In this document: piece after piece, positions 1 to 54,087 of the stretch | How the letters are laid out: every line of letters starts with the position of its first letter | Numbering within the stretch: position 1 is the stretch's first letter | From: Verrucomicrobiales bacterium | GTDB lineage: Bacteria > Verrucomicrobiota > Verrucomicrobiia > Limisphaerales > UBA9464 | Assembly: GCA_005805505.1 (NCBI GenBank) | Contig: SYMJ01000098.1 | Coordinates: 1 to 54,087 of the forward strand | DNA: 54,087 bases | Direction: 5' to 3' | Program-made: the position numbers and the translations under genes | The notes under the pieces: generated by a model | What the model saw: the letters and a program-made list of their open reading frames with translations, nothing else | What the model was told of the DNA's origin: nothing | The model's database searches: none

Positions 1-1
1 C

Positions 2-253
2 CTGATAGAGCGAGGAGAGCCCGGACAGGGTGGGCCTCGGTATCAATGGAGTCGGCGAGCCGGCGGGAAGACGGTGACCGTGGCGCTGAGCGCCGAACAG
101 TTTGAGTGGATGAAGGTGGCGGTGGCCAATCAACGGCGAGTCTGGGACCTGCTGCAAGAAATGCAGCGGGCCACCATGGAATACATGCTGGAAAACCTAC
201 CCCACCCGCCTCGCAGAAAGCGGCTCACCAAGAAACGCCTAGGCCTTAACTAA
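2..253 (+). pseudogene. C-terminal remnant of a DUF6788-like, transposon-associated small protein
   Basis: An open frame runs in from the window edge and stops at TAA 251-253. It encodes about 83 residues, including GGKTVTVALSAEQ and a helical, charged tail ending RRKRLTKKRLGLN. The 'aromatic residue, RRAGGKT, then long helix' pattern resembles the C-terminal half of DUF6788-type small proteins that sit next to transposases in many genomes. Only the C-terminal part lies in the window, so it may be intact outside. An internal GTG at 74 could give a 59-aa product, but no good ribosome binding site is visible. The family call is from memory of the pattern and is tentative. The 38-bp repeat copy begins 9 bases downstream. 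Confidence 0.35.
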
Positions 254-262
254 CTGCCATTC

Positions 263-300
263 GGGTCGGTCCCACCTATTTACACAAAAGGTGCCAGTCT
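263..300. repeat. 38-bp dispersed direct repeat, copy 1
   Basis: The sequence starts gggtcggtcccacctattta. It matches 12171-12208 at 36 of 38 positions, in the same orientation, and the first 29 bases are identical. It lies just after the transposon-associated remnant. Such a copy could be the end of a mobile element or a dispersed REP-like unit. Identity is seen directly; the mobile-element reading is inference. Confidence 0.8.
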
Positions 301-329
301 AAACTGCCTCTAACAGGCGAGTGCTGTAG

Positions 330-352
330 GCCCGGTGCCCTCACCGGGCGTT
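330..352 (+). terminator. possible intrinsic terminator hairpin
   Basis: A perfect 8-bp stem gcccggtg/caccgggc with a 4-base loop (ccct) is followed on the plus strand by gttt. The T run is short, so termination efficiency is doubtful. It would serve the remnant at the left edge, or act as a barrier facing the esterase gene. Confidence 0.35.
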
Positions 353-462
353 TGTGGGTGCCTTAAAACCAAGGAGAGTAGCCCATGGAGAGGCTTTCCA
401 GACGACGGTCCGGGCGGTTCTGTGGCAGGGCGAGCGTGGGAGTGGGTGCTTTGTTGATCGGG

Positions 463-2130
463 TCAGAGTCGGGGCGAGGGCGGCAAAATGGGCGCTCCAG
501 CAGGGAACACTCCGCGGGTCTGCACCGTCCGTCGCCAAATGCGCCCGTCGGCCAACAAGTACAACTGGTTGCGGGTGGGTCCGCCAAAGGTCAGACCTTC
601 AACTTTCGAAATCCGCTGGGGAGGAGCGATGATTCCATTGACCCGTCCGGCTTGGTCGAAGACTTGGATTCCCATCGGGGTGGCTGCGTAGAGGCGGCCC
701 GCGGTGTCGACGCACAGGCCACCCACGCCAGCGCCGTCGGCGTCGTCGGGCAGGTGGAGGTGAAAATAGGGTTGCTCAAGGCTGGGAATTCCGTCGCGGC
801 CCACCTGGAAACTCGAGATGAGTTGACGGCGGCGGTCGGCGACGTAGAGCAGGGTTTGGTCAGGGGACAGGCAGAGGGCCGTCGGCATCTCGAGCCCGGT
901 GAGTGTGTGGTGTTGAAGGCGACCGGAGGGAGGTTGGTGAGACACTTTGCGCTTTGCGGAGTCGAGGCGGTAGGCGTGTCCATCCTGTCGAGTCACGGAG
1001 GCGGCGGTGAGGGTCGAGAACCGGGGCTTAAGCCTCCGCGTTTCGGCTCCACTCAAGACAACGCCGTGGGAGTCTTCCAGTCGCTGGAGTCCTTGTGATG
1101 TTTCAGCAATGACAGTCCCGCTCTCGTCGGCCCAAATCTGCCGGATGAGACCGGTAGCGACCGGAGACCACGCTTCGCCTGCGCTCAGGACTTCCCGGAC
1201 CAGCGGTTGTCTCGAGCCGTGGCCGGCTTTCACCGGCGCGGGATAATCCTTCCAAAGCCAGCGGAGTGCGTCCGGGAAGACGCTTCCGGCCTGTTTGCTG
1301 TCGTGACCTCCGGTGCCCCAGGCCTTCTCAAGTTCGTAGCCGGAGAACTCGAGCGCGCTGTGCATGTCGAGGTTGGCGATCCACCAGTTGCCACCATAAA
1401 TGTTCTGATCATTAGAGCCGTCCTGCAGGAAGACGCGCAGAGGTTTGGGCTCGGTTTTGCGAATGAGAATGGGATAGGCGTTGCCACCTCGCAGTCCGAC
1501 GTAGGTACCGATGGTGCTGAAGACCCGCCGGAACAGGTCGGGGCGTTCCCAAGCGGCGGTGAAGGCGGCAATGGCTCCACTGGAGGCGCCGGCAATGGCA
1601 CGGCCATTGGGGTCGTCGGTGAAGTGGATCGACTTGCGGACTTCTGGCAGGAATTCCTCTGCAAGGAAGCGCGCGTAGCGATCGCCGAGGCCGTCGTATT
1701 CGTAGCTACGATTGTAGCGGGGCAGGGCGTTGGTTCCCTGCGCGGAGGGCAAGACTCCGGGGTTAATGAATACACCGATGGTCACCGGCATCTCGCCGCG
1801 GGCGATGAGGTTGTCGAAGACGATAGGGGCTCGAAAGGAGCCATTGGTGGACACGTAGCCACCGCCGTCTTGGAAGACCATCAAGCAGGGCGGTTTCGTG
1901 GGCGAATACTGCCGAGGCACATAGATCCAGTAGTCCCGATGCGTGCCGGGGAGGAGACTAGTGGTGGTTGTTGTGAAGGTGTGTTTGGTCACCGTGCCGT
2001 GGGGCACCGAGGGGTTGAATTGCGAGTCTGGACCCAGCGGGTATTCTTCGGCCTGAGTCCACACAGCGGCAGAAATCATCGCAGGGACACAGAAGGCCAG
2101 CCAGCGGCCTAACCAAGATCGGGAGATCAT
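463..2130 (-). CDS. secreted esterase (enterochelin esterase-like) fused to SMP-30-like beta-propeller
   Basis: The product is 555 residues, starting at ATG 2130. An N-terminal signal peptide (about residues 1-27) indicates export. Residues about 35-295 form an alpha/beta-hydrolase of the esterase D/Fes type: nucleophile elbow GASSG (Ser about 183), acid in the stretch LQDGSND (about 237-241), and a histidine in GTGGHD (about 276). Residues about 310-540 look like an SMP-30/gluconolactonase propeller, with repeats such as LYVADRRRQ, GGLCVDTAGRLYAATPMG and LYLLADGRIW. The likely role is hydrolysis of a carbohydrate ester outside the cytoplasm. The substrate cannot be read from the sequence. 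The gene is separated by about 140 bp from the PQQ-propeller gene upstream on the same strand, so they may be co-transcribed. Confidence 0.85.
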   Translation of the reverse strand: MISRSWLGRWLAFCVPAMISAAVWTQAEEYPLGPDSQFNPSVPHGTVTKHTFTTTTTSLLPGTHRDYWIYVPRQYSPTKPPCLMVFQDGGGYVSTNGSFRAPIVFDNLIARGEMPVTIGVFINPGVLPSAQGTNALPRYNRSYEYDGLGDRYARFLAEEFLPEVRKSIHFTDDPNGRAIAGASSGAIAAFTAAWERPDLFRRVFSTIGTYVGLRGGNAYPILIRKTEPKPLRVFLQDGSNDQNIYGGNWWIANLDMHSALEFSGYELEKAWGTGGHDSKQAGSVFPDALRWLWKDYPAPVKAGHGSRQPLVREVLSAGEAWSPVATGLIRQIWADESGTVIAETSQGLQRLEDSHGVVLSGAETRRLKPRFSTLTAASVTRQDGHAYRLDSAKRKVSHQPPSGRLQHHTLTGLEMPTALCLSPDQTLLYVADRRRQLISSFQVGRDGIPSLEQPYFHLHLPDDADGAGVGGLCVDTAGRLYAATPMGIQVFDQAGRVNGIIAPPQRISKVEGLTFGGPTRNQLYLLADGRIWRRTVQTRGVFPAGAPILPPSPRL

Positions 2131-2271
2131 GGGGTAGACTCTGTCGGAGATTTTCCATCAAGGCGAGGCGTGAGGTGTCGTGTTTAGCACGAGTCCCCTG
2201 CGGAAATCGAGATCACCGTATGCGCCTTCGTTCCGAATCGTGGGGAGGTGTTGACTGCCGACGTTCCGCGT

Positions 2272-3708
2272 TTAACGGAATGCGTACAAATGGGATGCGG
2301 TCCGCACGAGCAACTGGTTGCCGACGGGGACTGGTGAGGCGTGGATAAATTCACCGAGGTCGTTGGAGGCGACAACCTGGAACTCGGCGCTGTCAAGGAG
2401 GACTGTGATGACGCCGCGCTGGGAGGCGAAATAAAGATGCCCCCCAGCCAAGATGGGACTGGCGTAGTAGTCGCCGCCGCCCCCGAGCCGTTCTTCCTGG
2501 AAATGGGGGAGCCCGGTGCGGGCATCGAGGCAGGTGACAAAGCCGCCGTTTTTGATGAGGTGGATGCGATGCTCATGGATGAGCGGGGATGCGACATAGG
2601 GCAGGCCACGCTTGAAACGCCAGCGGACACCGGTCTCTCGGAGGGTTCCGTCGGGGTCGGGTTCGACAGCAAAAGCCTGATTCTCGACCCGGGCGAAAAT
2701 GGCCGCCATCGATTCCCACTCGCTTCGGTCCACGAACCCGTCGCGATTCCCATCGAGATGTTTTCGGCGTTCCTGAGCCGCACCGGCCGGCAACTCGGCC
2801 AGCGACAATCGCCCGTCCGCGTCTCGGTCGGCGGTCTTGAGCACGTCATCAAACGCGGGGAGTTCGATGCGGTCGGCACCTCGATCACCCCCGGTGGTCC
2901 AACTGGCAACGACCAGTCGGTCGCCTTCGAAAACGGGTGAAGTGCAGGTGATGCGAGCAAGCCCTGGAATGCGCCAGCGTTCCGCACCGGTGGCGGGGTC
3001 GAGTCCTGTCAGAAAAATGGTTCCCGGGACCACCAAATCCTTACGTCCGTGATGGGGCCACAGCACCGGAGTACCGAAGCCTCGTCGCATATCCGGTCGT
3101 TCCAAGCGCCACGCCAGAGAGCCGTCTTCCGTCTTCAGGGCGATCAAGTACGAGTGACTGTCTTGGTCGACGAGTTGGATGAGCAGTCCGCCAGCGAGAA
3201 CAGGAGATGAACTGGCTCCGTACTCCGTTTCGGTAATGGGCAGTGGATGACGCCATAGTTCGCGTCCATCTAGGGTGAAAGCCACCATGCCTATGGATCC
3301 AAAGTGGACGAACACGCGGTGTCCGTCGGAGACCGGAGTGGCAGAGGCGGGGCTGCCCACGGTGCGGTGGACCTCTTCGGTGCGTGGGACATCCATGTCC
3401 CGTCGCCAGCGGGTTTGACCGGTCGCCAAGTCCAGGCAAAGGAGTGAGAGGCGACGATTGCTCGCAGCGGTGAGGAAGACGGATTGTCCGATGACGATGG
3501 GGGATGAATTGCCCGCAGGACAGTCGATACGCCAAGCGACATGGGCGGTGGGAGAGAACTGGATCGGCGGACGGGCCTCAGCAGAGGCAATCCCGAGACC
3601 GCCAGGTCCACGGAAACAAGGCCAGTCGGCGGCGTGCAAATGCAATCCAACCGAAAGGGTCAGCAGGCAGCTCCGGATAAGCCCGATTGGCAAAGACAGG
3701 AAGGACAT
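2272..3708 (-). CDS. secreted PQQ-like beta-propeller protein with an inserted EF-hand pair
   Basis: The product is 478 residues when started at ATG 3708, directly before a signal peptide (SFLSLPIGLIRSCLLTLSV, then HAADWP). The track's longer start at 3885 adds 59 residues with no signal-like character and is not favoured. The typical N-terminal DWPCFRGPGG motif of PQQ/WD-like planctomycete-verrucomicrobial propellers is present, followed by repeated blades (LDLATGQTRWRR, LKTEDGSLAWRL, LDPATGAERWRI). Between blades lie two EF-hand loops at about residues 294-305 (DRDADGRLSLAE) and 318-330 (DGNRDGFVDRSE), which should bind calcium. No catalytic residues are recognisable. Most such proteins are of unknown function and may bind rather than oxidise. 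Confidence 0.85.
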   Translation of the reverse strand: MSFLSLPIGLIRSCLLTLSVGLHLHAADWPCFRGPGGLGIASAEARPPIQFSPTAHVAWRIDCPAGNSSPIVIGQSVFLTAASNRRLSLLCLDLATGQTRWRRDMDVPRTEEVHRTVGSPASATPVSDGHRVFVHFGSIGMVAFTLDGRELWRHPLPITETEYGASSSPVLAGGLLIQLVDQDSHSYLIALKTEDGSLAWRLERPDMRRGFGTPVLWPHHGRKDLVVPGTIFLTGLDPATGAERWRIPGLARITCTSPVFEGDRLVVASWTTGGDRGADRIELPAFDDVLKTADRDADGRLSLAELPAGAAQERRKHLDGNRDGFVDRSEWESMAAIFARVENQAFAVEPDPDGTLRETGVRWRFKRGLPYVASPLIHEHRIHLIKNGGFVTCLDARTGLPHFQEERLGGGGDYYASPILAGGHLYFASQRGVITVLLDSAEFQVVASNDLGEFIHASPVPVGNQLLVRTASHLYAFR

Positions 3709-4072
3709 AGTGCAGAGGGAAAAAGAGGGGATTTCAGTCCGAAGACTGGACTCTTCAGATGCTGAAATCCAACCAAGACCGCAAAGACTCCGCCCCTCGC
3801 CCGCTTGTGAGGGATTGCTGTCGACACCCCGCATTCCCCAGAAGCCTGTCCCCAGCGAAAAGGCTCGGTTCTTGATGGAGCTCAACCCGCCCTGAGCGCT
3901 GGATTTTTGACTGAGGTTGGCTTGCCGGGATTGGTCTAAAAACGGCCAGGTACGCTGCGTGCGACACGCGGGGAGGGATCGCCCTTATCGCTGGTTCCGA
4001 TCTTCTGCTGCTGGCTGTGAATTTCAGGAAGAACAAGGAGTGCGAATCTTCAGCGGAGCTGGATTCATGGGA

Positions 4073-5608
4073 TCAACGGATCGTTCCCGGAACTTGCGGC
4101 CTTCGCCAAGAAACGAGGGTGAGCCAGAGAATGACGGCCGCCGTTGCGGCAGTGCAGGCGGGAGCCAACCCGGCGTCGGGCGGAATGGAACCCCCCGATG
4201 CGGTGAAGCGGAGAGTGCCCGCCAAGGTTGCTTCGGGGCCCGGAAACGGCGCGGTATCGGTTTCGTGGCCCTCCCGATCGATGATTTGGGAAACTCCAGA
4301 GCTGGCCACGCGGAAGATCGGCACGCGGTATTCAGCGGCCCGTATCACCGCCATGCGGGCATTGAGTTGGTGTTCATAGGCGCCCCACTGCTCGACATCC
4401 ATGGTGGGGATTAGGAGGGCGACGGCACCCTGTCGGATGAGACCATCCATCACCTGCCGGTAGCTGGCGTCGTAGCAAATGGCGATGCCGAGTTTGCCCC
4501 ACGGCGAATCCCAGACCCTTTGTGATGGGGCCGGTTCACCATCGGCAAAGAACTGAATGGGCCGCGACTTGGCCTGCTGGAAAACCACCTCGCCGTTGGT
4601 GCTGATGACAAAGAACGTGTTGTAAAAACGTTCCTTGGGCGCATTGGACCCAAACCACGGCAACCCGCTGGCGGAAAGGGGCGTGGCCATTGCGGTTCCA
4701 TTTGTGCCTTCAATGGCCGGTATCCTGTCCGCTGGCGTCACGGCTTCGGGAGCCGGGGTCTCGATGGGTTGCTTGCCTCCCACCACCAGCCATTTGCGGT
4801 TTTTCCGGCACCAGTTCTTGAGCGCCTTAGTCGGCGGGCCTTCCAGAGAGTACTCACTGAGCAGGAGCAACTCGGCTTCCGGGTGAGATCGAGTGAGCGA
4901 GTCGAGGCCTTTGAGGAGGTCCGGAAGCGCTGGGAACTCCAGTTGGATCCCGGCGACTTGGAGTGTTTGGGTGGCTTTATCCTCCCTCGACGTCGGTAAC
5001 AGAGTGACTAGGGCAAACACGGCGCAGGCACTTGAAATGCCGAGCCAAGCCCTTCGACGTGAGGCGCGATTCGTTGCCGAGAGCAGCATCGCCCCTTGAC
5101 CGGCGGCGTAGGCAAACCCGAAGCCCAGTCCATAAATTCCTAGTCGTTGCAAGATTTGTGGAGCCAATCCCGGTGGCCAGCATTCGCCAGCCGTGAACCA
5201 AGCGAAGCGGAGCCACCACACCTCGCTGCGCAAGTATTCGATACCGCACCAAAGCACGGGCAAGAGCAGGCTGGCCACTGGGCTACCCCACCGAACCTCG
5301 ACCCGGTTCAAAACCAGGAGAAATGCGGCGTGGAACAAGGACAGGATGAGCCAAAGCGGGATGGCGGCGGCTTTGAAGATATCCCAGAGGAAGCGCATTT
5401 GCGGGACATACACGCCGAGCCCGATCATCAGCCCGACGTAGAACGCGTGTCGGGATGTGGGCAATCTCCTCAGTTCGAACAGGCAGCCGAGATATCCCAG
5501 CACCAGCCACCAGAAATCTTGGAAAACAAAGGCAGCCTGAAAGGCCCCCAGAGCCCCCAGGGCCAGCAGGGTTGCCGGGATCGCTGTCAGAGTCGGCGGG
5601 CGGATCAT
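4073..5608 (-). CDS. lnt: apolipoprotein N-acyltransferase
   Basis: The product is 511 residues from ATG 5608. It would transfer the third acyl chain to the N-terminal cysteine of lipoproteins at the periplasmic face of the inner membrane. About six hydrophobic segments fill residues 8-205, as in Lnt. A nitrilase-fold domain follows (about 215-475) with candidate catalytic residues Glu252 (LLLLSEYSL), Lys347 (FQQAKSRPI) and Cys378 (GIAICYD). A final hydrophobic helix is near the C-terminus (AATAAVILWLTLVSW). The motif context differs somewhat from enterobacterial Lnt (CYD rather than CYE). The gene stands alone on the minus strand. Several lipoprotein candidates occur in this window (39814, 48070). 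Confidence 0.85.
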   Translation of the reverse strand: MIRPPTLTAIPATLLALGALGAFQAAFVFQDFWWLVLGYLGCLFELRRLPTSRHAFYVGLMIGLGVYVPQMRFLWDIFKAAAIPLWLILSLFHAAFLLVLNRVEVRWGSPVASLLLPVLWCGIEYLRSEVWWLRFAWFTAGECWPPGLAPQILQRLGIYGLGFGFAYAAGQGAMLLSATNRASRRRAWLGISSACAVFALVTLLPTSREDKATQTLQVAGIQLEFPALPDLLKGLDSLTRSHPEAELLLLSEYSLEGPPTKALKNWCRKNRKWLVVGGKQPIETPAPEAVTPADRIPAIEGTNGTAMATPLSASGLPWFGSNAPKERFYNTFFVISTNGEVVFQQAKSRPIQFFADGEPAPSQRVWDSPWGKLGIAICYDASYRQVMDGLIRQGAVALLIPTMDVEQWGAYEHQLNARMAVIRAAEYRVPIFRVASSGVSQIIDREGHETDTAPFPGPEATLAGTLRFTASGGSIPPDAGLAPACTAATAAVILWLTLVSWRRPQVPGTIR

Positions 5609-6010
5609 CGTGTCGGGGTGATTGCTGAGGGGGCTGGCGTCAACCTAGGTCGCACCGGCGAGCACAAGCAAGGCAACGTGTCGTCGCAGCAGACAAGTCG
5701 CTCTCTCAGTTCGGTTGCCAACCGGGCAAAAAACCCTCGCCGGAACCCTCCCGCTGAATCGGTCGTGCTCGCTGCATCTTCTTCTGCAAGAGCGTCGTTG
5801 TTCGCTCGTTACGAGCCTCAGTATGGCCTGCGCTTTGCTCTCGTCTGGCGAAAGAATCCGTCACGCCATCCCTTTCCTGCCAACCCTAGCGTTCCCGGGT
5901 TTCCGGTCCTGTGAGCCAAAGGAAACAGGGGGAGCCCAGAGAGGACCTCTTCGAACGGCGTTTTTCAGGGTTGGCATTCGGTGATGGGAGTCCAGAATAA
6001 GGGGTATTCC
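5609..6010. other. 402-bp divergent intergenic region between lnt and the PSD1 gene
   Basis: This must contain the promoters of both divergent genes. I see no clear promoter boxes, RNA structure or small gene. The plus-strand ORF of the track here (5147-5914) is antisense to lnt. Upstream of the ATG at 6011 is a purine stretch AAGGGG that can act as a ribosome binding site. Confidence 0.5.
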
Positions 6011-9000
6011 ATGAACGCTCGCACTTTCAGGCCCGTGGCCCGCTGGGTCCTTCTTGCTGCGTTGGCCTGCGGTTGGCAGGTCGTCGGGGCGGCACCGGTT
6101 GCAACCGTGGCGCGACCCGTTCAGTTCAATCGCGACATTCGGCCGATCCTCTCCGAGCACTGTTTTTCCTGCCACGGTCCGGATGTTCAGAAGATGAAGG
6201 GGGGCCTGCGTTTGGATCGTCGCGAGGAGGCGCTCAAGCCGGCCAAGTCAGGCAAGAAAGCCATCCTGCCGCGGGATGCCGCCGGGAGTGAATTAGTGCA
6301 CCGTCTCCTCAGCGACGACGTCGAAGAATTGATGCCGCCGCCCGAGGCCCACAAGCCGCTCAAGCCGGAACAAAAGGCATTGCTGCAGCGGTGGATCGCC
6401 GAGGGGGCAGAGTACCAGGGACATTGGGCCTATCAACCCATCGTTCGCCCTGCGGTTTTGGCGGGCTCGGAGGGGGAGGGTGGCATCGATCGGTTGGTTC
6501 GGGCCCGTTTGGAGACATTGAGCCTGAAGCCCGCGCCCGAGGCCGATCGCCGCACGCTGGCCCGACGCTTGAGCCTGGATCTCACCGGCTTACCGGCGAC
6601 CCCAGAGTGGGTGGACGCCTTCGAGGCCGACTCCGACCCCGGTGCCTATGAGCGGTTGGTGGATCGCTTGATGTCCACGCCCCAATACGGGGAACGCATG
6701 GCCAATGGCTGGCTCGACCTCGTGCGCTTCGCCGATACCGTCGGCTACCATTCCGACAACCCGCGGAACATCTGGCCCTACCGCGATTACGTCATCCGCT
6801 CGTTCAACAACAATAAGCCCTTCGACCAGTTTACTCGGGAACAACTGGCCGGCGATTTGTTGCCGAACGCCTTGACGGAGGCCCGGGTGGCTTCGGGCTT
6901 CAACCGACTCTTGCTCACCACCGAGGAGGGCGGGGCGCAGGAGAAGGATTACGAGTCGCGCTACCTCACCGATCGGGTTCGCGCCGTCGGCACGGTTTGG
7001 ATGGGGCAAACCATCGGGTGCGCCCAGTGCCATGATCACAAGTTTGATCCTATTACGGCCCGCGATTTCTACTCGATGGGCGCCTTCTTCGCCGACGTGA
7101 AGGAGGCCATCATCGGCCGGCGCGAAGACGGTATGCTCGTGCCCACCGAACCCCAGGCCCGCGAACTGGCTCGATGGACGACCGAGGCTCAGCGCCTCAA
7201 GGAGCGCTTCGAAGGACCTCATCCGGAGTTGGAGGGTGCCTTTGGACGCTGGCGGCAGGAACGACTAGAAGCCCTGCGTTCGGACTCGCTGTGGACCGCG
7301 GCCGCTCCCGCCTCTGCCGATTCAACTGGGGGTGCGACCGTGACGATCCGTGACGACCGTTCGGTGCTCATCGGGGGTAAGAGCCTCGACACCGACAGCA
7401 CGGTGGTTCGATTTGCCTCACTGCCGGAGCGCGTGGTCGGTGTGCGCGTGGAAGTGTTGCCCGACAAATCCCTGCCTTCTCAAGGACCGGGCCGCGCCGG
7501 TAATGGCAATTTCGTGCTGACGGAGGTCGTGGCCCGCGTGGTTCGTGAGGGTGCTCCGGCGCGTGAAGTTGCCTTTGATTCGGTGTGGGCCAGTCACGAG
7601 CAAACGGTGTCGGCCGACAAGAATCCCTACGGCAAATGGTCGGCAGCTTCGGTCATCGACCAAGATGCCCGCGGTACCTTCGCCGGTTGGGCCATCTTGC
7701 CCGAGGCGGGCAAGCCCGCGCAGTTGCGCTTGCGCCTGAAGGAGCCCCTCAGCCTGGCCTCCGGAGAGCGCTTAGAGATCGAGTTGCAACAAAAGCACGG
7801 GCATGGAAACCACACGCTGGGGTGTTTTCGTATCGGGATGGCCACCGATGCAGCGGCGGTCGTGCCGCCCACGGTTCCGATGCCGAACGCGGATTTGGTG
7901 GAGCGTTTGAAGGTGGATCCGGCCGCTCGGACGCCCGAGCAGTCGGCCAAGTTGTGGTCCGAGTTTAAGGCGGCCGCTCCGCAGTTGGCAGACCTCCGCA
8001 CGCAGCGGGCCGCCGCCGACAAGGTCCGTGCCGACTTCGAGGCAACCCTTCCACGCACACTCATCACCGAGCGCTCTGACAAGCCCCGGACCGTCCGGGT
8101 GCTGCCCCGTGGCAATTGGCTGATCGAGACGGGCGAGATCATGGAGCCGGCCATTCCGTCCCAGTTCCGGCCGACCGCCCCGGCGGCCTCCGATCGGCGA
8201 TTGAATCGCTTGGACTTGGCCAACTGGTTGGTGTCGCCCGAGAACCCGCTGACCGCGCGGGTGGTGGTTAATCGCTACTGGCGCCAATTCTTCGGCACCG
8301 GCCTCTCCAAGGTGATCGACGACTTTGGTGCCCAGGGCGAACCGCCGCGGTATCCGGAATTGCTCGATTGGCTGGCCGCGGAATTCCGAGAGAGCGGTTG
8401 GGATGTGAAGAACCTCGTTCGCCTGATGGTCACCAGCCGGACCTATCGGCAGTCCTCCAGCGCTTCGCGTGAGTTCCTGGCTCGTGATCCCGACAATCGG
8501 GATCTGGCCCGTCAGGGACGCTGGCGCATCGAGGCAGAACAAGTCCGGGACTCGGCGCTGCAGGTCTCCGGCCTGTTGGTGCCCCGGATCGGTGGCCCGA
8601 GCGTTCGGCCCTACCAGCCCGATGGGTACTGGGAGAATCTCAATTTCCCTCAGCGTGGTTATGATGCCAGCTCGGGTGGCGATCAGTATCGGCGCGGCCT
8701 CTATACCTGGTGGCAGCGTTCCTACGTGCACCCGAGCATGTTGGCCTTCGACGCGGCCACTCGCGAGGAGTGCGCTGCTGAACGCAACCGCTCCAACATT
8801 CCCCAGCAAGCTCTAGTGCTCTTAAATGACCCGAGTTATGTCGAGGCGGCCCGAAGCTTCGCTGCGCGGATTCTCCGGGAAAGCTCTGGCGACGACGCGG
8901 CACGACTCACCTGGGCCTGGCGTCAGGCGCTCTCCCGCGCTCCACAAGACTCGGAGGTAGCCGCGCTGCGCCGCCTGCTCGAATCTCAGCGGACAGCCTT

Positions 9001-9145
9001 CGCCAAGGACCCGCAGGCCGCTTCGAAATTCACCCAGACCGGCAAGGCTCCGACGCCGGCCGGCTTGGATCCCGTCCAATGGGCAGCCTGGACCGATGTG
9101 GCCCGCGCCCTCCTCAACCTTCACGAGACCATCACCCGTTCTTGA
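6011..9145 (+). CDS. PSD1 protein: planctomycete cytochrome c (PSCyt1) with DUF1549 and DUF1553
   Basis: The product is 1044 residues from ATG 6011, preferred over 5981 because it is preceded by AAGGGG and starts a signal peptide (ARWVLLAALACGWQVVGAA). The domains are, in order: PSCyt1 with haem motif CFSCHG (Cys about 51), DUF1549 (about 150-355) ending in a second CxxCH (CAQCHDHKFDP, Cys about 337), a central lectin/PA14-like beta region (about 390-620), and DUF1553 (about 720-1000, from NRLDLANWLV). The protein is probably periplasmic. Proteins of this layout are strongly expanded in Planctomycetota and Verrucomicrobiota and travel with DUF1501 partners. Their biochemical role is unproven. 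Its stop is two bases before the DUF1501 start, so the two are probably translationally coupled. Confidence 0.9.
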   Translation: MNARTFRPVARWVLLAALACGWQVVGAAPVATVARPVQFNRDIRPILSEHCFSCHGPDVQKMKGGLRLDRREEALKPAKSGKKAILPRDAAGSELVHRLLSDDVEELMPPPEAHKPLKPEQKALLQRWIAEGAEYQGHWAYQPIVRPAVLAGSEGEGGIDRLVRARLETLSLKPAPEADRRTLARRLSLDLTGLPATPEWVDAFEADSDPGAYERLVDRLMSTPQYGERMANGWLDLVRFADTVGYHSDNPRNIWPYRDYVIRSFNNNKPFDQFTREQLAGDLLPNALTEARVASGFNRLLLTTEEGGAQEKDYESRYLTDRVRAVGTVWMGQTIGCAQCHDHKFDPITARDFYSMGAFFADVKEAIIGRREDGMLVPTEPQARELARWTTEAQRLKERFEGPHPELEGAFGRWRQERLEALRSDSLWTAAAPASADSTGGATVTIRDDRSVLIGGKSLDTDSTVVRFASLPERVVGVRVEVLPDKSLPSQGPGRAGNGNFVLTEVVARVVREGAPAREVAFDSVWASHEQTVSADKNPYGKWSAASVIDQDARGTFAGWAILPEAGKPAQLRLRLKEPLSLASGERLEIELQQKHGHGNHTLGCFRIGMATDAAAVVPPTVPMPNADLVERLKVDPAARTPEQSAKLWSEFKAAAPQLADLRTQRAAADKVRADFEATLPRTLITERSDKPRTVRVLPRGNWLIETGEIMEPAIPSQFRPTAPAASDRRLNRLDLANWLVSPENPLTARVVVNRYWRQFFGTGLSKVIDDFGAQGEPPRYPELLDWLAAEFRESGWDVKNLVRLMVTSRTYRQSSSASREFLARDPDNRDLARQGRWRIEAEQVRDSALQVSGLLVPRIGGPSVRPYQPDGYWENLNFPQRGYDASSGGDQYRRGLYTWWQRSYVHPSMLAFDAATREECAAERNRSNIPQQALVLLNDPSYVEAARSFAARILRESSGDDAARLTWAWRQALSRAPQDSEVAALRRLLESQRTAFAKDPQAASKFTQTGKAPTPAGLDPVQWAAWTDVARALLNLHETITRS

Positions 9146-9147
9146 CC

Positions 9148-10590
9148 ATGAGCCCATCCACGGAGATTCGTCAGTTTCTTCAGCAGCAACAGACCCGACG
9201 TTTGTTTTTGGGTCGCGCGTCTCAAGGCCTGGGTGCCGTGGCGCTGGGTTCCATCCTCCAACCGCGAATCCTTAAGGCGGCGAGCGCAGCCCGGACAGTG
9301 AGTGGAGCGGTGGCGTCCTTGCACTTTCCAGCGAAGGCACGGCGGGTGATTTGGCTGAGTATGGCCGGTGGTCCGTCGCATCTGGAAACCTTCGATCCCA
9401 AGCCCAAGCTGGCCGAGATGCACGGCAAGCCGATGCCCGAGTCGTTCACCAAGGGTAAGCAAATCGCCCAGCTCCAGGGGCAGAAGTTGGTTTGCTACGG
9501 ACCGCAGTTGCCCTTCAAGCGCTTCGGGAAAGCCGGTGTCGAACTGTGCGAACTCTTCACCCAATTGGGCTCGGTGGCCGATGAGATTTGCTGGGTGCGT
9601 TCCATGACGAGCGAGGCCATCAATCACGATCCGGCCCACATGTTCATGAACACGGGCTCGCAAATTGCGGGTCGCCCGAGCATGGGTTCGTGGGTGACCT
9701 ATGGATTGGGTTCGGAGGCGGAGAACTTGCCCGGTTTCGTGGTGCTGACCTCTCTTGGGCGCGGCGGCCAGAATCAGCCGATCGCGGCCCGTCAATGGGC
9801 GCCCGGCATGTTACCGAGTCGGTTTCAGGGAGTGCACTTGCGAGGCAAGGGCGATCCGGTGATGTACTTGGGCACCCCGCCGGGAGTCACCCGCGAAGGG
9901 CAGCACGAAGTGGTGCGGACGATCAACGATCTCAACCGGCAGCACGATGCCGTGGTGGATGACCCTGAGATCTCGACTCGCATCGCCCAGTACGAGATGG
10001 CTTTCCAGATGCAGGCCAGTGTGCCGGAGTTGATGGACACGGCGAGCGAGCCCGCCTCCATTCAGTCGCTCTATGGTTGCAAGCCCGGGGATGGGTCCTT
10101 CGCCTCCAACTGTCTTCTGGCCCGGCGGTTGGCTGAGCGTGGGGTGCGGTTTATTCAACTTTACCACAAGGACTGGGACCATCACGGCGAGGTGAAGCAG
10201 GGGGTCGAGTTTAAGGCCGCTGAGATCGATCGGGCGTGTATGGCGCTCATCACGGACCTCAAGCAGCGCGACATGCTCAAGGACACGCTGATCGTGTGGG
10301 CCGGCGAGTTTGGTCGCACTCCGATGAGCCAAGGCGGCAGCGGGCGCGACCACCACAATGCTGGGTTCACCATCTGGATGTGCGGCGGCGGGATTCGTCC
10401 CGGGACGGTCTATGGGGCGACCGATGAGCTGGGGTATTCGGCGGTCGATTCACCGGTAGACGTGCACGATATTCACGCGACGCTGTTGCGGCAGTTCGGC
10501 ATCGACCACACTCGATTGTCGGTGAAGTTCCAGGGCTTGGATGTGCGACTAACCGGTATCGCAGGTCGCGTCATCCAGGACATTATCTGA
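9148..10590 (+). CDS. DUF1501 family protein, Tat-exported, sulfatase/alkaline-phosphatase-like fold
   Basis: The product is 480 residues from ATG 9148 (the track's 9079 start overlaps the upstream gene and is unlikely). A twin-arginine signal, TRRLFLGRASQG, at about residues 16-27 predicts Tat export of a folded protein. The DUF1501 signature is clear: VIWLSMAGGPSHLETFDPKP near residue 70, then RSMTSEAINHDPAHMFMNTG, and EFGRTPMSQGGSGRDHHN near residue 390. The latter supplies histidines and acids like those of the alkaline phosphatase superfamily. It sits 2 bp after the PSD1 gene, the usual arrangement, and probably works with it. The 3' end overlaps the convergent propeller gene by 8 bp. 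Confidence 0.92.
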   Translation: MSPSTEIRQFLQQQQTRRLFLGRASQGLGAVALGSILQPRILKAASAARTVSGAVASLHFPAKARRVIWLSMAGGPSHLETFDPKPKLAEMHGKPMPESFTKGKQIAQLQGQKLVCYGPQLPFKRFGKAGVELCELFTQLGSVADEICWVRSMTSEAINHDPAHMFMNTGSQIAGRPSMGSWVTYGLGSEAENLPGFVVLTSLGRGGQNQPIAARQWAPGMLPSRFQGVHLRGKGDPVMYLGTPPGVTREGQHEVVRTINDLNRQHDAVVDDPEISTRIAQYEMAFQMQASVPELMDTASEPASIQSLYGCKPGDGSFASNCLLARRLAERGVRFIQLYHKDWDHHGEVKQGVEFKAAEIDRACMALITDLKQRDMLKDTLIVWAGEFGRTPMSQGGSGRDHHNAGFTIWMCGGGIRPGTVYGATDELGYSAVDSPVDVHDIHATLLRQFGIDHTRLSVKFQGLDVRLTGIAGRVIQDII

Positions 10591-12115
10591 CCGTGGGTGG
10601 GGTCTTCATCGCCGTCGCGAAGAGTCGGGTTCCGGTGGCGACGTAGAGGGTGCCGTTGGCGGCCACGGCGGTGGCGCTGATGGGCGAACCCAGGGCCACG
10701 TGTCCTAGGAGGAGTTTTTCGCGGCTCAGGGCGAAGGTCCAGAATCCGCCACGCCGGGTGCCGATATAAACTTTGCCGTCGGCCACCAGTGCTGAAGCCC
10801 AGACTTCGCCGTCCAGTTCGTGGGTCCATACGCCTTTCCCGGTGGCTGCATCAATGCAGTGGAGGGTGCGCATGGAGTCGGCGCAGAAGAGCAGTCCGTT
10901 GGCGACGGCCGGGGTGCTCATGGTGTGGCGACCCAGCGGGTACGACCACAGGGTGTTGGAGGCGCTGACGTCGCCCTGTCCGGTGGTGCGTATGCAGCGA
11001 ACCGAGGCTTCGTTCTTGCCCCAGAACCAATCGCCGCCACCGGCGACGTACATCCGGTCTCCGAGGGCGACGGGCATTCCGTAGATATTGCTGGGACCTT
11101 CGCGTCGGTTGTTGAGGAAGCTTCCGACGTTGGTCTTGGGTCCGCTGGGATCGAAGTCGAAGCGCCAGGGGTTCTTGAGGATGGCTGGTTCGGACGAGGT
11201 GTTTCCGGGGCGGTAGGGATCGAAGCCGTAGACGACGCCGTCGCCGCCGGCGAAGAGGATGCGTGGCTGGCCGTTGACGGTGGTGAGGGAGGGGGAGGAC
11301 CAGGTGCAATGGAAGATGCGTGGGGCGATGCCGAGGCCGTCCTGGGCGACCCAGCGGCCGGTGCGTTTGTCGAGCACCACGAGGCTAGGGGCCTTGGGTG
11401 TACGGATGACGCGGTGGGTGTTGTCTACGCCGGTGCTGGTGTTGATATAGAGGTAATCGCCATGGATGAGGATGGAGCTGTGGGCTCCGTCATGGGACCA
11501 GATGCCGGCCTCCCGGGTGAGGTCGAAGGACCAGAGGATGTCGGCGTCGGGCACGGCCGCGGGCACTGGCACGGGTAAGGCGTTGGTGCCACGGAGATTG
11601 AGGTAAGCGGCTTCGTTCTGGAACGGTCCTTGGTTGCCATTGGCCTGTCCGCGGAGGTCCAAGCATTGGACGACGCCGCGATTGTCGACGAGGTAGACGC
11701 GGTCGCCTTCGACGGTGACCGGCGAGGCCATGCCGGTCTTGGGCCAGTCGTGGTAAATATCCTCTTCGCGCTTGGGGACGGCCAGTTGCCATTCAATGGC
11801 TCCGGTGGCTTCGGAGAGACAGAGCAGGACGCCGCGATCGCCTTTGCGTCGGGCATCCCGTGGCAGCTCGTTGTTGGTGCCAATAAATACGCGCCCGTGG
11901 GCGACCACGGGGGTGGAGTGGGATTCGGTTCCGGAGGCACCCAGTGGAACGCTCCACCGGATGTGGGTTCCGTTGGTCGGATTGAATGTGGCCGGGAGGT
12001 TGACCTCGGGTGAGGTCATGTTCCGTGACCAGGCTTCGCCGAACTGCGGGCGATCAGCGGCCTGAAGAGACATCAGGGCCGCGAGGGTAATGACTGCGCA
12101 GGCACGGGAGAACAT
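10583..12115 (-). CDS. secreted PQQ-like beta-propeller protein
   Basis: The product is 510 residues from ATG 12115. The track start at 12154 adds 13 residues ahead of a good signal peptide (FSRACAVITLAALMSLQAADRP). The mature protein begins with FGEAWSRNMTSPE, followed by repeated PQQ-type blades: VLLCLSEATGAIEWQL, VQCLDLRGQANG, LVVLDKRTGRWVAQDG, LHCIDAATGKGVWTHEL and VYIGTRRGGFWTF. It resembles the quinoprotein alcohol dehydrogenase-like/BamB propeller superfamily without dehydrogenase active-site residues. Function is unknown. It is convergent with the DUF1501 gene and overlaps its end by 8 bp. Confidence 0.85.
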   Translation of the reverse strand: MFSRACAVITLAALMSLQAADRPQFGEAWSRNMTSPEVNLPATFNPTNGTHIRWSVPLGASGTESHSTPVVAHGRVFIGTNNELPRDARRKGDRGVLLCLSEATGAIEWQLAVPKREEDIYHDWPKTGMASPVTVEGDRVYLVDNRGVVQCLDLRGQANGNQGPFQNEAAYLNLRGTNALPVPVPAAVPDADILWSFDLTREAGIWSHDGAHSSILIHGDYLYINTSTGVDNTHRVIRTPKAPSLVVLDKRTGRWVAQDGLGIAPRIFHCTWSSPSLTTVNGQPRILFAGGDGVVYGFDPYRPGNTSSEPAILKNPWRFDFDPSGPKTNVGSFLNNRREGPSNIYGMPVALGDRMYVAGGGDWFWGKNEASVRCIRTTGQGDVSASNTLWSYPLGRHTMSTPAVANGLLFCADSMRTLHCIDAATGKGVWTHELDGEVWASALVADGKVYIGTRRGGFWTFALSREKLLLGHVALGSPISATAVAANGTLYVATGTRLFATAMKTPPTVR

Positions 12116-12563
12116 GGGTGTAAACTTAGTGCAGGGTGCGCGCCGACGGAACACCTATCCGTTGGTCGCGGGGTCGGTCCCACCTATTTACACAAAAGGG
12201 GCCACTCTTGCTTATTTTTGTGTGATTGGTGATAGGCTCCGAAGGGGAGCGGATTTTTGGGTCTGCTGTTTGGTAAGGCTCCGCGGGACCAGGCCTGCGC
12301 GCGCAGGGAAGCTTGGGGGATAATAAGCTTTCGCGCTGTGCGCGAGGGGAGGGTTTAATCGCTTCCAATGCTTGCTCCGGCCCGGTCCCGCTGCCGCTAC
12401 GAAGTTGTGGGTTGGTTCGGAGATTTCAGGGGCAGGCTCGAAAAGGGTGAATCGTGGGTTGGATTAGGGACAGGCTCCGAAGTGAGTGCGGGTGGAGGGT
12501 TGGAATAGATTTCTTCGATGCCCTGTAAGAATTCGGTCGAGGCCTACGAATCCTCTTCTGAAT
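12116..12563. other. intergenic region between propeller gene and Rpn fragment
   Basis: About 450 bp without a convincing gene. It contains the second 38-bp repeat copy (12171-12208), a 14-bp perfect palindrome cctgcgcgcgcagg (12293-12306), and two loosely similar segments around 'aggctccgaag' near 12235 and 12474. The mixture suggests decayed mobile DNA, but nothing intact. Confidence 0.5.
12171..12208. repeat. 38-bp dispersed direct repeat, copy 2
   Basis: This is the second copy of the repeat at 263-300, in the same orientation and differing at two positions near its 3' end. It lies in the 5' flank of the PQQ-propeller gene on the minus strand and about 360 bp before the Rpn nuclease fragment. 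Confidence 0.8.
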
Positions 12564-12923
12564 ATGAAACCGATAGACTTCGTGGGTGCCTGGCAATTCA
12601 CCCTCAAGCACTTCCTGCAATCCTTCCTCGAGGTAGCCTTCCCAGTGATCGCGGCGGTGATCGATTGGAAGGTTCCTCCCGTGTCGCTCGACAAGGAATT
12701 GTTGGAAATCTTGCCTGACGCAGAACCGGATCCCGAGCGCTTCGACAAGTTGATCCGGTTTCGTCTGATCAGTGGGATGGATGCCTGTCTGTGGATCCAC
12801 TTCGAGTTCTGTAATCACCCAGATCCGGACCTGGAAGATCGTCTCAACAATCATTGCCAACGCTTCTTCGACCGTTTTGGGGTGGGGGTGACGCACGTGA
12901 CCGTCTTGGCCGGTGAGAAATGA
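12564..12923 (+). pseudogene. truncated Rpn family (PD-(D/E)XK) recombination-promoting nuclease
   Basis: The frame gives 119 residues from ATG 12564. The opening KPIDFVGAWQFTLKHFLQSF, then IDWKVPPVSLDKELLEIL, LWIHFEFCNH and RFFDRFGVGVTHVTVLAGEK follow the N-terminal half of Rpn/transposase-like nucleases, including the acidic LDKE and the E of HFEF expected in the PD-(D/E)XK core. The frame ends right after VLAGEK, where full-length relatives continue for well over 100 residues. I therefore read it as a truncated remnant. A short domesticated product cannot be excluded. The location next to a dispersed repeat fits a decayed mobile region. Confidence 0.6.
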
Positions 12924-13167
12924 GGGTCAGTGGCGTGCCCGTCACCGTGCCGAGGTGCGCCACGACAAGATGGGTTACGACAGGGAGTGAACGACTAGGC
13001 CCGATAGCTGGAGCATTGTCGGTCGGATTTTTCGGCTGAAAACGTTTCGGTCACGGCCGTGCCGAGGTCGTGGGTGCGGGTCCGTGGGGCCTCGTCGATG
13101 TCCGGGCGTTCCAGTGCTCCCCAACGGTCTGCTGGGCTTTTGAGGTCTGGCGAGGTATGATTTCTGG

Positions 13168-14292
13168 ATGATCCGTTTCGGCTCGTTGGAGCTGAAGTCC
13201 AACCTGTTTCTGTCGCCGCTGGCGGGCTACACGAACTTGCCGTTCCGCCTGGTGGCGCGGGAGATCGGGGGCCTCGATTTGGCGACGACCGACCTGGTTA
13301 ACGCGAGGTCGCTCATCGAGGAAAATCCCAAGGCGTTCAAGCTCATCGAAACCAATGAGAACGATCGGCCTCTGGCGGTGCAGTTGTTCGGCTCCGTGCC
13401 CGAGGAGATGCGCGATGCGGCGGTGATGCTGCAGGAGCGGGGTGTGAGTGCGATCGACATCAACATGGGCTGCCCGGTGCGCAAGGTGTGCCGGGTGGGA
13501 GGCGGTTCGGCGATGATGGTCGAACACGAACGGACGCAGCATTTGGTGCGAACGATGGTGGATGCGTTGCGTATCCCGGTGACGGCCAAGATGCGCTTGG
13601 GTTGGGATGACGACAATTTGACGGCACCCGACCTGGTCCGCGCGCTGGAGGATGCCGGCATCGCCGGGGTATTCATTCATGGGCGGACCCGGGAGCAGGG
13701 GTTCTCGGGCTCGGTGAATCTCGTGGGCATTCGTAAGGTGGTGGAGGCGGCGCGGACGATCCCAGTGATCGGCAATGGCGACGTGACGACGCCCGAGGCG
13801 GCGGTGCACATGAGGTCCGAGACGGGGTGCGCAGGCGTGAGCGTGGGGCGTGGGGCCTTTTATGATCCTTGGATCTTCGTGCGGACGCGGGCGCTGATGC
13901 AAACGGGGGTGCTGCCGCCGGAACCGGGTATCGAGGACCGGGTTCGGGTCATGTCCCGGCACCTGGACCTGATGGTGGAGGTGTTCGGGGAGCGGCATGG
14001 CTGCGTGATGTTCCGCAAGATCGGTCCGTGGTATGCGAAGCGCTTCGGTCCGGCCAACGAGTTCAGCAAGAAGATCGTGCGGATGGAGTCCCGGGCCCAA
14101 TACCTCGAGATCGTGGACAGCTACTTGCGATGGCGTCGGCAGTTCTGCGACGAGTCGGGCCACCTACTACCGCGCTACCAGTTGGCACCGATGGTGGCCA
14201 GCTTCATGCGCGAGGCAGATGCTTCTGATGAACCTGCCAGCATCCGGCGCGAGGCGATCCCAGTGCCCAAGGGGCCGGTGGAGGTCTGGTGA
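13168..14292 (+). CDS. dusB: tRNA-dihydrouridine synthase, DusB type
   Basis: The product is 374 residues from ATG 13168. It would reduce specific uridines in the tRNA D-loop, using FMN and NADPH in the cytoplasm. The family signatures are plain: LSPLAGYTNLPFR at about 15-27, DINMGCPVRKVC with catalytic Cys about 102, KMRLGWDDDN, FIHGRTREQGFSG and VIGNGDVTTPEAA in the TIM barrel, and GRGAFYDPWIF. The C-terminal helical domain (about 260-345) binds tRNA. The length is typical for Dus proteins of this type. It is a single gene, with no operon partner in the dusB-fis arrangement known from enterobacteria. Confidence 0.93.
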   Translation: MIRFGSLELKSNLFLSPLAGYTNLPFRLVAREIGGLDLATTDLVNARSLIEENPKAFKLIETNENDRPLAVQLFGSVPEEMRDAAVMLQERGVSAIDINMGCPVRKVCRVGGGSAMMVEHERTQHLVRTMVDALRIPVTAKMRLGWDDDNLTAPDLVRALEDAGIAGVFIHGRTREQGFSGSVNLVGIRKVVEAARTIPVIGNGDVTTPEAAVHMRSETGCAGVSVGRGAFYDPWIFVRTRALMQTGVLPPEPGIEDRVRVMSRHLDLMVEVFGERHGCVMFRKIGPWYAKRFGPANEFSKKIVRMESRAQYLEIVDSYLRWRRQFCDESGHLLPRYQLAPMVASFMREADASDEPASIRREAIPVPKGPVEVW

Positions 14293-14423
14293 CGGAGGGT
14301 GTCGTGGCCGAGGGACTGTAGACCGGGCTTGCGGAGCGGGGGCTCAAGGTTGCGATGGGTCTCCAATCGGTATGAGCCTGATACCATACCGTCTGGAAAC
14401 CGTCCCGAGACCGACGGGGTCCT

Positions 14424-14445
14424 GATATCCACGATTTTGGATATC
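14424..14445. terminator. hairpin between convergent genes
   Basis: A perfect 8-bp inverted repeat, gatatcca...tggatatc, with a 6-base loop lies between the convergent ends of dusB and the methyltransferase gene. It lacks a strong T tract on either strand, so it may slow transcription from both sides rather than act as a classical intrinsic terminator. Confidence 0.4.
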
Positions 14446-14462
14446 CCGGGGAAGGGTCTCGT

Positions 14463-15236
14463 TTAACTGCGCTTCTCAGCGACGACCCAGGCGTTGAAAA
14501 GACCGTATTTCAGCGGGGAAGCGTTGAGAAGGAAGTCGATCCAGCCGGGCACGGTGCGGTCGGTGCAGGCCACCTCGACGAGGCGGGCTCCGTTGCGCTC
14601 GAGGAAGAATCCCATGTCGAGAGCATTGGTGCAAACGATGGCGTCGTCGTCTGGGGTAAACGGTTCCTTGATGATGGGGGACATCCGCTCGAAGCGAACC
14701 TGATCGGGCGTCTGCCGCATGGCTTTCCGCCGCTCCAGCAGGCCCTGGAGGTTGTGCCATTTGTTGCTGAGGCCCCGCATGCGTGGATGGTAATCGCGCC
14801 AGCCGAGGAATCGCAGAAAGTTGGGACTGCTCAGCACGATGCGTCCGCCCGGGGCGCAGACGCGGACCGCTTCGGCGATGAAGCCTTCCGGATCCTGCAC
14901 GTGTTCCACCACGTTCAGCGCACCGACTCGCTGGAAATTCCCGTCAGGGTAGGGGAGTCGGTTGCCGTCATACAGCAGGCATCGGTCGGTGAAGGCCTGG
15001 GTGCGCTCAATGTTCGGTGCCGAGACATCCACGCCGTGCGCCTCGAAGCCCTCTTGGGTCAACTGGGCTACGACCTGGCCTACGCCGCATCCGATGTCCA
15101 ACACCCGGGCACCCGGTGTCTTGGGGCGAAGGGCTTCGGTGAACTTGGCGTAGAAGGCCGCATCCCAGTTGGCCAGGATATCGGCATAGGCCAGGTCATT
15201 GCGGACGTGGTCGAGATGGCTGGGCGTGGAGGCCAT
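14463..15236 (-). CDS. class I SAM-dependent methyltransferase
   Basis: The product is 257 residues from ATG 15236. The SAM-binding motif I is ARVLDIGCGVGQVVAQL (about 42-58), with the acidic loop AHGVDVSAPN and the motif RVGALNVVEHVQDPEGFIAE. These mark a Methyltransf_11/UbiG-like fold. It is the last gene of the minus-strand polysaccharide cluster, two bases after the YfhO-like gene, so it probably modifies a sugar or another cell-surface component. The substrate is not deducible. Confidence 0.8.
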   Translation of the reverse strand: MASTPSHLDHVRNDLAYADILANWDAAFYAKFTEALRPKTPGARVLDIGCGVGQVVAQLTQEGFEAHGVDVSAPNIERTQAFTDRCLLYDGNRLPYPDGNFQRVGALNVVEHVQDPEGFIAEAVRVCAPGGRIVLSSPNFLRFLGWRDYHPRMRGLSNKWHNLQGLLERRKAMRQTPDQVRFERMSPIIKEPFTPDDDAIVCTNALDMGFFLERNGARLVEVACTDRTVPGWIDFLLNASPLKYGLFNAWVVAEKRS

Positions 15237-15238
15237 GG

Positions 15239-17899
15239 TCAGTCAGCGCTGGAGGGCTTGGGTGCCAAGATGAGGATGCCCACTAGGAGGAAGCCCGTGG
15301 CGACGGCCGCGAAGCTGACCCACAAGGTTTGGTGAGGCGGATCAAAGCGGTATTCGACGGTGTGTTCGCCAGCGGCCACCGAGACGCCTCGCATGAGAAA
15401 GTTGGCTCGCAGCAGTGGTGTGGATTGACCGTCGACTGTCACTTTCCAGTCGGGGTGCCAGCGGTCATTAAGCAGCAGAATGCCGGGCGCGGTGGAGCGG
15501 GTCTTTACTGTGATGTGTTTGGGTGCGTATTGGGTGATGGAGGCTTCGGATGTGGCGGACGAGGGTGACGGTGTGGTCCCTGCGATCTTCTCTGAAAGGA
15601 GGACTTGTCGGGCCGGGTCCCATTCGGGCGCGCGAAGCTGCTGGAGGGTTTGCGCGTCGCTGAGGCCAGCCTGCCAGTCGGTGTAGAACTTCGCACGAGG
15701 TAGCGTGCCGGTGAATTCCAACACCGCGAAGGGTCCCGTTTCGGAGGCGGTGGCCGTGAGTAATTGCACCATGTCGGCGGTGGCGGTTGAAGCGTTGGGG
15801 GGCGTGACTCCCGGCTTGAGACCGAGGCCGAAGGGCATCTTCAGGCGGATGCGTTTCTGAACGGGATCCACCATGCCGTTGAGTTGGTCGACCACCTCCT
15901 TAGATCCCAGGATGTACCGGGTGTTGGTGAGCTGCCATAGGCGGCCGACCAAAGGCAGGTTGCTCTGATTTTCCATCAGGCCCAGCGCGCCAAAATAGGC
16001 CGTCTCCAGCTCGGGCACCCGGGGCATCTGGGAGATGTCCAGAGACTGGATGTTAAAATACTGGAACTGGTTCTCGAGCCATTCCTTCTGCAGGTAGGTC
16101 CAGGAGAGGGTCGATTCACCCCCGACGAGCGGTCCCTGGCGGTGCGGATCGAGGAAGGCGGTCACGCGCTGTTCCCAGGGTTTGTCTTTTAGCAAGTCCA
16201 ACACCGGGTTGGACTGATAGCGGGTCACCCAATCGTAGTACTTCACCCAGGGCGTATTGGCCCGGTACAGATCCACCACCAGCACGGTTCCCAACAGCAT
16301 CCAGCCAATCCGGGCCCGGGTGCCGTTGAAGAATCCGGTGATCATTCCTCCAACCAGTGCCAGGGAGATCGCGAAAAAGCCGAGAGCCTTCCATGCTTCG
16401 CCGATGGAAAATTCGGCGGTGGCCGGAGGCCCCATCTGGAACTCGATGCCACGCAGATGGGATTTTAGTTCAGCGGCACCTCCCGCGTAATTGAGGGCTC
16501 CCACCGCTGCGATCGCAAAGCACGCCACGGCACCGAAGACCCAATTGACCTCGCCCGGGGCGGCCGTCTTTCTCCAGGTGGCGAACTGATCCTTCCAGCC
16601 ACCCAGGCGTTCCTTGCCCGAGGCTAGGGATCCTCGAGCGATGGCTTCCAGGCCGTAGGCAAAGAGCACCCACAATGCGAGGTGCATCACGTGCAGAAAC
16701 TTGGAGGGGATGCGGATGGTCGAGAGATAAGGGATGGCGAAGAAGATCCGGTAGAACGGGGCGAAGTGCCCCCAAGACAGCGCCAGCGAACCGGTTGCCA
16801 CGGCGACCCAGAACCACACCATCCGGCGCTCTTGTTCCGAGTACGGAGACTGTTTTTTTCGCAGTGAGGTCGCCGCGGCGTAGCTCGCCACGAGCACCAC
16901 CAGGATACCGGCATATTCACCGGCCCCGCTCCATCGACCCTTGGACGTTCCGTCAAAGCCCACCGCGCCCCAGTAGGCGCCGCCGTCCGGGCTGTCCATG
17001 CGGTAGCCGAAAAGCCCCGGCACGACAATCCGTAGAGATTCCACCGGCGGAAGGCTAATCGCCGTGGCGAACTGCCACCGCTGCGCCTCGCTCTCTCGCG
17101 TCTGGGACATGCCCGAGACGCCGACGATTTGGGTGCTGACGAGGGCATGGATGGCGTGGGCAGCGATCCAGCCAGCAAAAATCACCACGACCGTCAGTCG
17201 CATTGCCGCATTGAGCAGTTTTTTGGGCGTTTCGTTGGCTTCCGACCAGCACTGCCAGGCCACGAAACCAGCCACGTAAAGGCTCAAAATAGCACCGATG
17301 TCGCCGCCTTCGCTCACGTTCAGGCCGGTCGCCAAGCCTGCGGTCGCCAGAGCAAGCCAGCGGCGCCATCCCGATTCTTGTCCCGACAGGGCCGCGAGGG
17401 CCAGCAGTGTGAAGCCCAGTGAGAAGGCTTTTGCGGGCAGTCCCCAGCAGGCGTAGGACACCGGGTTCGATGCCAGGGCCGCGGCGATGCCAGACAGGAT
17501 GGCCACCTCGCTGCGAAACCCGAGGCGTCGGACGAAAAACCAGCAACTGAGGCCCAGGAAGACCAGGGACAACGGCACGTAAAACTTGGCCACGAAGAGT
17601 GCACTCCCCACAAGCGAACCGAGGATTTGCGACAGGTTGGGGGTAGCTCCCAGCATGGCCGACCCGACCCAGTTAAGGTCTTGCCAGAATCCAAGGAACG
17701 TTCCGGGAAGCCTTCCGGCCTCGGCGTGCAGCGCGCCGAGGGGCGCGTCATTGGCGAAGAGGACGAATTCCGGCAGGAGGCTCTTCCAAAAGAGGGTACT
17801 CACGGCCCCCACTAGGACGACCCAAGCCAACAGCAGTGGCCGGAAACGACCTAGTCCCTTCAAGGGCTCGGTAGACGGTGAGGGAGAGGTCGTTTTCAT
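15239..17899 (-). CDS. large YfhO-like membrane protein
   Basis: The product is 886 residues from ATG 17899. A dozen or more hydrophobic helices span about residues 20-560, followed by an extracytoplasmic region that ends in the typical YfhO tail. In that tail a stretch APGILLLNDRWHPDWKVTVDG precedes GEHTVEYRFDPPHQTLWVSF and a last helix. YfhO proteins are GT-C-like membrane proteins linked to glycosylation of lipoteichoic acid or other surface polymers. Here a role in modifying the cluster's polysaccharide is inferred from neighbours. It overlaps the upstream GT2 gene by 4 bp (ATGA), indicating coupling. Confidence 0.85.
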   Translation of the reverse strand: MKTTSPSPSTEPLKGLGRFRPLLLAWVVLVGAVSTLFWKSLLPEFVLFANDAPLGALHAEAGRLPGTFLGFWQDLNWVGSAMLGATPNLSQILGSLVGSALFVAKFYVPLSLVFLGLSCWFFVRRLGFRSEVAILSGIAAALASNPVSYACWGLPAKAFSLGFTLLALAALSGQESGWRRWLALATAGLATGLNVSEGGDIGAILSLYVAGFVAWQCWSEANETPKKLLNAAMRLTVVVIFAGWIAAHAIHALVSTQIVGVSGMSQTRESEAQRWQFATAISLPPVESLRIVVPGLFGYRMDSPDGGAYWGAVGFDGTSKGRWSGAGEYAGILVVLVASYAAATSLRKKQSPYSEQERRMVWFWVAVATGSLALSWGHFAPFYRIFFAIPYLSTIRIPSKFLHVMHLALWVLFAYGLEAIARGSLASGKERLGGWKDQFATWRKTAAPGEVNWVFGAVACFAIAAVGALNYAGGAAELKSHLRGIEFQMGPPATAEFSIGEAWKALGFFAISLALVGGMITGFFNGTRARIGWMLLGTVLVVDLYRANTPWVKYYDWVTRYQSNPVLDLLKDKPWEQRVTAFLDPHRQGPLVGGESTLSWTYLQKEWLENQFQYFNIQSLDISQMPRVPELETAYFGALGLMENQSNLPLVGRLWQLTNTRYILGSKEVVDQLNGMVDPVQKRIRLKMPFGLGLKPGVTPPNASTATADMVQLLTATASETGPFAVLEFTGTLPRAKFYTDWQAGLSDAQTLQQLRAPEWDPARQVLLSEKIAGTTPSPSSATSEASITQYAPKHITVKTRSTAPGILLLNDRWHPDWKVTVDGQSTPLLRANFLMRGVSVAAGEHTVEYRFDPPHQTLWVSFAAVATGFLLVGILILAPKPSSAD

Positions 17900-18894
17900 C
17901 GATTCATGGAGTCGTTTCGGGTCACGGGATGCGGGCCGAGGAGTCGGTCCCTAAAGAAGACGGCCAGGCATCCCAGCCACCAGTGCCAAGGACGGATTAA
18001 ACCTCGAGCCATGTCTCCGATGGCTTCGGCGTAGGCAGCATCAACGGGGCGGGCCATTTGTTGTTTCACAACCGAACGTGCCGCGAACAGGCACTGGATT
18101 CGTTGGCTCCAAACCCATCGGCCCAAGGTGCCTACAGGTGCCCACTGGGCGATTTGCTTCATGGCCCTCAGTTCGTCGGCCACCCAGTTTTCCAGTCGGC
18201 GCGAATTGGCGGTCGTGGCGCTGCCGCCATGGTGCCGGATCTGGCAGAGGATCTCTGTTCGTTCGGCCCGTCGGGACGAGTGACGGGCCCAGTCGGCGTA
18301 GAACACGCAGTCTCCTACCTGGGGATAGTCCAGAGGGAAGCGGCATGGGGCCGGTTTTCGGTCGGTCTTGAGTAGGACGGAGCCGCAGAAGATGGTCTGC
18401 AACTGGCCTTGTTGCCTGACAAAGTTGAGCAACCGGATCGGGTGGACTTCGGGCTGCGGTGGTGACGGTTGATCCGGCAACAATCGTCCCGAGGCGTCGA
18501 TCTTTTCGGTCAATGACCAAGCCATGGCCGGGGCGGTCGAATCTTTCAGCGTGGGGGCCAGTTTTTCTAGGAAGCCTGGCAGCACCAGGTCGTCGGCCAG
18601 GAGGATGTGCAGGATGTCGGTTTCAACCGCCAGGTCCAGGCACCGGTTTAGGTTGCCGAAGAGGCCCTGATTTCGCTCGTTGCGACGGAGTTCTCCCTGC
18701 AAGCGTGGGTGCTCGGCAAAAAACTGAGTGACCAGTTCCCTGGTGCCGTCGCTGGAGACGTCATCGATCACCACCACCCGATCGGGCGGTGTGGTCTGGG
18801 CAGCCAAAGAGTCCAACGTGGCCCGCAGGTAGCGGGCACCGTTGTAGACCGGGATGACTGTGAGAATTTCGGACACCTTAAAATAGTGGACCAC
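17896..18894 (-). CDS. glycosyltransferase family 2
   Basis: The product is 332 residues if started at GTG 18894. A second in-frame GTG at 18876 (VSEILTVIP) is equally possible, and neither has a good ribosome binding site. The GT-A nucleotide-sugar fold is clear: ILTVIPVYNGARYL at the N-terminus, RVVVIDDVSSDGTRELV, and the metal-binding acidic cluster ILLADDLVLPGF. A C-terminal hydrophobic segment (GLIRPWHWWLGCLAVFF) suggests membrane association. It would add a sugar to a lipid-linked glycan. It is coupled to the YfhO-like gene downstream. Confidence 0.85.
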   Translation of the reverse strand: MVHYFKVSEILTVIPVYNGARYLRATLDSLAAQTTPPDRVVVIDDVSSDGTRELVTQFFAEHPRLQGELRRNERNQGLFGNLNRCLDLAVETDILHILLADDLVLPGFLEKLAPTLKDSTAPAMAWSLTEKIDASGRLLPDQPSPPQPEVHPIRLLNFVRQQGQLQTIFCGSVLLKTDRKPAPCRFPLDYPQVGDCVFYADWARHSSRRAERTEILCQIRHHGGSATTANSRRLENWVADELRAMKQIAQWAPVGTLGRWVWSQRIQCLFAARSVVKQQMARPVDAAYAEAIGDMARGLIRPWHWWLGCLAVFFRDRLLGPHPVTRNDSMNR

Positions 18895-18985
18895 AAGCCA
18901 TGTGACCGGGGAAGTCTCCAGTTGTCCGCCGCCGTCGGTTTTATGGCCAGGTCTTGACTAGGGATGATCAGGTAGCCGTCTGAGG

Positions 18986-19861
18986 CTACAGGATCACAGG
19001 GGCGCCAGCGTGCCGAGCCGGCACCCCGCGGACGTCCTTGATAGCCAACAGGTTGAAGGCGTGCTGCGGTCTCGAGTTGATCCTTAGGAGGAGCGTTGCC
19101 AATTCCTCGCAAATCGTGCCCCCGGGGAAACTGAGGGTTGGTTCGGCCATGTAGCCTCGGAAATACCTCGTGCCGGTGGTTCCATGCACCGTGTAGCCTA
19201 ATGCCTCAAAGTCATGTATGTACCAACCCGATAGGTGTCGTTGGTGCGGGTTGCCGTATTCGGGTCCCTGGGGCACGAATCCGTGAGGAGTCTCAAGGAT
19301 TATGTATTTGTTGGTGATGGCTTCACAGGCCCTCAGTAGTTCGAAACCGAGATGGCGCGGGAGGTGTTCGATGACCCCGTAAAGCCCGACGAGATCAGCC
19401 TTCCTTGGCAGGCCTACTTTCTCCAGCAGGGACCCGATGTCCTCTGTGAGGATGTTCGCCTGGACGTAGTGGTCATGAAGATCGCGTTCCTTGGACAAAC
19501 GGATCGATACGAGGTCCGTGTCGATACCGATAGTAAGTATCGTTGGCCGGAACTGGCTCAGGTGCGAATTGCAACCGCATCCGATATCGATCGCGGTATG
19601 AACCTCGCCGCCGGCGATTAGCCCTGCGGTGAAATCGGACGCGTTCTTCGGGCGGAGGATTTCTCGTAGCGACATAGTTTCAGGGAGAGATCTGCCGATG
19701 TCCGCCAACGCTTGACTTGTCGAGTCCCAGTGGTTTGGGCTGGACCTTCGGTTAAAACCCGGTTCGGAGCCATTCGGAGGCGGTCTTTTGGACAATTCCC
19801 AGAGAGGACGAGGCTCACAGCTCAGGATGGGTTTGTCCATCTTCGGAAACCGGCCGCGCAT
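18986..19861 (-). CDS. class I SAM-dependent methyltransferase of the polysaccharide cluster
   Basis: The product is 291 residues from ATG 19861. Internal ATGs at 19840 and 19675 are alternatives, because the first 60 residues are low in recognisable features. The SAM-binding region is TAIDIGCGCNSHLSQF, with LTIGIDTDL as the acidic strand and GLYGVIEHLPRHLGFELL further on. A later stretch ITNKYIILETPHGFVPQG is common in cluster methyltransferases. It lies between the SDR and GT2 genes on the same strand, so a sugar or glycan O-methylation role is likely. The acceptor is unknown. Confidence 0.75.
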   Translation of the reverse strand: MRGRFPKMDKPILSCEPRPLWELSKRPPPNGSEPGFNRRSSPNHWDSTSQALADIGRSLPETMSLREILRPKNASDFTAGLIAGGEVHTAIDIGCGCNSHLSQFRPTILTIGIDTDLVSIRLSKERDLHDHYVQANILTEDIGSLLEKVGLPRKADLVGLYGVIEHLPRHLGFELLRACEAITNKYIILETPHGFVPQGPEYGNPHQRHLSGWYIHDFEALGYTVHGTTGTRYFRGYMAEPTLSFPGGTICEELATLLLRINSRPQHAFNLLAIKDVRGVPARHAGAPVIL

Positions 19862-19924
19862 CGGTCCAGTGAAGGAAGATTCTCTGAGTGCCGGGCCCCG
19901 AATGCGCGGACTCTTCTCGGCGAC

Positions 19925-20734
19925 TCAACCTGCCGGAACCGAGGGTAACCTCGTACCAAGCCACCTTCTGAGTTCCCGTAGTTGGTCGCCTAGGGGCGGG
20001 CAGAGCAGGTCGGGCGTCAGGGTTCGTATCACCGGCTGTGCTGCCGCCTCGGGGCAGATTTCGATGGGCCAATCCCACGTGTCTCCGATGAGCCTTAGGA
20101 CATCAGCCTTGTGGATCGGCGGCCAGATGCCGGGCTGACAGACCGGTTCTGGGGATCGACCTTCCAGAAGTCCTCGGCAAATTTGCGCCCACTGGAGCGT
20201 GGTGATTCCATTCCAGGCGTGGTTGACGAAGCCTCGAACAGGCCCGCGCTGGGTGAGGAACCAGCCCATGAGACTTCTCGGGGCAGCAGCCCGCAGTTCG
20301 GGGCCCAGGATCGAGCATCGGATGACGAGCCCTCCGGCCGACCGCACCCGAAGTTCGGCTTCCCACTTGGACTGACCGTAGTCGTCGGTGGCATCCGCGA
20401 GTTCCCCAGTCTGCCGGGCCGGCAAATCGGATCGGAAGATCCCGTCGGTGCTGGCCTGAATGAACCGGGCGCGACTTCCTTGCAGGCATTCCAAGGACAA
20501 TTCCACTAGGCGGACGTGGGTGTCGATGAGTGCCTGGGGTGGCGATCCAGCCCGAATCCCGATGCAATTAATTACCGCCTCGGGATCCGTGGCTCGGAGC
20601 GATTCGAGGAATCTGGCCGGCGAATCTGGATCGAAACGAGGGTCCGGGGTTTGGACCGAATGCCCCGCCTCGGTCAAGAAGCGGGCGACGACATGTCCCA
20701 GCATGCCAGAAGCACCCAGTACAGTGACTCGCAT
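19925..20734 (-). CDS. SDR family NAD(P)-dependent sugar reductase, RmlD-like
   Basis: The product is 269 residues from ATG 20734. The track start at 20767 lies inside the upstream gene; the ATG at 20734 shares one base with that gene's TAA (TAATG), a typical coupled start. The nucleotide-binding motif VLGASGMLGHVVARFL is at the N-terminus. The middle holds VINCIGIRAG and ASTDGIF, with the catalytic pair in DYGQSKWEAE (YxxxK). It resembles dTDP-4-dehydrorhamnose reductase and the SDR part of CapF/WbjC. In context it probably reduces the 4-keto sugar made by the CapE-like dehydratase and changed by the C-methyltransferase. Confidence 0.8.
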   Translation of the reverse strand: MRVTVLGASGMLGHVVARFLTEAGHSVQTPDPRFDPDSPARFLESLRATDPEAVINCIGIRAGSPPQALIDTHVRLVELSLECLQGSRARFIQASTDGIFRSDLPARQTGELADATDDYGQSKWEAELRVRSAGGLVIRCSILGPELRAAAPRSLMGWFLTQRGPVRGFVNHAWNGITTLQWAQICRGLLEGRSPEPVCQPGIWPPIHKADVLRLIGDTWDWPIEICPEAAAQPVIRTLTPDLLCPPLGDQLRELRRWLGTRLPSVPAG

Positions 20735-21969
20735 TAAGCCTCCCCGAAGGCGGTCAACCATTCCCAAGAGTGACCGGGATATTTACGAACAATGTCATCC
20801 CGATGATTCCAGGCGGTGATCAGGCAGGCGACCGGCGGGTGCTGTATCATCTCGGCCGGAGTCACGATGGGTGTCTCGGTCTGGGGGATAAATTTTCCGC
20901 ACCGCAGCGGCGACTCATCGACGATGTAATTGAAGCGCAGATGCCGGAGTTGGTTCAGGTAGACATTGGCGCGACCGGCGGCCCCGTAGGCGGCAATGGG
21001 ACGGCCTTCCTGGAGAAGGCGCTCAAGCCTCCGTGCTGCGGGGGTCTCAGCACGGCGGTCATAGGCGCGTTGGATGTCATCCAGACCGAACTCCAACTCC
21101 AATGCCTGGCTTGAAATTCCGGTCGCCGAGGGGTCCCGGCGGAAGCGCACCCGCAGCAACCCTCCATGCAGCGGGGTTCTGAGGGTGGCCTCATGGATGA
21201 AGCCCAATCGGCAGACGCAGCGGATCAAGGCTGATTCGCTCCATTCAACCTTGTGTTCGTGATAAATGGTGTCCCATTGCCCGCCGCTCAGAGTCGCAGC
21301 GAGGTCGTGGACTTCGACCCAGAAATGTCCGCCCGGTTTGAGAGCTAAGGCAGCCCCGGCGAAGACTTCCCGAAGGTCCGTAATATGTGCCAGGCAGTTG
21401 GATCCGGAGAGCACATCCACCGATGCCTCCAGTCCGTTGTCCCGGACCACCTCCGGCGTGAACGGGCGATTGACCAGACGCCATGAAGCGGCGGCACCGG
21501 CGCGCCTCGACACGTCGCTGGGGTCCACGCCGATGCGCCGCCAACCCGGGGGAAGCTGATTGAGCAGGACCCCGTCATTGCACCCGATCTCCAGATAAGT
21601 CAGGGCCGACTCCTTGCCGTAAAATGACGCGAGAATATCGGAGAAACCAATGAAGTGTCGAACGAGGCCTGGCACCGTCGATGAGGCGTAGTTGTATTCC
21701 TCGTAGAGTTGGGCTCCGGAGATGTCCTCAGCCACTTGGACGGCTCCGCAACAGGAGCATCGCATCCAGGTCAGCGGGAAAAGAGGTGCCGTGCGAGCCG
21801 ATTCAGCGGACCGGCAGAACATTCCGGCCAGAGGCATCGGCTCCATGTGCAGCACGGGGACCAGTCCTGAGGATGGGGCGTGGCAACCTCGGCACTGTTG
21901 GATCGTAGGGGACGACATTCGGAAGAAATTCAGGGGTGGTCGATCAACGGGGGAGTTCGGCTCGGTCAT
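20734..21969 (-). CDS. nucleotide-sugar C-methyltransferase (zinc-binding N-terminus, Methyltransf_13/23/14 layout)
   Basis: The product is 411 residues from ATG 21969. An N-terminal zinc-binding module carries CRGCH (Cys about 26/29) and CSCCG (Cys about 71/74). The SAM domain follows with LTYLEIGCNDGVLLNQL, GVDPSD and FWVEVHDLAATL. The C-terminal domain has AYGAAGRANVYLNQL, YIVDESPLRCGKFIPQT and PVACLITAWNHRDDI. This three-part layout is that of sugar C-methyltransferases such as TylC3/NovU relatives, which methylate carbon in 4-keto deoxysugars. Between a 4,6-dehydratase and an SDR reductase, it points to a branched-chain sugar. Confidence 0.85.
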   Translation of the reverse strand: MTEPNSPVDRPPLNFFRMSSPTIQQCRGCHAPSSGLVPVLHMEPMPLAGMFCRSAESARTAPLFPLTWMRCSCCGAVQVAEDISGAQLYEEYNYASSTVPGLVRHFIGFSDILASFYGKESALTYLEIGCNDGVLLNQLPPGWRRIGVDPSDVSRRAGAAASWRLVNRPFTPEVVRDNGLEASVDVLSGSNCLAHITDLREVFAGAALALKPGGHFWVEVHDLAATLSGGQWDTIYHEHKVEWSESALIRCVCRLGFIHEATLRTPLHGGLLRVRFRRDPSATGISSQALELEFGLDDIQRAYDRRAETPAARRLERLLQEGRPIAAYGAAGRANVYLNQLRHLRFNYIVDESPLRCGKFIPQTETPIVTPAEMIQHPPVACLITAWNHRDDIVRKYPGHSWEWLTAFGEA

Positions 21970-21981
21970 CCAATCAAATTC

Positions 21982-22971
21982 TCACGTGTATTCTTCAACG
22001 ACCTCGGCGGCATCGAGCAGCGGAGTAATCTCGTCGAAGGTCTTCAGCCTGCGGGTGTTTTCCGAGCTGTATTCTGAACCCAATGCCTGAGGGGTTAGTT
22101 CTTCGGGTAGGCGGTATTCTGGGTGAATGGTGAAGTAGGTTTCACTCTCGCTCACCCGTTGAAGCTCATACTCATTGACCAGAATTTCGTGAATCTTCTC
22201 GCCGGGTCGAATGCCCACCTCTTGGATGGGGTGATTCGTTCCTTGGGGGCTGTATTTTCTACGCATGGCTTCGGCCAAGGTTTGAACCGTGCAGGCGGGT
22301 GCCTTTCGGACAAAGATTTCTCCGCCTTGTGCCATCGTCATGGCATGGAAGACGAGGTCCACAGACTGGTCCAAGGTCATGAGGAACCGTGTCATGTGCG
22401 GCACTGTGAGCGTCAGTGGGACGTTTTCTTGGATCTGTCGAAGAAACAGAGGAATCACCGATCCCCTGCTGCCCATGACATTTCCGTAGCGAACGCAGCA
22501 GAATGTGGTGGATCCACCAAACTGGTTTTGGCTGCAGACCAGTTTTTCCATCATGGCTTTGCTGGTGCCCATGGCGTTGACGGGTTTGACGGCCTTGTCG
22601 GTACTCAAGGCCACGACCGTCTTCACTCCGGCGGCACGGGCCGTTGTGCAAATATTCTGGGTGCCCAGAATGTTGGTCTTGATCGCTTCGAGGGGGTAAC
22701 TCTCGCACGAGGGCACCTGCTTCAGGGCGGCCGCATGGAAGACGTATTGAACTCCACTCATGGCCTCGTCCAGTCGACCCGCATCACGGACATCCCCGAT
22801 GATGTAGCGGAATTGCGGCCAACGGCGTTGCATTTCCCATTGCTTCTTCTCGTCGCGGCTGAAAATGCGGATCTGTGCCGGGTTCAGGTCGAGAAGATGG
22901 CGCGCGACGCGGTTACCGAAGGAGCCGGTGCCCCCGGTGATCAGGATGGTCGCGCCGGAAAGAGATCGCAT
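21982..22971 (-). CDS. UDP-sugar 4,6-dehydratase/epimerase of the CapE/WbjB type
   Basis: The product is 329 residues from ATG 22971. It is an SDR of the polysaccharide biosynthesis group: ILITGGTGSFGNRVARHLL binds NAD(P), RIFSRDEKKQWEMQ and IGDVRDAGRL follow, then YVFHAAALKQVPSCESYPLE. The catalytic region reads LSTDKAVKPVNAMGTSKAMMEKL, in which, as in CapE/WbjB/FnlA, the usual Tyr of YxxxK is replaced by Met. CapE-type enzymes act on UDP-GlcNAc, removing water across C4-C6 with C5 inversion, the first step to L-FucNAc-type sugars. It is the first gene of the seven-gene minus-strand cluster. TDKAVK, where relatives commonly have TDKAVY or TDKAAY, is a small deviation. Confidence 0.85.
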   Translation of the reverse strand: MRSLSGATILITGGTGSFGNRVARHLLDLNPAQIRIFSRDEKKQWEMQRRWPQFRYIIGDVRDAGRLDEAMSGVQYVFHAAALKQVPSCESYPLEAIKTNILGTQNICTTARAAGVKTVVALSTDKAVKPVNAMGTSKAMMEKLVCSQNQFGGSTTFCCVRYGNVMGSRGSVIPLFLRQIQENVPLTLTVPHMTRFLMTLDQSVDLVFHAMTMAQGGEIFVRKAPACTVQTLAEAMRRKYSPQGTNHPIQEVGIRPGEKIHEILVNEYELQRVSESETYFTIHPEYRLPEELTPQALGSEYSSENTRRLKTFDEITPLLDAAEVVEEYT

Positions 22972-23091
22972 GGGCGCTTTCTATCGAAGTGCTGTTTCCA
23001 AGGGCAGAGATTTGTTTTCGTATAACAGTGGTTCGACGCTCCCCGACAACAATCTCGACGTTGTGACAGTTTTCACCCACCGTCAGTTCAG
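22972..23091. promoter_or_regulatory. divergent promoter region of the polysaccharide cluster and SIS isomerase gene
   Basis: The 120 bp between two divergently transcribed genes must hold both promoters. A TATAAC-like box lies in 'ttcgtataacag' near 23017, but I cannot assign a matching -35 box with confidence. Confidence 0.35.
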
Positions 23092-23667
23092 ATGATGACC
23101 CAGTGGATTGCTGACTACCTGGAGGCCCAGAAGCGCGCCGTCGATTCTGTGAAGCCCGCCGAGATCGCCGCCCTGGTAGAAACCCTTCGCGCGGCGTGGT
23201 CTCAAGACCAACAAATCTTCGCCATCGGCAACGGCGGCAGCGCGTCCAATGCCAGCCACTTCGCCGTTGATCTGGGCAAGGGATCTAGCGACAAGCTGCC
23301 GCGCCGATTCCGGGTGCTCTCGCTCACCGACAACGTGGCCTGGATGACGGCCCTCGGGAACGACTACTTCTACGACGAAATCTTCTCGCGGCAGTTGGCC
23401 AATTACGCCCGCAAAGGCGACGTCCTTATCACGGCCAGTGTCAGTGGTAATTCGCCCAACTTGGTGAAGGCTTTTGAGTGTGCCAAGGCTCAGGGGGTCA
23501 AGACCATCGCGCTGGTGGGCGCCAAGCGGGGTCGCCTGGCCGAGTTGGCCGATCAAGTGGTGGTCATCGACGACACTCACTACGGCCGGGTGGAGGATGT
23601 CCAAATGCACATCCTGCACATCCTGTGCTACGCCTTCATGGAGAGGCCGGAGTTGATCGAGGCCTGA
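23092..23667 (+). CDS. gmhA: SIS-domain phosphosugar isomerase, GmhA/DiaA-like
   Basis: The product is 191 residues from ATG 23092 (a second ATG follows at once). The SIS core is evident: IFAIGNGGSASNASHFAVDL (about 44-63), VLITASVSGNSPNLVKAFE and TIALVGAKRGRLAELAD, ending with VEDVQMHILHILCYAFMER as in GmhA. GmhA converts sedoheptulose 7-phosphate to heptose 7-phosphate, the first step to LPS heptose. A GT9 heptosyltransferase-like gene lies at 44339, but no HldE/GmhB genes are in the window. DiaA-like proteins share the same fold, so the symbol is a best guess. Confidence 0.7.
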   Translation: MMTQWIADYLEAQKRAVDSVKPAEIAALVETLRAAWSQDQQIFAIGNGGSASNASHFAVDLGKGSSDKLPRRFRVLSLTDNVAWMTALGNDYFYDEIFSRQLANYARKGDVLITASVSGNSPNLVKAFECAKAQGVKTIALVGAKRGRLAELADQVVVIDDTHYGRVEDVQMHILHILCYAFMERPELIEA

Positions 23668-23725
23668 TCGAGGGTTGATCCAGCCCGTCGAGGCTCAGTT
23701 CTAACAAAGTTTCCGCAGGTTCAAC

Positions 23726-23730
23726 GGAGG
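23726..23730 (+). promoter_or_regulatory. ribosome binding site deciding the cyclophilin start
   Basis: A GGAGG sequence, then an eight-base spacer of mostly T, precedes ATG 23739. It fixes the start three bases after the TTG used by the ORF track. Confidence 0.7.
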
Positions 23731-23738
23731 TTTTTTTG

Positions 23739-24845
23739 ATGAGACGGACGATGAGACGAATACTGGGAGTTCTGCTCGGTGGCTGGCTGCTGCTGGTCGC
23801 GAGGGACGTTGTCGTTCAGGCGGGCACGCTGGTGCAGTTTCGCACTGCCCTAGGCGATGTGGTGGTCGAGTTGTTCGACCAAGAGAGACCCCTCACCACC
23901 GCCAACTTCCTCAAGTACGTCCGGTCTGGACGTTACACCAACATGATCTCCCACCGGATCGTGCCCAATTTCGTGATCCAGGGTGGTGGGTTCCGGGTGG
24001 CCAATCGGGGGACGGTGAGCAATTCGGTGGAATCGGTTTCGGAGTTCGCCAACGTCTCCAACGAATTCGACATCGGCCCGCGCTATCGAAATATCTACGG
24101 CACCTTGTCGATGGCGAAAAAAGGGGCGAGCACCAATGGGTTGGCGACGGTGCGGTGGACCAATGCGGCCGTGGCTTTCACTCAGTTTGCCGGCCTAAAG
24201 ACCAACGTCATTACCTACACCAATGCCTTCCCTGAGATCTCTACCTTCGAGGTGTACACCGAACGGATTGTGGCCACCAATGGTTCTGGCGCGACCCAGA
24301 TCTGGATCGTTTCCAAAGACGGGGTGGTCTACACCGGAGGTCCCCACTCGGCGTCCAGCCAGTGGTTCCTGAGCTTCGGGGACAACTCGGCCAACTTGGA
24401 CAACCAGAATGGCGGTTTCACGGTGTTCGGTCGGGTGGTGAGCGCTACCAATGGGTTTAACCGCCTGAACACCTTCCAGCCCGTCTGGCGTGCGACCAAC
24501 GTGATTTATTCAGCCGGTGGCGCCTTTAACGAACTTCCGTTGCTGAGTTACTTTGACCCCTTGAGCCTGGCCCAGCTCTACGCGGGACTGCTCTATGTGG
24601 ACATCACCGAGCTGCCTCCGTTGGCTCCGCCCACCCCGGACCCCCGGTTGCCCGGTGTCCAGCTAAACGGGGCCTTTCCCATGGCACACACAGTGGAGGT
24701 GTCCTCGGCGCTCCAGGGTCCTTGGCTCACCCTGAGCAACTTTGTTGGACGCACTTCTGCAGCTCCGGTGCCCGATCCCGATGGCAATGGCCCGCTGCGG
24801 CTTTATCGCCTCAAGGTGCCGTTCTCATTGCCGCGCCCAGAGTGA
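23739..24845 (+). CDS. exported cyclophilin-type peptidyl-prolyl isomerase with insertion and C-terminal module
   Basis: The product is 368 residues from ATG 23739, eight bases after a GGAGG ribosome binding site at 23726-23730; the track's first residue is a TTG at 23736. The N-terminus is a signal peptide (RRILGVLLGGWLLLVARDVVVQAG). The cyclophilin fold follows: GDVVVELFDQERPLTTANFL, SHRIVPNFVIQGGGF and GTLSMAKKGAS, then after an insertion of roughly 70 residues SSQWFLSFGDNSANLDNQ and FTVFGRVV. Residues about 305-368 form a small beta module (AHTVEVSSALQGPWLTLSN...RLYRL) also seen in other secreted verrucomicrobial proteins. It probably assists folding in the periplasm. Confidence 0.85.
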   Translation: MRRTMRRILGVLLGGWLLLVARDVVVQAGTLVQFRTALGDVVVELFDQERPLTTANFLKYVRSGRYTNMISHRIVPNFVIQGGGFRVANRGTVSNSVESVSEFANVSNEFDIGPRYRNIYGTLSMAKKGASTNGLATVRWTNAAVAFTQFAGLKTNVITYTNAFPEISTFEVYTERIVATNGSGATQIWIVSKDGVVYTGGPHSASSQWFLSFGDNSANLDNQNGGFTVFGRVVSATNGFNRLNTFQPVWRATNVIYSAGGAFNELPLLSYFDPLSLAQLYAGLLYVDITELPPLAPPTPDPRLPGVQLNGAFPMAHTVEVSSALQGPWLTLSNFVGRTSAAPVPDPDGNGPLRLYRLKVPFSLPRPE

Positions 24846-24886
24846 GGCGTATCGCCCTGGCGGTGCGGTCCGGGGATTGGTTTGGT

Positions 24887-27709
24887 TCAGGACAGCGAGA
24901 TCACCGCTTCGACGCAACGACCGCACAAGGTCGGGTGAGTGGGGGTCTCGTTGACGTTGAGTTCCCAGTGCCAACAGCGTTCGCATTTTTTGCGGCCCAC
25001 TTCGCCGGCGACTTGCACTGTGATTTGGCGCTCGGCCGCTTCCGTCACGGTCACCGCTGAGCAGTTGCACAGTTCCCGCAATTCGGCTTCGTGCGACGCT
25101 ACCAACGCTCGGTCCGCAGCCGGCAAGGCGAAGTGCAACACGGCATCCAAGCTCTTACCGATCAGTTTGGCCTGACGTGCTTTTTCCAACTCGGGCAGCG
25201 CTTGCTCCCTCAATGAGAATAAGAGGACCCAGGCGGGTTCGGTCGGCACGGCACCGGTGCTCGGATTCCAGAGGCTCAGGTGCACCGACTTCGTGGCCAC
25301 TCCCGGAATTTGCTCCCAGGCCTCGTCGGCCGTGAAGACCAGAATCGGAGCCAGGGCCTGTGTGAGCCGGGTCAGGATGCGGTGCAGGGCGCTTTGCGTA
25401 CTGCGGCGGCGGTCGGAGCCCGCGGGATCGGTGTAGAGCCGGTCCTTCACCACATCATGGTACATCGCGCTGAGTTGCACCGCGCAGAACTGCGAGATCA
25501 ACTGGTACACGACGTGGAATTCATAGGTGTCGTAGGCCTTCGCCACCGCGGCCTCCAGCGTGGCGAACTCGCCCAAGATCCAGCGGTCGAGTCCGCTGAG
25601 TTGGTCATCGGCCACTGCCTGGGTTGCCGGATTGAAGTCGTATAAGTTGGAGAGCTGATAGCGCAGGGTATTGCGGATGAGGCGGTAGGTTTCACCCACC
25701 TTCTTGAGCCGCTCCTCGCTGACCACGATGTCGCTGCGGTAGTCTTGCGAAGCAACCCACAGGCGCACGACATCGCAACCGTAGTCCTTAATGTAGCGAT
25801 CGGCCGTCTGCGGCTTTTGGTAACCACCCTGACCTTGCTTGGACTTGGAGATTTTCTCGCGGTCCTCATCGACCATGAAGCCGTGGGTCAACACCGTCTT
25901 GAACGGGGCCGAACCATTGCCCGCCAGCGATAGTAGCAAGGACGACTGAAACCAGCCTCGGTGCTGATCGCTGCCCTCCAAATAAACATCGGCCTGCCAA
26001 CCGCCCTCCGAACCGCGGAGCTCGGGTCGGCGCATGAGCACGGCACGGCTGGAGGAACCGGAGTCGATCCACACGTCGAGCGTGTCCTGGCTTTTGCGCG
26101 CGGCTTCCGGGCCCGACCAATCGGCCGGCCGGCATCCGGCCCACAGCGCCTCCACCGGCGTTGCGAACCAGACATTCGAGCCCTCGCGCTCGATCCAGTC
26201 GGCGGCCTTGCGGACGATCCGCGCGTCGAGAATGGGTTCGCCTGCCGCATCGTAGAAGGCCGGGATGGGCACACCCCAGGTGCGCTGACGCGAGATGCAC
26301 CAGTCGGGCCGAGACTGCACGGCGCCCTGGATGCGGTTCTTGCCCCAGTCGGGAATCCAGTTCACCGAATCAATGGCGGCCAACGCTTGTTGCCGGAAGG
26401 GCAGGGCCCCGGGAGCACCATCGGTGTGGTCCACGCGAATGAACCACTGGTCCACAGCCCGGAAAATGATCGGCGACTTGGAGCGCCAGCAATGGGGATA
26501 GCTGTGAGAATAATCTTCCCGGCGCATCAGCGCCTCCTTCTCGGTGAGCAGTGCCAACACGGCCTCGTTGGCCTCCGACTTGCCAGCCTTGGCCAGGGTG
26601 GACTTGCCCACCAGTGACTCCGGCAATTGCTGCTCCCGCGGCAGATCGGCGGTGGGGGTCAGACGGCCTTCGTCGTCCACCGGGCAATAAATCGCCAGAC
26701 CAACGCTCAAGCCCAGATGGTAATCGTCCATGCCGTGGCCCGGGGCGATGTGCACGAAGCCGGTGCCGGTGGAGTCATCGACGAAGTCGGCCGGGAACAA
26801 CCGTCCGGTGCGCTCGCAGAACGGGTGCTCATACTGGAGCGAAGCCAACTCTTCGGCCTGAGCGGTGCGGATAATTTGATAGCCTTCCCAGCCGCACTTC
26901 TCGCTGAGGCTAGTGAGGAGGGAGTTGGCCACCAGGTAGGTGTTTCCCTCGGCGAACACGTACGAGTAGAAGAACTTCGGATTGAAGGCCACGGCCAGAT
27001 TGGCGGGCAGGGTCCAGGGCGTGGTGGTCCAAACCACCACGTAGGTGTTGGGTTCACCCGCCAGACGGAGTCGGACGAACACGCTCTGGCTGATGTGGTC
27101 GGCGTACTCCACTTCGGCCTCGGCCAAGGCGGTCCGGAATGGAACGCTCCAGTACACGGGTTTTTTGCCCCGGTACACGAAGCCCTTCTCGACGAGGTCG
27201 GCGAACTGCCGCAGTTCATCGGCCTCATACTGCGGGGCGAGGGTCAGGTACGGGTTGTTCCAGTCACCCAGAACACCGAGGCGCTGAAATTGCTGGCGTT
27301 GCAAGTCGATGTACTTGCGGGCATAGGCATCGCAGGCCGTTCGGATCGTGGCCGCATCGGCATCGGACTTGCCTTGGGCGCGCAGTTCCTGGGTCACCTT
27401 GGACTCGATGGGCAGGCCATGGCAGTCCCAGCCGGGACCGTACGGGGTCTGGAATCCGCGCAGGGACTTCGACTTCAGGATCAGATCCTTGAGGATCTTG
27501 TTCAACGCCGTGCCGATGTGCACATCGCCGTTGGCGAAGGGTGGGCCGTCATGCAGGACAAACCGGGGCGACTGAGCCCGGGCCGCCATCAGCTGACCAT
27601 AAAGGTCCGAGCCGTACCATTGGGCCAGCCGTTGCGGCTCCCGCTGAACTAGGTTTGCCTGCATCGGAAACTCCGTCCGAGGCAGATTGAGGGAATTCTT
27701 GTAGTCCAT
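24887..27709 (-). CDS. ileS: isoleucyl-tRNA synthetase
   Basis: The product is 940 residues from ATG 27709. It charges tRNA-Ile. Class I signatures are HDGPPFANGDVHIGTALNK (HIGH-type motif at about 64-67) and EKISKSKQGQ (KMSKS). The editing domain holds WTTTPWTLPANLAVAFNP and GTGFVHIAPGHGMDDYHLG. The anticodon-binding domain covers roughly 690-850. A C-terminal zinc module has CERCWHW and CGRCVEAV. This fits the bacterial IleS type of about 930-940 residues. It is monocistronic, convergent with the cyclophilin gene and divergent from the ACIII operon. Confidence 0.97.
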   Translation of the reverse strand: MDYKNSLNLPRTEFPMQANLVQREPQRLAQWYGSDLYGQLMAARAQSPRFVLHDGPPFANGDVHIGTALNKILKDLILKSKSLRGFQTPYGPGWDCHGLPIESKVTQELRAQGKSDADAATIRTACDAYARKYIDLQRQQFQRLGVLGDWNNPYLTLAPQYEADELRQFADLVEKGFVYRGKKPVYWSVPFRTALAEAEVEYADHISQSVFVRLRLAGEPNTYVVVWTTTPWTLPANLAVAFNPKFFYSYVFAEGNTYLVANSLLTSLSEKCGWEGYQIIRTAQAEELASLQYEHPFCERTGRLFPADFVDDSTGTGFVHIAPGHGMDDYHLGLSVGLAIYCPVDDEGRLTPTADLPREQQLPESLVGKSTLAKAGKSEANEAVLALLTEKEALMRREDYSHSYPHCWRSKSPIIFRAVDQWFIRVDHTDGAPGALPFRQQALAAIDSVNWIPDWGKNRIQGAVQSRPDWCISRQRTWGVPIPAFYDAAGEPILDARIVRKAADWIEREGSNVWFATPVEALWAGCRPADWSGPEAARKSQDTLDVWIDSGSSSRAVLMRRPELRGSEGGWQADVYLEGSDQHRGWFQSSLLLSLAGNGSAPFKTVLTHGFMVDEDREKISKSKQGQGGYQKPQTADRYIKDYGCDVVRLWVASQDYRSDIVVSEERLKKVGETYRLIRNTLRYQLSNLYDFNPATQAVADDQLSGLDRWILGEFATLEAAVAKAYDTYEFHVVYQLISQFCAVQLSAMYHDVVKDRLYTDPAGSDRRRSTQSALHRILTRLTQALAPILVFTADEAWEQIPGVATKSVHLSLWNPSTGAVPTEPAWVLLFSLREQALPELEKARQAKLIGKSLDAVLHFALPAADRALVASHEAELRELCNCSAVTVTEAAERQITVQVAGEVGRKKCERCWHWELNVNETPTHPTLCGRCVEAVISLS

Positions 27710-28195
27710 CGCGGTTCCGTTGAAAGGCCTCTATGTTATCGATTCGCCAAATCTCGGGCAAAGGGGAATCCAGCAATCTAGCGGCCTCCGCACGCGGACC
27801 AACGGACCATGAGCCGCATCGGGTGCAGCGGAGCGAGCCGGCGATTCCGACGGTAAAAACGGTTTCTGTGGTGTCTTAACCACAGTATTCGGTTCCATGA
27901 TGTCATGGTGGGAATCCATCCACGGGCTTGCCTTGGGGAACAAGGGAGTGCATTTATCGACCCGGTGCTGACCGCCATTGTGGGTTTTTCCATACCCCCA
28001 AAGCCGTCTGAGCCTCTTGTATTGAATAGGGGTGCTCTGGCGGAGTTGGAGTAGGCAAGCCGTGGTTCCATTCGAAGAAGACTCGATGGATCCGCAGAAA
28101 ACAGCGGAGGTCGGTGCAGAAATTAATCCAGTGGGCGGAAGGAATCGGCCGAATGAATCGGTTCGAATCCATAGAAGCCCAAAGAAAGCGGCCCG
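27710..28195. other. 486-bp divergent region upstream of the ACIII operon
   Basis: No real gene is seen. The minus-strand ORF 27731-28825 is antisense to actA. The region must hold the promoters for ileS and the respiratory operon. It contains a hairpin at 27866-27885. A run 'ggttcgaatcc' near 28157 resembles a tRNA T-loop, but no tRNA can be folded around it. Confidence 0.5.
27866..27885. promoter_or_regulatory. inverted repeat upstream of the ACIII operon, possible operator
   Basis: A perfect 7-bp inverted repeat ctgtggt...accacag with a 6-base spacer lies between ileS and actA, about 310 bp before the actA start. It has no T tract, so it is not an obvious terminator. Its spacing would suit a dimeric regulator, but this is only a structural observation. 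Confidence 0.25.
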
Positions 28196-28831
28196 ATGTC
28201 GGACATTTTCCCAAGGTGGACCAACAAAATACCGTTGATGGTCGGTGTGGCAGCGGCCGTGGTGCTGCCAACCGTGATCGCGGGGATCACCTATTACTTT
28301 ACCCCGAAGTACACTCGCGTGGGTTACCAGCCCAAGCAGCCGGTTGCGTTTTCTCACGCCATCCACTCGGATCAGCTGGGGATGGACTGCCGCTATTGCC
28401 ACAACGGCGTCGAAAAGTCGTGGTTCTCCAACATCCCGGCTTCGGAGACGTGCATGCGTTGCCACTCCATCGTGGCCAAGGATTCCCCGAAGTTGAGTTT
28501 GGTTCGCGAGTCTTACTCCAGTGGAAAGCCCATTCCTTGGGTGCAGATCCACAAGACCCCCGACTACGTTTATTTTAACCACTCCGTTCACGTAAACCGT
28601 GGTATTTCCTGTGTGAAATGCCATGGCGAGATCCAGAAAATGGACGAAGTGTACCATGCCAAGCCCCTCTCGATGGGCTTCTGTCTGGAGTGCCATCGGG
28701 AGCCCGAGAAGCACATCCGGCCCAATGATCTTGTGACCAAGCTCGATTGGAACGGTGAGTTCGACGGCAAAAAAGCCGTTCACGACTGGAAGGTTCAACC
28801 TGGCCAGAGCTGTTCCACCTGCCACCGCTGA
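28196..28831 (+). CDS. actA: alternative complex III subunit ActA, pentahaem cytochrome c
   Basis: The product is 211 residues from ATG 28196. One N-terminal membrane anchor (about 12-34) precedes a periplasmic domain with five CxxCH motifs: CRYCH (65), CMRCH (86), CVKCH (139), CLECH (163) and CSTCH (206). That is the ActA pattern of alternative complex III (cytochrome c7/NrfH-like fold). It passes electrons from quinol oxidation to ActE or directly to an oxidase. It is the first gene of the operon, and its TGA overlaps the ATG of actB by one base. Confidence 0.92.
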   Translation: MSDIFPRWTNKIPLMVGVAAAVVLPTVIAGITYYFTPKYTRVGYQPKQPVAFSHAIHSDQLGMDCRYCHNGVEKSWFSNIPASETCMRCHSIVAKDSPKLSLVRESYSSGKPIPWVQIHKTPDYVYFNHSVHVNRGISCVKCHGEIQKMDEVYHAKPLSMGFCLECHREPEKHIRPNDLVTKLDWNGEFDGKKAVHDWKVQPGQSCSTCHR

Positions 28832-31800
28832 TGAAGACGATTCCCCCGATTTGCAACGAACCGGAGACCGGTCCGAAGTACTGGCGCTCCCTAGAGCAGC
28901 TGGCTGACCAACCCGATTTCCGTCAGTGGATGGAGCGCGAGTTTCCGGCCGGCGCGAGCATCGCTCCGGATGGTGAAAGCCGTCGCGACTGGATGAAGCT
29001 CATGTCTGCGAGCTTCCTTTTGGCGGGTTTGGGTGGCATGGGCACCGGATGCCGTCGCCCTGAGGAGGTTTTGACGCCCTTTGCCAAGCAGCCCGAGGAT
29101 TACGTTTACGGAAAGGCTCAGCATTTCGCCACATCTATGCCCTTGCGGGGCAGCGCGGTCGCGCTGACGGTGAAGTCTAGCGACGGTCGCCCGACTAAGA
29201 TCGAGGGCAATTCGTTGGTCCCTGGTGCCAATGGAGGCACCGATGCCTTTGCTCAGGCTGCGATCCTGAACTTGTACGATCCCGATCGCGCCCACCGGCA
29301 CACCCGGGGCGGTAATGATTGCAAGATTGAGGCCGTCCGTGATGCCTTGGCCGAAGTGGCCAAGTCGGCGTTGGCTAAGCACGGTGAAGGTCTGGCGTTC
29401 TTTGTAGAGCGTTCCTCTTCCCCGTCCCGTGCGCGTCTTCAGAAACTCATTGCCGAGAAGTACCCGAAATCGACGTGGCATGCCTACGAGTCGGTCGATT
29501 TCACTGCGGCTGATGCGGCGTATTCTCAACTGTGTGGCACACCGGTCCATGCACTGGTTCACCTAGAAAAAGCTCGCCGAATTTTGTCGCTCGATTGCGA
29601 TTTCATCGGTTCTGAGCAAGACGCTCATCGCAATATCCGCGGTTTTGCCCTCGGGCGGAAATCCGCCGATGACGGCATGAACCGGCTCTACGTGGTTGAG
29701 TCAATGATGTCCTTGACCGGTGGCAATGCCGACCATCGCCTTCGGGTCAAGCCGAGCGAGGTGCTGAAGGTGGCGGCCGCGGTGGCTGCCGAACTCGGAG
29801 TCGCCGGGGTGGCATCTCCTTCGGGTGCGTTCTCAGCTTGGGCTGCAGCGGTGGCCAAGGATTTGAAGGAAGCGGGCAAAGGTGCGGTCGTGGTGGCCGG
29901 TTATTCCCAGCCTCCTGCGGTGCACGCTCTGGCAGCAGCCATCAACTCGGTGTTGGGTGCGGTGGGGTCCACGGTGACCTTGGTGCAACCGACAGAACCG
30001 GTTGCTCTGGGTATTCAGGAGCTCACGGCCTCTTTGAGCGCAGGCAAGGTGTCTACCTTGGTTATCCTTGGTGGCAATCCCGCCTACAATGCGCCGGTCG
30101 ATCTCCAGTTTGAGGCAGTGGCCAAAAAAGCGGGTACGGTGATTCGCCTCGGCTACTACGAAGACGAGACAGCGGCCTTGGCGACCTGGCATCTGGCTGG
30201 AACCCATTTCCTCGAGTCTTGGGGCGATGCCCGCACGGCCGACGGAACCGTGGTGCCGGTTCAACCGCTGGTCGAACCGCTCTTTGGTGGCCTGACCGAG
30301 CTCGAAGTGTTGGCGCGTCTCTTAGGTGAGTCGAAGGTTTCGCCCTATGACATCGTCCGCGAAACCCTGAAGGGTTTGGGCGCGACCGATGACGCCGCTT
30401 GGAAGCGTTTCTTGCACGACGGTTTCCTGACGGACAGCGCCTCTGCGGCCGTGTCCGCTTCAGTCAATGCCTCGGCCGCTGCGTCGGCTCTGGCCGCTCA
30501 CAAGCCGCTGTCCGGTGACATCGAAGTGGTGCTTCATCGCGATGGCTCGGTCGATGATGGTCGTTTTGCCAACAATGGCTGGCTCCAAGAGATGCCCGAC
30601 TCCATCACGAAGGTGACTTGGGACAACGTGGTCATGATGTCCCAGAAGACCGCCAAATCTCTGGGGTTGCCCACCAAACGTTCCGGCAAGATCCCTGACG
30701 ACTTGAGCCCGGCCGAGGCGGCCGACGCCAAGGATGGTCAATACGATCAACCCGTGGTGAAGATCACCGTGGGTGGTCATAGCGTCGAGGGTCCGGTCTG
30801 GATCCAACCGGGTTTGGCCGATGGAACCGTCGCGCTGGCGCTGGGTTACGGACGCCGAGTCGTGGGTCGCGTGGGTCGTGGAGTAGGCTTCGATGCCTAC
30901 AGCCTCTTCCAGTCCACTTCTCGTCATCTCACGGCCGGCAAGGTGGAGAGGGTTTTCCGCAAGCATCGCTTGGCGGTGACCCAAGAACACGGCCTCATGG
31001 AAGGTCGCCCGGTTATTCGCGAGGCGCATCTCGAGCAGTTCAAGAAGAGCCCCAAGTTCGCCCAGAACATGGATCTCGAGGCGCATTTCCCGGGCTACGT
31101 TCCCTTTAAGGAAGAGACCGATGGGCGCAACGCCGAGAAGCGTCCCCAAAATATTTACGAGCATCCCTACGATCAGAATCCGGAGACGGCCTCGAAGATT
31201 CATCAGTGGGGCATGGTCATCGATTTGCAAACGTGCGTGGGTTGCTCCGCTTGCGTGGTGGCTTGTCAGAGCGAAAACAACATCCCCATCGTCGGCAAGG
31301 ACCAGGTGGCCCGTGGCCGCGAGATGCACTGGATGCGCATTGATCGCTATTACAGCCACAATCCGGATGCCGATGTGAACGCGGAGTTGGCGGCGGAGGA
31401 TCCGCAAATGGCGATCCAACCGATGTTCTGCCAGCACTGCGAAGCAGCCCCCTGCGAAAGCGTCTGCCCGGTGAACGCGACCGTTCACGACGAAGAAGGT
31501 GTCAACGTGATGGCCTACAACCGCTGCATCGGCACGCGGTACTGCGCCAACAACTGCCCCTATAAGGTTCGTCGCTTCAATTGGTTCGATTTCAACAAGC
31601 GCGAAAGCGACTACGGTGCGGCTCAAGACCAGCACCTAGTCAACACGGGCAATTTGTACAAGGGGCCGCTCGGGGTGAACCGCAACACGGAACCGGAGTG
31701 GGAGATCATTAAGTTGATCAAGAACCCGGATGTCACGGTCCGTATGCGCGGCGTGATGGAGAAGTGCACGCTGTGCGTGCAGCGCATCCAGCAAGGCAAA

Positions 31801-32181
31801 ATTGCCCAGAAGGTCAAGGCGGGTAACAGCGGTGACGTGGCTGTGCGAGATGGCGCCATTAGGACCGCCTGCCAACAAGCTTGCCCCGCGGACGCCATCG
31901 TCTTCGGCAACATGCTCGACGCCCAGAGCGAGGTCGTGAAAGCCAAGGCCAATCCCCGGAACTATTCGGTCCTCGGCTTCTTGGATACCCGTCCTCGAGT
32001 CACTTACTTGGCTCGCGTGCGTAATCCGAACCCGGTGGTCCTTGACCTCGAGAAGCGCAAGACGCCCGACAGCCAGCGCGACTACGAGCGTTTCCGTCAC
32101 GAGTCCCCATTTCAAGAACACTCACATGGTCACGATGCCTCGCATCAATCCGCGACTCAGGCGGGGAAGGGAGCGGTCTAA
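28831..32181 (+). CDS. actB: alternative complex III subunit ActB, molybdopterin oxidoreductase-like and Fe-S fusion
   Basis: The product is 1116 residues from ATG 28831. The N-terminus carries the variant Tat motif of ActB ([22 protein letters not shown], about 48-70). Residues about 85-720 resemble the molybdopterin oxidoreductase fold but are not expected to hold the cofactor. The C-terminal third is a ferredoxin-like domain: [12 protein letters not shown] from Cys802, [32 protein letters not shown] and CTLCVQR, with a late [10 protein letters not shown]. These would bind [4Fe-4S] and one [3Fe-4S] cluster. A His-rich tail ends the protein. The stop overlaps actC (TAATG). Confidence 0.93.
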
Positions 32182-33611
32182 TGGCTAGCTCCGGAAAATC
32201 CGCCGTCGTCAAGGCACCTGAACCGCCGGCCGAACTGGTCCGAGAGTCTTTGGTTCTCAACAACCGATCTCTCGGTTGGATTACCAATGCCATCGCGGGG
32301 GTTTGCGAAAAGCCCATGCCGATGTGGTGGTGGCCTGCCTTCATCGTCTCGGTGGGCGGCATGCTTACGATGTTCGCTCTCATCGCCTATCTGGTCTCGA
32401 CTGGTGTGGGCGTGTGGGGTCTCAATCATCCGGCCGCCTGGGCCTGGGACATCACCAACTTCGTGTTCTGGATCGGCATTGGCCACGCCGGAACTTTGAT
32501 TTCAGCGGTGCTCTTCTTGCTCCGACAGAAATGGCGAACCTCGGTCAATCGGGCCGCCGAGGCCATGACCATCTTCGCGGTGGCTTGCGCCGGCATCTTC
32601 CCGGTTTTCCATACGGGTCGTGTCTGGTTCGCTTTGTTGCCGGGTTACCTACTCCCGGCTCCCAATGCCAACGCGATCTGGCCGCAGTTCCGCTCGCCGT
32701 TGCTGTGGGATGTGTTCGCGGTGTCTACTTACGGTACGGTCTCGCTGTTGTTCTGGTATGTGGGACTCATCCCTGACCTAGCCACCTTGCGTGATCGTTC
32801 TAAAGGGGTGATGCGCCGTTTCTTCTACGGACTGTTCTCCTTGGGTTGGACCGGCTCCAATCGCCATTGGAGCAATTACGAGAAGGCCTACCTGCTCTTG
32901 GCCGGTCTGAGCACGCCGTTGGTGTTGTCCGTGCACTCTATTGTGTCGTTCGACTTCGCCGTCTCCGTCGTTCCTGGATGGCACACCACCATCTTCCCGC
33001 CGTACTTCGTGGCTGGGGCGATTTTCTCGGGCTTCGGCATGGTGCTCACCTTGCTAATCCCGCTGCGATCCCTCTTCAAACTCGAAGACATCGTGACCCT
33101 TCGACACGTAGACCTCATGTGCAAGGTGCTCTTGGCCACCGGATCCATCGTAGGATACGCCTACGGCATGGAGTTCTTCATCGCCTGGTATGGCGGTAGC
33201 CCTTACGAGCTCTACGCCTTCAAGAATCGCGCCTTTGGTCCTTACTGGTGGAGTTATTGGGCCATGATCTCGTGCAACGTAATCAGCCCGCACTTCTTCT
33301 GGTTTAAGAAACTTCGCACCAGCGTGGTTTTCGTTTGGATCGTCTCCATCTTCGTGAACATCGGCATGTGGTTTGAGCGTTTCGTGATCATCGTGACCTC
33401 GCTCCACCGGGATTATCTCCCCTCGAGCTGGGGTTACTTCACCCCGAGTTGGGTCGACATAATGACCTTCGCCGGCAGCTTCGGTCTCTTCATGACACTG
33501 TTCTTGTTGTTCATCCGCTTCCTGCCGGTTATCGCGATCAGCGAAGTCAAAGGCGTGACGCCTCAGGCGGATCCCCACCATCCGCTGGGTGGCGCCAAGG
33601 GACACCACTAA
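32181..33611 (+). CDS. actC: alternative complex III subunit ActC, NrfD-like quinol-binding membrane protein
   Basis: The product is 476 residues from ATG 32181, starting within the actB stop codon. About ten transmembrane helices are seen, as in NrfD/PsrC proteins, including [45 protein letters not shown] and [22 protein letters not shown]. These are the strongly conserved stretches of ActC near the quinol site. It oxidises menaquinol or ubiquinol at the membrane and hands electrons to ActB. The spacing to actD is 17 bp. Confidence 0.93.
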
Positions 33612-33628
33612 TTCAAAGACCCCTGTCC

Positions 33629-34174
33629 ATGAATTCCAATCGTTCCAAGCCGCACGGTCTTCTGGCCGAGTTCCACACGGCTGCGGATATTTTCGAAGCG
33701 GCGATGCGTTGCCGTGACGCCGGATTTACCCAGTGGGATGTGTACACCCCATTTCCGATCCACGGCATGGATGAAGCCATGGGGCTTCGCAAGTCGCCCG
33801 TCGGGTGGTTCACCTTCTGCGGTGGTTTCACCGGGTTCTTCACCGGGATGACCATGATCTGGTACATGAACAAGTTCGACTACCCCTTGGTGGTCGGCGG
33901 CAAGCCCCTCTTCACGCCGTTGTACGCGTTCCCGGTCAGTTACGAGATGACCATTCTGTTGAGTGCCTTCGGGACGCTCTTTGGCATGTTCTTCCTGAAC
34001 CAATTGCCCAAGTTCTACAATCCGCTCTTCAAGAACGAGCGGTTCAAAAAATCAACGGATGATCGGTTCTTCCTCTGCATCGAGGCAACCGACCCAAAGT
34101 TTGGAATGGACGTGACCCGCACCTTCCTGACCGAAAAATGTCACGCTGCGGTCGTTGAACTTGTGGAGGACTGA
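33629..34174 (+). CDS. actD: alternative complex III subunit ActD (DUF3341)
   Basis: The product is 181 residues from ATG 33629; the track's start at 33449 lies within actC. DUF3341 features are HGLLAEFHTAADIFEAAMRCRDAGFTQWDVYTPFPIHGMDEAMG, two transmembrane helices (about 58-80 and 100-125), and a C-terminal soluble part with DRFFLCIEATDPKF. It is a structural subunit that contacts ActC and ActF. The stop abuts the actE start directly. Confidence 0.92.
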   Translation: MNSNRSKPHGLLAEFHTAADIFEAAMRCRDAGFTQWDVYTPFPIHGMDEAMGLRKSPVGWFTFCGGFTGFFTGMTMIWYMNKFDYPLVVGGKPLFTPLYAFPVSYEMTILLSAFGTLFGMFFLNQLPKFYNPLFKNERFKKSTDDRFFLCIEATDPKFGMDVTRTFLTEKCHAAVVELVED

Positions 34175-34798
34175 ATGCGCACCTTCCTGAAATACTTTTT
34201 CACCGCCTATGTTCTGGCGGTCGCCCTCGTGGTCGGAATCGCTGGTTTCCGTGGTTCCAAGAGCACTAAACCCCCGTTGGAGGTTTTCCCCGATATGGAT
34301 CGACAGCCCAAGCTGCGTCCACAAACCACTACCAAGTTTGCCGCTTGGTCTGACGGACAAACCTCGCGTCCCCACCCGGCTGGCACTGTGTCTCGTGAGT
34401 CGAACTGGGAAGAGAATGCCTTCAATACCGGCCGTCAGGCGGGCACGGTGGTCGAAGTGATGCCCCTCGAGGTGACTGCTGCGGTGCTCAAGCGGGGGCA
34501 GGAGCGCTATTCGATCTACTGCCAACCCTGTCACGGGGTTGTTGGCGATGGCAAGGGGATCACCAGCAAGTACGGAATGGGCAACACGGCTAGCTTGCAT
34601 CAAGAGCGTCTGATCAAGACCCCGGATGGAGATATCTTCAACACCATCGGCAACGGCAAGAACACGATGATGGGCTACGCTTCGGCGATTCCTGTCGCCG
34701 ATCGGTGGGCCGTAGTGGCCTATGTGCGGACGCTGCAACTGAGCCGCCTCGCCTCAGAATCTGAAATCCCGGCAGCAATCCTGCCCACCATCAAGTAA
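34175..34798 (+). CDS. actE: alternative complex III subunit ActE, mono-haem cytochrome c
   Basis: The product is 207 residues from ATG 34175, immediately after the actD stop. An N-terminal hydrophobic anchor or signal (about 5-24) precedes a cytochrome c domain with haem motif CQPCHG (Cys116) and a probable axial Met in NTMMGYASAIP. In ACIII, ActE is the electron exit haem that hands electrons to a soluble or oxidase-bound cytochrome. It is followed by actF after 6 bp. Confidence 0.9.
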   Translation: MRTFLKYFFTAYVLAVALVVGIAGFRGSKSTKPPLEVFPDMDRQPKLRPQTTTKFAAWSDGQTSRPHPAGTVSRESNWEENAFNTGRQAGTVVEVMPLEVTAAVLKRGQERYSIYCQPCHGVVGDGKGITSKYGMGNTASLHQERLIKTPDGDIFNTIGNGKNTMMGYASAIPVADRWAVVAYVRTLQLSRLASESEIPAAILPTIK

Positions 34799-34804
34799 GG
34801 ATCC

Positions 34805-36112
34805 ATGAACGCATTTTCACGACAAACCAAGTCTTGGATGGCTCTGGGTGGGGTGGTAGCCGTCGCTGCCATTGCCTTGTTCGGTACCCTGCCCACCTTG
34901 GGCGCCGATGCCGGGTCTGCCGCCCACTCCGCTCAAGAAGTGGTCCACGGCGCGGTTGGCCACGGTGGAGCCGACCATGGGCATGCCGCCGTTTCCGTCT
35001 TTTCCCTCAAGCAAATCGCTCACAGCTATCTCACGGCCTACATGTTCTGCCTGAGCCTGTGCGTGGGCTCTCTGTTCCTCACCCTGGTACACCATTTGTT
35101 TGATGCCGGTTGGTCGGCCTCCATCCGTCGGGTGACCGAGACGGTCGCCAGCTTGCTCTTTCCCTGGATGCTCATTCTGGCCTTGCCGATCCTCGGCTTC
35201 GCTTGGACGGGCAACCTCCATGCTTGGTTTAAGATTAACCCGGCGGACGATCATTCGCTCGACGTCAAGAAGGTGCTCTTCAACCCAATGGCGTTCACCG
35301 TCCTGGTGCCGGTGCTCATCACGGTGCTGGGTCTCCTAGCCCGCCAGATCCGCGCGTGGTCGATTGCTCAAGATAAAGACGGTGCGGCCCATTGGACGAG
35401 CAAGTCCCGTAAGCTATCCGCCGGCGGCATTTTCATCTTCGCCTTCGGGGTGACGCTGCTGTGCTTCCTGTTAATGAAGTCCTTGCAGCATCAGTTCTTC
35501 AGCACGATGTACGGCGTCTACTTCTTCGCGGGCAGTGTCTGGACCACGCTCATTACTTTGTACCTGTTGACGATGTGGTTGGCTCAGCCGGGTCGCCCTC
35601 TTGAAAAAGTGTATTTCAAGCGCCAGCAGCAAGATTTGGCAGTGCTGTTCTTTGCCTTCACCGTTTTCTACGCCTATATCCACTTCTCGCAGTACTTCCT
35701 CATTTGGAATGCCGCCCTTCCTGAAGAAACCTTCTGGTACGTTCGCCGCGAGGTGGGTTCCTGGAAGTGGGTCGGAATGCTCATCCTCTTTGGGCACTTC
35801 TTCGTGCCGTTCCTGCTACTGCTCAATCAAGACATCAAGCGCAACATGTCGGTGATGATTCCTGTCGGTGCCTGGGCTTGGCTCATGCAGTACGTTGACA
35901 TGACCTACAATGTGATGCCGGTCCTCCATCCGGAGGGACTGCATCTGACCTTGTGGGATCCGATCTTCTGGATGGGTATGTCGGTCCTGTTGGGTCGACT
36001 CTTCTGGTCCGAATATCAGAAGAACCCCCCGTATCCGCTCAAGGATCCGCGGCTCCAGGAAGCCATCGTCCACCATGAGGTGCCGGCTCCCGGCGCGTCG
36101 GCCGCCCACTAG
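34805..36112 (+). CDS. actF: alternative complex III subunit ActF, multi-helix membrane protein
   Basis: The product is 435 residues from ATG 34805. After an N-terminal hydrophobic helix there is a His-rich linker (VHGAVGHGGADHGHAAV), then about ten transmembrane helices. ActF-type stretches include YLTAYMFCLSLCVGSLFLTLVHHLFDAGWSASIRR, FSQYFLIWNAALPEETFWYVRR and MQYVDMTYNVMP. ActF is a distant NrfD-fold relative that pairs with ActC. The His-rich stretch is an oddity whose meaning is unknown. The next gene follows after 20 bp. Confidence 0.9.
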   Translation: MNAFSRQTKSWMALGGVVAVAAIALFGTLPTLGADAGSAAHSAQEVVHGAVGHGGADHGHAAVSVFSLKQIAHSYLTAYMFCLSLCVGSLFLTLVHHLFDAGWSASIRRVTETVASLLFPWMLILALPILGFAWTGNLHAWFKINPADDHSLDVKKVLFNPMAFTVLVPVLITVLGLLARQIRAWSIAQDKDGAAHWTSKSRKLSAGGIFIFAFGVTLLCFLLMKSLQHQFFSTMYGVYFFAGSVWTTLITLYLLTMWLAQPGRPLEKVYFKRQQQDLAVLFFAFTVFYAYIHFSQYFLIWNAALPEETFWYVRREVGSWKWVGMLILFGHFFVPFLLLLNQDIKRNMSVMIPVGAWAWLMQYVDMTYNVMPVLHPEGLHLTLWDPIFWMGMSVLLGRLFWSEYQKNPPYPLKDPRLQEAIVHHEVPAPGASAAH

Positions 36113-36132
36113 AGAACCAGAATCTTCCTGAC

Positions 36133-36501
36133 ATGAGTTCCTCGAATTGCTGTTCCCCAGCGTCCAAGACGATTCTCGCCTATCTCGTAGGCGGGCTGGG
36201 TTCCTTCTTGATCATTGGCGCGCTGGCTTGGTTGGTGGTACGAGAGCCCGTCTCCGCCATTGATGCCGAGCGGGTCGCCCAGCGGGTGAAGTTTCGCACG
36301 GAAGTGGAAGCTTCTAGTTCACCCAAGGTCACAGGTTATGCCTTGGATACGGATGCCTTGGCCAAGGGCAACAAGGTTTATCACGTTCCGATCACTCGGG
36401 CTTTGGAGATGGCTGCCCAAGATTTCAAAGATCCCGCCGCCGGTCGCGCCAAGCTCATCCAGCGTCTGGAAGACAAGTCCAAGCAGCAGTCCTTTGAGTG
36501 A
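36133..36501 (+). CDS. small membrane protein of unknown function between actF and ccoS
   Basis: The product is 122 residues from ATG 36133. It starts SSSNCCSPASK, has one transmembrane helix (TILAYLVGGLGSFLIIGALAWLVV, about 13-36), and then a charged, probably periplasmic tail of about 85 residues ending DKSKQQSFE. No haem or metal motif is present beyond the adjacent cysteines at the N-terminus. I do not recognise the family. Its place between ACIII and cbb3 genes, with a gap of only 4 bp to ccoS, suggests a small subunit or an assembly factor that links the two complexes. This is inference from position. Confidence 0.75.
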   Translation: MSSSNCCSPASKTILAYLVGGLGSFLIIGALAWLVVREPVSAIDAERVAQRVKFRTEVEASSSPKVTGYALDTDALAKGNKVYHVPITRALEMAAQDFKDPAAGRAKLIQRLEDKSKQQSFE

Positions 36502-36505
36502 ACCC

Positions 36506-36694
36506 ATGTCGGTGATCGCATTCATCCTGTTAGGAAGCGTCGTGCTGCTGCCTGCGGCCGCCTTGATGGCGCTGCGGTGGGCGGCCTCGTCGGGTCAGTT
36601 CCGCTGCCCAGACAAAGCGGCGCTGTTGCCGTTTGATGAAGTGGAGCCCGTGGGATTGGAAACCGACCGCATTTTGGGAGGAAACCGTCGTTGA
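36506..36694 (+). CDS. ccoS: cbb3-type cytochrome oxidase maturation protein CcoS-like
   Basis: The product is 62 residues from ATG 36506; the track shows it only as the tail of a longer false frame. One hydrophobic helix (SVIAFILLGSVVLLPAAALMALRWAA) is followed by SSGQF and an acidic stretch (LLPFDEVEP). This matches the CcoS/FixS pattern of a single helix, then SGQF, then an acidic segment. CcoS is needed for cofactor insertion into cbb3 oxidase. It lies directly ahead of ccoN, and its stop overlaps the possible TTG start of that gene. Confidence 0.75.
   Translation: MSVIAFILLGSVVLLPAAALMALRWAASSGQFRCPDKAALLPFDEVEPVGLETDRILGGNRR
36676..36682 (+). promoter_or_regulatory. ribosome binding site of ccoN, ambiguous start
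   Basis: GGGAGGA lies eight bases before a TTG at 36691 and 14 bases before an ATG at 36697, both in the ccoN frame. The spacing favours TTG, which would overlap the ccoS stop; the codon type favours ATG. The two products differ by two residues. Confidence 0.5.
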
Positions 36695-36696
36695 GC

Positions 36697-38202
36697 ATGA
36701 TCAAACAGTCGCAAACGTTGCGGGCTTTATTGCCGGGTGATGCCCTCACCGGTGGCGGTACCGATGTCGGCAACAGGGCAGCGCTGTCTGAGATCGACGC
36801 CTCGTGTCGGGTGCCGGTGCTCTTCTTTTTCCTCAGTGGGTTGGCTTGGCTTTTGGCCGGCACCGTTTTGGCATTGGTGGCGAGTATTAAGCTGCACACC
36901 CCGGGTTTCTTGGCGGGTTGGGAATGGCTCACTTTTGCCAATGTCCGTACGGCTCACCTCAATACGGTCATTTACGGGTTCGCCTCGCAGATTTCTGTGG
37001 GTGTGACCATTTGGTTGATGTGCCGCCTGTGCCGCATTCCGCTGGTGGCTCCCGGTTTGGTCACCGTGGCCAACTTGTTCTACAATATTGGCGTCACCGT
37101 GGGCGTGGGCGGAATCCTGATCGGTGATTCCACGGCCATCGAGTGGTTGGAGATGCCGCGCTATGCCACTCCGATCCTTTTTATTAGCTACGCGCTGATC
37201 GCGGTCTGGACGATTGTCACCTTCCGCTTGCGGGCCGAGCGACATTTGTACGTCTCCCAGTGGTACCTTTTAGCTGCGGTCCTCTGGTTCCCGTGGTTGT
37301 ACGGAACCGCACAGGTGATGCTGCTTATCGAGCCGGTCCGGGGCGTGGTTCAGGCGGCCGTCAACTGGTGGTTCGCGCACAATGTGCTCGGACTGTGGTT
37401 CACGCCGATTGGTTTGGCTTCCATCTACTACTTTATTCCCAAGGTCATCGGTCGTCCGATTCATAGTTATTACCTCAGTGTCTTGGGTTTCTGGTCCTTG
37501 GCGCTGTTCTACAACTGGAACGGCATGCACCACTTGGTGGGAGGTCCATTGCCCTCCTGGATGATTACCGTGAGCATCGTCGCGTCGGTCATGATGCTCA
37601 TTCCCGTCATCACGGTGGCCATCAACCATCATTTCACGATGCTCGGCCATTTCGGGAAGCTGAAACACAGTCCGACACTGAGATTCATGGTATTCGGAGC
37701 CGTTTCCTACACCCTAGCGAGCCTTCAAGGTGTGGCCAGCGCGCTCCGCAGTGTGAGCGAAGTGACCCATTTCACCCATCACACCATTGCTCATGCCCAT
37801 CTGGGAATGTACGCGTTCTTCAGCATGGTGATGTTCGGTGCGATGTACTACATCCTGCCGCGCATCACTCAGCGGGAATGGCCTTCCAATAGCCTCATAT
37901 CGCTGCACTTCTGGGGCGTTGCCTTGGGAATCGTGCTGTATGTGGTTCCGATGAGCATCATGGGTTTCATTCAGGGAACGATGCTCAACGATGCCGCCGT
38001 CCGCTTCCTCGATGTCGTCCAGTTTACCCTGCCGTGGCTGAAGCTGCGAACCCTCGCGGGTCTGTTGTTGGCCGCCGGCCATGTGGCCTTTGTCATTAAC
38101 GTCGGTTGGCTGCTGGTGCGGATGTTTGAACCCTACCGCAAGCCGGTGGTGCGCATCTTGACCGGTGAGGCTGAAACGGTGGCCGCCGCCAAACAACCAT
38201 GA
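36697..38202 (+). CDS. ccoN: cbb3-type cytochrome c oxidase subunit I
   Basis: The product is about 501 residues from ATG 36697 (TTG 36691 is the alternative). Twelve or more transmembrane helices carry the haem-copper oxidase core of the cbb3 class. A haem b histidine lies in RTAHLNTVIYGFAS, and a CuB histidine in WWFAHNVLGLWFTP. The cross-linked Tyr candidate lies in HSYYLSVLGFW, and two CuB histidines in NGMHHLVGGPLPSW. The C-terminal haem ligands are in FTHHTIAHAHLGMYAFF. It reduces oxygen to water and should pump protons. Its stop overlaps the ccoO start by 4 bp (ATGA). Confidence 0.92.
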   Translation: MIKQSQTLRALLPGDALTGGGTDVGNRAALSEIDASCRVPVLFFFLSGLAWLLAGTVLALVASIKLHTPGFLAGWEWLTFANVRTAHLNTVIYGFASQISVGVTIWLMCRLCRIPLVAPGLVTVANLFYNIGVTVGVGGILIGDSTAIEWLEMPRYATPILFISYALIAVWTIVTFRLRAERHLYVSQWYLLAAVLWFPWLYGTAQVMLLIEPVRGVVQAAVNWWFAHNVLGLWFTPIGLASIYYFIPKVIGRPIHSYYLSVLGFWSLALFYNWNGMHHLVGGPLPSWMITVSIVASVMMLIPVITVAINHHFTMLGHFGKLKHSPTLRFMVFGAVSYTLASLQGVASALRSVSEVTHFTHHTIAHAHLGMYAFFSMVMFGAMYYILPRITQREWPSNSLISLHFWGVALGIVLYVVPMSIMGFIQGTMLNDAAVRFLDVVQFTLPWLKLRTLAGLLLAAGHVAFVINVGWLLVRMFEPYRKPVVRILTGEAETVAAAKQP

Positions 38203-38834
38203 GTTACGGACCGCTACTTTTCTTGGGAATCCTCTTCACCTTGGCGACGAGCTGGGTGGGATTAATTCTCCTTCCCCACCGTCAGATGGGGGCGTTGGGC
38301 CAGCACACCGACACCAACACGGCGGCCATCTACCCGGCGGTCCGTGCGGGTGAGGCCCAGCAGGGCGCTGAACACTATCGCTCTCTAGGCTGTGTCTACT
38401 GCCACACGCAGCAAGTGCGCCCGGAGGGTTATGGCTCGGACATCGAGCGCGGGTGGGGGCGTCGTCGGACGGTGAGTCGCGACTACATTCAAGACAAGAC
38501 GGTCATGCTTGGGACCATGCGCACCGGCCCGGACTTGACCAATATCGGGGAGCGTCAGGCCGATGCCGCCTGGCATTATCGCCATCTTTATAATCCGCAA
38601 ATTACCAGCCCTGGCAGCATTATGCCCCCGCATGGTTTCCTGTTTGACGTCCGCGTCATCGGGCAAGCCGGTCGTTCTACCAATGCGTTGGTTCTGGAAG
38701 GAACGTTTGCGCCGCCGGCCGGTCAGGAAGTGATTCCGACGCGCCGGGCCGAGCAGTTGGTCGCCTATTTGCGCAGTTTGAAGTCCTCTGGAGACCTGCC
38801 CGAAGCGCCGGTTAAGAAGGAGGAGGCCAAGTGA
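38199..38834 (+). CDS. ccoO: cbb3-type cytochrome c oxidase subunit II, mono-haem
   Basis: The product is 211 residues from ATG 38199. A membrane anchor (about 5-26) precedes a cytochrome c domain with haem motif CVYCHTQQVRPEGYGSDIERGWG (Cys65). It then has the CcoO-type block MRTGPDLTNIGERQADAAWHYRHLYNP and GSIMPPHGFL, with the Met ligand. It passes electrons to ccoN. It overlaps ccoN upstream and ccoP downstream (GTGA). Confidence 0.92.
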   Translation: MSYGPLLFLGILFTLATSWVGLILLPHRQMGALGQHTDTNTAAIYPAVRAGEAQQGAEHYRSLGCVYCHTQQVRPEGYGSDIERGWGRRRTVSRDYIQDKTVMLGTMRTGPDLTNIGERQADAAWHYRHLYNPQITSPGSIMPPHGFLFDVRVIGQAGRSTNALVLEGTFAPPAGQEVIPTRRAEQLVAYLRSLKSSGDLPEAPVKKEEAK

Positions 38835-39649
38835 ACAATTCCCAGGAAACTCCCAACGCCTCCTCCGGGTTAGATCGCGGTGAAAACCACGACGTCACCG
38901 AGTTGCATGCCGCCGTTCTGCGCGAGAAGCCCGATCCGGTGGAGGGTTTTGAGCCGGTGAACTTGTGGATGGTGGCCGGCATCGCCGGACTGCTTTTCTG
39001 GGGTGGCGCGTATCTCACCCAGTACAGCGGTCGCTTTGAGGCCATGGAGTTCTCGGAGTTACCGCATGGCAAGCCGGCTCCCGTGGCCACCGTGGCCGCC
39101 GATCCTTTGGCTGCGGTAAAGCGGGACGGCATGATCGCTTACAATGCGGTTTGCGCGTTGTGCCATGGCGAAGACGGTGCCGGCAAAGCCGGAGTGGCTC
39201 CGGTGCTGGCCGGCTCGGATTGGGTGAATGCCGAGGGTCCGAATCGCCTTCTGCGTATTGTTCGTCACGGACTCAAGGGCACGGTGAAGGTCAACAAGGA
39301 CGTCACTTGGAACCCAGCCAATGATGCCGGCATCGTCATGGGCTCCCAATGGGAGGCCATCGGTGGCACCAACGAGAAGCTGGCCGCAGTCCTTACCTAC
39401 ATCCGGTCTTCGTGGGGCAACACCGGAACGGCGGTCACTCCACAAATGGTGGCGGATGGCCTTGCTCCGGTAAAAGACCGTTCGGCCGAAGCCAACTGGA
39501 CTCAGGAAGAATTGCTGCAAGTACCTGCCGGGGGGGCAGCGGCTCCGGCTGTGGCTGCTGCTGCGGCTACTCCCGATCAGCTCAAGGCGCAACTGCAGGC
39601 CCTTCCGGCCGAGCAGCGGCAGGCGATTCTCAAGGAGTTGTCCAAGTGA
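38831..39649 (+). CDS. ccoP: CcoP-like mono-haem cytochrome c subunit
   Basis: The product is 272 residues from GTG 38831, overlapping the ccoO stop, with AAGGAGGAGG just upstream. A cytosolic segment (to about 43) and one membrane helix (VNLWMVAGIAGLLFWGGAYL) resemble CcoP. The periplasmic domain has only one CxxCH (CALCHGEDG, Cys108), where classical CcoP has two, and a probable Met ligand in IVMGSQW. Residues about 220-272 are an Ala/Gln-rich tail that I do not recognise. It probably receives electrons from ActE or a soluble cytochrome and passes them to CcoO. Confidence 0.8.
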   Translation: MNNSQETPNASSGLDRGENHDVTELHAAVLREKPDPVEGFEPVNLWMVAGIAGLLFWGGAYLTQYSGRFEAMEFSELPHGKPAPVATVAADPLAAVKRDGMIAYNAVCALCHGEDGAGKAGVAPVLAGSDWVNAEGPNRLLRIVRHGLKGTVKVNKDVTWNPANDAGIVMGSQWEAIGGTNEKLAAVLTYIRSSWGNTGTAVTPQMVADGLAPVKDRSAEANWTQEELLQVPAGGAAAPAVAAAAATPDQLKAQLQALPAEQRQAILKELSK

Positions 39650-39659
39650 GTGGGTGGGA

Positions 39660-39713
39660 GGCTGAACCGTTCGGTGGTTCTACCTCCCGGTTGCTTCGAC
39701 AGTGGGTTCAGCC
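39660..39713. repeat. 9-bp inverted repeat after ccoP
   Basis: ggctgaacc at 39660-39668 and ggttcagcc at 39705-39713 form a perfect stem with a 36-base loop just after the ccoP stop. No T tract follows. It may mark the end of the respiratory operon or stabilise its 3' end. Confidence 0.35.
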
Positions 39714-39813
39714 CTCGAGCGGTTTTGATTTTCGCGGAGCTTGGCTCCTTGGGCCGAGATTAGGATTTTGTCAGGGATTGCCGACGATTGTCCGAAATGA
39801 TTTCTTTTGTCCT

Positions 39814-40167
39814 ATGAATGGGTGGAAGGTCTTCAGTTGGCGATGGGTTCTCGTTGGGCTACTGTGTGTTCTGGGGGTGGGTTGTGAGACCTACGGCAAG
39901 GCAGACTGGAAGTCCCGGGTAGGCCATTACTCGTGGGATCAAGCGATCGAAGAGTTGGGTCCGCCCGAATCCGAGGCCAAGACTTCCGATGGATCTCGCG
40001 TGGCTAGTTGGGTGATCTCTCGCTCCCGGACGTACAGCACTGCCATCCGTGGCTCGATGTACTGGAGTTGGAGTGGCCAGGATGTCACCACCACGGCCGA
40101 ATCGCACTTGCTGCTCACCTTCAATGCCCAAGGCCAACTCAAGGCCTGGAAACGAATTTATAAATGA
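39814..40167 (+). CDS. small putative lipoprotein of unknown function
   Basis: The product is 117 residues from ATG 39814; the track's longer frame from 39349 runs antiparallel to good coding sense inside ccoP. An N-terminal hydrophobic stretch WVLVGLLCVLGVGC ends in a lipobox-like cysteine (Cys24), though glycine at -3 is not ideal. The body contains WDQAIEELGPPE and LLLTFNAQGQLKAWKR. This resembles small SmpA/BamE-like lipoproteins, which have 'G.P......G....W.Y' patterns, but the match is loose. It overlaps the ftsB-like gene by 4 bp. Confidence 0.65.
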   Translation: MNGWKVFSWRWVLVGLLCVLGVGCETYGKADWKSRVGHYSWDQAIEELGPPESEAKTSDGSRVASWVISRSRTYSTAIRGSMYWSWSGQDVTTTAESHLLLTFNAQGQLKAWKRIYK

Positions 40168-40505
40168 AACGCCTTCGCAATGATGCCGCCTCCGAGGTAG
40201 ACCTCGGATGGATGGGAGCCCTCAATCGAGCCATCCGCTGGTGCCTGTTCATTGGTATCATCGGATTCATCGTCGCCCAGTACTTGCCGCTCATCCGAAA
40301 GAATCAGGCCTTGCGCGAAAATGTTGCGCGCTGGGAGACCCAGCAGGCACGGATGACAGCGCAGGCCAACGATACGGCCGCACGGTTGCAAAGCCTCCGC
40401 GAAGATCCCCGTGCTGTGGAACGTGCCGCGCGCGAGCGTCTGCAATTGGCCCGCACCAATGAGAGTGTGATTAATTTTGTAACGCCGAATTCTTTGAGCC
40501 GTTGA
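40164..40505 (+). CDS. ftsB: FtsB/DivIC family septum formation initiator
   Basis: The product is 113 residues from ATG 40164. A short cytoplasmic N-terminus and one transmembrane helix (about 24-44, IRWCLFIGIIGFIVAQYLPLI) are followed by a coiled coil (RKNQALRENVARWETQQARM). The segment LREDPRAVERAARERLQLARTNESVI is the DivIC/FtsB signature ending. It is a cell-division protein that bridges FtsL and FtsQ. It is coupled to the upstream lipoprotein gene by a 4-bp overlap. Its place after respiratory genes is unusual. Confidence 0.75.
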   Translation: MKRLRNDAASEVDLGWMGALNRAIRWCLFIGIIGFIVAQYLPLIRKNQALRENVARWETQQARMTAQANDTAARLQSLREDPRAVERAARERLQLARTNESVINFVTPNSLSR

Positions 40506-40518
40506 CCCGAAATTCCCC

Positions 40519-42477
40519 ATGAAACCGAATCCGTCTTGGATCCAACCCCGGTGGGTTGGGCTGATTTTAAGTTTGTCGCTCAGTGCCACCGCGATCTTCG
40601 CCGATTCGGTGATGCCGGTGTATGACGCCTTGTGTGCGGCGCCCAAGCTCCGGATGTCGCTCACGGGAGATGCCGATTCGGTGGGCGTTCTGGAGGGGAC
40701 CGAAGACCTGAATGGCGGAGAGTGGCGTCCTTTGCTGCATTTGGGGGCCATTTCTGGACACCACGAATGGATGGATCCCGAGAACCGGGCCCAGGCGCGG
40801 CGTTTTTACCGACTGAACCGGTCTCCGCGACCGCCGCTGCTGCCCCTGCCCAATTTCCGCCTGAATGATCATCAAGGGTTCTCCCATGAGTTGTTCCGCG
40901 AAGGGGATTCCCGCGCCGTGGTCCTGGTCTTCACCGATGCCCAGAGCCTGGAGTCGCACTGGAAGCAACTGAAGCCCATCGTCGAGGCGAATTCTGCGGC
41001 CGGCGTGCAATTCTGGATGGTGGATCCGATGGATGATCGCTCGGCGATGGCCGCGGCCGCCACTCAGGCTGGAGTGACCATTCCGGTGCTTCAAGATTCC
41101 GCACAACTGGTGGCTCGATCCTATGGGGCGTCGGCTTCGGGCGAGGTTGTGGTGCTGGAGGCCGAATCTCTGACCACGGTGTACCGCGGCGCCATCGAAG
41201 ATGCGGTCGAAGTGGCCGTGGGCGCCCCGATTCGCCAAGCCTATTTGGCCGACGCGCTCACTCGGTTCACCGCGGGCGCGCGTCCGGCGGTCGAATACGC
41301 CCGCCCGCAGGGTCAGCCCTGGCGGCATGAAGACTCCGGAGTGGCCTCCTATCGCAACGAGATTGCCCCGTTGTTGCAGAGCAAGTGCGTCACCTGTCAC
41401 CGGCCGGGCGAGATCGGTTCCTGGGCCATCACCAACCACGCCACGGTGCGCGCCAAATCGGCCACTATCCGCGCCAATGTCCTCGAAGGATTGATGCCGC
41501 CCTGGCACGCCGATCCGGCACACGGGAAGTTCGAGAACGATTTTTCGCTGACCCCACAGCAGCAAGCTCGGCTGGTGGCTTGGTTAGATGCGGGTGCGCC
41601 GCGCGAGGCTGGAGTGGATCCTCTCGAGACCGTGCCTCCTGCTGCCGGTTTGTGGCCCATGGGTCCGCCGAATGTCACCCTCAAGATCGCCACGCGGCAA
41701 ATCCAGGCAACCGGGCAAATGCCCTACGCCTACGTGATGGTCAACAATACCCTCAAGACCAACGCCTGGTTGCGGGCGGCGGTCCTCCGACCCGGTAACC
41801 GCGCCGTGGTGCACCATGCGCTCATCTTCTACATCAAGGCGGGTTCCCCTTCGCAAATGGCGGCAGATTTTCTAGCCATCCAGGGTGGGTTGAATGGGTA
41901 TTATGCCGGATATGTCCCCGGCATGGACCAGCGCGAATATCCGGCCGGGACCGCCAAATACCTGCCAGCCGGTGGTGCGTTTGTTTTCCAGATGCACTAC
42001 ACGCCCAATGGGAAGGCCACCACCGACGCCACCGAGATGGGGCTGTATTTGAGTCCGACTCCGCCGCCGATGGAACTGAAGACCGGGGCGGCCAATTCGA
42101 CGGCCATCGACATCCCGGCGGGCGAACGCAATCACCGCATGGTGGCCGAGCGTTCCTTTGACAAAGCCGTCGATGTCCATGAGTTGAGCCCCCACATGCA
42201 TTTCCGCGGAGACTCCATGCGCTATGAGGCGTTCTTGCCCGATGGATCGTCGCAGGTTTTGCTGAATGTTCCCAAGTACGACTTCAACTGGCAGGCCTTG
42301 TATCGGTTGTCGCAGCCGGTCCGCCTTCCGGCCGGCAGTCGCATCCGAATCTCGGGTGGGTTCGATAATTCCCGCTGGAACCCTTACAATCCGGATACCA
42401 AGTCTCGGGTTCGATTTGGTGAGCAGACCGACGACGAAATGTTCATCGGCTACATCAACTATTCTGAGGTGCCGTAG
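40519..42477 (+). CDS. secreted fusion: redoxin-like fold, haem c motif and copper monooxygenase-like domain
   Basis: The product is 652 residues from ATG 40519 with a signal peptide (WVGLILSLSLSATAIFADS). Residues about 35-95 are a small beta module (LEGTEDLNGGEWRPLL...RRFYRL). Residues about 105-245 look like a thioredoxin/redoxin fold but contain no cysteine. A haem c motif CVTCHRPGEIG follows (Cys290) in a compact cytochrome-like stretch. Residues about 385-650 resemble the copper type II ascorbate-dependent monooxygenase (PHM-like) fold, with candidate ligands in AVVHHALIFYI, FVFQMHYTPNG and LSPHMHFRGDS. It is periplasmic or extracellular. The substrate is unknown. Confidence 0.8.
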   Translation: MKPNPSWIQPRWVGLILSLSLSATAIFADSVMPVYDALCAAPKLRMSLTGDADSVGVLEGTEDLNGGEWRPLLHLGAISGHHEWMDPENRAQARRFYRLNRSPRPPLLPLPNFRLNDHQGFSHELFREGDSRAVVLVFTDAQSLESHWKQLKPIVEANSAAGVQFWMVDPMDDRSAMAAAATQAGVTIPVLQDSAQLVARSYGASASGEVVVLEAESLTTVYRGAIEDAVEVAVGAPIRQAYLADALTRFTAGARPAVEYARPQGQPWRHEDSGVASYRNEIAPLLQSKCVTCHRPGEIGSWAITNHATVRAKSATIRANVLEGLMPPWHADPAHGKFENDFSLTPQQQARLVAWLDAGAPREAGVDPLETVPPAAGLWPMGPPNVTLKIATRQIQATGQMPYAYVMVNNTLKTNAWLRAAVLRPGNRAVVHHALIFYIKAGSPSQMAADFLAIQGGLNGYYAGYVPGMDQREYPAGTAKYLPAGGAFVFQMHYTPNGKATTDATEMGLYLSPTPPPMELKTGAANSTAIDIPAGERNHRMVAERSFDKAVDVHELSPHMHFRGDSMRYEAFLPDGSSQVLLNVPKYDFNWQALYRLSQPVRLPAGSRIRISGGFDNSRWNPYNPDTKSRVRFGEQTDDEMFIGYINYSEVP

Positions 42478-42577
42478 TTCCCGTCCACTGATGTAACTGC
42501 GGGGACGGACTCAGCCAAGCGAGTGAGTGTCCGGCGACGCGAAGGACGTGTAGAGCCCGACTGGGCGGCGGCGATTT

Positions 42578-42615
42578 CGGGATCGGAAGGTCAAAGCGGG
42601 ATCGGAAGGTCAAAG
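42578..42615. repeat. 19-bp tandem duplication at the 3' end of the flippase gene
   Basis: Two exact adjacent copies of cgggatcggaaggtcaaag (42578-42596, 42597-42615). The second copy covers the last codons and stop of the minus-strand flippase gene; the first is in its 3' flank. Confidence 0.85.
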
Positions 42616-44139
42616 GAAACGAGCAAGTTCGGCCCGGCTCGTGTATCCGGACCGCCGGGCCCGGATCAGCGCTGCTCCAAAAGCAACCCCCAGGGTAGTA
42701 GCCAGGCAGAGCCCGGCTAGGGTCACAGTCTGTCGCCAGTCACCGCCCCAGTGACGCAGTCCCCAGAGGGATAGGCTGGCCGCCAATCCCGCCGAAAGTG
42801 CGGCGCGGGACCAAGAGGCTCGCAGCATCGTCCAGAGAGGCCGGCCGCTGGCCTTGGCGAATGCGGCGTGCAGCGGCAGCAGCGTGCTGCCAGACGAGCC
42901 CGCGATGAAGGCGAGGAGGATGCCGGTCGGCCCCAGCCACAATCCTAGAGGCACGCTGAAGGTCAGGCAGCACACCAGCTCACGTCGCATGAGTCGGGCC
43001 AGTGCGTCCATGTGGCCGTGGCCGAACATCCAATAGCCCGGTTGCGAGGCGATGCCTGTGATCAGGTAGCGCAGGGCGAAGAGCGAGGTGAGCAAGGTGC
43101 CACCGGAGAAATCCTCAGCCTTGTAGTGGGCGATAAAGTCCGGAATACAAACGGCCGAAACAGCCATGGCCCCGCCCCAAAGCCAGCCGTTGAAGCGCAG
43201 GACTCCTTCGGCAATGACCTCAGCCTTGTTGGTTTTGGCCGCGAGAATGGGCCAGACAGCCTCGTCTGCCGATTGCAGGAGCAGTCGCAGTTTGCTGAAG
43301 AGGTTGGCCACCAGCAAGTACTGGCCGACGAGCTTTCCCTGACACAGCCAGGCCACCAGCATCGCATCGAAGGTGTAGACCAGCAGGGTCCAGAACTGGA
43401 AGCGCATCAGGCCTGAAGAATCGGGCCAGAGTTCCTTGAGTCGGGCCGAATCCTCCGCGTTCCAAGAGAAGTCCAGAAGGCGGAGCCCGGGTGCTGCTGC
43501 GCGGATCGCGGGGGTGGCCAGGGCTATGGCTGCAAGGCTCGGCAGACTCTGGGAGAGCACGAAGGACCAGACGCCCAGGCCGACCCGGAAACCTATCCAC
43601 AATATGCCAATCGACGCCCAGGCCATGAAGAGTTGCAGCATGAACATCCGGCGCTGTTGGCCTAGACCCGTGAGCAATTGCAGGAAGGCCGACCCCAGAG
43701 CCACCACGCCGCTGACCGCGCCCAGCAGGGGATAGAAGGCCCAAGAGAGGTGGAGCGATCGGGCGTTGGGCGTGAGTGAATAAGCACTGAGGATGACCGT
43801 TCCTAGTACCAGAATAGCGGCGCAGAACCACGAGTAGAGGCGTTGGCCAAACTGCAGCATTCGCAAGGTTTCCTCATCGCGTGCGCGGCCTAGGATCCGG
43901 CGGTTGAGGGTGTTGCGAAATCCGCCGTCGAGGGCGGGCAGGCTTCCTAGCACCAATAAGGCCGCGCTGATCAGCCCAAAAAGCTCCACCGAATCGAACA
44001 TCCGGATGGTCAGAAGCGACACCAGCGCCCACGAGAGGTAGGCCACCGCGCGCCAGAAAACCGTTTGGACAAAGAGGGAACCCAACACTGGATCCGATCC
44101 TATCAGTGGCGATTCCCGGCAGCCATTATTGTCTTCCAT
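42610..44139 (-). CDS. polysaccharide flippase, Wzx/MATE-like
   Basis: The product is 509 residues from ATG 44139. The track's 44340 start adds 67 non-membrane, Pro/Arg-rich residues and is rejected. About 12-14 hydrophobic helices are spread through the chain, starting with TVFWRAVAYLSWALVSLLTIRMF. The stretch LLVLGSLPALDGGFRNTLNRRIL is like the amphipathic loop of oligosaccharide flippases, and YLITGIASQPGYWMFGHGHMD near residue 370 fits the C-terminal half. It would flip lipid-linked glycan across the inner membrane. It is divergent from the GT9 gene, which also suggests a glycan role. Confidence 0.8.
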   Translation of the reverse strand: MEDNNGCRESPLIGSDPVLGSLFVQTVFWRAVAYLSWALVSLLTIRMFDSVELFGLISAALLVLGSLPALDGGFRNTLNRRILGRARDEETLRMLQFGQRLYSWFCAAILVLGTVILSAYSLTPNARSLHLSWAFYPLLGAVSGVVALGSAFLQLLTGLGQQRRMFMLQLFMAWASIGILWIGFRVGLGVWSFVLSQSLPSLAAIALATPAIRAAAPGLRLLDFSWNAEDSARLKELWPDSSGLMRFQFWTLLVYTFDAMLVAWLCQGKLVGQYLLVANLFSKLRLLLQSADEAVWPILAAKTNKAEVIAEGVLRFNGWLWGGAMAVSAVCIPDFIAHYKAEDFSGGTLLTSLFALRYLITGIASQPGYWMFGHGHMDALARLMRRELVCCLTFSVPLGLWLGPTGILLAFIAGSSGSTLLPLHAAFAKASGRPLWTMLRASWSRAALSAGLAASLSLWGLRHWGGDWRQTVTLAGLCLATTLGVAFGAALIRARRSGYTSRAELARFL

Positions 44140-44338
44140 GGTGGTGGGAGTGTGACGGAGTCCCGCGCGTTCAATTTCTGTCCTGGGCCGGGCCTGTGGA
44201 TGGGCAATGGAGAACCCGGTCGCGCCGTGTGAGGCCCTGTCGGTGAGGGGAGTGGGTCCGGTTGGACCGATGTTGAGCTCGTGTTGAGCTCGTGTTGTCC
44301 TTGCCTCGTGCCGAGCACTCCGGTAGTGCCGTTGGGTC
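44140..44338. promoter_or_regulatory. divergent region between flippase and GT9 genes
   Basis: About 200 bp must hold both promoters. It includes a tandem repeat of gttgagctcgt (two full copies plus gttg, 44272-44297). No clear promoter boxes are assigned. Confidence 0.4.
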
Positions 44339-45310
44339 ATGACTGTCGATGCCTCGACGCCGGTTTCTTCTCAGCGCGGGCGCATCCTGGTCATTCGCGG
44401 TGGGGCCGTGGGCGACTTCATTGTCACACTGCCTGTGTTGGCTGCACTGCGGAACCAGTTCCCGCAGACCCGACTGGAGGTGTTGGCCTACCCGCAGGTA
44501 GCCACACTGGCCGTGCGGGCCGGTTTGGCCGACGCGGCGCACGCCATCGAATCGCGGCCGCTGGCCGGATTCTTTGCCCGCAATGGAGTGCTCGACCCGA
44601 TCGAGTCGGAACGGTTTGCCCGTTGCGATGTGATCTTCAGTTATCTTTACGATCCGGATGAACTCTTTCGTGGCAACCTCGCCCGCGTGACCTCCGCCCA
44701 GGTCATCCAAGGCCCGCACCGGCCGGTGGAATCCACCGGGGTTCCCGCCACGGTTCAATTGCTCCAACCTTTGGAACGTCTGGCGATCTTTGAGGTCGAC
44801 CCGGTGCCGCGCCTTCGTTGGGCCGGGATGGGTCCTAGTGCTGAAGGGTGGATCGCCCTGCACCCTGGCAGCGGCAGCGCTAGCAAAAACTGGCCCTTGG
44901 AGCGCTGGAAGGAACTGGTGAGCCGTTGCGTGGCTCAGACGAATTTGAGTCTGGTGCTCATCGGCGGCGAGGCCGAGGCCGAGGCTCTCGACAGCCTGGA
45001 GCGGTTGATTCCAGCGGCGCGACGTCAGGTTTTGAGAGGCCGTCCTCTGGAATCGGTGGCCGAACAGCTTTCCCGCTGCCAAGGGTTTCTGGGGCATGAT
45101 TCCGGGATCACCCACCTTGCGGCAGCCGTGGGGATTCCGTGCCTGGCCTTGTGGGGTGGATCCAATGAGTCGGTATGGAGGCCTGGCGGTCCAGCGGTTC
45201 AGACTGTGTCGCATCCTGGTGGGTTGGCCGATCTCGGACTCGAGGCCGTTTGGAAATCCTTTACGGCTCAGTTTTACCCCGCCGTGAGTGCTCTTGGACG
45301 CGATCCCTAG
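44339..45310 (+). CDS. glycosyltransferase family 9 (heptosyltransferase-like)
   Basis: The product is 323 residues from ATG 44339. The GT-B fold of family 9 is shown by ILVIRGGAVGDFIVTLPVLAALRNQFP at about 16-42, a central WIALHPGSGSASKNWPLERW that binds the nucleotide sugar, and CQGFLGHDSGITHLAAAVGIPCLALWG near the C-terminus. Family members add heptose from ADP-heptose to LPS core or related acceptors. The GmhA-like gene at 23092 could supply the precursor pathway. The donor is not proven. Confidence 0.85.
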   Translation: MTVDASTPVSSQRGRILVIRGGAVGDFIVTLPVLAALRNQFPQTRLEVLAYPQVATLAVRAGLADAAHAIESRPLAGFFARNGVLDPIESERFARCDVIFSYLYDPDELFRGNLARVTSAQVIQGPHRPVESTGVPATVQLLQPLERLAIFEVDPVPRLRWAGMGPSAEGWIALHPGSGSASKNWPLERWKELVSRCVAQTNLSLVLIGGEAEAEALDSLERLIPAARRQVLRGRPLESVAEQLSRCQGFLGHDSGITHLAAAVGIPCLALWGGSNESVWRPGGPAVQTVSHPGGLADLGLEAVWKSFTAQFYPAVSALGRDP

Positions 45311-45615
45311 TAGGGAGGTCGTCTCGGACTTCCGTCGAGAGCGGTGGCACTGAGTTCAAGAGTTTCATTGATGTGGCGTCCGTTGAGAGGCGTTGCTGCG
45401 GTCTCATTGCCAGCCTCGAGTCTAAACGCGCCGTGGTAAAAATTAGAAAAACCGGTTGCAGATCTGCCTGAAAACAGGCTTGGTTCACGGCTCCGGTCGC
45501 TAGGCCCAAGCCTCGACTGGTGGTTCGAGGTGCCTAGGTGCCTCGGCTGTGAGCCTGAATGCGGACGACTTTGCAAAGAGTTTCCGCCAGGTCCGGGAAG
45601 GAGCTGAATTTTGAA
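45311..45615. other. 305-bp region between GT9 gene and rpsU
   Basis: No gene is recognised. A short hairpin gcctg-aaaa-caggc at 45466-45479 may end GT9 transcription, and the rpsU promoter must lie downstream. The purine stretch AAGGAG at 45598-45603 is the likely rpsU ribosome binding site. Confidence 0.45.
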
Positions 45616-45813
45616 GTGAGCGAAGTTAAACTGAAGAAGGGCGAACCCGTGGATCGCGCGCTGCGCCGCCTGAAGAAGAAGGTGGACCGCGAGAACACTC
45701 TCCGTGACGTGCGCATGAAGCGTCATTATGAGAAGCCCAGCGAAACCAAGCGTCGTAAGATGAAGGTTTCCAAGTTCTCTGCGATGCTATCCGCCCGGTA
45801 TGCCGACCAGTGA
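45616..45813 (+). CDS. rpsU: 30S ribosomal protein S21
   Basis: The product is 65 residues from GTG 45616, chosen because S21 normally starts at the SEVKLKKGEPVDRALRRLKKK segment; the track start at 45559 adds 19 residues. AAGGAG lies 12 bases upstream. The basic core VDRENTLRDVRMKRHYEKPSETKRRK is typical. S21 is a small-subunit protein near the mRNA-16S contact. A clear terminator follows, so it is largely a single-gene unit. Confidence 0.93.
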   Translation: MSEVKLKKGEPVDRALRRLKKKVDRENTLRDVRMKRHYEKPSETKRRKMKVSKFSAMLSARYADQ

Positions 45814-45861
45814 TGGTCGGTAGCGAGGCGCAACCGCTGTAAGGCGGTTTGCTTTCAACAG

Positions 45862-45901
45862 GGCCGGATGCTTTCCTTCGGGAACGCATTCGGCCTTTTT
45901 G
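45862..45901 (+). terminator. intrinsic terminator after rpsU
   Basis: ggccggatgc pairs with gcattcggcc (one G-T wobble) across a 14-base loop that itself contains tccttcggga, and is followed by TTTTTG TTT. A smaller imperfect hairpin (gcaaccgc...gcggtttgc) precedes it. This is a classical rho-independent terminator. Confidence 0.85.
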
Positions 45902-45923
45902 TTTCCCAAACAGGAGTCTAGAA

Positions 45924-45951
45924 CCCTGAGTTTAGAGCCCTGAGTTTAGAG
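45924..45951. repeat. 14-bp tandem duplication
   Basis: Two exact adjacent copies of ccctgagtttagag lie between the rpsU terminator and the isomerase gene. A short slippage-type duplication with no evident function. Confidence 0.75.
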
Positions 45952-45968
45952 CCGAAAGACCTTACATC

Positions 45969-46907
45969 ATGTATTCCCTATCCACCTGCTGGAACTCGAG
46001 CCGCCACCAAGACGGAGGCGACATGCTGCGCGAGATCCGGGACCTGGGCTTCGAATATGCCGAGTTGAGTCACGGCATCCGTGTCAGTCTGGTGCCCGGC
46101 ATCATCGACGCCGTTGAAGCCGGGGTGATCAAGATCAGCACCCTGCACAATTTCTGCCCGTTGCCGATGGGCGTGAGCCACGCCGCACCGAACCTCTTTA
46201 AGTTCTCGGCCTCGGAGAAGCGTGAGCGCGATCTGGCCTGGAAGCACTCGATCAAGACCATCGAGACGGCCGAGCGTCTGAAAGCTAAGTTGATCGTGCT
46301 GCACTCCGGGGCCGTCGATCTCTCTGGCTTCTTTGGAGATGCCCATTATCAGGACAAGCTCGAAGCCCTCGCTGCCGCTGGAAAGCGGGACTCGCCGAAG
46401 TACATCAAACTCATGGCTGAGGTGGAGCAACGCCGCGAGGCCCGCAAGGAGCAACCCATGGAGTTGGCCATCGACATGATTCGTCGATTGGCGGAGGTGG
46501 CCGGCGAGAAAAAACTCCTCTTGGGTATCGAGAATCGGGAATCCGTCGAAGAAATTCCCTTCGACCACGACATGCTCTTCTTCCTCGATCAGTTGCCAGA
46601 CAACGTCCGCTATTGGCATGACTGCGGCCACGCTCAGATCAAGCATCAGATGGGTTTCATCGACCACCGCATGCACTTGGAGAGTTTGTCCGAGCGCTTG
46701 GGTGGGCTGCATATCCATGACGTGGTGCTCACCCCCGATGGAGCCCACGATCACGCCCCGCCCGGTGCGGGTGTTATTGATTATGTCGCCCTCAAGCCGT
46801 TCGTGGGTCCGGAGCACATCAAGGTTATTGAATTGAACCCCGGTGTGGCTCCCGAAGATGTGACCAAGGGATATGCGCACATTCGGTCCGTCTGGGGGCC
46901 GGAGTAG
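45969..46907 (+). CDS. sugar phosphate isomerase/epimerase, xylose isomerase-like TIM barrel
   Basis: The product is 312 residues from ATG 45969. The AP endonuclease 2/xylose isomerase-like barrel is shown by LGFEYAELSHGIRVS near the start, KLIVLHSGAVDLSGF, LLLGIENRESVEEIPFD, VRYWHDCGHAQIKHQMGF, LGGLHIHDVV and IKVIELNPGV. The Glu, Asp-Cys-Gly-His, His and Glu of these strands are the expected metal ligands. Substrate specificity cannot be predicted. It is followed after 5 bp by a flippase-like gene, so a cell-envelope sugar role is possible. Confidence 0.85.
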   Translation: MYSLSTCWNSSRHQDGGDMLREIRDLGFEYAELSHGIRVSLVPGIIDAVEAGVIKISTLHNFCPLPMGVSHAAPNLFKFSASEKRERDLAWKHSIKTIETAERLKAKLIVLHSGAVDLSGFFGDAHYQDKLEALAAAGKRDSPKYIKLMAEVEQRREARKEQPMELAIDMIRRLAEVAGEKKLLLGIENRESVEEIPFDHDMLFFLDQLPDNVRYWHDCGHAQIKHQMGFIDHRMHLESLSERLGGLHIHDVVLTPDGAHDHAPPGAGVIDYVALKPFVGPEHIKVIELNPGVAPEDVTKGYAHIRSVWGPE

Positions 46908-46912
46908 TCCGA

Positions 46913-48016
46913 ATGGATTCTCGGCCCGACAACTCCTCCCGAAGAACACTCGGGCAACTGGTCCGCCTAGCGGTCTGTGGACTGTTGTTGGCGGTCATCT
47001 TCCACGCGATCTTCTGCAACGAGGCTCAGATCGACCTTTTGGCCCAGGGGAAGCCCGAAGCCTGGAATGCCATGGGGCGTTGGGAGCAGCGTCAATACGC
47101 TTGGACCCATAGCCCTGCAAAGCTTCTGGAGATGGCCCGTCGGTTGGATCCCGGGAGCCTGGGGGTGGCCTTTGGCCTCTGCGGTGCGCTCATTTTTCTG
47201 GGAGGGCTTCGTTGGCGCGAAGCTCTTCGGGTCCAGGGTCTGGAGTTGCCCCTGGCCGAGGTAATGCGGCTTTCGTTCGTGGCGCACTTTTTCAATGCCT
47301 TTCTGTTGGGGTCCACCGGAGGTGATGTTTGGAAGGCCTATGCGGCCGCCCGGAGTACCCACCACAAGAAGGCGGAAGCGGCCCTCACGGTGTTTGTGGA
47401 CCGCTTGATCGGCATCCTATCGCTGCTGGTGTTTGCGGTGATCTTTGCCATTCCCAACTGGCCGCTCTTCGTGCGCTTTCGTCGCTACGACGGGGTGGGT
47501 CTGGCCATCTTTGGCATGATGGTCGTGGCGTTGGTTTGTGCCGGTGCCGGGTTCTTCACAGACATCCTTTCGGAGGAGGGGCGCCTGAGCCGATGGATGG
47601 GGCGTTTCCCGCAAATGAAGGGCCCCTTGAGGGCGCTGGCTTCATGCCGGCTGTTTGGGCGTAATCCGGGATTCCTTTGGCGGAGCGCGTTGCTGTCGAT
47701 CGCCATCAACCTGGCCATCGTGGGCACGTTTGCGGCGCTGGCTTCCGGGTTGGGGTTGCAAATCCCCCGATGGAACTTGTGGTTTGTGGTGCCGGCGGTG
47801 GTGTGCCTGGCCGCGTTGCCGATCACCCCCAGTGGCCTCGGCGTCCGCGAGAACCTCTTCGTCGTCCTGCTTACCGTGGACTTCGCGGGTTTTGGAGTTA
47901 AGCCGGCCGAGGCGCTGTCGCTCTCGTTGCTGGGCTACACGTTGAACCTGGCCTGGAGTGCCATCGGCGGCCTCGTGTACCTGACAGTCCGCAAATACAT
48001 CCCACGGGAGTCCTAG
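46913..48016 (+). CDS. lysylphosphatidylglycerol synthase TM-type flippase-like membrane protein
   Basis: The product is 367 residues from ATG 46913. About eight hydrophobic helices carry the UPF0104/LPG_synthase_TM pattern: FVAHFFNAFLLGSTGGDVWKAYAAARS near 122-148, AALTVFVDRLIGILSLLVF, and the late PITPSGLGVRENLFVVLL. Members move or modify lipid-linked molecules across the inner membrane; the transported lipid here is unknown. It is probably co-transcribed with the sugar isomerase and perhaps with the following lipoprotein gene. Confidence 0.8.
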   Translation: MDSRPDNSSRRTLGQLVRLAVCGLLLAVIFHAIFCNEAQIDLLAQGKPEAWNAMGRWEQRQYAWTHSPAKLLEMARRLDPGSLGVAFGLCGALIFLGGLRWREALRVQGLELPLAEVMRLSFVAHFFNAFLLGSTGGDVWKAYAAARSTHHKKAEAALTVFVDRLIGILSLLVFAVIFAIPNWPLFVRFRRYDGVGLAIFGMMVVALVCAGAGFFTDILSEEGRLSRWMGRFPQMKGPLRALASCRLFGRNPGFLWRSALLSIAINLAIVGTFAALASGLGLQIPRWNLWFVVPAVVCLAALPITPSGLGVRENLFVVLLTVDFAGFGVKPAEALSLSLLGYTLNLAWSAIGGLVYLTVRKYIPRES

Positions 48017-48069
48017 CTAGATTCGGAGTCGTGGCTTGCCGGATTGGCGTGTGCGTCCAGACTGTCGGC

Positions 48070-49260
48070 ATGCGTTTCACTGTGGTGATGGGGGTTTCGG
48101 CGTTGGCCTGGATGGCCGCGGGCTGTGGCAAGGATGAGGTCCGGGTCTATCAGGCCCCTCAAGATGCCCCGCCGGTGGCTGCGGCTAATCCCCAAGGTGG
48201 AGCCACCCTAACCCCGCCCGCTTCGGAGATTCCAAGATCTGCGACCTCGAGGTCTTCCTCCTCGGCTGGCTCGGAAAGCAGTGCCTCCGAACGGCCCGCG
48301 GTTCCCTGGACCGTACCGGCCGGTTGGGAAGAGATGCCTGCCTCAGGCATGCGCGTGGCCAGTTATGGTGTGAAACGCCCCGACGGCCGTTCGGTGGACA
48401 TTTCCGTGGTGGCCATGGGTGGCGGAGCCGGAGGCGAGTTGGAAAACGTCAACCGCTGGCGCGACCAAATCGGGCTGGAGCCGGCGACCGAGGCGGACTT
48501 GGCGGGTCTTCGTTCCATTATTCCGGCGGGCAATCGCCAGGTGGTGATGTACCAACTGGACGGCAAGAAGGCGGTTCTGGATGGCAAGTACCCAGCCCGG
48601 ACGCTGGCAGCCATCATGCCGGCCGGCGAGATGACCGTGTTCTTCAAAATCACGGGTGAGAGTGCGCTGGTGGCCGAGCAGAAGCCGCAGTTCTTGGCTT
48701 GGTTGAAGTCTGTCGATACCGGTGGCGGTGGCGGTGAGTCCGCTCCGGAGGCCTCGGCCTCGTCGTCGGCCCCAGCCCCCGCATCGCCGGCGGCTGTTTC
48801 AGGCGGTTCCGAGCGGGCGAGCGGTGGTGGTGGTGGTGGTGGTGGTGGCGCCGACGGACTCCCGAATTGGCAGGTGCCCTCTGGCTGGAAAGCCGCTGGA
48901 CCGAAGCCTATGCGCTTGGCGTCCTTCGATATCCCGGATGCCGCCGGCAATGGCGATGTGTCCATTAGTAAGCTGTCTGGGAATGGCGGCGGGCTCTTGG
49001 CCAATGTGAATCGCTGGCGCGGCCAAGTGGGATTGGCTCCGTTGGAAGCCGGGGCATTGGCTGCGAACTCCAAGACAGTGGCCACGGCCGGGGGCGACAG
49101 CGGCACCTGGGTAGAGTTGGTGGGGACCGAGAAGACGATCTTGGGGGCCATCTTGGCTCGCGGAGAGGTTTCGTGGTTTTTCAAGCTGACAGCTCCGGCG
49201 GCCGTTGCCGCCCAAAACCGAGACGCTTTCGAGCAATTTGTTCGTTCGATCCGCTTCTGA
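48070..49260 (+). CDS. lipoprotein with two copies of an uncharacterised domain
   Basis: The product is 396 residues from ATG 48070; the earlier start (48031) would put 13 residues before a good lipoprotein signal ending in WMAAGC (Cys19). Two homologous domains follow: about 80-225 (PWTVPAGWEEMPASGMRVAS...ENVNRWRDQIGLEP...TVFFKITG) and about 265-396 (NWQVPSGWKAAGPKPMRLAS...ANVNRWRGQVGLAP...SWFFKLTA). A flexible Ala/Ser/Gly linker with nine glycines joins them. I do not recognise a named family. It lies 92 bp before the cytochrome c synthase genes, so a link with haem or cytochrome export is possible but unproven. Confidence 0.8.
   Translation: MRFTVVMGVSALAWMAAGCGKDEVRVYQAPQDAPPVAAANPQGGATLTPPASEIPRSATSRSSSSAGSESSASERPAVPWTVPAGWEEMPASGMRVASYGVKRPDGRSVDISVVAMGGGAGGELENVNRWRDQIGLEPATEADLAGLRSIIPAGNRQVVMYQLDGKKAVLDGKYPARTLAAIMPAGEMTVFFKITGESALVAEQKPQFLAWLKSVDTGGGGGESAPEASASSSAPAPASPAAVSGGSERASGGGGGGGGGADGLPNWQVPSGWKAAGPKPMRLASFDIPDAAGNGDVSISKLSGNGGGLLANVNRWRGQVGLAPLEAGALAANSKTVATAGGDSGTWVELVGTEKTILGAILARGEVSWFFKLTAPAAVAAQNRDAFEQFVRSIRF
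48823..48849 (+). repeat. (GGT)8-GGC trinucleotide repeat in coding sequence
   Basis: Eight GGT codons and one GGC encode a Gly9 linker between the duplicated domains. Slippage in threes would change linker length without shifting the frame. Confidence 0.9.
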
Positions 49261-49352
49261 ATGAGGGGCCGCGACCGGGGTTGAAAAATCCCGAGCGCTT
49301 TCCGTCAAGTTGATGCAATTTATTGCGACCGGCCGTCGTCCGATTTTCGCCC

Positions 49353-50525
49353 ATGATTTCCAAGTTGTTCCAGTTCCTGTCGTCCCTGCGCCTCACGGTG
49401 GTGCTGCTGGGATTGGGTGTGGTCGTAGTGTTCTTCGGAACGTTGGGCCAAACCAGCGATGGTCTTTACGTGGCCCAGGAGCGGTACTTCCGCAGTTGGT
49501 TCGCCTATTGGACGCCGCACGGATCCACCTTCCCGGTGGTGCCGCTGCCCGGCGGATACCTGTTGGGAACGATGCTGGTCATCAACCTAATCGTGGCTCA
49601 TTTCACCCGCTTTAAGTGGACGTGGTCCAAGAGCGGTATCTTCCTGACGCACATCGGCATCATCTTGCTGCTGTTGGGACAATTGGCCACCGACATGCTG
49701 GCACGCGAGAGCATCATGAGCTTCCGCGAGGGCGACACTCGAAACTACTCCGAGTCGTCGATGGACTTCGAACTGGCCTTCCTGCGCAGTGCCGGCAGCA
49801 ACACTCTCGACCAAGTGGTGTCTATCCCGGCCTCTCGTTTGAAGCCGGGGGCCGAGTTGCGCCAGGAGTTGCTGCCCTTCGCCATCCGGGTGAAAGAGGC
49901 CTATGAAAACGCCCGGATTCGCCTGCGCGCTCCGGTCATGGATTCCAACCGCCCGCCCGCGGCGACCCAAGGCGTGGGCGCCCGGATCGTCATCGATGAG
50001 CAACCGCCGACGCGCACCATGGATGCTCGCAATGTGCCGGCCGCGGTGATCGAGCTTTCGGGGCCGTCGAGCCTCGGGACCTGGGCCCTCTCCGGTGAAT
50101 TGAAGTCTCAGACCGTGACCGTGGAGGGAACGGAGTGGCGCCTCGAGTACCGCCCGGTGCGCGATTACAAACCCTTCGCCCTGACCTTGCTCAAGACCAC
50201 CCACGAGACCTACCCGGGCACGGACATTCCTAAGAATTTCCAGAGCCGGGTACGATTGCGAAACACCGAGTCGCACGAAGACCGCGAGGTGGACATTTAC
50301 ATGAATTCACCGTTGCGGTATGGCGGTTACACTTTCTTCCAGTATCAAATGGGCAAAGAGCAATTGGCCGACGGAGGCCGCGGTACCAGTGCGTTGCAGG
50401 TAGTCCTCAACCCGTCGTGGGTCACGCCGTATCTCGGGTGCATTCTTGTCGGAGTGGGCCTGTTGGTTCAGTTCCTCATGCACCTCACCAAGTTCATCGC
50501 CCGCCGCAAGCCCCGGGCCGCCTGA
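49353..50525 (+). CDS. resB: cytochrome c biogenesis protein ResB/CcsB-like (system II)
   Basis: The product is 390 residues from ATG 49353; the track start 49323 lies upstream of the natural N-terminus. Helices near 10-30 (LRLTVVLLGLGVVVVFFGTL), 70-88 and 100-120 precede a large periplasmic domain (about 125-350), and a last helix (WVTPYLGCILVGVGLLVQFLMHL) follows. Such proteins form the haem-handling partner of CcsA and support thioether attachment of haem to apocytochromes. It is followed by ccsA after 49 bp. It would serve the many c-type cytochromes encoded here (actA, actE, ccoO, ccoP). Confidence 0.85.
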   Translation: MISKLFQFLSSLRLTVVLLGLGVVVVFFGTLGQTSDGLYVAQERYFRSWFAYWTPHGSTFPVVPLPGGYLLGTMLVINLIVAHFTRFKWTWSKSGIFLTHIGIILLLLGQLATDMLARESIMSFREGDTRNYSESSMDFELAFLRSAGSNTLDQVVSIPASRLKPGAELRQELLPFAIRVKEAYENARIRLRAPVMDSNRPPAATQGVGARIVIDEQPPTRTMDARNVPAAVIELSGPSSLGTWALSGELKSQTVTVEGTEWRLEYRPVRDYKPFALTLLKTTHETYPGTDIPKNFQSRVRLRNTESHEDREVDIYMNSPLRYGGYTFFQYQMGKEQLADGGRGTSALQVVLNPSWVTPYLGCILVGVGLLVQFLMHLTKFIARRKPRAA

Positions 50526-50574
50526 AGCTTCACCTGCTGGAATTTGCCTCCTCCCAACGCGCTCCGCCTGAAAC

Positions 50575-52590
50575 ATGAAACAACGCCTTCCCCTAATTAT
50601 CACGGCGCTCTTCGCATTCTGGATTCTGGGTGCGCTGAGGCCACAGCGTGACCCCGAGTACGCCTTCGGGGCGTTTGGCCGCCTGCCCGTGGTCTTCAAT
50701 GGCCGCCTGCAGCCCATCGATTCGTTGGCGCGCAATTCGCTGACGCGCATCCGCGAAAAGGACACCGCCAACCTCGAACCGGTCAAGTCGTGGTACGAGC
50801 GACCCAAGATCATCTCGGCCACCGAATGGTTGCTGACGCTCATGACCCGGCCTGAGGTCGCGGATGGCTGGAAGGTTTTCCGCGTGGATCACCCGGAGCT
50901 CAAGGCGATGCTCAAGTTGCCGGAGCCCAACCCAGCGGCCGGCGAAGACGGCAAGCACTACTCGTGGAACCAGTTCGGCGAGACGGGCCTCAAGCAAATC
51001 GAAGAGAGCTCCCGGAACATTCAGGAGAACAAGAAGGATTCGTCACTCCGCAACGCCTTCGACAACGCCACCCTTGGGTTGTACGAGGCCATGACCCTGT
51101 ACCTGCGACTGAAGAATACGGTGCACCCGCAAGACACGGTTGGCTTCGCGGCGGAAATTGCCGATTACCAGAAAAGCATCCCGGCCGGCGTGAAGGCCTT
51201 CCAGCAGCGCATGACCGGTTCTGGCACGTTCGATACCAATGCACTGACCGAGGTGTTCGGACATGCCGAGCGGTATTTCGTGACGCTGCGCGGCGAGCCG
51301 CCATTGCTCATCCCGCCGGCCTCCGGGGGAGACGCCACTTTCGCATGGCAGCGCATGGGCGAGGCCTTGCTAGATCCGAGCTTCGGAGCACCGCTGCTCA
51401 AGCACTTGATGCGCGTGCCCAAGGCCGAACTTTCGCCCGAAGCCGCGGCCGAAGGCATCCGCTTGGTGGGCACCCGGCCGCTGTCGCCGGCGGTGGGGCA
51501 TTGGGCGGCGATGGCTGACGCCTTTCGTGAGAGTCAGATTGCGGGATTCAATACTGCGGTGACCGGGTACCAGACCTACTTGGAGTCGCTGCGCCTGGGC
51601 AAGGCCTTGAACAAGACGGATCGCGAACAGCTTTACAATAGCTTCGCGCCGTTCTCGAAAACCGCCGCGTTGTACATCGTGGCCTTCCTCTTCAGCTGTG
51701 GGTTCTGGTTCAACTTCGCTGAGTGGAGCCGCAAGACGTCCCTGCATCTGGTGCAATTGGCCTTCGTGGTCCACACGCTGGGGCTCATCGCTCGGATGTG
51801 GCTTGAGGGTCGGCCGCCGGTGACCAATCTCTACAGCTCGGCCATTTTTATCGGATGGGGCGCGGTCGGCCTCGGGCTGATCCTTGAATCGTTCTGGAAA
51901 AACGCCATCGGGCTGGCGGTAGCGACGGTCATTGGTTTCTCCACCCAAGTCGTAGCTCACAATCTCGCCCTCGGAGGCGACACCATGGTGATGCTCCAGG
52001 CGGTGCTCGATACCAACTTCTGGCTCGCCACCCACGTGGTCATCGTGACTTTGGGTTATGCGGCCACCTATGTTGCGGGCTTCCTCGCCATCTTGTACGT
52101 GGTGCTGGGATTCTTTACGAAGGTGATGACCAGCGACATGGGTAAAAGCCTCTCGCGCATGGTGTATGGCATTCTGTGCTTCGCCACGCTCTTCAGCTTC
52201 GTGGGCACCGTGTTGGGCGGTATTTGGGCCGACCAATCGTGGGGGCGCTTCTGGGGCTGGGATCCCAAGGAGAACGGGGCCCTCATCATCGTGCTGTGGA
52301 ATGCGCTCATCTTGCACGCCCGTTGGGGTGGCATGGTCCGGGAGCGCGGCATCATGAATCTCGCGATCTTCGGAAACATCGTCACCAGTTGGTCGTGGTT
52401 CGGCACCAACTTGCTGGGCGTGGGGCTTCACAGCTACGGATTTATGAGCGGGGCCTTTACGGCGCTGATGGTGTTTGTGGGCAGCCAATGCGTGCTCATC
52501 GCGCTAGGGCTCATTCCGCAGGCGAAGTGGCGGAGTTTCTCGGCGGCCGCGGGCGGCGCAGCGAAGGCTCCGGCGGCGGCGTCGGCCTAA
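50575..52590 (+). CDS. ccsA: cytochrome c biogenesis protein CcsA (system II haem handling)
   Basis: The product is 671 residues from ATG 50575. The first 330 residues form an unusual, mostly soluble extension after one helix (RLPLIITALFAFWILGAL). The C-terminal half has about eight helices with the haem-binding WWD-type motif DQSWGRFWGWDPKENGALI near residue 553-571. Conserved histidine-containing stretches such as QVVAHNLALGGDTMV and ATHVVIVTLGYAATYVAGFL are also present. CcsA exports haem and holds it for ligation. It pairs with the ResB gene upstream. The long N-terminal extension resembles that of epsilonproteobacterial/Bacteroidetes CcsBA-associated proteins, but I cannot assign a fold. 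Confidence 0.88.
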   Translation: MKQRLPLIITALFAFWILGALRPQRDPEYAFGAFGRLPVVFNGRLQPIDSLARNSLTRIREKDTANLEPVKSWYERPKIISATEWLLTLMTRPEVADGWKVFRVDHPELKAMLKLPEPNPAAGEDGKHYSWNQFGETGLKQIEESSRNIQENKKDSSLRNAFDNATLGLYEAMTLYLRLKNTVHPQDTVGFAAEIADYQKSIPAGVKAFQQRMTGSGTFDTNALTEVFGHAERYFVTLRGEPPLLIPPASGGDATFAWQRMGEALLDPSFGAPLLKHLMRVPKAELSPEAAAEGIRLVGTRPLSPAVGHWAAMADAFRESQIAGFNTAVTGYQTYLESLRLGKALNKTDREQLYNSFAPFSKTAALYIVAFLFSCGFWFNFAEWSRKTSLHLVQLAFVVHTLGLIARMWLEGRPPVTNLYSSAIFIGWGAVGLGLILESFWKNAIGLAVATVIGFSTQVVAHNLALGGDTMVMLQAVLDTNFWLATHVVIVTLGYAATYVAGFLAILYVVLGFFTKVMTSDMGKSLSRMVYGILCFATLFSFVGTVLGGIWADQSWGRFWGWDPKENGALIIVLWNALILHARWGGMVRERGIMNLAIFGNIVTSWSWFGTNLLGVGLHSYGFMSGAFTALMVFVGSQCVLIALGLIPQAKWRSFSAAAGGAAKAPAAASA

Positions 52591-52612
52591 GTCGTGGAAC
52601 CGCATTGAGAGC

Positions 52613-53098
52613 ATGGGCAACGCGATGACTGTCACCGAGACCTTGAAACACCTGGGAATCGTGGTGCCGCCAGCCCCGGGCGCGGTGGCCGCCTACGAGC
52701 CGTGGGTGCGCACGGGTGATCTTGTATTCACTTCGGGGCAGTTGCCCTGGCGCGACGGCGTGATGGCGTACGCAGGCCGCCTCGGTGCCGAACTCACGGT
52801 CGAGCAAGGATACCAAGCGGCCCGACAGTGCGCGCTCAACGCCTTGGCCCAGCTCCAGGCGGCCGCTGGTGGCGATATCAACCGGGTCCGTCGTTTGGTG
52901 CGCGTGGAAGGGTATGTCCATTGCGCTGCGGGATTCCGTGGGCATCCGCAAGTGCTCAATGGGGCCTCAGACCTCTTCAACGCGGTGTTTGGTGCCCGCG
53001 GAGCCCATGCCCGGTTGGCCATCGGAGTCTCCGACATGCCGCTGGATGCCGCCGTACAGATCACCGTCACGGCCGAGGTCGACGAGCCCTCCCGGTAA
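52613..53098 (+). CDS. RidA family (YjgF/YER057c/UK114) protein
   Basis: The product is 161 residues from ATG 52613 (an internal ATG at 52625 is possible). The family signature is clear: VRTGDLVFTSGQLPWRDG, QGYQAARQCALNALAQLQAA, RLVRVEGYVHCAAGF with the key Arg, and ARLAIGVSDMPLDAAVQITVTAEV at the end. It is closest to the YjgH/RutC-like subgroup of about 150 residues. RidA proteins deaminate reactive enamine/imine intermediates in the cytoplasm. It starts 22 bp after ccsA. Confidence 0.88.
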   Translation: MGNAMTVTETLKHLGIVVPPAPGAVAAYEPWVRTGDLVFTSGQLPWRDGVMAYAGRLGAELTVEQGYQAARQCALNALAQLQAAAGGDINRVRRLVRVEGYVHCAAGFRGHPQVLNGASDLFNAVFGARGAHARLAIGVSDMPLDAAVQITVTAEVDEPSR

Positions 53099-53128
53099 GA
53101 GTGTCTTCGGCGGGGAAGGGGCTGCCGC

Positions 53129-53157
53129 GGTCCGCGATGGTCCGCGATGGTCCGCAG
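53129..53157. repeat. 10-bp tandem repeat (about 2.5 copies)
   Basis: tccgcgatgg occurs twice in tandem (53131-53150), and the third unit begins tccgc before diverging. It lies between the convergent ridA-like and OB-fold genes. Confidence 0.8.
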
Positions 53158-53212
53158 TGAATGGTCGCCGGTTCCATCATCGGGCCCTTGCGGGATCGAT
53201 GGATCAATGCAC

Positions 53213-53926
53213 TCAGGGCTGCAAGCGAGCCTGCTTCAATTCCACCAAACCGTCCTCCATCCCGGCCGCACGCACCTCGAAGGTCACCGTCTGGCCGGCT
53301 TCGAGCAGTTGCCACTTCGAGCGGTTGTTCTCGGCGATCAACGTTCGCCCGTCGCGGCTGGTGTGGAAGGCGGGCATCTTGTCGTCGATGCGCCATTCGC
53401 ACACCGGCCGCACGGCGGGGTCTGGGGTTTCCAGGAAGACCCGGACATTGCGGCTGACGATGCCTCGCTCCATGCGTTCCACCACGCCCGTGATGCGGAA
53501 TGAGCGTTTTTGATACCGTGCATTGGCCGTCGGGAGATCGGAGCGGTAGTGGTTCACCAGTTCCCAAACACTGATTTCTTGAGCGGCTGTCACCGGAGGC
53601 AGTTGTGCGGCGGGGGCCGGAGGTATGAGGCCGGCCCACCGGGCAGTTTGAAGCGCTTCAGCTGCGGGCTTGGCGGCGGGCAAGAGCAGAGGAAGCGTCA
53701 TCGGTTGGGCTTGGGTCGTGACGGAGTTTGATGTCGGACTCACCGCACCGGAGGGGAGAAAAGCGGCCCCTCGCAGGCGGGAATTCTCGAGCGTCAGGCG
53801 TTTCAAAGCAGCCTCGGTGTCGAACCCCAATCGTCGTCGCAGCGGTTCGGAAACCTCGAAGAAGAACACCGTGGTTCGGCCTCCGGAGTGCTGGAGCTCC
53901 AAGCGGTCGTCATCCAGACGCCGCAC
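53213..53926 (-). CDS. OB-fold (tRNA_anti-like) protein with verrucomicrobial N-terminal module, 5' end uncertain
   Basis: The frame gives 237 residues from GTG 53926. The N-terminal 45 residues (RRLDDDRLELQHSGGRTTVFFFEVSEPLRRRLGFD) fit a module found in verrucomicrobial exported proteins. A Pro/Ala-rich linker leads to an OB-fold-like domain at about 115-237 (ELVNHYRSDLPTANARYQKRSFRITGVVERM...GQTVTFEVRAAGM) like Pfam tRNA_anti-like. Upstream in another frame, GTG 53957 after GGGGAGG gives MTLTN, which joins the present frame as FREATV if one base near 53942 is removed. This suggests a frameshift or a sequence error at the 5' end. No signal peptide is seen. Confidence 0.55.
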   Translation of the reverse strand: MRRLDDDRLELQHSGGRTTVFFFEVSEPLRRRLGFDTEAALKRLTLENSRLRGAAFLPSGAVSPTSNSVTTQAQPMTLPLLLPAAKPAAEALQTARWAGLIPPAPAAQLPPVTAAQEISVWELVNHYRSDLPTANARYQKRSFRITGVVERMERGIVSRNVRVFLETPDPAVRPVCEWRIDDKMPAFHTSRDGRTLIAENNRSKWQLLEAGQTVTFEVRAAGMEDGLVELKQARLQP

Positions 53927-54004
53927 CGTCGCCTCGCGGAAGGTTCGTAAGCGTCACCCGAGGCACCTCCCCGCATAGGTGCCATAGTTTGCCGAGTATG
54001 ACGT

Positions 54005-54085
54005 TTATGCAGCGGCTCTGAGGGCGGGGGTATGCATTCGCCCCCAGCTTTCCGGTAGGAGGAGGACGATCTGACGGTTGGTCAT
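54005..54085 (-). other. short open frame at the right edge, origin unknown
   Basis: On the minus strand ATG 54085 opens 26 codons (MTNRQIVLLLPESWGRMHTPA...) that stop at TAA 54005-54007. It may be the 3' end of a gene that extends beyond the window, or chance. I do not recognise it. Confidence 0.2.
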
Positions 54086-54087
54086 CG

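Follow-up and report, generated by a model that had tools for sequence, protein, structure and literature searches.

Between the genes of an alternative complex III (ACIII) and those of a cbb3 oxidase, a small reading frame raises the question of what its 122-aa product is and to which of the two complexes it belongs. The window, i.e. the whole stretch of DNA analysed (54,087 nucleotides of a contig from a Verrucomicrobiales bacterium), carries a single same-strand gene run from actA (28196) to ccoP (39649). The frame, here named actG, is part of this run. It begins after a gap of 20 bp behind the end of actF (36112), and a gap of 4 bp separates its end from the start of ccoS (36506). The genes of the run are listed below.

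actA, 28196..28831, plus strand: multiheme cytochrome c with repeated CxxCH; in related loci, homologues lie upstream of ActB
actB, 28831..32181, plus strand: molybdopterin-like and iron-sulfur subunit; homologues in register
actC, 32181..33611, plus strand: NrfD-like membrane subunit; 51-68% identity across families in alignment A3
actD, 33629..34174, plus strand: Pfam PF11821 ActD, E 2.3e-63
actE, 34175..34798, plus strand: monoheme cytochrome c; Pfam Cytochrome_CBB3 and Cytochrom_C
actF, 34805..36112, plus strand: NrfD-like membrane subunit; homologues in register
actG, 36133..36501, plus strand: 122 aa, probable single-helix accessory subunit of ACIII; homologues in 54/59 relatives, profile matches to 8k9e chain G
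ccoS, 36506..36694, plus strand: cbb3 maturation protein; Pfam FixS E 0.001 (below cut-off), TIGR00847 E 0.035
ccoN, 36691..38202, plus strand: cbb3 oxidase subunit I; TIGR00780 E 1.7e-67 (below curated cut-off), Pfam COX1 E 3.5e-75
ccoO, 38199..38834, plus strand: Pfam FixO E 1.3e-20
ccoP, 38831..39649, plus strand: Pfam Cytochrome_CBB3 E 5.9e-8

Unlike the adjoining ActD, ActF (34805-36112) gave no Pfam or NCBIfam match. CcoS (36506-36694) is a divergent copy that stayed under the FixS and TIGR00847 cut-offs, and in many related loci CcoS was undetected at the corresponding place. A small putative lipoprotein (GVGCETYG) is encoded at 39694-40167, flanked by ccoP and a DivIC-like gene; it had no Pfam match.

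The frame at 36133-36501 is a genuine conserved gene. Intact ActG homologues, none with an internal stop, were found in 54 of 59 relatives (E<=1e-3), and dN/dS of actG within the genus was 0.046-0.10. Among the relatives without a match, G002 and G036 also lacked ActD, and G039 had ActD only as a 65-residue fragment; in G047 and G058 the search found nothing, yet the protein was present once the slot was read. In the order-level loci, two of which run into a contig end on one side, actG lay between ActF and CcoN in 40/40 cases. The fixed position between the ACIII and oxidase genes, as described in the first-pass annotation, was thereby borne out.

The same annotation had described a Cys-Cys N-terminus, one helix and a charged tail of about 85 residues, and the frame agrees with this: Cys6-Cys7 is followed by a single hydrophobic segment and then by ~85 charged residues. 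The AlphaFold model (mean pLDDT 77.8) has helices at residues 9-37, 42-67, 87-97 and 101-116. Three features were distinguished within the protein.

Predicted transmembrane helix, residues 9-37, 36157..36243, plus strand: AlphaFold; block pLDDT 80-91 over residues 11-40; hydropathy window from residue 17
Family signature VPITRALEMAAQDF, residues 85-98, 36385..36426, plus strand: alignments A1, A2 and A4; P86 and A90 invariant
Lineage-specific C-terminal extension, residues 100-122, 36430..36498, plus strand: invariant Phe/Tyr-Glu end

The signature VPITRALEMAAQDF corresponds to HIPIDRAMDLIVE in Chloroflexus ActG, and the core common to the family reads Leu-x-x-Tyr-x-[Trp/Val]-x-[Asp] ... Gly-x-[Val/Tyr]-[Arg/His]-[Leu/Ile]-Pro-[Ile/Val]-x-x-Ala-[Met/Leu]-[Glu/Asp]-[Leu/Met]. 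In alignment A1 (n=29) the C-terminus was FE in 21 sequences and YE in 8, and most of the shorter class-level ActGs have no C-terminal extension. The Cys-Cys pair was kept in 15/29 order-level sequences as against 1/51 elsewhere. The lineage-specific features of this ActG are its Cys-Cys pair, which is partly conserved, and the extension that ends in [FY]E. A lipoprotein reading of the Cys pair was considered and rejected, since the pair precedes the helix and is not conserved. No heme or Fe-S motif (CxxCH or other) occurs in the 122-aa sequence.

Direct searches did not name the protein. None of the Pfam and NCBIfam models recognised it, a single-sequence search of the PDB gave nothing significant, and Pfam/NCBIfam scans of 26 family members gave weak, scattered matches without agreement. 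The AlphaFold model, a single helix with small pieces at pTM 0.37, had no PDB match by Foldseek. Iterated profiles did give a name. The order-level profile (29 sequences) had its best PDB match in 8k9e_G, which is ActG, at an E-value of only 0.08. With class- and phylum-level homologues added, all from the phylum itself, the same chain was matched at E 1.5e-5 (runner-up 0.17). The wider profile, which derives partly from the surveyed loci themselves, again had 8k9e_G as its top match (E 1.1e-7); its runners-up were ion channels (E 4e-5 or weaker), with no stretch passing alone. Aligned by hhalign with Chloroflexus ActG and caa3-linked relatives, the order-level family gave 98.8% probability over 42 columns. 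A comparison involving alignment A5 was discounted, as A5 itself contains an ActG fragment. Between the window protein alone and 8k9e_G the similarity was not significant, so that the link is transitive, via profiles. The statement that the protein belongs to no recognised family therefore holds for Pfam and NCBIfam and fails at the level of profile comparison.

The matched chain is ActG of the photosynthetic ACIII of Chloroflexus aurantiacus (chain G of PDB 8k9e, 8k9f, 8x2j and 9ilt; Caur_0627 is the actG of its Cp operon). In the Chloroflexus operon, actABCDEFG, actG comes straight after actF; in the respiratory operon of that organism actG is followed by SCO and COX genes (PMC3150298). Both proteins have one helix, a place after actF, the sequence P-[IV]-x-x-A-[ML]-[ED]-[LM] with a preceding Tyr, and no redox motif. 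Chloroflexus ActG differs in having 112 aa, no C-terminal extension and no oxidase behind the Cp operon, and its similarity to the window protein is detectable only through intermediate profiles. Profile homology (transitive) to a structurally identified chain, a gene directly after actF, one helix and the absence of a cofactor motif were all found, and for the identity as ActG the sequence evidence and the gene order agree. We therefore read the 122-aa protein as a divergent ActG, an anchored accessory subunit that would stabilise ACIII and line its oxidase-facing side, with a probability of about 0.82. The earlier guess of a small accessory subunit gains support from this homology; its qualification as one not described for either complex is not supported, as ActG is a named ACIII subunit (PMC3150298, PMC5928083).

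The distribution of the family was surveyed with ActC as bait, a choice that makes the denominator independent of ActG itself. Eighty ACIII loci were obtained from public genomes, 61 of them with room behind actF. The record titles name mainly Acidobacteria as hosts of the 80 loci, besides Planctomycetes, Armatimonadota, KSB1, Krumholzibacteria and others; since many of the records are metagenome bins, single titles are possibly wrong. A few of the hosts are Verrucomicrobiota. The phylum-only profile matched in the slot after actF in 48/61 loci and had no off-slot match among the 8,834 ORFs of those loci. With the wider profile the slot was matched in 57/61 loci, 46 of them with a CuA (caa3/aa3-type) oxidase, 2 with cbb3 and 9 with no oxidase seen in range. 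The ActG-like proteins encoded beside SCO and CuA oxidase genes in Acidobacteria, Planctomycetes and others share the slot, the helix and the motif SYGWVDxxxGxVRIPIxRAMELL. They differ from the window protein in that they are often longer before the signature (PPEPRLQ), have Gly-Leu-Pro after it, and accompany CuA and not cbb3 oxidases.

Within the phylum (289 genomes), ActD was present in 62/62 genomes with ActG (E<1e-8), and ActG was found in 0/188 genomes free of ActD. The Fisher p-value of this co-occurrence (1e-36) is overstated by the relatedness of the genomes. ActG was undetectable in 39/101 ActD-positive genomes; in those ActG-less loci whose slot was read, mostly another one-helix protein stood there. 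A weak ActG match in G202 (L130) was dropped because it sits in an unrelated protein. In G079, G082, G085 and other f26/g34 genomes the ActD matches were weak (E 1e-9 to 1e-19), and in L236 (G079), the one such locus that was read, ActF was weak and ActB unmatched. The f26/g34 genomes appear to carry an unusual or diverged ACIII-like cluster.

The expectation that the gene would be present with cbb3 and absent with caa3 was contradicted. ActG stands beside CuA oxidases in most phyla sampled, so that the predicted absence with caa3 fails; 46 ActG-like proteins with CuA compare with 2 with cbb3, and both kinds occur within the phylum. Two genomes (G076 and G201) have two ACIII loci each, one combining ActG with cbb3 and one combining ActG with CuA. 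Mapped on the ActC tree (86 loci), the type of oxidase takes two changes, a switch to cbb3 in Verrucomicrobiae and a reversion (L118, G066), and ActG was kept through both. ActG follows ACIII, and it stayed when Verrucomicrobiae swapped an A-type for a cbb3 oxidase. The 122-aa protein is an ACIII subunit and not a link specific to ACIII and cbb3. In the literature ActG has been described as Chloroflexus-specific and not in Rhodothermus (PMC9316378), while Rhodothermus ActG was found by mass spectrometry, without density, in a study that also reports actG to be missing from some act clusters (PMC5928083). The ActG of Rhodothermus marinus, with one predicted helix, is likewise described as an accessory protein encoded in the act cluster (PMC5928083). 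The locus survey favours a broad distribution of ActG over the Chloroflexus-only view, with the order of the window and further families as additions.

Some loci carry a c-type cytochrome domain at this position. In L127 and L233, both of one genus, a single protein joins ActG to a c-type cytochrome domain (Pfam E 1e-7 to 1e-10), and the ActG part is unmistakable, with the signature present. In L228, L229 and L231, where ActG is undetectable, a one-helix slot protein carries a fused c-type cytochrome (Pfam shown for L228). L221, L223 and L230 have a bare one-helix protein in the ActG slot. Cytochrome-fused ActG or slot proteins occur in both CuA-type and cbb3-type ACIII loci.

ActG-cytochrome fusions, L127 5947-6831 and L233 4742-5431, orientation as printed
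Slot proteins with a c-type cytochrome domain, L228 5253-6047, L229 5549-6325 and L231 5300-6142, orientation as printed

A further arrangement was seen in L237 (G130), where nosZ-like and nosD/F/Y/L-like ORFs lie on the same strand at 7456-14289, between actF and actG-ccoNOP. The corresponding region of L125 carries a like nos-type cluster, and by the appearance of their sequences both are nitrous oxide reductase clusters.

A tentative placement of ActG in the complex follows. Its one transmembrane helix would anchor it beside the membrane subunits, and the conserved tail, comprising a helix, a short Tyr-x-[Trp/Val]-x-Asp hairpin and a [Arg/His]-[Leu/Ile]-Pro-[Ile/Val]-x-x-Ala-Met-[Glu/Asp]-Leu helix, may pack on the complex. 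The tail is most likely periplasmic, where ActE would pass electrons on; the cytochrome fusions suggest this side for the C-terminus, because a fused cytochrome must be periplasmic. The stretch behind the helix has a slightly greater K+R content than the stretch in front, so that the positive-inside rule leans a little against a periplasmic tail. Between the two Chloroflexus complexes ActG is exchanged along with ActA, B and E, whereas both share C, D and F (PMC9316378). From this joint exchange and from the cytochrome fusions we infer a position near the electron exit. ActG has no redox centre of its own; it probably lends stability to ACIII and forms part of the side turned towards the downstream oxidase. 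In the Chloroflexus structure, ActG and ActI are said to contribute to stability. A role at the contact between ACIII and the oxidase is possible and cannot be cbb3-specific. A bolder form of this idea makes ActG a near-universal coupling subunit at that contact, kept through the change from A-type to cbb3, able to gain a cytochrome domain as a tethered carrier, and in this order docking on cbb3 with a newly gained [FY]E tail; we regard it as doubtful.

A dedicated ACIII-cbb3 coupling subunit, as the first-pass annotation suggested, whose Phe/Tyr-Glu tail would dock on CcoN, CcoO or CcoP, could account for the fixed position of actG between the genes of the two complexes and for the order-specific extension with its invariant [FY]E end. 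It would also fit G130, where actG adjoins ccoNOP and is separated from actF by the nos-type cluster, and the cytochrome c domain on slot proteins of some cbb3-type loci (L228, L229, L231). Against it, ACIII loci of many phyla pair the family with CuA oxidases, as does a second ACIII locus in each of two genomes of Verrucomicrobiota, and one Chloroflexus operon has actG but no oxidase (PMC3150298). Given these CuA-linked and oxidase-free loci, linking to cbb3 is not the basic function of ActG, and we consider a dedicated coupling subunit unlikely. That the protein is a transient ACIII assembly factor, absent from the mature complex, would agree with Rhodothermus ActG being seen by mass spectrometry and unresolved in the map (PMC5928083), but is very improbable, since four PDB structures of the Chloroflexus complex contain a resolved chain G, so that this homologue is a bound subunit. 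It is hardly credible that the protein is CcoQ/FixQ, CcoH or some other small subunit or maturation factor of cbb3: CcoQ/FixQ and CcoH/FixH are also small, with one helix and encoded near ccoN, actG adjoins ccoS and ccoN, and 1/26 family members matches Pfam FixQ weakly (E 0.003), but the window protein matched none of FixQ, FixH and FixS in Pfam and has no significant match to CcoQ/FixQ or CcoH/FixH, whose distribution is unrelated, and its family occurs with CuA oxidases in loci free of cbb3 genes and with ActD alongside in all 62 genomes.

The reading as a divergent ActG concerns a subunit that has no Pfam or NCBIfam model and on whose existence outside Chloroflexus the papers conflict. A sequence signature for ActG is now given, and it is useful for annotation. 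The ActG-cytochrome fusions provide a concrete hint of where ActG is located. With one slot occupied across many phyla and the gene surviving the oxidase change, cultured Verrucomicrobiota and Acidobacteria can serve to test what ActG does, be it for stability or for contact with the oxidase.
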